Origin: Candidatus Epulonipiscium sp.
GTDB lineage: Bacteria > Bacillota > Clostridia > Lachnospirales > JAAYNZ01
Direction of reading: 5' to 3'
Assembly: GCA_012520595.1 (NCBI GenBank)
Contig: JAAYNZ010000061.1
Span: 1-37,793, forward strand
DNA length: 37,793 nucleotides
A model generated the notes under the pieces. That model made no database searches. It was not told the origin of the DNA and saw only the letters and a program-made list of their open reading frames with translations. Of the stretch, positions 1 through 37,793 are shown in pieces (position 1 is the first letter of the stretch; every line of letters starts with the position of its first letter). The translations under genes were made by a program, and so were the position numbers.

Positions 1-666
1 CTGATTCTTTTTAAGACTTTGAAGGTCATCTAAAGAAATTTGAAACTCTTGAATTCTTTCACTGCTATCTGAATTGACTACCACTGTAACATTGGATTTT
101 GTATCGTCCATTTGCAGGTTGGCCCATTGTTTTTTTTCTAATTGAATAAGGGCTACTGTGTTTCCTTCAGCATCTATTTCTTTATTGATCTTCCCATTTA
201 GAATGATCTTGTTATCCAATACTTGGCTATCTTCTGCCCCTTCATTTTCTTTCCCAGTTCCTGATTCCACTTCCGATTCACTAGCATCTGTTTCTTCTGG
301 CTCCCCAGGCGATGGTATCTGATCTTCCACTACAAAGGAAGCTTTTGTTACCTGCTCAAGGCCAATGGCTCCAAGCCACACCTCATACTTTCCTTTTCTT
401 GGTTTTGGTATCGGAATCTCTTTGACAAAACTTCCTCCTTCTTCCGTATAAATCTGATCAAAATAAATAGGATTTTTGTCAGCATGCATCAACTGAATCG
501 TGACCCATTGTCCTTCACCCGTAGATAAATTACCACTTACACGAACTACACTGTTGCTCTTATCATAGATAGCCGATGCTGTTAATTGTGCAACATCTTG
601 TGCCGCCATAACCGTTGTTGGTACCATCATTATAAGCACTAGCAACAGCAGTATACTACGTTTCAT
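1..666 (-). CDS. Secreted protein, N-terminal part (runs off the left edge)
   Basis: Reading leftward from the ATG at 664-666, the frame stays open for 222 codons and leaves the window at base 1, so only the N-terminal part is visible. It begins with Met-Lys-Arg and a hydrophobic stretch ending in VMAA (about residues 5-22), a typical Sec signal peptide. A strong GAGGAGGG ribosome binding site lies just upstream at 671-678. After the signal comes a beta-rich stretch of about 100 residues that looks like an extracellular Ig-like fold. An acidic Pro/Glu/Ser linker (about residues 125-150) and a second beta-rich segment follow. No catalytic motif is visible. A consensus promoter lies about 110 bases upstream. 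I infer an exported or wall-associated protein and do not recognise the family. Confidence 0.8.
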   Translation of the reverse strand, partial: MKRSILLLLVLIMMVPTTVMAAQDVAQLTASAIYDKSNSVVRVSGNLSTGEGQWVTIQLMHADKNPIYFDQIYTEEGGSFVKEIPIPKPRKGKYEVWLGAIGLEQVTKASFVVEDQIPSPGEPEETDASESEVESGTGKENEGAEDSQVLDNKIILNGKINKEIDAEGNTVALIQLEKKQWANLQMDDTKSNVTVVVNSDSSERIQEFQISLDDLQSLKKNQ

Positions 667-779
667 AACATCCCTCCTCAATCATGATAGGTTTACAGTA
701 TCCCATAAACCCATGTCCTACATTTGTTGAAACCTTTTAAATTTTTATCCTTTCTGGTTCATAAATCGTTCATAAGATT

Positions 780-808
780 ATAATACTTTATTCATTTTAT
801 AATGTCAA
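780..808 (-). promoter_or_regulatory. Sigma-A promoter of the secreted-protein gene
   Basis: On the minus strand a perfect -35 TTGACA (803-808) is followed, after a 17-base spacer, by the -10 TATTAT (780-785). Transcription would start near 773 and give a leader of about 105 bases before the ATG at 666. No structured element was recognised in that leader. Confidence 0.65.
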
Positions 809-905
809 TACCCTATTGTAGTAGATAAATCGTATTTTTATAAACAATCCTCTATGAATTTATTAAACATTTATCCTTTCATTCAGCTCCTCTATTGTTA
901 TTTCA

Positions 906-965
906 TAAAAAAATCGGGTAGAAGGGAAAATGAATTAATTTTCTCTCCTACCCGATTTTTTTATT
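906..965 (-). terminator. Intrinsic terminator of the GntR-SBP gene
   Basis: AAATCGGGTAG (minus strand) pairs with CTACCCGATTT, with a partly paired extension around the loop. A run of seven T's follows on the minus strand. The 5' arm of the stem is formed by the last codons of the GntR-SBP gene, so the stop codon (935-937) lies in the loop region. A-rich flanks on the other side could let it stop plus-strand transcripts as well. Confidence 0.75.
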
Positions 966-2320
966 TTTTTTAGAGCTTGCAACAAGTCAGCACCATCTGA
1001 TAAACCGGACCAAAAATAACTAAGCTCACTTCGTAAACTCATTAACTGTTGTGGAGTCATCCCCAACTCATTATAGTATCGAAAAGATGGAATGATTTCT
1101 CGGTACATAAAAAATCGATTGGGTTGGTAGATCTCACCTGTTCCTGCCCATTCTGCTGCAAGTTGATGGGCGGGAATACTCATACTATGCTGACGTATAT
1201 AAAGTTGGCTTTCATACTTTGTTAAATAATCAACAAACCGTTGAGCAGCTTCTTTCTTTGTCGATGTTTTTAGCACGCTTAACCCAAGAGTTAGTAATAA
1301 TGTCCTAGGCTCCTTCATATAGGGAAGAGGTGCAATTTCGAAAGGTATACCTGAATCCAGTACATAATTAAGATTAAAATAGGTTGTCATAATAATAGAA
1401 GCTTTTTCTTTCATAAACAGCTGTTCTGCGTACAAATCATGATCCGCAATCAAAAGTGTATCCACCCTTTGTCCAGTAATCAGATCTTTACATAACGTCA
1501 TGCTTTCTAAAAATAATTCAGCCTGATGTAATTGGTTGGTTTCATCATAATGATATCCATTTTGCAATAAAAAAACAGGCCAACGATTTTGTGATAACAA
1601 ATGAAAATAAAAACCATATCGTTCTTCCTGATTCGAAAGATGGTGGGCCGTCTCTTTTAAAGTCTGCCATGACCAAAAGCTATCTGGTTCTGGAAGTTGC
1701 TTTTCCAAAAAATGTTTTCGATTATAACAAAGAATAACCGGTGAAAAAATAAAAGGCTTGGCATATAATGTGTTTCCATGAACAAATCCATTTTGTACAA
1801 ATGGATACATATACGAATCAAACTCCTGTGGTTCAAATAAGTGAAGACGATCGGATTCTACAAACTCTATATATTGATCGTAATTAATACTTAAAATATC
1901 AATGAGATGATTATCGATATAATGGTCAATACTTTCGATATACTGTTGATAGGCAATCGGAATAAATTGAATCTGAATATCTGGATTTTCCTTTTCAAAA
2001 CACTGGATTAATGGTTCGATGGCAGCTTCTCGAATTAAACTTTGGTGACAAGCAAACCTAAGAATCTGCTTCTCAACCATCTCCACTCCAATAACACGAT
2101 TACCGACTCTTGGGATTTTTTCAATAAGACCTTCTTCCACTAACTCAGCCAATCCCTTCCGGATGGATGCTTTGCTTAACTGGTATTGATCTGCCAGCTC
2201 CGTTTCTGCTGGCAAATATGTCCCCGGTGCAAGTACACCACTGTAGATATCTTTTCGAATTTGATCTGTAAAATAATTCAGCCGATAAAGAAAAGTTGAA
2301 CGTGTAGGACGATTTTTCAT
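935..2320 (-). CDS. GntR-type regulator fused to a MalE-like solute-binding domain
   Basis: The N-terminal 75 or so residues are a GntR winged helix, recognisable from the I..G...PG..LP.E.ELA..Y.LSKASIRKGL pattern and the wing G-N-R-V. The remaining 380 residues resemble an extracellular sugar-binding protein (type II periplasmic-binding fold, MalE/UgpB-like). It has a ...P.F...NPDI.I.F.. opening, a Y-N-R-K hinge region and a ...A..F..YL... ending. There is no signal peptide and no membrane segment, so it should be a cytoplasmic sensor-repressor in which the binding domain detects an imported sugar. I chose the ATG at 2318-2320 because AAAGGAAG lies 9 bases upstream and the winged helix begins soon after. 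An ATG at 2383 in the same frame has no good ribosome site and would add 21 residues. The gene ends in its own terminator, and its target is not obvious from its neighbours. Confidence 0.85.
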   Translation of the reverse strand: MKNRPTRSTFLYRLNYFTDQIRKDIYSGVLAPGTYLPAETELADQYQLSKASIRKGLAELVEEGLIEKIPRVGNRVIGVEMVEKQILRFACHQSLIREAAIEPLIQCFEKENPDIQIQFIPIAYQQYIESIDHYIDNHLIDILSINYDQYIEFVESDRLHLFEPQEFDSYMYPFVQNGFVHGNTLYAKPFIFSPVILCYNRKHFLEKQLPEPDSFWSWQTLKETAHHLSNQEERYGFYFHLLSQNRWPVFLLQNGYHYDETNQLHQAELFLESMTLCKDLITGQRVDTLLIADHDLYAEQLFMKEKASIIMTTYFNLNYVLDSGIPFEIAPLPYMKEPRTLLLTLGLSVLKTSTKKEAAQRFVDYLTKYESQLYIRQHSMSIPAHQLAAEWAGTGEIYQPNRFFMYREIIPSFRYYNELGMTPQQLMSLRSELSYFWSGLSDGADLLQALKKIKKSGRREN

Positions 2321-2417
2321 ATTTCTCATCTTCCTTTGTAAGGAACTTCCTTTCCTAAAATCAATGATCATTCTTTTTGTCATATTGCTTTTTACTACTA
2401 CTTTGTCTTATGCCTTC

Positions 2418-2448
2418 ATATCGTATCATATAAATAAGGGATGTACAA
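2418..2448 (-). promoter_or_regulatory. Promoter and possible operator of the GntR-SBP gene
   Basis: On the minus strand TTGTAC (2443-2448), a 17-base spacer and TACGAT (2420-2425) form a plausible promoter. The -10 is embedded in the imperfect palindrome ATATGATACGATAT (2418-2431), a likely autoregulatory site. The core ATATCGTAT (plus strand) recurs at the -10 of the aldo/keto reductase promoter at 6680. Confidence 0.45.
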
Positions 2449-2479
2449 TAAAAAGCTGAAAACCTAAAATTACAGTACG

Positions 2480-2549
2480 CTAAAAAATAGCTCTCGCCAA
2501 CAGTAAAGCAGGACCCTTAGGATCCTTGCTCTACTGTTAACAAAGAGCC
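2480..2549 (-). terminator. Terminator of the SLH gene, formed by a hairpin repeat element
   Basis: The arms AACAGTA-AGCAGGA and TCCTTGCT-TACTGTT, with outer arms GCTCT/AGAGC, form a long hairpin at 2489-2549. A T6 run follows on the minus strand (2482-2487), making a good intrinsic terminator for the SLH protein gene that ends at 2559. The element is related in sequence to the one at 31371-31434. Confidence 0.65.
2489..2549 (-). repeat. Hairpin repeat element, copy 1
   Basis: Read on the minus strand, the element starts GGCTCTTTGT and ends AGAGC followed by T's, with GGATCC- and CCTGCT-containing arms between. The copy at 31371-31434 starts GGTTCTTTGT, contains GGATCCTGCT and ends AGAGCCC followed by T's. 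The ends are inverted (GGCTCT/AGAGC), as in small MITE-like elements. No transposase is nearby. Confidence 0.5.
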
Positions 2550-2558
2550 TACATCATC

Positions 2559-5500
2559 TTATACCTGATCTTCTTTTTCAAACTTTATTTTTTGAACATA
2601 AGGTTTTATCGTTGGAATTTCTGGAGCACTGATTTCTAAAGTAAATTCTCCCTCGAGTAAATCTTCTCCAACTATATCCTCAAAAGTTAAACGATTTAAA
2701 TCCTCTTGAATCACTTCTTTTGTATACTCATTATCATTGGTTTTGAGTTGTACTACATATTTCAGCTGATAAGAATAATCCATCGATTCATCCACATTGA
2801 TTTTATAAAAACGTCCTCGTTGTCCCAAATCATTCATAAGTTCATATGAACCATTTTGGCTTAATGGCTGTTGTTTATCATATATAGTAATGACCTCTTG
2901 ATCCGGACCCTCTATATTGTTCCATCTTACCAAATCAATTTTAAAATCATCACTATATTCAAATTTCCTATCTTCTTTTATATCTATTTTTTCTTGTCCT
3001 GTATAATTAGTATGGATATCCAATTCATATTTATTTTCTTCTATCTCTACCATATAGGATGCAATCATATTTCGATATATACCTTTGCTTAAATAAAACA
3101 CAGGATTCTCATTATTAAGGTTTAAATGTGTTGTTGTACTGTATTTTATGGGAGCAACGGATTTTAAAACATAATTATATGGATTTTTTTGGCTTAGTTG
3201 TAGTTCTATTTTTACAACATCCTCTTGTCTAAATTCAAATTTATTATTTCCAATCCCTACATCTATTGCAGGTGTATACATATAATAGGGTACTTCTTTT
3301 TCTTCAATCCAATAACAAATAGAATACTTTCCTGATTGTATTTTCATCTCTCCATTACGTCCAAACCAAATATTAGCTATATCTTCTCCATTCTCATCTA
3401 AAAGATAAATATTACCACGATACTCTTGCAGTGTTTTTCCTTCCATAGAAACATCAATGGCAACAAAGTCTTCCAGGGAAACTTCTTTTATTTGTCCTTG
3501 TTTTATTTCTTCTGATGTTATTCTTAAAAAAACTTGGTACTCACCGTCGTTGATACGTGCTGGAATCACAAATTCTTCATACTTATGAAGCTCATCAAAC
3601 TTAATCTCTACGATTAGTCTTCCTTCTTCCTGATTTGCTTGTACTAAATTTTCTTCTATATGATGCAATCGATCCCAGAAGTTTGATCGCTTTCCTTTAC
3701 CCCTTATTTCATTGGTTTCTATATTCCAGCTCTTTATAGCATCCCCTTTGATCACAAAGTTTGCGATTCCCTCTGTTTCTGTTGAGGTTCGTTTAGAAGA
3801 TTTGAATTTTTCGAAGACCTCCTGTAACTGCTCCAATCTAGTATTAACTGCTTCTTGTGTTACTTGATCTCCTCTTAAAAACTCTCTTACATCATCTACT
3901 ACTACTTTAAATTCTTCATATGCTTCTTTAGGATAACTTCCCACCTCTTCTCCTATGTCAATATGCATGAGAAATAGAGAAATTTCATGAAGACGGTAAA
4001 TTATTTCTGATCGATTCACTTTAACCATATTATTACCAAACTCTTGAAGAGCCTTCTGCAACGCTACTGTAGCTTCATCGATCGTCCCTTGGTTTTCTTT
4101 CGTAGCTTCTTTATTTTCCAGTGCTTTTTTGGCTTCCTCTAAGGCATTTACAAGCATTTCTTTTGCGTCTACTGATACATTCCCATCGTAAGATCCTACA
4201 GGAACATTTTCTATTTTATATTCAGCTTCTCTTATATTTAGGTCCAATTCATAAGTGTCTAATCGATACTCTACTTGAACTTGAACTTCTTCTCCCTTTT
4301 CATCCGTAGCTTTTACTGTAGTTCCTATTCTAGCTTCGATGATTGGTGCTTGGATTCCTTCCTTTACAGTGATTGTGGCATTTTTTCTCACCGCCATTTT
4401 GTTAATTGTAGCATTAACAACAACGTTTGAATCTTCCGTATTTACAACCAAATGGGATACGGGAGCCGATATGGTTGTTTTCGCTCCTGATTCAACAGAC
4501 ACAATCCCTTCTATTTTAGCATCTTCACTTTCTGCTCTAATTTGTATGTCTGTTCCTGACGTTATTTTTACTTTTCCTTTAAAAGTAGTATTTCCTTGTA
4601 GTTTGATGGAGTTTCCCCCACCTCCCTTGAAGATATGTTCTGAATGCTCTTGATCCCTGATATTGGATAACTCAAGGTTTTCAACCATGGATTCAATAGT
4701 AAGTTGAGCAATGATTGCATTCTGAATGGTATTGTTATCCCCTTCGATTACTAGTTCTTTAACTTCATTGTCTCCAAAATCTAAAACAATCTCATTTGTA
4801 TTTTCTGGGATTACAACGGTTTTATTAACTGGCTCATTGACTTTTATGGATTGTAAAACTTGTATTTTTTGAACTGTTTCTAACCCTAATGCCTTTGCAA
4901 AGGCTTCCGAACTTGAAACAGTAGCCACCGTATCCTCGTCTTCCCCATCAGCCAGTGCTGGTACTACTATGATGGTTGCTGTAGCTATTTTCCCATCAGC
5001 AGTAGCTGTAATGGTAGCTTTTCCTTCTGCTACTGCCGTCACCAATCCATTATTAACTGTAGCCACATTGGCATTATTGGTTGTCCATGTCACATTTTTA
5101 TTGGTCGCATTGGTTGGGCTTACGGTAGCTGTTAATTGCAATGTGTTTCCTACTTTTATTTCTACTGCTGTCTTATCTAACTGAATTTCTGTTACTTTTA
5201 CTTCAGTAGAAGGTGTTGAAGGCTCTCCTGAGTTTGTTCCTCCTGAGTTTGTTCCTCCTGAGTTTGTATCTTGTTTTTCTTTTTTATCTGGCCCTATTGC
5301 TACTTGTTCACCTTTTTTTATCTTTTTATCATTTACGGTAACATCTACATTGGCTTGTAGATTACCAATGATTCCTTTTGCCATAATTTCTACTTTAGGT
5401 GAATTTACAGCTAGCTTTTCGATTGTAGCACCTTTCGCCAACTCAATACGTCCTTGGCCTTTTATGTGTAAATTATGTATGGTAACTCCTTCTTCGATGA

Positions 5501-6425
5501 CTACAATGGTTTTTTCATCCATTATCAGATTTTGAATGAATTTTTCTCCACTTACAACCACTCGTACATTTTTCTTTGTTTTAGCTACACTCACATCTTT
5601 TAGAGAAGAGTTTTTAATATGGATACTATTTTCTCCTCCACCTCTTATAAAAGTTGTACCTTCTACCGTTATTCCATCAAGAGTTACATTTCCTTCTCCA
5701 ATTCCTTCAGTAAGATATAAGTCACCTTTTATTGTCATATCCTTCAGAGTAATATCGGTAGTATTAACGATAACATTTCCCTCTGCATTTTTTACATAGG
5801 TTCCTGGTATATTATATAAAACACCAGCTGCATTTGATAGTATTTTTGCGGCTTCACCACGAGTTAGATTGTTTTCAGGTCGGTAAGTTCCATCCTGGTA
5901 GCCAGATACAAAACCTTTATTATAGAGTGCACCAATATAAGGTCTAGCCCAGCTAGCCATCTGATCATCGTCCTCAAAAAGGTGAAAAAAATTTGAACTT
6001 TCGTAATTCAGTCCAAAAGCAAGGGCGATTACCTTTGCTACTTCTTGTCTTGTTATTTCTTCATTAGGTCTTATAGTATTGTCTGGATACCCACTTACAT
6101 AGCCAGCCTCTACTGCCTTTTGAATTTCCTCATAATACCAATCTGTATCTTTCACATCATCAAAAGATACTTGGGCTTTATTGGAATATCCAAATATTTT
6201 ATTTAGCATCTTAAAAAATTCAGCCCTTGTAATCGTCTTGTCAGGCTTGAATTCTCCATCCGAATATCCTCCTACTACCCCTTTTACAGTTAAATACTGG
6301 ATCTCATCTTTAGCCCAATGAGATGAAACATCTGTCAAATCAGCAAATAAGGCTACCTTCATAGATAACATCATCGTCAATGAAAGTAGCACAGCAAAAA
6401 ATTTTCTGAAATTATTACGGTACAT
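2559..6425 (-). CDS. Large SLH-anchored surface protein with beta-solenoid and Big_2 domains
   Basis: This 1288-residue exported protein has a signal peptide (about 1-28) and three SLH domains (about 30-72, 86-133, 150-197). The SLH repeats carry the usual F.D-..-W....I......G...GY.DG.F.P...ITRAE pattern and should bind secondary wall polymer. They are followed by a repetitive beta-solenoid-like region (about 220-375) and a Gly/Ser/Thr/Asn linker with the TNSGG repeat (about 387-400). Then come a bacterial Ig-like Big_2 domain (about 408-487, L.ATVSPTNATN..VTWT pattern), a second solenoid-like region (about 505-700) and a helical FIVAR-like segment (about 745-880). The last 400 beta-rich residues are unrecognised. 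The ATG at 6425 is preceded by GAGGGGAGAAAGAGGA. The gene is monocistronic, with a perfect-consensus promoter and its own terminator. It is probably an abundant surface-layer or adhesin-type protein; no enzyme motif was seen. Confidence 0.9.
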   Translation of the reverse strand: MYRNNFRKFFAVLLSLTMMLSMKVALFADLTDVSSHWAKDEIQYLTVKGVVGGYSDGEFKPDKTITRAEFFKMLNKIFGYSNKAQVSFDDVKDTDWYYEEIQKAVEAGYVSGYPDNTIRPNEEITRQEVAKVIALAFGLNYESSNFFHLFEDDDQMASWARPYIGALYNKGFVSGYQDGTYRPENNLTRGEAAKILSNAAGVLYNIPGTYVKNAEGNVIVNTTDITLKDMTIKGDLYLTEGIGEGNVTLDGITVEGTTFIRGGGENSIHIKNSSLKDVSVAKTKKNVRVVVSGEKFIQNLIMDEKTIVVIEEGVTIHNLHIKGQGRIELAKGATIEKLAVNSPKVEIMAKGIIGNLQANVDVTVNDKKIKKGEQVAIGPDKKEKQDTNSGGTNSGGTNSGEPSTPSTEVKVTEIQLDKTAVEIKVGNTLQLTATVSPTNATNKNVTWTTNNANVATVNNGLVTAVAEGKATITATADGKIATATIIVVPALADGEDEDTVATVSSSEAFAKALGLETVQKIQVLQSIKVNEPVNKTVVIPENTNEIVLDFGDNEVKELVIEGDNNTIQNAIIAQLTIESMVENLELSNIRDQEHSEHIFKGGGGNSIKLQGNTTFKGKVKITSGTDIQIRAESEDAKIEGIVSVESGAKTTISAPVSHLVVNTEDSNVVVNATINKMAVRKNATITVKEGIQAPIIEARIGTTVKATDEKGEEVQVQVEYRLDTYELDLNIREAEYKIENVPVGSYDGNVSVDAKEMLVNALEEAKKALENKEATKENQGTIDEATVALQKALQEFGNNMVKVNRSEIIYRLHEISLFLMHIDIGEEVGSYPKEAYEEFKVVVDDVREFLRGDQVTQEAVNTRLEQLQEVFEKFKSSKRTSTETEGIANFVIKGDAIKSWNIETNEIRGKGKRSNFWDRLHHIEENLVQANQEEGRLIVEIKFDELHKYEEFVIPARINDGEYQVFLRITSEEIKQGQIKEVSLEDFVAIDVSMEGKTLQEYRGNIYLLDENGEDIANIWFGRNGEMKIQSGKYSICYWIEEKEVPYYMYTPAIDVGIGNNKFEFRQEDVVKIELQLSQKNPYNYVLKSVAPIKYSTTTHLNLNNENPVFYLSKGIYRNMIASYMVEIEENKYELDIHTNYTGQEKIDIKEDRKFEYSDDFKIDLVRWNNIEGPDQEVITIYDKQQPLSQNGSYELMNDLGQRGRFYKINVDESMDYSYQLKYVVQLKTNDNEYTKEVIQEDLNRLTFEDIVGEDLLEGEFTLEISAPEIPTIKPYVQKIKFEKEDQV
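5222..5268 (-). repeat. Three-fold 15-base coding tandem repeat
   Basis: The unit CTCCTGAGTTTGTTC (plus strand) is repeated three times. It encodes TNSGG-TNSGG-TNSGE in the linker between the first solenoid and the Big_2 domain of the SLH protein. The period is a multiple of three, so changes in copy number would keep the frame and alter only linker length. Confidence 0.85.
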
Positions 6426-6550
6426 TCCTCTTTCTCCCCTCTAATGGTTTTCCTTTTCTTGCTTTGAAATTGATATTATTTTGTCTTTTTCTACATCTCC
6501 TTTCCTAAAAAGGGAAAATACATCTTTTCACCCAAATATTTTACAAATTA

Positions 6551-6579
6551 ATTATACTCCTTATTGTAAATATTGTCAA
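6551..6579 (-). promoter_or_regulatory. Perfect-consensus sigma-A promoter of the SLH gene
   Basis: On the minus strand TTGACA (6574-6579) and TATAAT (6551-6556) are separated by exactly 17 bases. This matches the consensus at every hexamer position and suits a highly expressed surface protein. The predicted leader is about 120 bases long. Confidence 0.8.
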
Positions 6580-6655
6580 TAATTAAGCACAATTTTGCAT
6601 TTTAACTTAAAAAAGAGAAAAAGAACGGATCAAAACACAAGAAATATGCTTAACA

Positions 6656-6692
6656 TTGACATACTGGTAAAAACATGCTATATCGTATATAA
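6656..6692 (+). promoter_or_regulatory. Promoter and possible operator of the aldo/keto reductase
   Basis: TTGACA (6656-6661), a 17-base spacer and TATATC (6679-6684) form a promoter. The -10 overlaps the near-palindrome TATATCGTATATA (6679-6691). That site shares the core ATATCGTAT with the promoter of the GntR-SBP gene. Confidence 0.55.
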
Positions 6693-6769
6693 CCTATATG
6701 AATAATTTCCTTTTGACAAAATAGGATTTTAAAAGGAAACAAAAATAAAAAAGAAAAGAGGTTACTACA

Positions 6770-7687
6770 GTGAAAACCATCAATATCGGAAATAGTGGAA
6801 TCCAAGCTTCTGAAATTTCTTTAGGTTGTATGAGAATTGCAAATTCAACTGTCCAAGAAGTAAGAACACTCATTGATGTGGCTTTGGAAGAAGGAATTAA
6901 TTTTTTTGATCATGCAGATATTTATGCTGGAGGAAAAGCAGAAGAAATTTTTGCTAAAGCACTAGAGACTACACCTTCCCTTCGCGAAAAAATAATTATA
7001 CAAACAAAATGTGGAATTCGCCAAGGTTATTATGATTTTTCAAAAGAACATATTTTGGCATCTGTAGATAAAAGCTTGAAACGACTGAATACAGAATACA
7101 TTGATGTATTACTCCTGCATCGTCCTGATGCTTTAATGGAACCTGAGGAAGTAGCTGAAGCTTTTAATGAATTACAAAACACAGGAAAAGTACGTCATTT
7201 CGGTGTAAGCAACCAAAATCCTATGCAAATTGAATTATTGAGCCGTTATTTAGATCAAAAAATAATCATTAACCAATTACAATTTAGCATCACAAATACA
7301 GGAATGATCGATTCAGGTATCAATGTAAACATGCAGGTCAATGGCTCTATCGATCGAGATGGAAGCATCCTTGACTATTGTCGATTAAAAGATATTACCA
7401 TTCAAGCTTGGTCACCTTTTCAATACGGATTTTTTGAAGGTGTTTTTCTTGATAATGATAAATTCCCTGAACTCAATAAAAAAATAGATGAACTGGCTGA
7501 AACTAAAGATGTAACGAATTCTGCCATTGCCATTGCCTGGATTTTAAGACATCCTGCTAAAATTCAACCCATTGTAGGCACTACAAATATAAAACGCCTA
7601 AAAGAAATTTGTAGAGCCTCCGAAATAGAACTCACAAGACAAGAATGGTATGACATCTATAAAGCTGCTGGCAATCCATTGCCTTAA
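6770..7687 (+). CDS. Aldo/keto reductase (YdhF-like)
   Basis: This is a 305-residue NAD(P)H-dependent oxidoreductase of the aldo/keto reductase family, at the family's usual length. The catalytic tetrad is visible as D47, Y52 (DHADIY), K80 (IIIQTKCG) and H117 (LLLHRPD). The C-terminal cofactor-binding part reads G-T-T-N-I-K-R-L. The start is a GTG at 6770 with AAAAGAGG about 8 bases upstream; no in-frame ATG lies close by. Overall it resembles E. coli YdhF, whose natural substrate is unknown, so a carbonyl or sugar-ketone substrate is only inferred. It stands alone and is divergent from the SLH gene. Its promoter may share an operator with the GntR-SBP regulator. Confidence 0.92.
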   Translation: MKTINIGNSGIQASEISLGCMRIANSTVQEVRTLIDVALEEGINFFDHADIYAGGKAEEIFAKALETTPSLREKIIIQTKCGIRQGYYDFSKEHILASVDKSLKRLNTEYIDVLLLHRPDALMEPEEVAEAFNELQNTGKVRHFGVSNQNPMQIELLSRYLDQKIIINQLQFSITNTGMIDSGINVNMQVNGSIDRDGSILDYCRLKDITIQAWSPFQYGFFEGVFLDNDKFPELNKKIDELAETKDVTNSAIAIAWILRHPAKIQPIVGTTNIKRLKEICRASEIELTRQEWYDIYKAAGNPLP

Positions 7688-7770
7688 TTAAAACACCGAA
7701 GAATAAATACACCCATCATAACAATGCATTGCCCAAAATAATTGTATCAGGTAACCATCCAAGACATAAC

Positions 7771-7807
7771 AAAAATAGCTCTAAGTCTATCCATCGACTT
7801 AGAGCTA
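7771..7807 (-). terminator. Intrinsic terminator of the NagB-like gene
   Basis: A perfect 12-base stem TAGCTCTAAGTC/GACTTAGAGCTA (7776-7787 and 7796-7807) with an 8-base loop is followed on the minus strand by T5. It lies just past the stop of the minus-strand gene. It may also weakly stop the convergent aldo/keto reductase transcript, although no U-run follows on that side. Confidence 0.8.
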
Positions 7808-7825
7808 ATCCAAACCTTTACCTAT

Positions 7826-8578
7826 TTATGAAACTGCTGCCTGCTTTTTAGAAATTACTTGTGATGCTGAATCATTATCTAAGAATAATGTCATATTTTT
7901 ATGGGTTTTTAAAATAGTGGCTGGCACAAGATTGGAAATAGGACTTTCAAAAGTATCCTTTATGGCCTTTGCTTTTACTTCAAAAGGAACACAAGAAACA
8001 ATGTGTTTGCATTGCATAATTTGGTGAACTGTCATTGTAATGGCTTGCTTAGGAACATCGTCTATGGTTTTGAACCAACCTTCCCTAACCTGTTGGTTTT
8101 TACAAGTATCATTGAGATTTACCACAATATAAGCCTCTTGGGTTTTAAAATCTGCTGGTGGATCATTAAAAGCAATATGTGCATTTTCCCCAATTCCAAT
8201 TAATCCTAGGTCAATGGGCTCCTTTCGAACAGCTTCTGTTAATTCAGCAATGATTTCTTCTATATTGCCTTCTCCATTCACCAAATAAGCCTTTTTTAAA
8301 TTTACTTGGCTTATAAAACGTTCTTTTAAATATTTTCGAAAACTAGCAGGATGGCTTTCAGGAAGTCCAATGTATTCATCTAAGTGAAACATCTCTACCT
8401 TGCTCCAGTCAATATCTGATTCCACTAAAGCCTTAATGGTATCAAATTGAGAAGCTCCTGTTGAAAGGATAATCCTTGCTTTTCCCTTCTCCTCAATAGC
8501 TTCTTTTATAATAGTAGAACAATATTTTGCAGCCTCTCTGCCTAATTTTGCAGAATTTTCTAAAATATGAATCTTCAT
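7826..8578 (-). CDS. nagB: Glucosamine-6-phosphate deaminase/isomerase family protein (NagB-like)
   Basis: This 250-residue protein belongs to the NagB/6-phosphogluconolactonase family. NagB converts glucosamine 6-phosphate to fructose 6-phosphate and ammonia in the cytoplasm. Visible signatures are LSTGASQ (residues 39-45, phosphate loop), FHLDEYIGL with D67, and GIGENAHIAFNDPP (128-141) with the ring-opening His at 134. Compared with E. coli NagB (D141-G-H143...E148), the Asp before the His is Asn132 and the Glu is Asp139. It is therefore a variant subfamily and the exact reaction is less certain. The ATG at 8576-8578 is chosen because GGAGG lies 7 bases upstream; an upstream in-frame ATG at 8644 lacks a site. 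Divergent from an AraC regulator that probably controls it. No nagA is in the window. Confidence 0.82.
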   Translation of the reverse strand: MKIHILENSAKLGREAAKYCSTIIKEAIEEKGKARIILSTGASQFDTIKALVESDIDWSKVEMFHLDEYIGLPESHPASFRKYLKERFISQVNLKKAYLVNGEGNIEEIIAELTEAVRKEPIDLGLIGIGENAHIAFNDPPADFKTQEAYIVVNLNDTCKNQQVREGWFKTIDDVPKQAITMTVHQIMQCKHIVSCVPFEVKAKAIKDTFESPISNLVPATILKTHKNMTLFLDNDSASQVISKKQAAVS

Positions 8579-8612
8579 TTCTACGCCTCCATTATCATTA
8601 ATAATCAGCAAC

Positions 8613-8640
8613 ATTGTATCATGCAAAATAAATTTGATAA
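8613..8640 (-). promoter_or_regulatory. Promoter of the NagB-like gene
   Basis: On the minus strand TTATCA (8635-8640), a 16-base spacer and TACAAT (8613-8618) form the likely promoter. The -10 has an upstream TG (TGATACAAT, extended -10). The leader is short, about 30 bases. Confidence 0.5.
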
Positions 8641-8656
8641 ACAATGTAACCCTTTG

Positions 8657-8685
8657 TTTACTTTATTGTAAAGATATTATATACT
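8657..8685 (+). promoter_or_regulatory. Promoter of the AraC gene with an inverted repeat
   Basis: TTTACT (8657-8662), a 17-base spacer and TATACT (8680-8685) form a promoter. An inverted repeat TTTAC/GTAAA (8657-8672) covers the -35 region. It lies between the two divergent genes and may bind the AraC product. Confidence 0.45.
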
Positions 8686-8730
8686 TGTACTTATATCACT
8701 CTATATTGCTTAAGAAAGAAGGGACTTTCT

Positions 8731-9612
8731 ATGCACGATCCATATACTCGTAAAACCTTTAATGAATATATCATCGTTGATCAATCCGATCAATTTTCAG
8801 GTGCCAGTAAAAGATGGGATCATTATCATGACTTTTATGAACTTTATTTCTATCTTGGCAAAGAAATGAGTTACTTCATCGACACCAAAACCTATGCCAT
8901 TTATAAAAATGATATTGTTTTAATCGAACCCTTTCTTCTCCATAAAACCGTTTACCATCCTACCAGTGAAAGAAATCGGATTTTAGTTCTTTTTCATCCT
9001 CAAATTCTAACCGTTATGGATGGTATTGAAAACGAAGGATTGGCTCATCAAATAAAAAATCTCTTTGCCAAAAGAAGAAAATTTTCTTTCAAAAGTGATC
9101 ACAGTAAAGAACTCTTTTATAATGCCATGCAGCAACTCTTGCAAGCATCGCTAACAACTCATTCTTCTTTCAAAAATATCCGATTGCGTTGTGCTTTGAC
9201 AGAACTTTTCATCACCTTTTTAGATCTATCCTATGATGAAGATGTAGAAGAGTCCAATCCTGCTCTTTCTCCAAAAGAAAAATTAGTCCATAACGTTATT
9301 ACCTATATCAATGAAAACTATACCTCTGATATTACCTTGGAAATGATTTGCAAAGAATTATATATTAGTAAATATTACCTTTGTCATACTTTTAAAGAAA
9401 CAACAGGGGTAACAGTTATTTCTTTCATCCACACCAAACGTCTTTCTGAAGCAGAACGCTTATTACGGTATTCTACACTTAACATTACTGAAATTTCTCA
9501 CGCTGTTGGATTTAATAGTATCAGCCATTTTATTAATCTTTTCAAAAAAGCTTATAAATGTACCCCTACTGTTTTTAGAAAAAAATTAGAAACAGAAATT
9601 ATTAACCCTTGA
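8731..9612 (+). CDS. AraC-family regulator with cupin-like sensor domain
   Basis: This 293-residue soluble regulator has an N-terminal cupin-like ligand domain (about residues 15-130), with WDHYHDFYELYFYL as the typical first cupin strand. The C-terminal AraC domain has two helix-turn-helix units (about 185-285). The signatures are ITLEMICKELYISKYYLCHTFK for the first helix pair and LNITEISHAVGFNSISHFINLFKK..Y..TP..FR for the second. The ATG at 8731 follows AAGGGA. It is divergent from the NagB-like gene, so it probably senses an amino sugar or other sugar and controls that gene. Its 3' end overlaps the 3' end of the convergent permease gene by 11 bases (9602-9612). No hairpin terminator separates the two. 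Confidence 0.9.
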   Translation: MHDPYTRKTFNEYIIVDQSDQFSGASKRWDHYHDFYELYFYLGKEMSYFIDTKTYAIYKNDIVLIEPFLLHKTVYHPTSERNRILVLFHPQILTVMDGIENEGLAHQIKNLFAKRRKFSFKSDHSKELFYNAMQQLLQASLTTHSSFKNIRLRCALTELFITFLDLSYDEDVEESNPALSPKEKLVHNVITYINENYTSDITLEMICKELYISKYYLCHTFKETTGVTVISFIHTKRLSEAERLLRYSTLNITEISHAVGFNSISHFINLFKKAYKCTPTVFRKKLETEIINP

Positions 9613-10153
9613 TTCCTGTACTAGCAATTCCTTCAACAAAATACCGCTGAGCAAAGAGGAATATAATAATAACAGGTGCCATCGTAATAACAGCTCCAGC
9701 CATTCGAATTCCCATATTCGCATCTGCTTCTGGTGAAGAATTCAATGTTAATAAACCTAACTTCGACCAAATAAAATAATTTGGAATCATGGTTACTTGG
9801 GATGGCATCATCATCGTCGCTAACATCAGTGTAAATAATATTTTTTTCCCTCGAAATTCAAACATAGCAAATCCAAATCCAACTAAAGATGCGGATAAAA
9901 CAACACCAAGAATATCTAAAGACACAATCAAAAAACTATTTAAAGTATATTGTAGGAAAGAAAGCTTTTCCCAAACAACTTTAAAGTTTTCAACAGTAAA
10001 AGGCCTTGGAATAAACTGAGGAGGTATTCTTAATATATTCTCCGGCGTTTTAAACGCATTTGAAAGCAACCATAAAAAGGGGATCAGCATAATAAAAGCA
10101 CCGATGGTTAAAAGGATATAAAATATGCTTTTTTTAAACGCTTTAGCTATCAT
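9602..10153 (-). pseudogene. CUT1 sugar ABC permease (MalG-type), central region deleted
   Basis: The protein matches the N-terminal half of a MalG-type permease (TM1 near residues 9-30, then P.F...NF..V, a second TM near 75-95, and MMMPSQVTMIPNYFIWSKLGLL). It then jumps to the family's C-terminal end (MGIRMAGAVITMAPVIIIF.FAQRYFVEGI...GIKG). At 183 residues it is about 85-90 shorter than the usual 270-280. The missing part includes the EAA loop (EAA..DGA...F..I.LP) that docks on the ATPase. The frame is kept, and the junction lies near 9740-9755 at LGLL-TLNSSPEA. The ATG at 10151-10153 has a GAGGTGG site and overlaps the upstream permease gene by 11 bases. It is probably non-functional, or an assembly artefact; I call it a degraded permease. 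Confidence 0.75.
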
Positions 10154-11021
10154 AATGCACCCACCTCTTTTCAAATTGTTTCTGCAACATGGTAATCACT
10201 AGTATAATAATAAATAAGATCCAAGCCATGGCTGATGCAGGCCCCATTTTCCCATAAAGAAAAGCTTCACGATAAACCATCAGATTGACAATACTATTTC
10301 TAACAGGAAGAGAGAATATATCAAACATGGTAAGAAATACGTCAAAGGCAGTAAAAGCGGATATCGTTGACATAATCATAACCAGAAATACCATCGGTGA
10401 TATAATAGGCACCACAATTTTTCTAAAAATTTGATGTCGATTGGCACCATCAATTTCTGCCGCTTCGATTACATCTGATGGAACATTTTGTAAGCCAGCT
10501 AAAAACATAACCATGGATTGCCCCAATCCCTTCCACACATTCATAATCGCAAGGCTGCCAATGGCTACCCACCATTTCTCACTATCAAACCAATAAGAAC
10601 CATTCAAACCAATGAGTCGTAAAAAATAGTTTAACAAACCATTTTCATATCGATAAATAAACTTCCATATAGTAGCACCTGCTACCCAAGGAGTTACCAC
10701 TGGAAGAAAATAAATAACACGATAGAGTCCTTTAAATCTTATTTTTTGATTTAATAGATAGGCAATAATAAGTGCAAGAATGGTTTGTATAGGAACAAAG
10801 ATTAGAGCAAAATAAAATACATTTCGAAATGCAATCCAAAAAACAGGATCCTTTAATGCATTCACCCAATTTTTTAATCCAATAAACTGAGGTGGATTAA
10901 ACATATCCCATTTGGTTAATGAGATATACGCTGAAAAACCAACAGGAAACACAAAGAAAACAAGACATCCTAGGATAAAAGGAGAAACAAAAAGTAAACC
11001 CCAAAAATTGCTTTTTCTCAT
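10143..11021 (-). CDS. Sugar ABC transporter permease (MalF/UgpA-type)
   Basis: This 292-residue inner-membrane permease of the CUT1 carbohydrate uptake family has about six membrane segments. The first is at residues 8-30 (LLFVSPFILGCLVFFVFPV). The EAA loop is intact and reads EAAEIDGA...QIFRKIVVP near residues 187-207, where the ATPase would dock. The length is normal and the start follows AAGGAGGAG. It forms an operon with the binding lipoprotein upstream (127-base gap holding a hairpin) and the truncated permease downstream (11-base overlap). No ATPase is encoded nearby; such importers commonly share an MsmX/UgpC-type ATPase encoded elsewhere. The partner permease lacks its core, so this importer may be disabled. 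Confidence 0.93.
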   Translation of the reverse strand: MRKSNFWGLLFVSPFILGCLVFFVFPVGFSAYISLTKWDMFNPPQFIGLKNWVNALKDPVFWIAFRNVFYFALIFVPIQTILALIIAYLLNQKIRFKGLYRVIYFLPVVTPWVAGATIWKFIYRYENGLLNYFLRLIGLNGSYWFDSEKWWVAIGSLAIMNVWKGLGQSMVMFLAGLQNVPSDVIEAAEIDGANRHQIFRKIVVPIISPMVFLVMIMSTISAFTAFDVFLTMFDIFSLPVRNSIVNLMVYREAFLYGKMGPASAMAWILFIIILVITMLQKQFEKRWVHYDS

Positions 11022-11091
11022 ATAAACTCCTCCTTTCCTTCATTTTAGCTATATGATAGAAAAAGTAATCATTCAAAATAAGTCGTAAGAA

Positions 11092-11139
11092 AGGAAAGCA
11101 GAAGAGCTATAGATTTTTCTACAACTCTGCCCTTCTGCT
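11092..11139 (-). terminator. Hairpin between binding-protein and permease genes
   Basis: AGCAGAAG (11097-11104) pairs with CTTCTGCT (11132-11139) around an imperfectly paired interior. A pyrimidine-rich but not pure T tract follows on the minus strand. It is a weak terminator or mRNA-stabilising hairpin of the kind that keeps binding-protein levels above permease levels in sugar ABC operons. Confidence 0.5.
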
Positions 11140-11148
11140 CCACATCCT

Positions 11149-12513
11149 TTATTTATAATGTTCATCTAATACTTTTTGAACTTCTTTTTGGATGTAATCC
11201 AATCCTTCTGCTGGATCAACTTTTGCTTCTAAAATTTCATTAAAAATCGGTTGAGCTGCTGTTCTCCACTCATTCCAGCATTTGTTTTCATCTAGAGTTA
11301 CGCCACCTTCTGCAATTCCTTCTGTATATGCTTTTTTATTCAATGGTTTGAAAGATAAGGATTCTACATACGTAAGAGCTTCTTTGTTTACCGGAATGGT
11401 AGATCCACTACTAGCAACTGTTTTTTGAACATCTGCACTTAAATAGTATTTTAAGAAAGTCCAAGCTGCTTCTTTATTTTCTGGCTTTGCTTTGGAGAAA
11501 ATAAGCCACGTATTTCCCACATTGGGAACCGTACGTCCACCATCAAAGCCTAATGGTATTTTTACAGTATCATAATCTAAATCGGGATAATTTTTATTTA
11601 AAACTGTTTCTCCTAAACTATACTGTAAAAACATCATAGCACCTAATCCATTTCCAAACATTTGTCGTGCGCCTTGCATTTCTCTCATCGCAGATAAGGT
11701 AGGGCTTACTTTATACGTGTGAATCATATTCACCCATTCTGTAATTCCTTTTAAAGACTTTTCATCATTGAAAACCGCTTGGGTTTTGGTCTCATCTAAC
11801 GCTTGGCCTCCCGCTGATTTAATCCATGGGAACCAACCATCTGTAATTCCTCCCCCTACAAGAAAGCCCCATACATCCGTCTTTCCATCCCCATCTGTAT
11901 CTCGGGTCAAAAGTTTGGCTGCTTCAATCATATCTTCATAAGTCCAGTCATCCGTAGGATAGGGTACATTAGCCTCATCAAATAGCTTTTTATTATAAGC
12001 AAGAGCAATAGGATTTCCGCCATGAGGAACACCAAAAACTTTTCCATTTACTTCTGCTGATAAAAGAGTAGACACCACATATTCGTCTATATTTAAATCT
12101 CGATCAATAAAAGGTTTTAAATCTTCTGCGGCCCCTTTAGCACCATAACCAATCACCGCTGCATTTTCTTGAAACCACACATCTGGTGCATTTCCACCTG
12201 CAATTTGTGTCATAATCTTTTTGGTAAAATCACCCCAAGGTGCCTCATCAATATCAAGGGTAATATGAGGATACGCATCTTGGAATCCTTTAATAATTTC
12301 TTCATTGGTTACATCATAACCACCTGGCAATCCAAGAGATATTGTAATGGGTTTAGGCGGTTCTGGCTCTTTTTCTTCTGTTTTTTCTGTTTGTGATACA
12401 TCCGTTTTCGTGTCGGATGTAGAAGAGGGGTTGTTATCTTTTGTTTTACATCCTGCCAATAAGGATGCAACCAGCGTAATAATAAGAACTACTGAAAATA
12501 ATTTTTTCTTCAT
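11149..12513 (-). CDS. Sugar-binding lipoprotein of an ABC importer
   Basis: This 454-residue protein has a lipoprotein signal peptide with the lipobox LLAGC (Cys22), then an acidic Thr/Glu/Pro linker to about residue 52. A MalE/UgpB-type solute-binding domain follows: ITISLGLPGGYD, then the ...F...YPHITLDID... opening, and DTDGDGKTDVWGF, a motif frequent in this family. It would sit on the outer face of the membrane and deliver a sugar or oligosaccharide to the permeases encoded downstream. The start follows a GGAGAGA site. The length is normal and no defect was seen. It is the fourth gene of the operon that begins at 17011, after two oxidoreductases and an esterase, so its ligand is probably an oxidisable or acylated sugar or glycoside (inference). 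Confidence 0.92.
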   Translation of the reverse strand: MKKKLFSVVLIITLVASLLAGCKTKDNNPSSTSDTKTDVSQTEKTEEKEPEPPKPITISLGLPGGYDVTNEEIIKGFQDAYPHITLDIDEAPWGDFTKKIMTQIAGGNAPDVWFQENAAVIGYGAKGAAEDLKPFIDRDLNIDEYVVSTLLSAEVNGKVFGVPHGGNPIALAYNKKLFDEANVPYPTDDWTYEDMIEAAKLLTRDTDGDGKTDVWGFLVGGGITDGWFPWIKSAGGQALDETKTQAVFNDEKSLKGITEWVNMIHTYKVSPTLSAMREMQGARQMFGNGLGAMMFLQYSLGETVLNKNYPDLDYDTVKIPLGFDGGRTVPNVGNTWLIFSKAKPENKEAAWTFLKYYLSADVQKTVASSGSTIPVNKEALTYVESLSFKPLNKKAYTEGIAEGGVTLDENKCWNEWRTAAQPIFNEILEAKVDPAEGLDYIQKEVQKVLDEHYK

Positions 12514-12566
12514 ACTCTTTCTCTCCTTTTCATTTCATTATTTTCTTTTTTATGAAAACCCCAGAA

Positions 12567-13793
12567 TTAAGGGCGTTTCAACAAACTTTCAATGGAAACG
12601 ACTTTTTTATCTCGTATCGAAATATTAGCTGCTGCACCAATCAATAAAGACATGGCACCATCCATAGAAGATGCTTGACATCCCATATCGTCTGCTAAAT
12701 CATTTTTAACCAACATACGAATTAACTTGTCATCTCCTCCTCCATGAGAACCTGATGCCTTAGGAATCGTATAATGAATTAATTCTCCTTTTCGATTATA
12801 ATATCGAATGGTATTGTTTTTACTTTCTGAACCATGTCCAGAATAAACTTCTCCAATTTCCAATCGCCCCTGAGTCCCATTGATGGTTGCCCTCCAACCT
12901 TCATAAGGGCTATGTGCAATTAGCGAATACGTCAATAGAGCATCATTTTTATACTTTACTTGTACAGCCATACTGTCATAAATATTAATCTTTTCATCAA
13001 AAACACATGAATCCCTTATATAACCATCTTCTTTTTCTGCTTCAAAATAGAAACGCTTATAAAAAGGATCATCACCATCTTCGATGTCCCAATAATATTC
13101 ACAGCTATCTTTATAATCGCAAGTAAGACATCTTTCTCCTCTTTCGTCCCTTGTAGGACCATAAAAGCGTCTTGTTCCAAAAGCGGAAACTTCTTCAGGG
13201 TACGAATCAAGCCACCAATTTACAATATCAAAATGATGCGTGGATTTGTGCAACAAAAGTCCCCCGCTCTTTTCCATGTACCGATGCCATCTTCTAAAAT
13301 AGTCTGCCCCATGTCTTGTATCCAAATGCCATTCAAGATCAATACTCAGAGTTTCTCCAACCAGTCCCTCTTGGATTAACTGCTTTACTCTTTGCATATA
13401 AGGCATAAAACGCATATTAAAGGTAACTTGTACTTGTTTCCCTGACTTCTTTTCCGCCTCTAAAATCGCATTACACTTTTCTGCATCAATAGTCATTGGC
13501 TTTTCTGAAATCACATCACAGCCTGCTTCTAAAGCTTTAATAATATACTCATGATGATAACAATCTACCGTTGTAACAATGACATAATCCGGTTTAACTT
13601 CTTCTAACATCTTGTCAAAATCATCATATACAGGAAAACCACCACAATCCTTGGCAAATTCTCTTGCACGAATGGAATTCACATCATAAATCCCTTCAAT
13701 GGATGCATGGTTTTTATATGCATCAGTGGCGATCCGTTTTCCAAACATGTAGTACCCTCTCATACCTGCACCTACAATAACATACCTTTTCAT
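12567..13793 (-). CDS. Gfo/Idh/MocA-family oxidoreductase (copy B)
   Basis: This 408-residue cytoplasmic dehydrogenase has an N-terminal Rossmann fold (VIVGAGMRG at residues 5-13), the family motif E-K-P (97-99) and a C-terminal substrate domain with THHFDIVNWW (185-194). Family members oxidise or reduce sugar hydroxyls with NAD(P), or use the cofactor transiently in glycoside cleavage. A three-cysteine cluster C222-x2-C225-x5-C231 is inserted after the substrate helix. The related gene at 15776 has a similar cluster. The start is the ATG at 13791-13793, which overlaps the stop of the esterase gene by four bases (ATGA) and has GGAAGGAGA upstream; longer in-frame starts would lie inside the esterase gene. 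The overlap implies translational coupling. The substrate is unknown. Confidence 0.9.
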   Translation of the reverse strand: MKRYVIVGAGMRGYYMFGKRIATDAYKNHASIEGIYDVNSIRAREFAKDCGGFPVYDDFDKMLEEVKPDYVIVTTVDCYHHEYIIKALEAGCDVISEKPMTIDAEKCNAILEAEKKSGKQVQVTFNMRFMPYMQRVKQLIQEGLVGETLSIDLEWHLDTRHGADYFRRWHRYMEKSGGLLLHKSTHHFDIVNWWLDSYPEEVSAFGTRRFYGPTRDERGERCLTCDYKDSCEYYWDIEDGDDPFYKRFYFEAEKEDGYIRDSCVFDEKINIYDSMAVQVKYKNDALLTYSLIAHSPYEGWRATINGTQGRLEIGEVYSGHGSESKNNTIRYYNRKGELIHYTIPKASGSHGGGDDKLIRMLVKNDLADDMGCQASSMDGAMSLLIGAAANISIRDKKVVSIESLLKRP

Positions 13794-15769
13794 CCTTCTG
13801 TCTCCTTCCTTCCCTCTTGCTGCAACCACTTGTGTACATCATCAACATCAAAATACTGAAGCACATTGGGCAAAACAATACTCATGGTATCCTCTATTTT
13901 ATAATAACGACTTCCAGCCCAATCTGAAAAAGCAAGAATGGATTTTACAATCGTAACGGACTTTATCCTTGGATCAAGAAATGTTGCCAGTTGACCGTAG
14001 ATCCCTTGATTTCCATAGGCATAAATACAAATATCTTTGGCATCGACTCCTTCAAAACCTTCTAAAAGATCAATCATCCTTAATACATCATAGATCCGAA
14101 GGGCACAAAGACTATCCCCTTGTCGAATCAGATCATCACCCAATTTGTAAACCATCCCAAATAAATCATTTACTTCCCGATTCCCAATCGGATAGGGGGA
14201 TAGTGCTCCTACCCCCGATGTGTTTAAAACAAAAACCACTTTTCCTTGATTACAACACTTTAAAATCCAATCAAAATGATTTTCCAATCGGGTGGTTCCC
14301 CCATCCCAAATTCCAATCACTGCAGGATTTTTGTCCTTTTCTATTTCCTTTAGCTTAAATGCAAGACAATGATTCATGACTCTTTCTTGGGATCGCCAAA
14401 GATACGACTTGATTTCTAGATTCCCATATTGAAAATCGGTTATATCTCTTACATTCATCTGACATGGTTGTCGTTGGTAAAAAACCTTTTTTCTCAGCCA
14501 ATCATAAGCCCTATTTCTTTTTCTTTCTTCTTCTTGTTTCTTTCTCTCTCTCCTTAATACATTTATGATTTTCCAATTTTCATCATAAATAAACTGAGAA
14601 CAAGGAATTTCATTACCTACTTGCCCACTCTTTGTACACCAAAGCATGCTAGGCTCAAAAGTTTGAATACCCTGATTCTTTCTTTGTTCGAAAGATGGAC
14701 CAGGATCAACCCCAAAAACCTGGCAAAAAAAGTTTGCCGCAAAGGTTGCTAAATTCATCGTATATTTATGTCTTGATGAATCTTCTATATAGTATAGATG
14801 ATTTCCCTTTCCACAAAGTTCCCAATATTTACGGGCTAATTCTACGGTTCTCCTCGCCCCCTCAATAGGAAAAAAATCATAAGTCACTGCTAGAACTGCA
14901 ACAGGCTTTGGAACTACTGCTAGTAGTATATCAACATGATCAAAACCATATTGCATCAACCCTGGCCAATTTTGTTCTGCATCCTGGGGAACTCCCGTAA
15001 TCATATTTTCTTCATAACTTGTAATAAAAGTTCCTGGTGCAAAAGCCTTGACTCGCTCCTCACATAACATCAACATGCTGGTTTGGGTTCCACCACCTGA
15101 ATTGCCTGTAACACCTATGCGATTAGTATCCACCTCTGGGCGACTGATTAAATAATCAATACTCCGTATAGCATCATGAAGAAAATATCGAGCCGATGCA
15201 TATCCGGTTGGTAAACATTGAAACCCTACATAGGTATGCTCCGTTGTCCCCTGTCTTACGACTTCCTCCCCATGCTCATAATAACTATATCGTTCTCCCT
15301 GACCAATGGGATCTTGGGCCAATACCACAAGTCCACTTTTCACAAGACATTGACAAACCTTTTGATACTCTACACTGTGTTTTGCCAAAGGATCATGTCC
15401 ACAGAGAAATAACACAGCGGGTCTAGGTTCTTTTATAGAATCAGGTACATAAAGGTTGGCTGTCACAAAATGATGAGGCCTAGATTCATATATGACCTTC
15501 TCTATTATAAAACCATCTCCCTGCACACGACCTGTGACTTGAGGGTTTAAGGGAGTTTCATTTGAAGGCAAGCCACCAATAGAAACAAGAAACTTTTCCT
15601 TAATATAGGATTGCCATTCTTGTAACTGCTGAATTGTTTTTATTTGATTACGCTTTGCCTTCCCCTTTTCTAACAGTTTTTCTCCATTTCCATAAACATA
15701 TTCTTTTAACTGGCTTTTTACATCATAAAAATGGGATGGATTATATTTTTCAAGCTCTTTTATACTCAT
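13790..15769 (-). CDS. Tandem alpha/beta-hydrolase, acetyl-xylan-esterase-like
   Basis: This 659-residue protein has no signal peptide, so it is probably cytoplasmic. The first hydrolase domain (about residues 60-360) shows the oxyanion region LFLCGHDP and the nucleophile elbow G-N-S-G-G-G with S224. A plausible acid is D298 (TYDFFP) and the His is H334 (SSRHKY). It resembles acetyl xylan esterases and the dienelactone hydrolase/prolyl oligopeptidase clan. The second half (about 390-645) has a similar beta-strand rhythm (PAVIGIWDGG, VFVLNTSGVGA, DICIYAYGNQG). It lacks a clear G-x-S-x-G: the elbow position reads Y-G-N-Q-G, so it is likely a non-catalytic repeat. It starts 6 bases after the upstream oxidoreductase gene ends and overlaps the next by four. 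Release of acyl groups from an imported sugar is inferred. Confidence 0.8.
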   Translation of the reverse strand: MSIKELEKYNPSHFYDVKSQLKEYVYGNGEKLLEKGKAKRNQIKTIQQLQEWQSYIKEKFLVSIGGLPSNETPLNPQVTGRVQGDGFIIEKVIYESRPHHFVTANLYVPDSIKEPRPAVLFLCGHDPLAKHSVEYQKVCQCLVKSGLVVLAQDPIGQGERYSYYEHGEEVVRQGTTEHTYVGFQCLPTGYASARYFLHDAIRSIDYLISRPEVDTNRIGVTGNSGGGTQTSMLMLCEERVKAFAPGTFITSYEENMITGVPQDAEQNWPGLMQYGFDHVDILLAVVPKPVAVLAVTYDFFPIEGARRTVELARKYWELCGKGNHLYYIEDSSRHKYTMNLATFAANFFCQVFGVDPGPSFEQRKNQGIQTFEPSMLWCTKSGQVGNEIPCSQFIYDENWKIINVLRRERKKQEEERKRNRAYDWLRKKVFYQRQPCQMNVRDITDFQYGNLEIKSYLWRSQERVMNHCLAFKLKEIEKDKNPAVIGIWDGGTTRLENHFDWILKCCNQGKVVFVLNTSGVGALSPYPIGNREVNDLFGMVYKLGDDLIRQGDSLCALRIYDVLRMIDLLEGFEGVDAKDICIYAYGNQGIYGQLATFLDPRIKSVTIVKSILAFSDWAGSRYYKIEDTMSIVLPNVLQYFDVDDVHKWLQQEGRKETEG

Positions 15770-15775
15770 TCTTGA

Positions 15776-17011
15776 TTACACCTCTAAATAAATCCGTTTT
15801 CCTTCTTTCCTTGATTTTTCTGCTGCAAAGGCCATAAGATGACTTTGAAGAGATAAACGAGCTGAAGTTTTTAAATCGCTACCATCACTACCACTGGTAA
15901 CTGCATCAATAAAAGCTTTTACCAGTCTAGCATCTCCTCCACCATGACTGGAGATAATAGTTTTATAGTCCACTTTAATGGTTTCTTTTTCTTGGGTTAA
16001 AAAGTCATAAATTTCAAGTTCTCCAAGTTCTAAATGCCCACGGATATCTCCCTTTGTGCCAAAAATACGTAATGTTCTTGTATTTTCACTAGAAAATCCT
16101 GTCATGTTAAAAGAAACAATCGTATCATCTTCCATGGTAAAAATCGTACTTTGGTGATCATTTACATCATTATCACAATGATATACGCAACGACCATAGG
16201 GTCCTTTCTTCAATGCTTCGTACCGTGCCGCAAAAGAAGTGTCTGCAGAAATGGTTTCTGTTGGCCATCCTACTTGAGTAATTTGTTTTAAATAAAGTCT
16301 TGGTGCAAAATAAGGACAAGTCTTTTCATGAGGACATCCGGCTAAACAAAAAGCAGGAGCTCCTTCTGGAGCATTTTCTTTTTTATAGTATTTAAGACTT
16401 CCTTCTGACATCACAGAAATACACTTCTTTCCTGTGATATAGCCAATCAAATCCAAGTCATGACATGATTTAGCTAATATAAAGGGACTGGATATGGTTT
16501 CATTGCGAAAAACACCTCTTACATAAGAATGAACAAAATGCCAGTAAGCACAGTTTTCTGTCATCTCCATATTAACAATCTCACCAATACGCTGGCTATC
16601 TACAATTTCCTTTAATTTTTCAAAAAAAGGAGCATATCGTAATACATGACAGACCATTAAGATTTTATTTTCTTCTTCTGCTTTTTCGATCATATCAATA
16701 CATTCTTGTTCCTTATCGGACATAGGTTTTTCTAATAAAACATGATATCCTTTTTCTAAAGCAGCCATGGTCGATGGATAATGAACCTTGTCAGGTGTTG
16801 CATTAATCACTGCATCTGCAAATTTTTCTTTCTCTAGAATATCTTTCCAATCAGAATAAAGTTTGTCTTCACTAATTTCAAAGTCTTTTCCTAATTTTTG
16901 TAGTTTTTTTGTGTTAGGATCGGCAACAGCAACAATATCAACTCCATACTGTTTACAATATCTAGTATAATTTCTTCCCCGGCCACCTGCTCCTAGAATA
17001 ATTACCTTCAT
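15776..17011 (-). CDS. Gfo/Idh/MocA-family oxidoreductase (copy A)
   Basis: This 411-residue protein is the first gene of the operon. The Rossmann motif is VIILGAGGRGR (residues 3-13), the family E-K-P motif is at 94-96 (VLLEKPM), and AKSCHDLDL (180-188) lies at the substrate site. It has a cysteine cluster C222-x3-C226-x5-C232 followed by PYFAPRLYL, which closely parallels the cluster in copy B. The two proteins differ too much to be a recent duplication. The ATG at 17011 follows AAGGGAGA at a spacing of about 11. The pairing with a second Gfo/Idh enzyme, an esterase and a sugar importer suggests oxidation of a sugar ring hydroxyl (for example to a 3-keto sugar) during catabolism. This is inference, and the substrate is not known. 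Confidence 0.9.
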   Translation of the reverse strand: MKVIILGAGGRGRNYTRYCKQYGVDIVAVADPNTKKLQKLGKDFEISEDKLYSDWKDILEKEKFADAVINATPDKVHYPSTMAALEKGYHVLLEKPMSDKEQECIDMIEKAEEENKILMVCHVLRYAPFFEKLKEIVDSQRIGEIVNMEMTENCAYWHFVHSYVRGVFRNETISSPFILAKSCHDLDLIGYITGKKCISVMSEGSLKYYKKENAPEGAPAFCLAGCPHEKTCPYFAPRLYLKQITQVGWPTETISADTSFAARYEALKKGPYGRCVYHCDNDVNDHQSTIFTMEDDTIVSFNMTGFSSENTRTLRIFGTKGDIRGHLELGELEIYDFLTQEKETIKVDYKTIISSHGGGDARLVKAFIDAVTSGSDGSDLKTSARLSLQSHLMAFAAEKSRKEGKRIYLEV

Positions 17012-17300
17012 TTGGAGTATTCTCCCTTCTAACTTGTTCGTATTGTTAAAGAATTTATCTTTATATTATCATCTCTTTATACAACTTTCTTGTTCAATAT
17101 TGTTATGAAATGTTAATTTATGATTGGATATTGCTTTTTTGCATATAAAAATAGGTACATCTCCTTCTTACATGATGTACCTATATGAAATAACTACATA
17201 TCCCTATTTATTATCCATCCATGAATTATAGGATAGATGCAAAAGCAGATAAATATCTAATGTCAATAACATAATTAGATAAATATCTACTATTTTATGT
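17012..17300. other. Intergenic region upstream of the sugar operon
   Basis: No gene was found. From right to left it holds two copies of the palindrome AGATAAATATCT (17247-17258 and 17277-17288), the terminator of the membrane sensor gene (17144-17184), and the leader of the oxidoreductase operon. A clear promoter for that operon was not resolved. TTGAAC, TTGTAT and TATAAA hexamers occur on the minus strand at 17065-17100, but with poor spacing. Confidence 0.5.
17144..17184 (-). terminator. Intrinsic terminator of the membrane AraC sensor gene
   Basis: ATAGGTACAT (17151-17160) pairs perfectly with ATGTACCTAT (17175-17184) around a 14-base loop. On the minus strand it is followed by TTTTT (17146-17150). 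It separates the sensor gene from the downstream oxidoreductase operon. Confidence 0.75.
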
Positions 17301-19538
17301 TTATATAAAATCAGATGTGTCAGGTACCTCCCTATTGTTTTCTATACGATATTCACCAGGTGTTTTTCCCGTACTTTGTTTAAACATACGTATAAAACTT
17401 GATGGTTGATGATATCCTACTTTTAATGCAATATCATTAATAGATAATTCTGTTGAAGTAATCAATATTTTTGCACTCTGAATACGAAGATTATTAATAT
17501 AGGCTGATGCATTTTGATTCATTTGACTTTTAAACTGATGACTAAAATTAGATATTGACATATTAAAATGATCCGCCAAACTACTCACACAAAAATTAGG
17601 ATCTGTATGATTTTCTTTCATATAAGCCACCACTTCATTTATATCTAAAGACGAATTGCTCTTCTTATTCTTTTCTAAGCATTGAATAATATCCCCACAT
17701 ATCATTTCTACTACTTCAACAAACTCATCAATAGATGTAAATTTTACACGGCTATATTTTTCTGTAAAGGAAATGGATAGAGTAATATCATGAATAGCCC
17801 GTAAAGCTGTATTAATCACATCATAGCACAAACATGTTGCTAGAAAAAGACTATGATATTCTTTTCGTATTAAATTAATTAATCGGTCAATGATAAACTC
17901 TATTTTTACTGTATTACCATTAATAATAGCATGATACAGTGACTCTAGTTCAATTTTAGGATAGGTATAACGACTGGGCTGTTGTTTTTCACAAATATCT
18001 TTATAAAAGATAATACTATGAGCTCCACGGACTAACTTATATTCTACAGCGTACTGGGCTTCATTATACGATTGAAAAATTTTGCTTACTTCATCATACT
18101 CATTACCAATCCCAATCGTAAGATTGCTTCCCGTCATTTCTTTATAATGCATTTGGATAAAATGCAATCTCTGTAACAAAGCTTCATCTTGTCCTCCATC
18201 CCCCGATAAAATAAGAATATAACTAAATTGCTCTAAATATTCTACCATAAATACTTCATATTCAATAAGCATATCACATAATTGATTGATAATTTGGGGT
18301 TCTGGAACAGGTAGGTCGCTGTTAAACTCTGTAAAAAATATTGCTACTCGAAATTTACTTCCTGAAATAAACAAGTCCAAGTTTTTACAGTCATAATTAA
18401 ACTCATCAACGGTTTTATATTGTCCTCGTAAAAGGTGAAACAATCTAGACTCTTGCATCATTTTTTTATCTATTTCAGAAATCGTTACAAATCCTTTAGA
18501 TAAATTTTCTATGGCAAACTCAATAGACTCTAAAATATTCAAATCTTCTGGAACTTTTATTTTTCCCATTCTTGCCGTATATCCTAATTTTTTTATAGGA
18601 TCATAATTCATTTTGATATGACAATAAATGGCTATCGAACTCAAAAGCACAATAACCATTAAACCAATATAGTACACTTGTGAAAATTTATTAACTTGCT
18701 TCCTAATAAAAAGCTCAGGTGTTATTTGTACTAGGATTGCTGATTGTGAATGTAAAGTGGTTTTATAAATATAATATTTTTTCTTTTCAATATCGATTAG
18801 TTCTATATGCCCATCTTCCACAGTTCTCATTCGTTCTGTGTTATGTAACAACGGTTCTTGGGAATTATGTTCATAAATCAGCTGTCCTTCTTGATCTAAT
18901 AAAAAAATGGAGGTCCCCAACTCTTCCTCTTTTTCAGGAAAAAGCTGGTCAAAAAAGCAGGAAGCTAATTGATAGATAACTACACTATTATTACAAATAG
19001 AAGGAACCACATAAGTCATTGTATTCTCACAGCTTATGGTAGGATTATATACGGTTTGAGATTTAATCCATACAGGAGACGTAATACTTGTAAAAAACTC
19101 CTGGCTATTTTCACTAGTAATTTCATCGTATTTCATAATATCTGTAAATAAATATTGATTATTACTTGTCCCTGTACTCATATAGTACACATCACTATCA
19201 TTCAGATGAAAAATAACCTCTTGTAAACTCGTGTTGATATGTATAAAATAACGAAACTCCTTCATAATGTCATTAAAGGCAGATGGATTATTTTCTATAT
19301 TGTATCTAGAAAAAACTCTTTTATTTGAGATTTGCAATGCAAATTTATGAAGCTGATCAACCTGCATGTCAAGAGATGTTTTTATCTTTTGTGCTTGCTC
19401 TGTTTTTTGTTCAAGGACAAACTGACTATATGTCTTGATAAAATAAGCTTTTATAATAATGCCCAATATAAGTAAAGGAATCAATAACACAGATACATAG
19501 GAAAAAATATATTTAAATAAAAGATTATTTTTTTTCAT
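17301..19538 (-). CDS. Membrane-anchored AraC-type sensor regulator
   Basis: This is a 745-residue two-pass membrane protein. TM1 lies at about residues 9-31, an extracellular sensor region of about 250 residues follows (Cache-like, inferred from topology), and TM2 is at about 286-308. The long cytoplasmic middle region includes a divergent GGDEF-like or HAMP-like stretch. The C-terminal AraC DNA-binding domain (about 640-735) reads FCVSSLADHFNMSISNFSHQFK and then LSINDIALKVGYHQPSSFIRMFKQ..G.TPGEYR. This architecture is typical of regulators next to LplB/YtcP/LipO-type importers, and here it is divergent from exactly such an importer. The start is the second ATG (19536-19538), because AAGGGG lies 7 bases upstream; the ATG at 19544 is too close to that site. 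It probably detects an extracellular oligosaccharide and activates the importer genes. Confidence 0.88.
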   Translation of the reverse strand: MKKNNLLFKYIFSYVSVLLIPLLILGIIIKAYFIKTYSQFVLEQKTEQAQKIKTSLDMQVDQLHKFALQISNKRVFSRYNIENNPSAFNDIMKEFRYFIHINTSLQEVIFHLNDSDVYYMSTGTSNNQYLFTDIMKYDEITSENSQEFFTSITSPVWIKSQTVYNPTISCENTMTYVVPSICNNSVVIYQLASCFFDQLFPEKEEELGTSIFLLDQEGQLIYEHNSQEPLLHNTERMRTVEDGHIELIDIEKKKYYIYKTTLHSQSAILVQITPELFIRKQVNKFSQVYYIGLMVIVLLSSIAIYCHIKMNYDPIKKLGYTARMGKIKVPEDLNILESIEFAIENLSKGFVTISEIDKKMMQESRLFHLLRGQYKTVDEFNYDCKNLDLFISGSKFRVAIFFTEFNSDLPVPEPQIINQLCDMLIEYEVFMVEYLEQFSYILILSGDGGQDEALLQRLHFIQMHYKEMTGSNLTIGIGNEYDEVSKIFQSYNEAQYAVEYKLVRGAHSIIFYKDICEKQQPSRYTYPKIELESLYHAIINGNTVKIEFIIDRLINLIRKEYHSLFLATCLCYDVINTALRAIHDITLSISFTEKYSRVKFTSIDEFVEVVEMICGDIIQCLEKNKKSNSSLDINEVVAYMKENHTDPNFCVSSLADHFNMSISNFSHQFKSQMNQNASAYINNLRIQSAKILITSTELSINDIALKVGYHQPSSFIRMFKQSTGKTPGEYRIENNREVPDTSDFI

Positions 19539-19611
19539 ACTCATTCCCCTTACTAATGGATTCTTATATTCACCTTAACATAGAGAATGAACGATTACAA
19601 TTCTAAAAAAT

Positions 19612-19691
19612 AACCTCCTTCTGTTTTTCAAATAGTGTTTATTAAAAATTCAAACCCTGCATATCTAGATATTCTTTTTCCTTCCATTCAA
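19612..19691 (-). promoter_or_regulatory. Possible promoter and leader of the membrane sensor gene
   Basis: On the minus strand TTGAAT (19686-19691), an 18-base spacer and TAGATA (19662-19667) could be a promoter. The perfect 12-base palindrome ATATCTAGATAT (19661-19672) covers the -10. The leader then carries AGAAGGAGG near 19612-19622, about 75 bases before the start codon and not linked to any reading frame. Confidence 0.3.
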
Positions 19692-19734
19692 ACTTCTATT
19701 CAAATATTGTAAACCTCTTATCACCAACTGTGTA

Positions 19735-19763
19735 TTTACTTTCCTTTTCTGTTAGCGTATAAA
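19735..19763 (+). promoter_or_regulatory. Promoter of the LplB-type importer operon
   Basis: TTTACT (19735-19740), a 17-base spacer and TATAAA (19758-19763) form a plausible sigma-A promoter. The leader is about 70 bases long. The weak -35 fits a promoter that needs an activator such as the divergent AraC-type sensor. Confidence 0.45.
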
Positions 19764-19840
19764 TAGAGATATAGAAAACAACTTTATTAGCAATACTAGT
19801 AATCTATTTATCTTTTAAGAGGTACATGGAGGTGTACATT

Positions 19841-20815
19841 ATGAATACGAATACAAACCAACTTCAAAAAACCACATCATCAATATCTGTATCCATGGAG
19901 AAAAAACCATCTACAACAATATGGAAAAAGATTAGTCGAAATTATGTTCTTTATCTTTTTCTTTTACCTGCCTTGGTTTATTTAATTATTTTTGACTATT
20001 GGCCTATGTATGGTATTCAGATTTCATTTAAAGATTTTTCAGCAATCAATGGAATTTGGAATAGTCCATGGGTTGGATTTAAACATTTTACTACCTTTTT
20101 TCAATCTTACCGATTTTGGACCCTCATGAAAAACACATTAGTATTAAGTGGTTATCAGCTCATTGCTGGTTTCCCCATTCCTATTATATTAGCCATTATC
20201 CTTAATTACAGCACAATGAAAAAAATAAGCAAATTTGCCCAAACTGCTACCTATGCTCCCCATTTTATTTCAACAGTTGTTATGGTAGGTATGTTAATTC
20301 TTTTTCTTTCTCCTAGCAATGGTGTTATTAATAAATTACTTTCTTATATAAATCTAGGGCCTTATTTTTTTATGGGTGAAGAAAGTTATTTTAAACACAT
20401 TTATGTATGGTCTGGCATTTGGCAAAATGCAGGATGGAATTCCATTATCTATATCGCTGTTTTGACAAATGTAAGCCCTGAATTACATGAAGCAGCTGTC
20501 GTTGATGGAGCCTCCAAACTAAAAAGAATCTGGCACATTGACATCCCCGCCTTATTACCTACAGCGATTATCTTATTGATTATGCAATTAGGCCGGATTA
20601 TGAATATTGGATTTGAAAAAGTCTTATTAATGCAAAATAATTTAAACTTAAACACTGCAGAAGTAATATCTACTTATACCTACAAAGTGGGACTGCTCAA
20701 TGCCCAATATAGTTATTCTACTGCCATCGGATTATTTAATAACATCATTAATTTTACATTGTTAATTATAGTAAATAAAATCGCCCGTCGTATTTCTGAC
20801 ACAAGTTTATGGTAA
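19841..20815 (+). CDS. ABC transporter permease, LplB type
   Basis: This 324-residue permease of the LplB/CUT1 family has the signature start region YLFLLPALVYLIIFDYWPMYG, with typical YGIQISFKDFS. There are six predicted membrane segments. The EAA loop EAAVVDGASKLKRIWHIDIP is near residues 217-236. The start is the ATG at 19841, because GGAGGTG lies 6 bases upstream; an in-frame ATG at 19826 contains that site within its codons. The stop is followed at once by the AAGGAGG site of the next permease gene, so the two are translated as an operon. In related systems these permeases import complex polysaccharide breakdown products. The ATPase is not encoded here. Confidence 0.93.
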   Translation: MNTNTNQLQKTTSSISVSMEKKPSTTIWKKISRNYVLYLFLLPALVYLIIFDYWPMYGIQISFKDFSAINGIWNSPWVGFKHFTTFFQSYRFWTLMKNTLVLSGYQLIAGFPIPIILAIILNYSTMKKISKFAQTATYAPHFISTVVMVGMLILFLSPSNGVINKLLSYINLGPYFFMGEESYFKHIYVWSGIWQNAGWNSIIYIAVLTNVSPELHEAAVVDGASKLKRIWHIDIPALLPTAIILLIMQLGRIMNIGFEKVLLMQNNLNLNTAEVISTYTYKVGLLNAQYSYSTAIGLFNNIINFTLLIIVNKIARRISDTSLW

Positions 20816-20826
20816 GGAGGTGCAAA

Positions 20827-21750
20827 ATGAAACTCATCAAAAAAGAAAAAACAAATCTCATTTCTACTTCAGATCCTATCTTTAATCTTGTTACTAATAT
20901 ACTACTCATTCTTATTTTAATCATTGCCATCTATCCTTTATATTTTGTAGTTATTGCTTCTTTAAGTGATCCTGATGCTGTGAATTCTGGTTCTATGCTC
21001 TTATACCCTGTCAATCCAAAAGGAAAACTTCTCAATTTTGAAGGTTATCAGAGGGTATTTAAAAATCATCGTATCTGGCTTGGCTACTACAATACCATCT
21101 CTTATACCTTTTTTGGTACTCTCATCGGGCTAATTGCCACTATATTAGCAGGCTATTCCCTGTCTCGGAAAGATCTGATGGGGAAAAAAATAATAACAAC
21201 CATTTTCGTCTTCACCATGTATTTTAGTGGAGGTCTAATCCCCAGGTATATGGTTGTGGATCAACTTGGCCTTATGAATACACCGCTTATTATGATTTTG
21301 TTAGGATCCGTTTCGGTTTATAATATTATTATCGCAAAGTCTTTTTTCCAAAATACCATCCCCCAAGAACTACAAGATGCTGCCTTTATTGATGGCTGTG
21401 GAAATGGATTCTTCTTTCTTAAAGTTGTTATTCCTTTGTCAAAATCCATTATTGCTGTCCTAGCTCTCTATTACGCTGTAGGCCATTGGAATTCCTTTTT
21501 TACTGCATTAATCTATTTAAACAATGAAAAACTCTATCCTTTACAATTAATTTTGCGTGATATTTTAATTGCTAGTCAAATGCTCGTTAGTGATGTTACT
21601 GACATGGAATCCATTGGTGATGCCCAAAGAATTGCTGAATCTCTAAAATATGCTGTCATCATCGTTTCGACTCTTCCTGTTCTGATTATGTATCCCTTTT
21701 TACAAAGATACTTTGTTAAAGGTGTCATGATCGGTTCAGTAAAAGGTTAA
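20827..21750 (+). CDS. ABC transporter permease, YtcP/LplC type
   Basis: This 307-residue permease is the partner of the LplB-type protein. It has an N-terminal TM at about 23-45 (ILLILILIIAIYPLYFVVIASLS), the family's SDPDAV and FEGYQRVFKN region, and about six membrane segments. Its EAA-type loop reads ELQDAAFIDGCGNGFFFLKVVIP, and its C-terminal ending is FLQRYFVKGVMIGSVKG. The ATG at 20827 follows TAAGGAGGTGCAAA, in which the AAGGAGG overlaps the preceding stop codon. An earlier in-frame start at 20809 would lie inside the upstream gene and lacks a site. It is intact, including the loop that the permease at 9602 has lost. Confidence 0.93.
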   Translation: MKLIKKEKTNLISTSDPIFNLVTNILLILILIIAIYPLYFVVIASLSDPDAVNSGSMLLYPVNPKGKLLNFEGYQRVFKNHRIWLGYYNTISYTFFGTLIGLIATILAGYSLSRKDLMGKKIITTIFVFTMYFSGGLIPRYMVVDQLGLMNTPLIMILLGSVSVYNIIIAKSFFQNTIPQELQDAAFIDGCGNGFFFLKVVIPLSKSIIAVLALYYAVGHWNSFFTALIYLNNEKLYPLQLILRDILIASQMLVSDVTDMESIGDAQRIAESLKYAVIIVSTLPVLIMYPFLQRYFVKGVMIGSVKG

Positions 21751-21779
21751 TAAAATCAAACAAAGAAAGGATGAAAACC

Positions 21780-23441
21780 ATGAAATTCAAAAAATCAATT
21801 GCATTATTACTCACAATTTGTTTACTCATCGTAACTTTTTCTGGCTGCAAAAAAGAAACCAGCAAAGAAACTACATCAAAAGACACAAACAATCAACAAG
21901 AAAATACGACTACTCAAAAAGAATCTGAGGCAGATCCTAATTTAGAAGGAAATCTCTATAAAACAGGTTTACCTATTCTAAAAGAAAAAGAAAAATTTAC
22001 TGTAATGATTAAAAAAAATAATCTTAGTAAAAATTCCTATCCTGAAAAAGTACCTGTACAAGAAGTAGAAGCTGAAACCAATATGGAAATTGTATGGCAA
22101 GAAATTGCTCCCTCTGGATGGACTGAAAAAGTAAACCTCTCTTTTGCTTCTAGTGACTTACCTGATGCCTTTATTAGTGGCATTGGTCCTGCTACACTGA
22201 TGCAAAACACAAAAGCCTTAGTTCCTATTGGTGATTATGTAGATGATTATGCCCCTCACATAAAAAAATTATGGGAAGAAAGGCCTGATATTCAAAAAGC
22301 CTTAACCACACCCGATGGTAAAATCTATTCCTTCAATACCGGCGAAGAATCCGCCTGGGGTGTTACTAACTCTTTACTCTATCTAAACAAAACCTGGCTT
22401 GACGATTTAGGTCTAGAAGTTCCTCGTACCACAGAAGAGTACGTCACTGTTTTAACTGCTTTTAAAGAAAAAGATATGAATAAAAACGGAAAAACAGATG
22501 ATGAGATTCCTTTCTCTTTCTGTCAACAGGATGCTTCTTATGCCCTTAATTCTTTCTTTGGTGCCTTTGGCGTTCTTGATAATAATAACCACCTAATGGT
22601 GGAGAATGGAAAAGTCGTTTTTCCAGCCATTCAACCCGAATTCCGTGAAGCACTTACTTGGTTTCATTCCCTAGCCAAAGCTGGCCTCCTGGATGTTGAA
22701 GGTTTCAGTCAAACCCTAGAGCAGTTGCAAGCCAAAGGAAAAGACTCTCAAATTCGTTTAGGCTCTTTTCTAAGCTATAACGCTGATACTGCTACAGGAG
22801 ATAATGCTAAACAGTATATCCCCATAGAACCTTTGCAAGGGAATAACAAGAAAGTTTTATGGAATAAAGAAGGTCAAAAAGGTGGAAACCCAACTGGTTT
22901 TGTTGTTACAACATCCTGCAAAAATCCAGCAGCTATGGTGCGGTGGCATGATCATATTAATAGTTCTTGGGAAAATAAAATGCGTTGGTCCTTTGGTCCA
23001 GAAAATCAAGCTTGGAAATTTAATAGTGAAGGTCTTTGGATTCAAAATAATGATAATTTGCCAGAAGGTGCTAGTTGGGGTGAGCTTCGTCACACCGTAG
23101 CTCCTGCCTCCCAAGCAAACTGGTTTATGACTGCCGAAGAAGGATTGCATAAACGATTACTAGCTCCTCGTACACAAGCAAGATTAGATGCCATAACCCA
23201 GTTATACCAACAATACTTTCCTGAAGAAACTTTGCAAACTACTTTTGAAGACCTAACGATTTCCAATGAAAAAAACTTGCTTTTAGTAGAAATTGATGCT
23301 TACCTATCAAATTTTATCGCTCATAGTATCTTAAAAGGAATTACCGATGCCCAATGGGAACAACATCTAAAAACCTGCCAATCCCTTAATATAGAGCGAT
23401 ACGTAGAACTATGGCAACAACAATATGATAAACAAAAATGA
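21780..23441 (+). CDS. Sugar-binding lipoprotein, LipO type
   Basis: This 553-residue lipoprotein has the lipobox TFSGC (Cys23), a Lys/Thr/Glu-rich linker, and a long solute-binding domain of the LipO/LplA kind (about residues 60-550). The family markers are KEKEKFTVMIK, an NMEIVWQEI stretch, the NKNGKTDDEIPF motif (residues 236-247) and a WLDDLGLEVP.T.EE region. The ATG at 21780 has AAAGGA 8 bases upstream; the ATG at 21771 would overlap the site. As the third gene of the operon it supplies the extracellular receptor for the two permeases just upstream. The operon contains no glycoside hydrolase, so the imported sugar is not indicated. Confidence 0.93.
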   Translation: MKFKKSIALLLTICLLIVTFSGCKKETSKETTSKDTNNQQENTTTQKESEADPNLEGNLYKTGLPILKEKEKFTVMIKKNNLSKNSYPEKVPVQEVEAETNMEIVWQEIAPSGWTEKVNLSFASSDLPDAFISGIGPATLMQNTKALVPIGDYVDDYAPHIKKLWEERPDIQKALTTPDGKIYSFNTGEESAWGVTNSLLYLNKTWLDDLGLEVPRTTEEYVTVLTAFKEKDMNKNGKTDDEIPFSFCQQDASYALNSFFGAFGVLDNNNHLMVENGKVVFPAIQPEFREALTWFHSLAKAGLLDVEGFSQTLEQLQAKGKDSQIRLGSFLSYNADTATGDNAKQYIPIEPLQGNNKKVLWNKEGQKGGNPTGFVVTTSCKNPAAMVRWHDHINSSWENKMRWSFGPENQAWKFNSEGLWIQNNDNLPEGASWGELRHTVAPASQANWFMTAEEGLHKRLLAPRTQARLDAITQLYQQYFPEETLQTTFEDLTISNEKNLLLVEIDAYLSNFIAHSILKGITDAQWEQHLKTCQSLNIERYVELWQQQYDKQK

Positions 23442-23519
23442 GTCAGTCTTATAAATATAGTATTATAAACATTTTCATATCATAAAAAATCATTTTATAC
23501 TATGAATTTCTATAACATA

Positions 23520-23558
23520 ATGGGTTGGATAAAGATTACTTTATCCAACCCATTTTTA
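23520..23558 (+). terminator. Intrinsic terminator of the LplB-type importer operon
   Basis: A perfect 15-base stem ATGGGTTGGATAAAG/CTTTATCCAACCCAT (23520-23534 and 23539-23553) with a 4-base loop is followed by TTTTT. It lies between convergent genes and may also help stop the minus-strand SLH gene, although the U-run is on the plus side. Confidence 0.85.
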
Positions 23559-23587
23559 ATAAAGACTTATTTTTATACTGTTTTCAA

Positions 23588-25234
23588 TTATTCTCTCGTT
23601 CTATATACATTCAATCTTTCAGCGATTACCATGGCTTCGGCATAACTTAAATTACCCAGTGGATCTATTTTATTACCGCTGCCTGCAATAATACCTGCTT
23701 TTATCAGCGATGATACTGCTTCTTTCCCATACCCACTTACCTGATCCTTATCAGAAAAGACCTGTAAAGCTGTAAGATTAGTATCCGCTTCTACCATTCC
23801 AGATTTACGTAATATATTATACGTCATCACCATCATATCTTGTCGTGAAATACGTCCATCCGGATCAAATTGATGATCCGACTTACCATTAACTAACCCA
23901 AGCATTTTAGCACGATTGATTAATTGGCCATCTTCCCACCAAGAATAAATATCAGAAAAAGGTACAAATCCACTAACTTCCGTTTTAGGAGCTTGAACAT
24001 TCAACGCCTTCATGATCAAAATTAAATAGTCCCCTCGGCTGATGCTTTCCGGTAAATTATTCTCTAAATCCCATGTATACACATAATTTCGACCTATTGA
24101 ATATTCAACACCTTTTCTAGCCCATTCATAAGAAGCAGGTATGGCAAAAGCATTCTTTTCTTTTGGATCTTTGCTTATCTTTTCACCATTTACAAAAATA
24201 TTTATAGCATCCTTCTTCCATGTTTTGCCATCTTCTGAATAAACAACGTATGAAACATAATACATCTGGTCACCATCACGATAGGGATAAATCTCTATGG
24301 CTTCAAAACGTTTCCCCTCAGGTTTTGTTTTCCTACTTTTTGCTGTTGAGGTAGCATCATAAATGGAATAGTAATCATAATCATCCTGGGTCCAATCTTT
24401 TTCTACCCAATTGACAAAATCACTGGTTACATAATACAGCGTATTACTAACATATTCGTCCTTTTCATATTCTGCAATCGAATAGAGCTGAACACCAACT
24501 GTTTTTCCATCAAACATAAAATTCCCTAGCATACCGTAGCCTTCTTTATTTAGCTTTTCTAGGGGATCCCATTGCGTCTTACCTTCATTTACTGTTTTTG
24601 CAGCATGCACTCGAAATCCACTTCCACTAATATTGGTTCCTGTCAAAGAATAAAGTGCCCCATCTTTAATAATAATGTTTTCAATATTGGTACCATCAGG
24701 GACTTCCTTTGTAATATCAAACCAAGTTTTCGCATCTTGGGATAAATAAAGATATTTTATACCTTCATCATCTTTACAATACAATTTAAAATATCCATTT
24801 TCAAACTTAACACTTAAGGGCGAAATACCTACTGGTAAAGTAGCTACCTCCCAAGTTCTACCGTCTGTCGTATAGTTCAGATGGTTTTGATAGTTTTTAT
24901 CCGATGAAATTCCAACAAAAGTTTGATTTCCATAAACAAGAGAAAAATATTCCGATGTAATATTCCAATTTACCAAATCATTAGAAGTACCATAATAATA
25001 ACTATAATCCGTTTCACTGGTAAAAAATCCAACATAAGGAACATCTTGGTTTAACGTAAAAACATCTTGTAAATAAAGATCCTTTGAAACTTCCTCTGCT
25101 GAAAGAGCAATTTCCATATACTTGGTAACTATTTTTGTTGCCGCTTCTACAACAAAAGGATTCTCAAAAATCAGAGAAAAGGCCATACAAAAAGCAAGGA
25201 AAAGCGCCAGGAATTGTTTTTTTTCTTTTTTCAT
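23588..25234 (-). CDS. SLH-anchored protein with BNR/sialidase-like repeats
   Basis: This 548-residue exported protein has a signal peptide (about 1-32, ending VVEAA). The middle region (about 60-370) has repeated S-x-D-x-x-x-W/T-W elements (TSNDLVNWN, TTDGRTWEV, SQDAKTWFD, TSDFVNWVE, SEDGKTWKK). These are BNR/Asp-box-like and suggest a beta-propeller. Two or three SLH domains fill the C-terminus (about 385-548), with FSDIYSWW..G.I.RA..LGLVNG and DPDGRISRQDM. A catalytic Arg triad typical of sialidases was not found, so binding or structure is as likely as catalysis. The ATG follows AAAAGGGG. It lies 59 bases downstream of the ligase-like gene and probably belongs to the same transcript, so it would be anchored to the wall polymer the cluster may help to make. 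Confidence 0.85.
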   Translation of the reverse strand: MKKEKKQFLALFLAFCMAFSLIFENPFVVEAATKIVTKYMEIALSAEEVSKDLYLQDVFTLNQDVPYVGFFTSETDYSYYYGTSNDLVNWNITSEYFSLVYGNQTFVGISSDKNYQNHLNYTTDGRTWEVATLPVGISPLSVKFENGYFKLYCKDDEGIKYLYLSQDAKTWFDITKEVPDGTNIENIIIKDGALYSLTGTNISGSGFRVHAAKTVNEGKTQWDPLEKLNKEGYGMLGNFMFDGKTVGVQLYSIAEYEKDEYVSNTLYYVTSDFVNWVEKDWTQDDYDYYSIYDATSTAKSRKTKPEGKRFEAIEIYPYRDGDQMYYVSYVVYSEDGKTWKKDAINIFVNGEKISKDPKEKNAFAIPASYEWARKGVEYSIGRNYVYTWDLENNLPESISRGDYLILIMKALNVQAPKTEVSGFVPFSDIYSWWEDGQLINRAKMLGLVNGKSDHQFDPDGRISRQDMMVMTYNILRKSGMVEADTNLTALQVFSDKDQVSGYGKEAVSSLIKAGIIAGSGNKIDPLGNLSYAEAMVIAERLNVYRTRE

Positions 25235-25293
25235 TTGTGTACCCCTTTTTTCTTTTTATTTTATTACTGTTATCAAAGACATAAGAATAACAG

Positions 25294-26934
25294 TTAATAA
25301 TCCATTTGAGCATTAATATAGTAGTACCACCTATGAATAGAATTGTTATACTCTAAAATACGAGCATCTACTTCTTTTTTAAATCCTCGGTACTCCTCTT
25401 CTGCCCATTGATCTCTTGTATAGGTCTCCTCTAAAACCTTATACATCAATTGCTGGTGTCGTTTGTGATAGGGAAAAACAGAAAGCAATTCATTGGCATA
25501 AAAATAAGCTTTCTCCATTTGCCCCCCATACAAATACCCTTCTGCCAACGATAAAAGAATTTGAAAATCATAGGGATTTCGTTCATAACCAGCTTCTAAA
25601 AGTTCCAAAGCTTTTTTTGAACTGCTTACCACTTGGGCTTTTTTAAAATACAGCTCCGAATTAAAAGGATTTATTTGATGTGCCTGGGTATAAGCATTAT
25701 AAGCCATTAGTGGGTTTTTGTGTAAACTTCGATTTCCTTTTGCTATGTAACTTTCAGAAATCAATAAAAAAACCAAAGCAACACAAGGTACAATCAATAT
25801 GTATCGAAATTTACTTGAACTTTCCTTTAAAACAGAACCCGGCTGTTTTAATAGGGTTAATAAAAAAGTAAAGTAGGCAATCACAATCCCATAGTTAAAG
25901 CTAATTTCAAAAAAACTTTGAAGAACAATCAATAAGAATATATAAAAATTAACATTCTTGGTTTTATAATTTCGAAAAAAATACAGTAGAATAATGGCTA
26001 TAAAAAAGAGCGGGACTAAAACCCCTCCATCTAAAGCCATTTGTAAAAAAATATTATGAATATATCGTACTTGATAAGGTGCTGATTGGTATTTGAATTG
26101 CATAAATTGCCAATTTCCTAAACCAATCCCCCAAGGTTTCCTCCATAAAATATGTACTCCATCATAGAAAGTAATCAAACGTTCAATGAGGGTGGGTTCC
26201 GTTAATTTGATTTTTGCAATACGTGCTCCTGCCAAAACCATAAGAACAAAAGAAACACCAATGCCAGATAGAAAAATCATTTTTGCTTTTTTATTTAAAA
26301 ATCCAAAAAGATAGAAGGCTAGGATAAAAAGAAAGATCACAAAAGTAGTACGAGACTTTGTTAAAAATAAAGCAATTCCAAATAAAAAACCGAGAAATAA
26401 AAATCGTTTTTTCTTTCCTTGAAAATATTTATCAATGGATAACAACAAGCCAATTCCCATAAACAAAGCCGTTGTATTGGCATATTGCAAAAAAGATTGT
26501 AACCGATGACTTTTAACAGTCACCATGCCTGGCATCAAACTAAAACCGAACCAAGCGAAAAGACCAAAAACCATGAGCAAAATAAAAGAACGATAAAAGA
26601 TATTTCCAAGGGTCTCCTTATCTTCATACTCCTTAAAAACAGTATAGGTCAATGGAAAAAGCGAATACTTCAATAACTCGCCGATTCCGATGTAATAATT
26701 AATGGAAAAAAACAGATTTGATAAAAGGACCAAAAAAAATATTATAAGAAACCCAAGCAATGGTAGGTCAAATCGAAAGGGTTTTTTTGTAATTATTATA
26801 TACAATAAAAAAGCAATATTTAAGATTAATAATCCTGAAATATAATAGGCTCCTTGAAAAAACATGGTATGAAAAAGAATGACATAAAAAAATAAAACCG
26901 ATACAACCCTGTATTGATACTTATTGGATCCCAT
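25294..26934 (-). CDS. O-antigen-ligase/Wzy-like membrane protein with C-terminal TPRs
   Basis: This 546-residue protein has about 10-12 hydrophobic segments over residues 8-385. A Wzy_C/O-antigen-ligase-type region lies at about 180-330, including a large loop with GIGLGNWQFMQFKYQ and VRYIHNIFLQMALDGG; an R-H/H-N-x-x-L motif is typical of the family. After the last membrane segment the C-terminus (about 400-530) contains TPR-like repeats (NPLMAYNAYTQAHQINPFNSELYFKKA and relatives). Ligases and polymerases of this clan transfer or polymerise lipid-linked glycans. In a Gram-positive cell the likely product is a wall polysaccharide or S-layer glycan (inference). It is encoded 19 bases after the D,D-carboxypeptidase gene and before an SLH protein gene. 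Confidence 0.85.
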   Translation of the reverse strand: MGSNKYQYRVVSVLFFYVILFHTMFFQGAYYISGLLILNIAFLLYIIITKKPFRFDLPLLGFLIIFFLVLLSNLFFSINYYIGIGELLKYSLFPLTYTVFKEYEDKETLGNIFYRSFILLMVFGLFAWFGFSLMPGMVTVKSHRLQSFLQYANTTALFMGIGLLLSIDKYFQGKKKRFLFLGFLFGIALFLTKSRTTFVIFLFILAFYLFGFLNKKAKMIFLSGIGVSFVLMVLAGARIAKIKLTEPTLIERLITFYDGVHILWRKPWGIGLGNWQFMQFKYQSAPYQVRYIHNIFLQMALDGGVLVPLFFIAIILLYFFRNYKTKNVNFYIFLLIVLQSFFEISFNYGIVIAYFTFLLTLLKQPGSVLKESSSKFRYILIVPCVALVFLLISESYIAKGNRSLHKNPLMAYNAYTQAHQINPFNSELYFKKAQVVSSSKKALELLEAGYERNPYDFQILLSLAEGYLYGGQMEKAYFYANELLSVFPYHKRHQQLMYKVLEETYTRDQWAEEEYRGFKKEVDARILEYNNSIHRWYYYINAQMDY

Positions 26935-26953
26935 AGGCAGCTCCCTCGTATTT

Positions 26954-27781
26954 TTAACTAAAGATCTCTAATAGTTTTTTGCAATCCTGCTTTCTAAAAT
27001 AAAGACTGTCACTTCCCATTACAATAAAAAGAAGATGGTCTTTCTTTTTATTATATGTCATGGCTAAACTATATCCACCATTGGGGGTAGAACCAGTCTT
27101 TAAACCATCCACTCCATCAAACCCAAGCATATCATTGGTATTTTTCAACAAAAGTTCAGCTCCATCTTCATGGTTGATAAGAGCTAATGGAAGAGAGGTA
27201 TAGTTATACACTTCCGGGTATTTTGTCGTAAGCTCCATGGCAATACAAGCCATATCATAAGCACTGGAATAATGATCTCGCTCCTCTAACCCTACGCTAT
27301 TGGTAAAATGACTATTTTTTAATCCTAACTCTTGGACCTTGTTATTCATTTCTTGAACAAAACTCTCTTCCGTACCACAAAGGTATTCAGCCAAAGCAAT
27401 GACTGCATCGCTTCCCGAAGGTAAAAAAACACATTTTAATAAATCATTCACACAAAGCTGTTCTCCGGTAATCAATCCTGCCTTACTAGCAAAAGTACCC
27501 GTTGCCGTTGCACTGACTGGAATTTTATCATCGTATGAAAGAGTACCTGCTTCTATTTCTTCAAATACAAGCAACATTGACATTAACTTGGTCAAGCTTC
27601 CCGGTATGAAGGGATCATTCATATCCTTTTGATAAAGGATTTTACGATGATCCATTCCAATGACAACAGCCCCCTTAGCATTTAATGTTATCTGCTTGTC
27701 CTTCTTATAAAAAGTAAAAACCAAAAAAGACACAATGATGATCGGTACTGCTAAAAAAAGAAAAAATTTTTTCTTGTTCAT
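26954..27781 (-). CDS. D-alanyl-D-alanine carboxypeptidase (peptidase S11)
   Basis: This 275-residue serine D,D-peptidase is anchored by an N-terminal hydrophobic segment (about 5-25) and trims stem peptides of peptidoglycan outside the membrane. The active-site motifs are S62-L-T-K65, an S-G-S at 122-124 where S-x-N is usual, and K228-T-G. The usual Asn of the second motif is replaced by Ser, which may alter activity or specificity. At 275 residues it lacks the C-terminal beta domain and amphipathic anchor of PBP5/DacA, so it is a short form. The ATG follows AAGGATG. It is the first gene of a probable three-gene minus-strand unit with the ligase-like protein and the SLH/BNR protein. Confidence 0.9.
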   Translation of the reverse strand: MNKKKFFLFLAVPIIIVSFLVFTFYKKDKQITLNAKGAVVIGMDHRKILYQKDMNDPFIPGSLTKLMSMLLVFEEIEAGTLSYDDKIPVSATATGTFASKAGLITGEQLCVNDLLKCVFLPSGSDAVIALAEYLCGTEESFVQEMNNKVQELGLKNSHFTNSVGLEERDHYSSAYDMACIAMELTTKYPEVYNYTSLPLALINHEDGAELLLKNTNDMLGFDGVDGLKTGSTPNGGYSLAMTYNKKKDHLLFIVMGSDSLYFRKQDCKKLLEIFS

Positions 27782-27879
27782 TCTTACATCCTTAATCTAT
27801 TATTATTTTAATTTTAGTATCTATTTTAGTCTCTTCATGCTTCTATTGTACATCCTTTTATTCCTTCCTGCAATATCCC

Positions 27880-27907
27880 TTTATACAAAATACAACATAA
27901 TATTCAA
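27880..27907 (-). promoter_or_regulatory. Possible promoter of the envelope cluster
   Basis: On the minus strand TTGAAT (27902-27907), a 16-base spacer and TATAAA (27880-27885) lie about 100 bases upstream of the carboxypeptidase start. The match is moderate. Confidence 0.4.
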
Positions 27908-27941
27908 AATGCCAACAATATTTTTATAATCATCTTTATGA

Positions 27942-27982
27942 GGGACAAAAAATATCACCTATGATATACTATTCCTTAGTAT
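27942..27982 (+). promoter_or_regulatory. Promoter of the phosphodiester glycosidase gene
   Basis: GGGACA (27942-27947), a 17-base spacer and the extended -10 TGATATACT (27962-27970) form a promoter. A small inverted repeat ATACTA/TAGTAT covers the -10 and start region (27966-27982) and could be an operator. Confidence 0.5.
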
Positions 27983-28021
27983 AAAATAAAAACAAAAGAT
28001 TTTGTTAGGAAAGGAAGAAAT

Positions 28022-29956
28022 ATGTTTATGAAAAGTATGAAACGATTCTTGGCATTGTTGCTTTTTTCAACTTTTTTACTCTTTTCACTGTCCCCTTCTT
28101 TATCTGCCCAAGCACAAAGTGTTTGGAGTGAAAATAAAAAAGTAACTGCTAACGGTAAAACATGGAATGTACAAGTCGTATGGACAAATCTCAATGACCC
28201 TACCATTCGACTGGAAACTGTTGTTGCAAAAAATCAAGTAGGACAAGTGAATTCCTTAAAAAACATAGTGGACTCTACTAAAACAGCCGAAATACAACCT
28301 TTGGCAGGAATTAATGGGACTTTTTTTAATGCCTATGATGCAACTTATCAACAACCTATGGGAACTATCTTATCCAAAGGAAAATTTCTTCATTTATCCA
28401 CTACAGGTACTACCCTTGGATTTGATCACAATGGGAAGTTTACAACCAGTCCCCTTTATGTAACCATTCAAGGTGGTATCAACGATCAATGGGAATGGCC
28501 AAACAACTGGTACGCTTGGAACGTAAACCACTATTATACAGATCCTACAGCTATTTCTATCTTTACCCCTGACTATGGTACAAAAACTCCACCAAACAAT
28601 GTTACTTCTGTTGTAGTAGATAAAGGTGTCATTGTGAACATAGGGACTGGACAGCAAACCATCCCTTCTGATGGATATGTAATCGTCACTGGCAATCCTA
28701 CCATGTTGGAAAAGTTTAAAACAGGAGATACACTCATGTATCAATATAAAACCTTTGTCAACACTTTTAATCCATCCACATCCACCCAAAAACTAGATTG
28801 GTCTCATATTCGTACAGGGCTTAGTGCAGGTCCTCTCTTGGTAAAAAATGGAGTTCCCGCCCTCAATGCAAAAGCAGAAGGATTTTCAGAACCAAAAATT
28901 ATCAGTGCTTCTGCCCAACGGAGTTTTATTGGTGTAACCAAAAACAATCAATTGGCCATGGGAACCGTAGCAGGAGCCAATATGGAAGATCTAACTCAAA
29001 TCGCCTTACAAATGGGACTTATAGAAGCCATAAACCTGGATGGGGGAGCTTCTTCTGGACTGTATTACAAAGGCTCTTATTTACATACCCCTGGACGTGA
29101 AATAAGCAATGCTCTCGTTGTTACAAAGCTACAAGAAAGACCTATCAAAGTCCTATTAAATAACCAACCTATCTTTTTTGATGTGGATCCCTTTATCAAA
29201 AAACCTGAAAATATCACTTTGGTGCCTTTAAGACAAATTGCTGAAGCTTTAGGTGCTGTCATTTCCTATGACGCCGGAACCCAACAAATCCGGCTGGATC
29301 GTGGCAAAGATATCCTCTATTTAAAAGCCAATAGCAACCAAATGACCATCAATGGTAAAACAAAACAAATGGCCACTTCAATTGTTTCAAAAAATGGAAG
29401 AACCATGGTTCCTGTACGATTTGTAACCGAAGTCTTTGGAGGAGAAGTCACTTGGCATGAAGATACAAAAACGGTGGGTCTAAAAATTGACATTGTAAAT
29501 ATAGAGGAACTCTATGCCCAAGCTCTCAAGCTTGAAACTTCAGGTAATCTAGAGGGAGCCATTACAAAATACCTGGCCATTTTAGATGCCAATGACCAAC
29601 ATTTGCCAAGCCTTCGTAAACTGGCTGAAATCTATTCTAAAAAGCAAGATCATGCAAATACCATTTATTATTACGAAAAGTTTTTAAATATTGACAAGGA
29701 TGATACCGGCATCTGGGGATCCTTAGGCTGGTCCAAACTTGCCCTACAAGATTTTACAGGAGCCGCCCAAGCTTTCTTAAAACAGGTAGAGCTAAACCCT
29801 GATTCCTTTCAAGGTTATTATGGTCTTGGAGCTGTCTATTCTTATTATGGAAATGAAGACATTGCAAAAGCAAAATCCTATTTTCAAAAAGCCTTGGAAA
29901 AAGGGGCTACAGGTGCTCAAAAAAATCATGCTGAAAACTATATTCAAACCAAGTAA
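28022..29956 (+). CDS. Secreted phosphodiester glycosidase with copper-amine-oxidase-N and TPR regions
   Basis: This 644-residue exported protein has a signal peptide (about 1-30, ending LSAQA). A phosphodiester glycosidase domain of the NAGPA (uncovering-enzyme) family follows at about 45-370, with GINGTFFNAYD (96-106), GLSAGPLLVKNG, the QRSFIGVTKNNQL region and AINLDGGASSGL. The family removes GlcNAc or related sugars linked through a phosphodiester. Next comes a copper-amine-oxidase N-terminal-type (stalk) domain (about 373-490), with the duplicated VPLRQIAEALGA and VPVRFVTEVFGGEVTW motifs. A C-terminal TPR array (about 495-640) ends the protein. The ATG at 28022 follows AAAGGAAG; an ATG two codons downstream is an alternative. 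It probably acts on wall or teichoic-type polymers outside the cell (inference) and is transcribed away from the envelope cluster. Confidence 0.87.
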   Translation: MFMKSMKRFLALLLFSTFLLFSLSPSLSAQAQSVWSENKKVTANGKTWNVQVVWTNLNDPTIRLETVVAKNQVGQVNSLKNIVDSTKTAEIQPLAGINGTFFNAYDATYQQPMGTILSKGKFLHLSTTGTTLGFDHNGKFTTSPLYVTIQGGINDQWEWPNNWYAWNVNHYYTDPTAISIFTPDYGTKTPPNNVTSVVVDKGVIVNIGTGQQTIPSDGYVIVTGNPTMLEKFKTGDTLMYQYKTFVNTFNPSTSTQKLDWSHIRTGLSAGPLLVKNGVPALNAKAEGFSEPKIISASAQRSFIGVTKNNQLAMGTVAGANMEDLTQIALQMGLIEAINLDGGASSGLYYKGSYLHTPGREISNALVVTKLQERPIKVLLNNQPIFFDVDPFIKKPENITLVPLRQIAEALGAVISYDAGTQQIRLDRGKDILYLKANSNQMTINGKTKQMATSIVSKNGRTMVPVRFVTEVFGGEVTWHEDTKTVGLKIDIVNIEELYAQALKLETSGNLEGAITKYLAILDANDQHLPSLRKLAEIYSKKQDHANTIYYYEKFLNIDKDDTGIWGSLGWSKLALQDFTGAAQAFLKQVELNPDSFQGYYGLGAVYSYYGNEDIAKAKSYFQKALEKGATGAQKNHAENYIQTK

Positions 29957-29989
29957 ATTTGTAGCCCCTTCCATCTATCCTTTGCGTTG

Positions 29990-30041
29990 AAAAAAAGACT
30001 GTTCCACTAGTATCTATACTAGTAGGACAGTCTCTTTTTTT
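29990..30041 (+). terminator. Bidirectional terminator between convergent genes
   Basis: AGACTGTTCC-ACTAGTAT pairs with ATACTAGT-AGGACAGTCT (29996-30033) around a two-base loop, with a single mismatch. It is flanked by A7 on the left and T7 on the right, so it can end transcripts of both the glycosidase gene (plus) and the OFA transporter gene (minus). Confidence 0.88.
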
Positions 30042-30088
30042 ATAAAAGATGTACTTTAATATAAGCTATTCTTTATTATTATAAGTAC

Positions 30089-31318
30089 CTAGTGCTGTGG
30101 TTTATCTTCTGGTTTTACCATAACCAAACTAATCAACATCGCCACAATATAAAGGGTTAGGGTTACATACAATACATTATTATAAGATTGGGTCTTAGAA
30201 ACAATAAAAGCACTTAACTGATTACCAGAAAGTCCTGCAAATCCCCAAGCCGACAATGCCAAGCCATGAAGTGTACTGATGTTTTTCATACCAAATCGGT
30301 CAGATAGCAACGTAGGAAGGTTAGAAAATCCACCACCATATCCAGCATTAATAACACATAACAATACAATCACCAATGGTGCCATTTTATTATTAATACC
30401 GTTTGTTACAATGGTCATTGCTGTAAATCCAATGGATAAAATAAAAATAATCTTGTAAATGGTATTTCGATCTTTCAGCTTATCCCCCCATGCTGAAAAG
30501 AAAAGACGTCCTCCTGCATTAAATATGGCTGTCACAGAACTAATAAGTCCAACGGCTCCAAAGCCAATAAAGGTTAAAATATCTTTTTCCTGTGAAATCA
30601 GTGCTAGGCCACAAGTAATATTAATATAGAACATCAGCCAAATGCCAAAGAAGGTTTTATTTTTAAAAATAGCAAGGGGATTAACACCTTGGGTTTTTAC
30701 ACTTTCTTCTACCCATCCTTCTGGTTTTTTAAGAAGTAAATGTCCTACAAACATCATAACAAAATAAATAATAGCAAGGATAAAAAACATTTTATACGTT
30801 CTTGATGGATCCACAAGAGTACCATCTGCATTGGTGGCACCTTGAAGTGCTTCCATTAAGGGACTGGCAATTACTTTGGCCAAACCAAAACCTGCTACTG
30901 CAAGTCCTGTTGCCAAACCTTTTTGTTCATCAAACCATAACATCAATGTTTTTACAGGGGACAAATATCCGACACCTAGGCCAATTCCCATGATAATACC
31001 ATAACAAATATAAATACCAATTAAAGATTTTTGATAGATGAAAAATCCTGTTCCCGCTAAACCAACAGGAAAACAAATGGCTGCAACCAGTGAAGACTTA
31101 TGAATATCTTTTTCTACCAGTTTGCCACAAAAGGCAGCTGACATACCAAGAACAAAAATAGCAATACTAAATGCCCATTCTACTTCACCATTGGTTCTTC
31201 CTATGTAGTTGGCAATGCTTTCCTTTAGTAATGACCAACAATAAACCGTACCAATGCTGCAATGCATTAATAATGCTGGTATTGCAGCACGAATCCATTT
31301 GTTTTCAAATTTCTTCAC
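30089..31318 (-). CDS. MFS transporter, OFA (oxalate/formate antiporter) family
   Basis: This 409-residue protein has twelve predicted membrane segments. The OFA-family opening is WIRAAIPALLMHCSIGTVYCWSL..., and the central loop has the family-type KPEGWVEES before TM7. It also has GLGVGYLSPVKTLMLWF (about residues 115-131), which is typical for OxlT relatives. OFA proteins exchange small carboxylates such as oxalate and formate, and related ones carry other monocarboxylates, so the actual substrate is unknown. The start is a GTG at 31316-31318 with GGGGGA upstream. The ATG that overlaps it is out of frame (ATGTGA) and would stop at once. The leader contains GTATAC repeats and a terminator hairpin, so expression is probably regulated. 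It has its own bidirectional terminator downstream. Confidence 0.9.
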   Translation of the reverse strand: MKKFENKWIRAAIPALLMHCSIGTVYCWSLLKESIANYIGRTNGEVEWAFSIAIFVLGMSAAFCGKLVEKDIHKSSLVAAICFPVGLAGTGFFIYQKSLIGIYICYGIIMGIGLGVGYLSPVKTLMLWFDEQKGLATGLAVAGFGLAKVIASPLMEALQGATNADGTLVDPSRTYKMFFILAIIYFVMMFVGHLLLKKPEGWVEESVKTQGVNPLAIFKNKTFFGIWLMFYINITCGLALISQEKDILTFIGFGAVGLISSVTAIFNAGGRLFFSAWGDKLKDRNTIYKIIFILSIGFTAMTIVTNGINNKMAPLVIVLLCVINAGYGGGFSNLPTLLSDRFGMKNISTLHGLALSAWGFAGLSGNQLSAFIVSKTQSYNNVLYVTLTLYIVAMLISLVMVKPEDKPQH

Positions 31319-31365
31319 ATAAATTCCCCCTATAAAGATAATAATATAAAATTAAATGAAAACAT

Positions 31366-31406
31366 AAAAAGGGCTCTAAGCCTAAAAATAGAGCAGGATC
31401 CCAAAA
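31366..31406 (-). terminator. Terminator hairpin in front of the OFA transporter gene
   Basis: On the minus strand GCTCTA pairs with TAGAGC, with an inner GGCT/AGCC alternative, and a T5 run follows (31366-31370). It is part of the second hairpin repeat. It would end the GH2 operon transcript that stops coding at 31569, but it also lies between the likely OFA promoter and the OFA start codon. Confidence 0.6.
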
Positions 31407-31434
31407 AATCCCACTCAACAATCGACAAAGAACC
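31371..31434 (-). repeat. Hairpin repeat element, copy 2
   Basis: Read on the minus strand the element starts GGTTCTTTGT and contains GGATCCTGCTC. It ends TTAGAGCCC followed by T's. It matches the element at 2489-2549 in both ends and in the CCTGCT block, in the same orientation relative to the upstream gene and with a U-run at the same end. Confidence 0.5.
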
Positions 31435-31481
31435 GACTATACATACTCCCATGGCAGAAAGTATAGTACAAATTTATTTGC

Positions 31482-31536
31482 GTATACTGTATACTTATTT
31501 CTACCTAAGTGTATACCATCTTTATGGCCTGGTCAA
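31482..31536 (-). promoter_or_regulatory. Likely OFA transporter promoter with GTATAC repeats
   Basis: On the minus strand TTGACC (31531-31536), a 17-base spacer and TACACT (31508-31513) form a promoter. The hexamer GTATAC occurs at 31511-31516, overlapping the -10, and twice more just downstream as GTATAC-T-GTATAC (31482-31494). The repeated palindromic hexamers look like operator sites, as for GntR-type repressors. Confidence 0.45.
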
Positions 31537-31568
31537 GCTTTTTTGTAAATAACCAGAGGAAATCCTAT

Positions 31569-34031
31569 CTAAATAGTTGTTCTTTCACTATTTAACGCCT
31601 TTACATATAGTTTTCGATTTCGTTCTTTTCCTTCACTATCTTTTATGCATACTATTTTTTCTTCTCCTGCTTCTAAATTAAAATAGTTATCTGATAATTG
31701 AAGTCCATTGATATCTCCATCTATTTTACAAAATCTTGCAAAATAATCTGTTGAAATTCTTATCCTAGCCCCTTCCTTTGTTACTTTCAATTGTGCTTTC
31801 GGCAACATGGTCTCTTGGTATTCTCCGAAAAATCGCATGGATTTGTTCTCTTCCTGTGAAAACCAAGCAACAACATAGAACAATCGATGGCGATTTGGAA
31901 TAATCACATTGGGATAAAATCTTCCTCCTACCGCTAGTTCTTTAATCTTCTTCACGGAATTTGCCTGTACTTGAACTTTCACCTGTTCTTCATAAAAACA
32001 GTTTCCTAGGTAATCTTTGACTGCAATACATAATTCCTTTTCAATACTATCCCTACTATTATTTAGTATCCATATCCCTGTTTCATTTTGGCTTATCTGC
32101 TCTAAGGAAATGTGTACAGGTGCAAAAAAACGCTTTCCATAATAGTAAGATGCTTTAGGAATAAGATCATAATCAATCATGCTCCAACTATGAGATGGAA
32201 CACAATCATTCAACTGCCAAATGAGTGCACCTGCTGTCATCGGGAAATTACGCCTATAATGCTCTGTACCAAATTGTAGACCCTCAGCTTGTACAAACAT
32301 ACTATAGTCCACATATTCATCTACATTCTGCGGATTTCCTATATGTTGTTGCATGTAATAATACATTCGTTCTAAACTTTGGTCTTTGTTTAAATATTTA
32401 AAATCAAAATCATCTAATTTTGGATCTTTCTTTTTTATATACTTTTCAATTGTTTGTTTCACCGGAGATGCATGTAGACCATATTCACTAGCAAAGCGAG
32501 TTGTATCAGCTGCATAATGAGTATATGGAACATCTGTGAACCATACATCCCAGTTATGTCGATCTCCTTCTTCCATGCTATTTGCTATCTGGCCCCCCCA
32601 TGGAGACGATGGAACATAATATCTTTCTGGGTCAAGGGTTTTTAACCACTCTGGTATTTTTTCCTCAAATAACCTTTTACCGTACATTGTTCTGGGAAGC
32701 TTAATTTTCTGACATAACATAGTCAATTCTACATTACCTACCCATAATGCAATACAAGAATAATTTCTTAATCGAACTACTGCCTTTTTAATTTCTTTTT
32801 GGACGTTTGACATAAACTCTTCATCATAATCTGGATATTCACCACAAGCAAACATAAAGTACTGCCATACTAAAATTCCATGCTGATCGCATAACTGATA
32901 AAAGATGTCCTTCTCATAAATTCCTCCGCCCCAAAGGGATAATGTGTTCATATTTCCTTCTTTAGCCATTTGAATCAGTTTTCTGTATCGATTATCGGAT
33001 ACACTTCCTAACATAGAATCTACAGGTACCCAATTGGCCCCCCTAGACATGATAGGTATTCCATTAAGAACCATTTGAAATACAGAATTTCCTTCTTCAT
33101 CTTTGGTTCGAACTTTAAGGCTGCGAACTCCATATTCAAATATGTATTGATCTATAATTTCTTCTCCTTCTACCAATTCTACAATTACTTGATATAAATG
33201 AGGATTTCCTAAGTCATGACACCACCAAAATAATACGTCCTTTAACTCAAATGAAAAATCTGGTTGAGAACTTTCTAATAAAAATCGATTATTTTTCTGA
33301 TCGATCATTGTAATACGATAATTATAATCACCCTCTTGGTATACTTGGCTATTAATTTGACATTGAAGGCGTGCATATTTTTGTTCTAGAGAAATTGTTT
33401 CTGTCACCATATAGACATCAAAAATTTTTCCTTTCGTTACTGCTTTTAATACTACAGGCTGCCATAATCCAATGGTTGCTAATCTCGGTGCCCAATCCCA
33501 TCCATAGGAATATGCAGCTTTTCGTGCATAAGCCCTTTCGGTTGAATAATTGGTCCAAAATCCTACAGGTAATTTTTTTTCTAAAGCTTTCTCACTCATA
33601 ACAGGAAATTCTATTATCAATGTATTTTTCCCTTGCTTACCATATGGCTTAATATCAACCGTATGTTCTATAAACATATTTGCAAATTCACCTATGGCTT
33701 GTCCATTAAATATTATTGTTGCATATGTATCCACTCCATAAAAAGTTAGCTCTAAAGTATCCATTCCAAGCATTTCTTCCGTCAGTTCAACTTCTGTTTG
33801 ATAGATCCATATCTTTTTTTCTACATACGCACACTTTAAATCATTTTGTTTATAATAAGGATGCTCTATTCTTCCATTCTCTATTAAAATGCTATGAACA
33901 TCCGATGGAACCTTACAGGAAATCCATTTTTTATCTTTATAATCTCCTCTAATTAGCTTGTTTCGCTGATAAACCTCTGGTTTAAATCCATATAACTTCC
34001 AATGGTCAGATATTACTTGTTCTATTCTCAT
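31569..34031 (-). CDS. Glycoside hydrolase family 2, beta-mannosidase-like
   Basis: This 820-residue cytoplasmic enzyme (no signal peptide) has the GH2 order of jelly-roll, Ig-like and TIM-barrel domains. Beta-mannosidase-type markers are A-R-K-A-A-Y-S-Y-G-W-D-W-A-P and SLWGGGIYEKDIFYQLCDQHGILVWQYFMFACG. Numbered from the GTG at 34043, the nucleophile is E520 (FASEYGLH) and the acid/base is E439 in W-V-G-N-V-E. The Asn usually just before the acid/base (W-x-G-N-N-E) is Val438 here. The start is the ATG at 34031, about 11 bases after AGAAGGG; a GTG four codons earlier overlaps that site. It is the last gene of the RidA/deacylase operon. It would split beta-mannosides or related glycosides inside the cell; exo-beta-glucosaminidase or another GH2 specificity is possible. 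Confidence 0.87.
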   Translation of the reverse strand: MRIEQVISDHWKLYGFKPEVYQRNKLIRGDYKDKKWISCKVPSDVHSILIENGRIEHPYYKQNDLKCAYVEKKIWIYQTEVELTEEMLGMDTLELTFYGVDTYATIIFNGQAIGEFANMFIEHTVDIKPYGKQGKNTLIIEFPVMSEKALEKKLPVGFWTNYSTERAYARKAAYSYGWDWAPRLATIGLWQPVVLKAVTKGKIFDVYMVTETISLEQKYARLQCQINSQVYQEGDYNYRITMIDQKNNRFLLESSQPDFSFELKDVLFWWCHDLGNPHLYQVIVELVEGEEIIDQYIFEYGVRSLKVRTKDEEGNSVFQMVLNGIPIMSRGANWVPVDSMLGSVSDNRYRKLIQMAKEGNMNTLSLWGGGIYEKDIFYQLCDQHGILVWQYFMFACGEYPDYDEEFMSNVQKEIKKAVVRLRNYSCIALWVGNVELTMLCQKIKLPRTMYGKRLFEEKIPEWLKTLDPERYYVPSSPWGGQIANSMEEGDRHNWDVWFTDVPYTHYAADTTRFASEYGLHASPVKQTIEKYIKKKDPKLDDFDFKYLNKDQSLERMYYYMQQHIGNPQNVDEYVDYSMFVQAEGLQFGTEHYRRNFPMTAGALIWQLNDCVPSHSWSMIDYDLIPKASYYYGKRFFAPVHISLEQISQNETGIWILNNSRDSIEKELCIAVKDYLGNCFYEEQVKVQVQANSVKKIKELAVGGRFYPNVIIPNRHRLFYVVAWFSQEENKSMRFFGEYQETMLPKAQLKVTKEGARIRISTDYFARFCKIDGDINGLQLSDNYFNLEAGEEKIVCIKDSEGKERNRKLYVKALNSERTTI

Positions 34032-34108
34032 ACTCCTTTTCACCCTTCTAATGATATCTGCTATACATTTTAAAAATATTTTTCTATCCGATTTTATTTC
34101 CCCATTAC

Positions 34109-35128
34109 CTAAACTTCAATAATACAGCTGACATTTTCCACAGGAATTCGTTGTACAAAACATAGCTTATTTTTTTCTTTTTCAAATCTAAATACACAAA
34201 TTTCACTGCTTCTTTGATTAGCAACCAGAAAATATTTTTCATCCTTAGTCAGCATTATATACCTAGGCCAATCACCAAAACAGCTGTATTCTTTATAAAG
34301 AGTCGGAATCCCATCTTCCTCTATTTTAAATAAGCTAATGGTATTGTATCCTCTATTGGACAATAACATCCATTTACCATTATTCGTCACAATGCAAGAA
34401 GCCGGATAATTTTTTATCCTCCTTTCTAAAAAGGAAGTCTTTACTTGAGCCAACTCCTCTATTATTTTTCCACCTTTATTATCAAAAGCATAAACACCTA
34501 CTGTATTTCCTAACTCATTTACCACATACATTCTGTTTCCTGCTTGGTTCCACTTTACCTCACGAGGTCCTAGTCCTCTTTTTAACTTTACGCTTTGCTG
34601 TAGTTGAGCGGGAAACGGTACATCCAAACATAGATCATAAACTTCTAAACAACTTAATCCTAAATCTGTAGTAATTAACCATCGACCATCATGTGATAAA
34701 CTACAACAATGGGCATGGGCTTTATGGGTACTCCTCTTCGGATATACTTCACCATGAAACTGATTCAAATTATCGTCTACACAGTGAAAGGATCCACTGC
34801 CATAACAAGAACCATAAATTTTTTTATTTTTATCATTATATCGTAAATGACATAATCCCCTACCCTTTAACTTTATGCTTCTTTCATATTTTAACTTTTT
34901 TCTTTCTACCTGGTATACATCAATTTTACAGTTACTTTCTACCTCATTGGCTACAAACAATCTTTGATTTTTTCTATCGTATTCAAGAAAAGAAGGGTTA
35001 TAAAGATGCTCCCATTTCTCCATAACCCTTCCTTTTCCATTTTCATCTAACTCCAAAAAATAAATTCCATTTTTTGTAACCCTATCTGTATAACCACCTG
35101 CAATAAATGAATACTTATTTTCTTTCAT
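34109..35128 (-). CDS. Lactonase-type seven-bladed beta-propeller protein
   Basis: This 339-residue soluble protein has repeated propeller blades spaced about 45-50 residues. Examples are NPSFLEYDRKNQRLFVANE, CSLSHDGRWLITTDLGLSCLEVY, GPREVKWNQAGNRMYVVNELGN, and WPRYIMLTKDEKYFLVANQ. The pattern and length fit the lactonase family that includes 6-phosphogluconolactonase of the YbhE kind. No signal peptide was seen. GGAGGAAGGT precedes the ATG at 35128. It is encoded 15 bases after the first RidA-like gene, so it is in the same operon. A sugar- or amino-acid-derived lactone is a plausible substrate. The operon also carries a deacylase, two RidA-like proteins and a GH2 enzyme, so the pathway is not obvious. 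Confidence 0.87.
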   Translation of the reverse strand: MKENKYSFIAGGYTDRVTKNGIYFLELDENGKGRVMEKWEHLYNPSFLEYDRKNQRLFVANEVESNCKIDVYQVERKKLKYERSIKLKGRGLCHLRYNDKNKKIYGSCYGSGSFHCVDDNLNQFHGEVYPKRSTHKAHAHCCSLSHDGRWLITTDLGLSCLEVYDLCLDVPFPAQLQQSVKLKRGLGPREVKWNQAGNRMYVVNELGNTVGVYAFDNKGGKIIEELAQVKTSFLERRIKNYPASCIVTNNGKWMLLSNRGYNTISLFKIEEDGIPTLYKEYSCFGDWPRYIMLTKDEKYFLVANQRSSEICVFRFEKEKNKLCFVQRIPVENVSCIIEV

Positions 35129-35143
35129 ACCTTCCTCCAGCCG

Positions 35144-35614
35144 TTACTCTCTTATCGCAATAATTGTTTCGATCTCCACAGGGATATTTCCATTAGGAAG
35201 ATTGTGAGTCCCCATAACAGTCCGGGCATGGTATCCTCTTTCTTCTAATACATCCATAATCACATCAGAAAAACCATCGGCGACTTCATCTATATTATGA
35301 AAATCCTCTGCACAATTCACTAGAGCAAACGCCTTTACAAAACGTTCAATCCTATCTAAATTACCAAGATAATCTTTTAAAGCACCTAAAATAATAATTC
35401 CACATTCCCTCGCAGCCCCATATCCTTCTTCTACTGTCAAATCTTTTCCCATTCTTCCTTGGTACAAAGGTTTTCCTGTAATTTGATCTTCTGGGCCATG
35501 TCCTGAAACAAAAATTAGATTTCCTACTTGCCTTAATACAACAATTCCTTTTTTTACTTTATATACAAAATCCTTTTCAACGTTATCTTCTATAACTTTA
35601 TTAATTGTATCCAT
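35144..35614 (-). CDS. RidA/YjgF-family protein (copy 1)
   Basis: This 156-residue protein has the YjgF/YER057c/UK114 fold. Its features are VGNLIFVSGHGPED, the G.L.VE.GY.AAR.C...IL..LK.YLG.LD.I..FVKA pattern and the final GYHARTVMGTHNLPNGNIPVEIE. Arg131 corresponds to the Arg needed by imine-deaminating RidA proteins, followed by the conserved L-P and the final Glu. It may hydrolyse reactive enamine/imine intermediates from amino-acid breakdown. It is about 25 residues longer than E. coli RidA and belongs to a long subgroup. GGAGGTGAAAAG precedes the ATG at 35614. It sits 14 bases downstream of the deacylase gene; a paralogue lies on the other side of that gene. Confidence 0.9.
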   Translation of the reverse strand: MDTINKVIEDNVEKDFVYKVKKGIVVLRQVGNLIFVSGHGPEDQITGKPLYQGRMGKDLTVEEGYGAARECGIIILGALKDYLGNLDRIERFVKAFALVNCAEDFHNIDEVADGFSDVIMDVLEERGYHARTVMGTHNLPNGNIPVEIETIIAIRE

Positions 35615-35628
35615 CTTTTCACCTCCAT

Positions 35629-37203
35629 TTACTCTCCTCGTTTCAAAGCATATCCCGGGAATAAACCAGTTACCTTTTCTTCATAAACTACCATTTTCCC
35701 ATTGATAATTACATGAGTAATCCCTTTGGGCCCGCGACGTGGATTACAATACGTAGCCGTATCTGTTACTGTTTCTTCATTTAAAATAACTATATCTGCA
35801 AAATTACCTTCTTGAATGATTCCCCTCTTTTTTAAATTAAAAGTCTTGGCTGGATTTGCTGCCATACGCTGCGCTATTGTATTATAAGACATTCCCTGTT
35901 CTCTTGCTAACCTTAAAAACCTTGGAAAGGTACCAAATGAACGTGGATGAGGTTTAAATCCATAGGGAATAGAATCTGTACATACCATATAATAAGGTTT
36001 GGATAATAATTCAACAAAATCCTTATCCATACGTAAACGTTTTTCTTCGTCCTCAGTTGGATTTGAAAGGTAACCGACCTCTAACCCTTCTTCTAATAAA
36101 ATATCACAAATCATATCTTCATTGGTTTGGCAACGTAATTTAGCAACATCATCAAAATCCATTCCTACATATTGTTCATTTTTCTTTAAATGAGTAAATG
36201 TACCTGTTGTTGGAATCGTATTTTGTCTCATTCCTTGACAAATGGCATCCCTAAGTTTTGGATTGGCAAGCCTTTCTAATGTGGCTTCATAACCACCTTC
36301 TACTGCCCATGGTGGTAAGAAAATCATAGCATAACCACTTCCAGAGTAATACGGATACGTTTCTAATGTTATTTTCATACCATCCTTAATCGCATTCTCA
36401 ATGGGCTGCATTAATTCTTGTACATGTCCACAGTTATCAGGCCCTGTTCTAAAATGAGAAAAATGTAGTTTACAACCTGCATGTTTTGCAATTTCAATAG
36501 CTTCCAGTGTAGCATCAAAAGGCTCCCCACGAAAAACAGTTCTTGTATGTGTTACATAAGGTACATCATACTCTGTACATACTTTGCAAAGTTCAATCAG
36601 TTCATTTGTATCCGAATAAGAACAAGGATAATAGCTGAGTCCTGTAGAAAATGCCACCGCTCCCTCTTCAAATGCTTGTCTCATCAGATCTTTTGCTTTA
36701 TCTAATGCATATCCAGTTAATGGTTGGTCATGAAATCCCATGGCTTCTAATCGTATTGTTCCATGGGGTACTTGATATGCAACATTAGGAGCTACCTTTT
36801 GATGAAATTTACTTAGGTATTCTCCTACTGTATTAAAATCCAAAGGTATGTCAGGAAAAAATCCATTTAACCCCCTTAAATATTTTGCATACATGTTTAA
36901 ATTATCCGTAGATAATGGAGCATATGATAACCCATCTTGACCTAAAATCTCTGTAGTAATTCCCTGGCAAATCCCATTAGCATGCTGCCTATCAAAAAGA
37001 AGTGTCATATCTGAATGCAAATGAGTATCAATAAAACCTGGCATAACTGCCTGTCCCTCTGCATCGATCATATCTCTATATTCTTCCTCTGACAAATTTC
37101 CTATTCTACATATTTTTTCACCTATAATTCCAATGTCAGCTTGATAAACACCTTTTTCTGTACCATCATATATCTTTGCATTTTTAATTATTAAATCAAA
37201 CAT
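35629..37203 (-). CDS. N-acyl-D-amino-acid deacylase-like amidohydrolase
   Basis: This 524-residue metal-dependent amidohydrolase of the D-aminoacylase family probably removes acyl groups from N-acyl amino acids or similar amides in the cytoplasm. The metal-site pattern is H61-x-H63 (DTHLHSD), H219 (VTHTR), H250 (LHFSHF) and D410 (VCTDS). The family ending PHPRSFGTFPR follows, then the usual N-x-A-K-T-F and F-A-D-I-V-I-L blocks. The well-studied D-aminoacylase has Asn-Cys at the metal-bridging position; here it is Gln89-Asp90 (GQDGLS). AGAAGGCGAAAACA precedes the ATG. The gene lies between two RidA-like genes and is spaced closely enough for one transcript. D-amino-acid release is the likeliest role, but an N-acyl sugar or peptide is possible. 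Confidence 0.88.
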   Translation of the reverse strand: MFDLIIKNAKIYDGTEKGVYQADIGIIGEKICRIGNLSEEEYRDMIDAEGQAVMPGFIDTHLHSDMTLLFDRQHANGICQGITTEILGQDGLSYAPLSTDNLNMYAKYLRGLNGFFPDIPLDFNTVGEYLSKFHQKVAPNVAYQVPHGTIRLEAMGFHDQPLTGYALDKAKDLMRQAFEEGAVAFSTGLSYYPCSYSDTNELIELCKVCTEYDVPYVTHTRTVFRGEPFDATLEAIEIAKHAGCKLHFSHFRTGPDNCGHVQELMQPIENAIKDGMKITLETYPYYSGSGYAMIFLPPWAVEGGYEATLERLANPKLRDAICQGMRQNTIPTTGTFTHLKKNEQYVGMDFDDVAKLRCQTNEDMICDILLEEGLEVGYLSNPTEDEEKRLRMDKDFVELLSKPYYMVCTDSIPYGFKPHPRSFGTFPRFLRLAREQGMSYNTIAQRMAANPAKTFNLKKRGIIQEGNFADIVILNEETVTDTATYCNPRRGPKGITHVIINGKMVVYEEKVTGLFPGYALKRGE

Positions 37204-37227
37204 TGTTTTCGCCTTCTTTTTTAATTT

Positions 37228-37695
37228 TTATGATCTAATTTTTACAATTGCTTCTACTACAATTGGAACATTTTGTGGTAATGCAAATGCACCCATAGCA
37301 GAACGTGCATGTTGCCCACGGCGTCCAAACACTTCCACCATTAAGTCAGAAAATCCATTCATAACTGCAGGTTGACTTGAAAAATCACCACCACTATTAA
37401 TTAAACCTAAAGCTTTTACTACGTAATCCACCCGGTCTAGTTCTCCAATATACTCCTTAATTGTAGCTAGCATATTTAATCCACAAAGTCGAGCAGCTTG
37501 ATAAGCGGTATCAATGTCTAAATCTGTTCCCACCTTACCTACGTATACAGGAGTTCCTTCAATATTGATAGGTAAGTGAGCAGATAAAAATAGCAAATCT
37601 CCCTTCAAAACTGCATCTACTGCCCCTTTTCCTTTGCGATTTCTTACTGGCAACTTGATTCCTAACTTTTCAATTCTTCTGCCTGTTTCACTCAT
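37228..37695 (-). CDS. RidA/YjgF-family protein (copy 2)
   Basis: This 155-residue protein is homologous to copy 1. It has GDLLFLSAHLPI, the D.DTAYQAARLCGLNMLATIKEYIGELDRVD pattern and GQHARSAMGAFALPQNVPIVVEAI. Arg131 is conserved at the same position as in copy 1. The two paralogues differ over most of their length, so the duplication is old or they were recruited separately. AAGGAGG precedes the ATG at 37693-37695. Its start overlaps the stop of the next upstream gene by one base (TAATG), implying coupled translation. It may protect the deacylase pathway from reactive imines (inference). Confidence 0.9.
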   Translation of the reverse strand: MSETGRRIEKLGIKLPVRNRKGKGAVDAVLKGDLLFLSAHLPINIEGTPVYVGKVGTDLDIDTAYQAARLCGLNMLATIKEYIGELDRVDYVVKALGLINSGGDFSSQPAVMNGFSDLMVEVFGRRGQHARSAMGAFALPQNVPIVVEAIVKIRS

Positions 37696-37793
37696 TACTC
37701 TATTTCCTCCTTCTTAACTTTCCCATCATTTTCATTAATGATATTTTTTAGTTCTTGTATCACAATTTCTGTTTCTTCTAAAGTTACGTTTAA
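37695..37793 (-). CDS. 3' end of an unidentified gene (runs off the right edge)
   Basis: A minus-strand frame enters at the right edge and ends at a TAA (37695-37697) after 32 codons. The visible tail is charged and helical (LEETEIVIQELKNII then acidic and Lys-rich residues). The stop overlaps the start of the second RidA-like gene. The tail suggests the end of a soluble enzyme, and a pyridoxal-phosphate enzyme would fit the operon. There is not enough sequence to name it. Confidence 0.65.
   Translation of the reverse strand, partial: LNVTLEETEIVIQELKNIINENDGKVKKEEIE

Follow-up and report, generated by a model that had tools for sequence, protein, structure and literature searches.

Why two RidA-like proteins, a D-aminoacylase-like enzyme, a propeller lactonase and a GH2 glycosidase should be encoded side by side is the question raised by one end of the window, a 37,793-nucleotide stretch of DNA from Candidatus Epulonipiscium sp. 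(contig JAAYNZ010000061.1). All five genes are real open reading frames on the minus strand, and the family assignments made in the original prediction hold. That prediction read the set as a route for N-acyl amino acid breakdown through imine intermediates, acting on a glycosylated or sugar-linked acyl amino acid. Our analysis leads to a related answer that we judge to be moderately probable, namely that an N-acetylhexosamine glycoside is used inside the cell by an oxidative, non-phosphorylative route. Gene content, gene order, conservation and residue changes were computed; from them we infer the individual reactions, the substrate, and whether trimming or oxidation comes first.

The window was joined to contig C209 through a 127-bp terminal contig overlap, and the operon runs beyond the window onto that contig. 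Reading the upstream genes, as had been recommended, revealed a sugar ABC importer, a GH38 glycosidase, an SDR and a DgaE-type PLP ammonia-lyase, followed by Rid1, the amidohydrolase, Rid2, the lactonase and GH2, all on one strand with intergenic gaps of -4 to 65 bases. The whole DgaE gene (378 aa) lies at L003:6063-7199 on C209, and its 3' end at 37695..37793 of the window (minus strand, like all features below). The TAATG overlap pointed out earlier is real, its partners being the stop of this upstream gene and the start of Rid1 (37228..37695, 155 aa). Gaps of 24 and 14 bases, in agreement with the predicted 14-24, separate the amidohydrolase (35629..37203, 524 aa) from Rid1 and Rid2 (35144..35614, 156 aa), and gaps of 15 and 65 bases precede the lactonase (34109..35128, 339 aa) and the GH2 gene (31569..34043). 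Between GH2 and the next gene, an MFS transporter, is a 250-bp gap with a weak terminator-like hairpin (31391..31416); the terminator scan was no better than chance (2 found vs 3.6 expected in shuffles), and the promoter scan was not above shuffles.

In the proposed pathway, the ABC importer would bring in an oligosaccharide, which GH38 and GH2 may trim. Oxidation at C1 by the SDR would turn the N-acetylhexosamine into a lactone, which the propeller lactonase would open to a 2-acetamido aldonate (either GlcNAc1A or the epimer at C2), and the amidohydrolase would free acetate, leaving a 2-amino aldonate. Elimination of the C3 hydroxyl by the DgaE-type PLP enzyme, with loss of water, would give an enamine, whose conversion to 2-keto-3-deoxygluconate (KDG) and ammonia may be accelerated by Rid1 and Rid2. 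KDG would then enter central metabolism through homologues of KDG kinase and KDPG aldolase, encoded next to each other elsewhere in the genome. Four NagA homologues above the cutoff imply that the classical route is also present, and they count against the oxidative reading.

The original view that no described pathway has this set was partly wrong. The closest known system is ong, the oxidative chitin pathway of Pseudoalteromonas prydzensis (OngA, OngB, OngC, OngD and KdgK), in which, according to the available text of PMC9537276, a deacetylase of the D-aminoacylase fold, a PLP deaminase and a RidA-family protein, encoded in one cluster, act on 2-acetamido-2-deoxygluconate. Conversion of the N-acetyl aldonate to KDG is shown there for ong and is proposed here for the window operon. 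Unlike ong as that text describes it, the window operon has a DgaE-type PLP enzyme, two Rids, its own SDR and lactonase, and an ABC importer, with GH2 and GH38 in place of GH20 and a kinase encoded in trans. The source of the aldonate differs as well, the genome having no match to LPMO_10 (PF03067). The D-glucosaminate pathway of Salmonella (dga, with DgaE/DGL and DgaF) shares the PLP enzyme family and the expected elimination chemistry, whereas, relative to the available text of PMC9529869, the window operon is without PTS genes and adds the Rid pair, deacetylation and C1 oxidation. A GlcNAc pathway of Natrarchaeobius, predicted only, likewise combines a glucose dehydrogenase, a DGL homologue and a RutC-family protein; it is archaeal, however, with CE14 deacetylation first and an unknown kinase, and the available text of PMC12343721 mentions neither lactonase nor RidA. 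Among the matches listed from open-licence PMC, we found no description of the window's gene set, which is probably much like the known chitin pathway with different enzymes.

Conservation was assessed over 80 DgaE loci, comprising the 15 closest and 65 more distant ones. In the closest loci the SDR is present in 14/15, Rid1 and Rid2 in 13/15 each, LacI in 11/15 and the SBP with both permeases in 11/15; an N-acylglucosamine 2-epimerase (AGE) homologue occurs in 9/15 and an RraA-like gene in 5/15. Consistent absence of the lactonase and GH2 genes from relatives had been named as contrary evidence; they occur in 8/15 (each time with the SDR) and 5/15 of these loci, respectively, where they follow the Rid genes on the same strand as DgaE, and, like AGE, in 0/65 of the distant ones. 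Relatives also add a NagK-like kinase gene. Together with the SDR, DgaE, the importer and GH38, the AGE homologue and this kinase point to a C1-oxidised amino sugar, so that the sugar itself would be the N-acyl amino acid. Deacylation and an imine or enamine handled by Rid are thereby retained, with an oxidised amino sugar in the place of the N-acyl amino acid; a sugar-linked substrate is retained too, while the upstream genes and those of the relatives speak against a glycosylated acyl amino acid.

The PLP enzyme is of the SelA/DgaE type, not of fold-type III like OngC, and is most like glucosaminate-6-phosphate ammonia-lyase (DGL structure 7lc0, 142 bits), with scores below the curated cutoffs (NF047797, 191 bits of 600; TIGR01437, 215 of 385). 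The lysine of its SGAK/SGGK motif is present in 16/16 cluster sequences and 65/65 others; since it stands at chain position 213 and is Lys-217 in the available text of PMC9529869, where the DGL chemistry is published, we name it by motif. The DGL phosphate-site residue Arg301 is kept in 16/16 cluster sequences, and Arg332 and Arg346 in 0/16, a loss of two of the three arginines that fits an unphosphorylated substrate. Both are also missing from 65/65 wider relatives, so that the loss is not specific to the cluster. As for the loop histidines, His163 is found in 0/16 cluster sequences and the His162 column is occupied in 1/16, the loop being gapped. The operon's DgaE and most of its wider branch thus differ from the Salmonella enzyme (available text of PMC9529869) in both sites. 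A tie between loss of the loop histidines and a nearby Rid was also considered and is unsupported over the 80 loci: the trend is the opposite (Fisher p 0.011), with a Rid in the stretch at 7/10 loci having His in column 162 or 163 vs 19/70 without, in a sample holding many near-identical Poribacteria and a gapped loop.

Rid1 and Rid2, which indeed bracket the deacylase as diverged paralogues (44% identical over 126 aa), match PF14588 with 58.6 and 52.8 bits, and Rid1 also matches PDB 3d01 and PA0814 (9bk9). Both carry an HAR motif, that of Rid2 aligning with HARAAVG of PA0814 (9bk9), and its arginine is presumably equivalent to Arg105 of RidA. By this residue, which marks deaminase-competent Rids, both are predicted imine/enamine deaminases. 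PA0814 itself is described as an imine deaminase in the available text of PMC5619798.

An SDR with a lactonase is a usual pair for sugar C1 oxidation, and the window lactonase, a 7-bladed propeller (PF10282, 199.9 bits), is a predicted aldonolactonase. SDRs that make sugar lactones include N-acetyl-D-mannosamine dehydrogenase (available text of PMC12133307). A phmmer search with the operon's SDR gave nothing at E 1e-40, and its NCBIfam matches, all of those listed being below cutoff, include gluconate 5-dehydrogenase models; the enzyme could act on another hydroxyl. These models would agree with a different scheme, which we regard as quite unlikely, where the SDR either attacks a ring hydroxyl or works after deamination, as a dehydrogenase of KDG or gluconate, and a glycosyl aldonate is imported, e.g. 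oxidised chitooligosaccharide or N-glycan fragments. The L046 and L048 clusters also favor imported aldonates: they have a GH2, a Rid, an amidohydrolase and a D-serine-dehydratase-type enzyme, with no SDR or lactonase match in the stretches examined. However, the SDR and lactonase occur together in 8/15 closest loci, and an open-chain aldonate would need no lactonase.

Two distantly related amidohydrolase types are used by the clusters, never both together. EF_0837 is a known neighbour of DgaE-type genes, and an EF_0837/PRK09237-type enzyme (in L087, 363 bits of 371 for PRK09237 and 218 of 432 for EF_0837) shares the stretch with DgaE in 10/15 closest loci, whereas the window and L088 carry a D-aminoacylase-type enzyme (72% identical to each other). 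The window protein, a predicted N-deacetylase (PF07969; 1m7j, 3gip and PpOngB 9kb1), has D-aminoacylases as its best-scoring characterised homologues. OngB Ser292 and Gln298, as given in the available text of PMC12017989, correspond to Gly290, just beyond the end of the match (query residue 289 at PpOngB 291), and to Leu296 by ungapped count; so aligned, the enzyme differs from ong in lacking the residue pair of an OngB-type deacetylase. The Cys/His/His and Asp set of subtype V D-aminoacylases is incomplete, with D90 for the metal-ligand Cys and H219, H250 and D410 kept. The OngB residue losses and the Asp for Cys both count against the oxidative reading, and the AlphaFold model is poor (pLDDT 63). 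A single-protein scan of the genome contigs with the amidohydrolase gave no relative, and of its 14 homologues in 56 relatives none had a further operon gene within 1.5 kb. Other genomes have Rid and a homologous amidohydrolase next to a PLP enzyme of the D-serine-dehydratase type, like OngC; among 16 non-own loci this arrangement was seen in one (L066).

The D-aminoacylase homology speaks for a route for N-acyl-D-amino acids of the kind originally predicted, as does the Leu that an ungapped count places at position 298 and that the A. faecalis enzyme also has (available text of PMC12017989). In this route the amidohydrolase would free a D-hydroxy amino acid, which the PLP enzyme would dehydrate, Rid would clear the imine and the glycosidases would strip attached sugars; OngC also deaminates D-serine and D-threonine (available text of PMC9537276). 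We consider this very unlikely, because it leaves the SDR, the lactonase, the AGE homologue and the NagK-like kinase without a role, the nearest relative of DgaE is glucosaminate-6-phosphate ammonia-lyase, and the importer and hydrolases are of sugar type.

The GH2 enzyme belongs to the beta-mannosidase branch (5n6u, 454 bits) and has a changed subsite motif. GNVE (436-439) replaces GNNE in 5/5 readable cluster GH2s and 0/31 others; the acid/base E439 and nucleophile E520 are kept, with V438 for the preceding Asn and Tyr395 for the WQDF aspartate. The sequence change suggests a C2-modified sugar as substrate, e.g. N-acetylmannosamine. Least probable of all is ordinary N-glycan core use, in which GH38 and GH2 free mannose and GlcNAc from Man-alpha-Man-beta-GlcNAc beside a loosely coupled amino acid module: GH38, a beta-mannosidase-branch GH2 and a sugar importer do share one operon, and the genome has no GH130 match, so that no phosphorylase route for Man-GlcNAc is seen, but GH38 is in 0/80 DgaE loci and only in the window's operon (which counts against the oxidative reading too), and 31/31 other GH2s keep the NE asparagine and WQDF aspartate that this GH2 is missing.

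Within the oxidative reading, a more specific and rather doubtful proposal is that the GH2 clade represents a new specificity, beta-N-acetylmannosaminidase, and that the operon is devoted to the oxidative use of ManNAc-beta-1,4-GlcNAc from polymers of the bacterial cell wall (teichoic acid linkage units, SLH-binding secondary cell wall polymer), with the DgaE-type enzyme releasing a free enamine and the conserved Rid pair finishing the reaction. If so, the Rids would be pathway enzymes and not repair enzymes. Oxidative amino-sugar catabolism has been demonstrated experimentally in a marine chitin degrader that possesses an LPMO; if the oxidative reading is true, this catabolism would extend to Clostridia, many of them gut bacteria, that would make their own aldonate. 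The operon also offers a testable case of a PLP enzyme that stands alongside a conserved pair of Rids and is without the His serving as proton donor in its solved relative. It further offers a GH2 clade whose C2 subsite has changed and whose substrate is open to direct assay.

The operon is real and conserved. The original prediction placed two RidA-like genes, a D-aminoacylase-like gene, a lactonase gene and a GH2 gene together in one operon. All five are present on the minus strand, and this description is borne out, as is the TAATG overlap, which comprises the stop of the upstream gene and the start of the first Rid gene (Rid1). The intergenic gaps are 24, 14, 15 and 65 bases; the predicted 14-24 bases hold around the deacylase, and the later gaps are 15 and 65 bases. 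The window is the entire contig C153 of a 2.52-Mb genome in 230 contigs. Its final 127 bases match contig C209 and, in that search, no other contig; when terminal overlap lengths from 60 to 399 were tried, 127 alone fitted, which is what an assembly-graph overlap would give. No other contig matched the first 250 bases of C209. On the same strand, C209 carries the terminal part of a gene for a sugar-binding protein (SBP), two ABC permeases (PermA and PermB), a GH38 alpha-mannosidase of 1019 aa, an SDR and a DgaE-family PLP enzyme of 378 aa. The joined order is thus SBP, PermA, PermB, GH38, SDR, DgaE, Rid1, amidohydrolase (the deacylase), Rid2, lactonase and GH2, with gaps of -4 to 65 bases, and a 250-base gap separates the end of GH2 from an MFS gene. 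Since no signal sequence was obvious by eye at the N-termini of the GH2, GH38 and lactonase proteins, processing of the sugar is probably intracellular.

To evaluate conservation, named genomes were scanned once with an alignment of DgaE, and 80 of 128 confirmed loci were kept; gene presence was taken as a tblastn match (E 1e-8) anywhere in the fetched stretch to the operon proteins or to genes seen in relatives. The 15 closest loci (L086-L100; DgaE 45-58% identical) include Breznakiella, Hungatella, Lachnoclostridium, Mediterraneibacter, Subdoligranulum and Clostridia MAGs. They contain SDR (14/15), Rid1 and Rid2 (13/15 each), PermA, PermB, SBP and LacI (11/15 each), an EF_0837/PRK09237-type amidohydrolase (10/15) or one of D-aminoacylase type (1/15), an N-acylglucosamine 2-epimerase homologue (9/15), lactonase (8/15), RraA-like and GH2 genes (5/15 each), and GH4 and NagK-like kinase genes (3/15 each). 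Of the two Rid-less loci, L086 has DgaE but lacks SDR as well as Rid, and at L095 the contig stops 7 bases past DgaE. None of the remaining 65 loci has lactonase, GH2 or the epimerase; Rid1 is found in 9, Rid2 in 3, SDR in 10, and the EF_0837-type and D-aminoacylase-type amidohydrolases in 17 and 3. GH38 gave no match at any of the 80 loci. In L088, the closest cluster, the genes run LacI, SDR, DgaE, epimerase, SBP, permeases, Rid1, amidohydrolase, Rid2, lactonase, GH2; the identities are 83% (Rid1), 72% (amidohydrolase), 74% (Rid2), 60% (SDR), 55% (DgaE), 53% (GH2, cut by the end of the stretch) and 31% (lactonase). Rid1 (64-83%) and Rid2 (47-75%) belong to the most strongly conserved genes of the set. 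Within the same order this DgaE type is rare, being present in 4 of 392 genomes, own included (E 1e-45).

The operon is best read as a predicted oxidative N-acetylhexosamine pathway that would work like the ong chitin pathway, yet it is not an ong member. As described in PMC9537276, the deacetylase OngB and then the PLP deaminase OngC act on 2-acetamido-2-deoxygluconate, OngC converting the deacetylated acid to 2-keto-3-deoxygluconate (KDG) and ammonia, while the RidA-family OngD is required for growth on 2-acetamido-2-deoxygluconate and alone released no ammonia. For the initial oxidation, PMC12133307 lists SDRs with aldohexose substrates and lactone products, among them N-acetyl-D-mannosamine dehydrogenase.

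The deacylase retains the His ligands, catalytic Asp and carboxylate-binding Arg of D-aminoacylase, with Asp (D90) replacing the Cys ligand and Arg replacing Lys254. The same Asp stands in L088 and in the four aligned homologues that lie outside clusters of this kind (L007, L008, L057, L060), and the Cys ligand is kept in all five aligned enzymes from D-serine-dehydratase-type clusters. Its Gly at position 292 and Leu at 298 (the latter by ungapped count) match neither the Ser, Gln pair of OngB nor the Thr, Leu/Arg pair of D-aminoacylase given in PMC12017989.

Across the DgaE clusters, one of two distantly related amidohydrolase types takes the place of the deacylase. In G176 and G130, two genomes of the host's order, the arrangement is SBP, PermA, PermB, GH2, Rid, D-serine-dehydratase-type enzyme, amidohydrolase, with a third example in G068 cut by the contig end; G248 has SBP, PermA, PermB, D-serine-dehydratase-type enzyme, amidohydrolase, Rid. 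The PLP enzyme of these clusters is of the same fold-type III kind as OngC. The layouts of G176, G130 and G248 indicate that deacylase, PLP enzyme and Rid are kept together while the PLP enzyme differs. Clusters of a D-serine-dehydratase-type PLP enzyme, Rid and a D-aminoacylase homologue occur at L046, L048, L052 and L066/L077, with GH2 at L046 and L048 and with GH4, BadF-type kinase and GH20 genes at L048. An even more Rid-rich layout (amidohydrolase, DgaE, three Rid and four SDR genes) is found at L041:7835-15659 and L106, adjoining a NanE gene on the opposite strand. In L118 and L148 (Synergistaceae/Synergistales), DgaE-type, EF_0837-type amidohydrolase and D-aminoacylase homologues lie side by side. 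The own genome's third Rid of the same family (L043:11317-11784, contig C211) adjoins a metallophosphoesterase gene.

DGL, a glucosaminate-6-phosphate ammonia-lyase (structure 7lc0), is a solved relative of DgaE. According to PMC9529869, protonation of the product in this enzyme falls to His163, and the variant H163A releases the enamine into solution; the authors regard the free enamine as potentially toxic and name RidA as the kind of enzyme that degrades such enamines. In our alignment of the window sequence and 15 cluster sequences with DGL, His163 and the phosphate cluster residues Arg332 and Arg346 are absent from all 16, and Arg301 and the PLP lysine are present in all. These losses would fit a substrate that carries no phosphate, and a free enamine that passes from the DgaE-type enzyme to Rid. 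As judged from the alignments, they extend beyond the cluster: Arg332 and Arg346 are found in 0/65 wider DgaE relatives and His163 in 9/65, and across the wider family the His loss shows no link with a nearby Rid, if anything the reverse. Both Rid1 and Rid2 contain an HAR motif, which presumably maps to RidA residue 105. Arg105 is tied to deaminase activity in PMC5619798, with activity shown for PA0814. In chitinotrophic archaea, a RutC-family protein beside a DGL homologue is termed a transcription repressor in PMC12343721; since RutC is a Rid family member (PMC8113886), a Rid role in that pathway seems more likely.

The sugar is suggested by the GH2 enzyme, which has both catalytic glutamates (E439 and E520), with Val438 replacing the Asn that precedes the acid/base residue and Tyr395 replacing the Asp of WQDF. 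Both changes recur in L088, L091, L096 and L097 (the L099 fragment ends short of the region), whereas N and D occupy the two sites in 31 of 31 comparison GH2s, namely the 29 non-own loci returned by a search of 391 class genomes (60 with a match, own included) together with L046 and L048. In a tree of 36 sequences, the five changed enzymes group together in a single clade (support 100/100). In PMC12243196, the Asn of the NE motif is linked to the sugar C2 position, and the glucosaminidase subfamily is noted to have SD in place of the motif. The replacement by Val438 at this site gives a fair prediction that the substrate is a C2-modified sugar, most simply ManNAc, and the epimerase and NagK-like genes of relatives are in line with ManNAc. 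The GH38 in the operon argues for mannose instead. The ManNAc reading also has a circumstantial link to two SLH-domain surface proteins on the minus strand of the window (2559-6425 and 23588-25234), one with three SLH domains and Big_2, since, according to a published abstract, the cell-wall polymers to which SLH domains bind contain pyruvylated beta-ManNAc.

Elsewhere in the window, the gene at 935-2383 (minus strand) encodes a regulator with a sugar-binding-protein-like sensor, in which a GntR DNA-binding domain is joined to an extracellular solute-binding domain (SBP_bac_8/SBP_bac_1). In the product of the gene at 28022-29956 (plus strand), a NAGPA phosphodiester glycosidase domain is joined to TPR repeats and a copper-amine-oxidase N-terminal domain. 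The region 7826-17011, with two Gfo/Idh oxidoreductases, an AXE1-like esterase, a NagB/6-phosphogluconolactonase-like gene and ABC importer genes (the importer assigned by eye), is possibly another sugar operon.

Contig C185 carries a PfkB gene resembling KDG kinase, which scores 570 bits of 700 with its best model, NF041633, and directly beside it a KDPG aldolase gene, which scores above its cutoff. With this predicted kinase and aldolase, the host should be able to use KDG.
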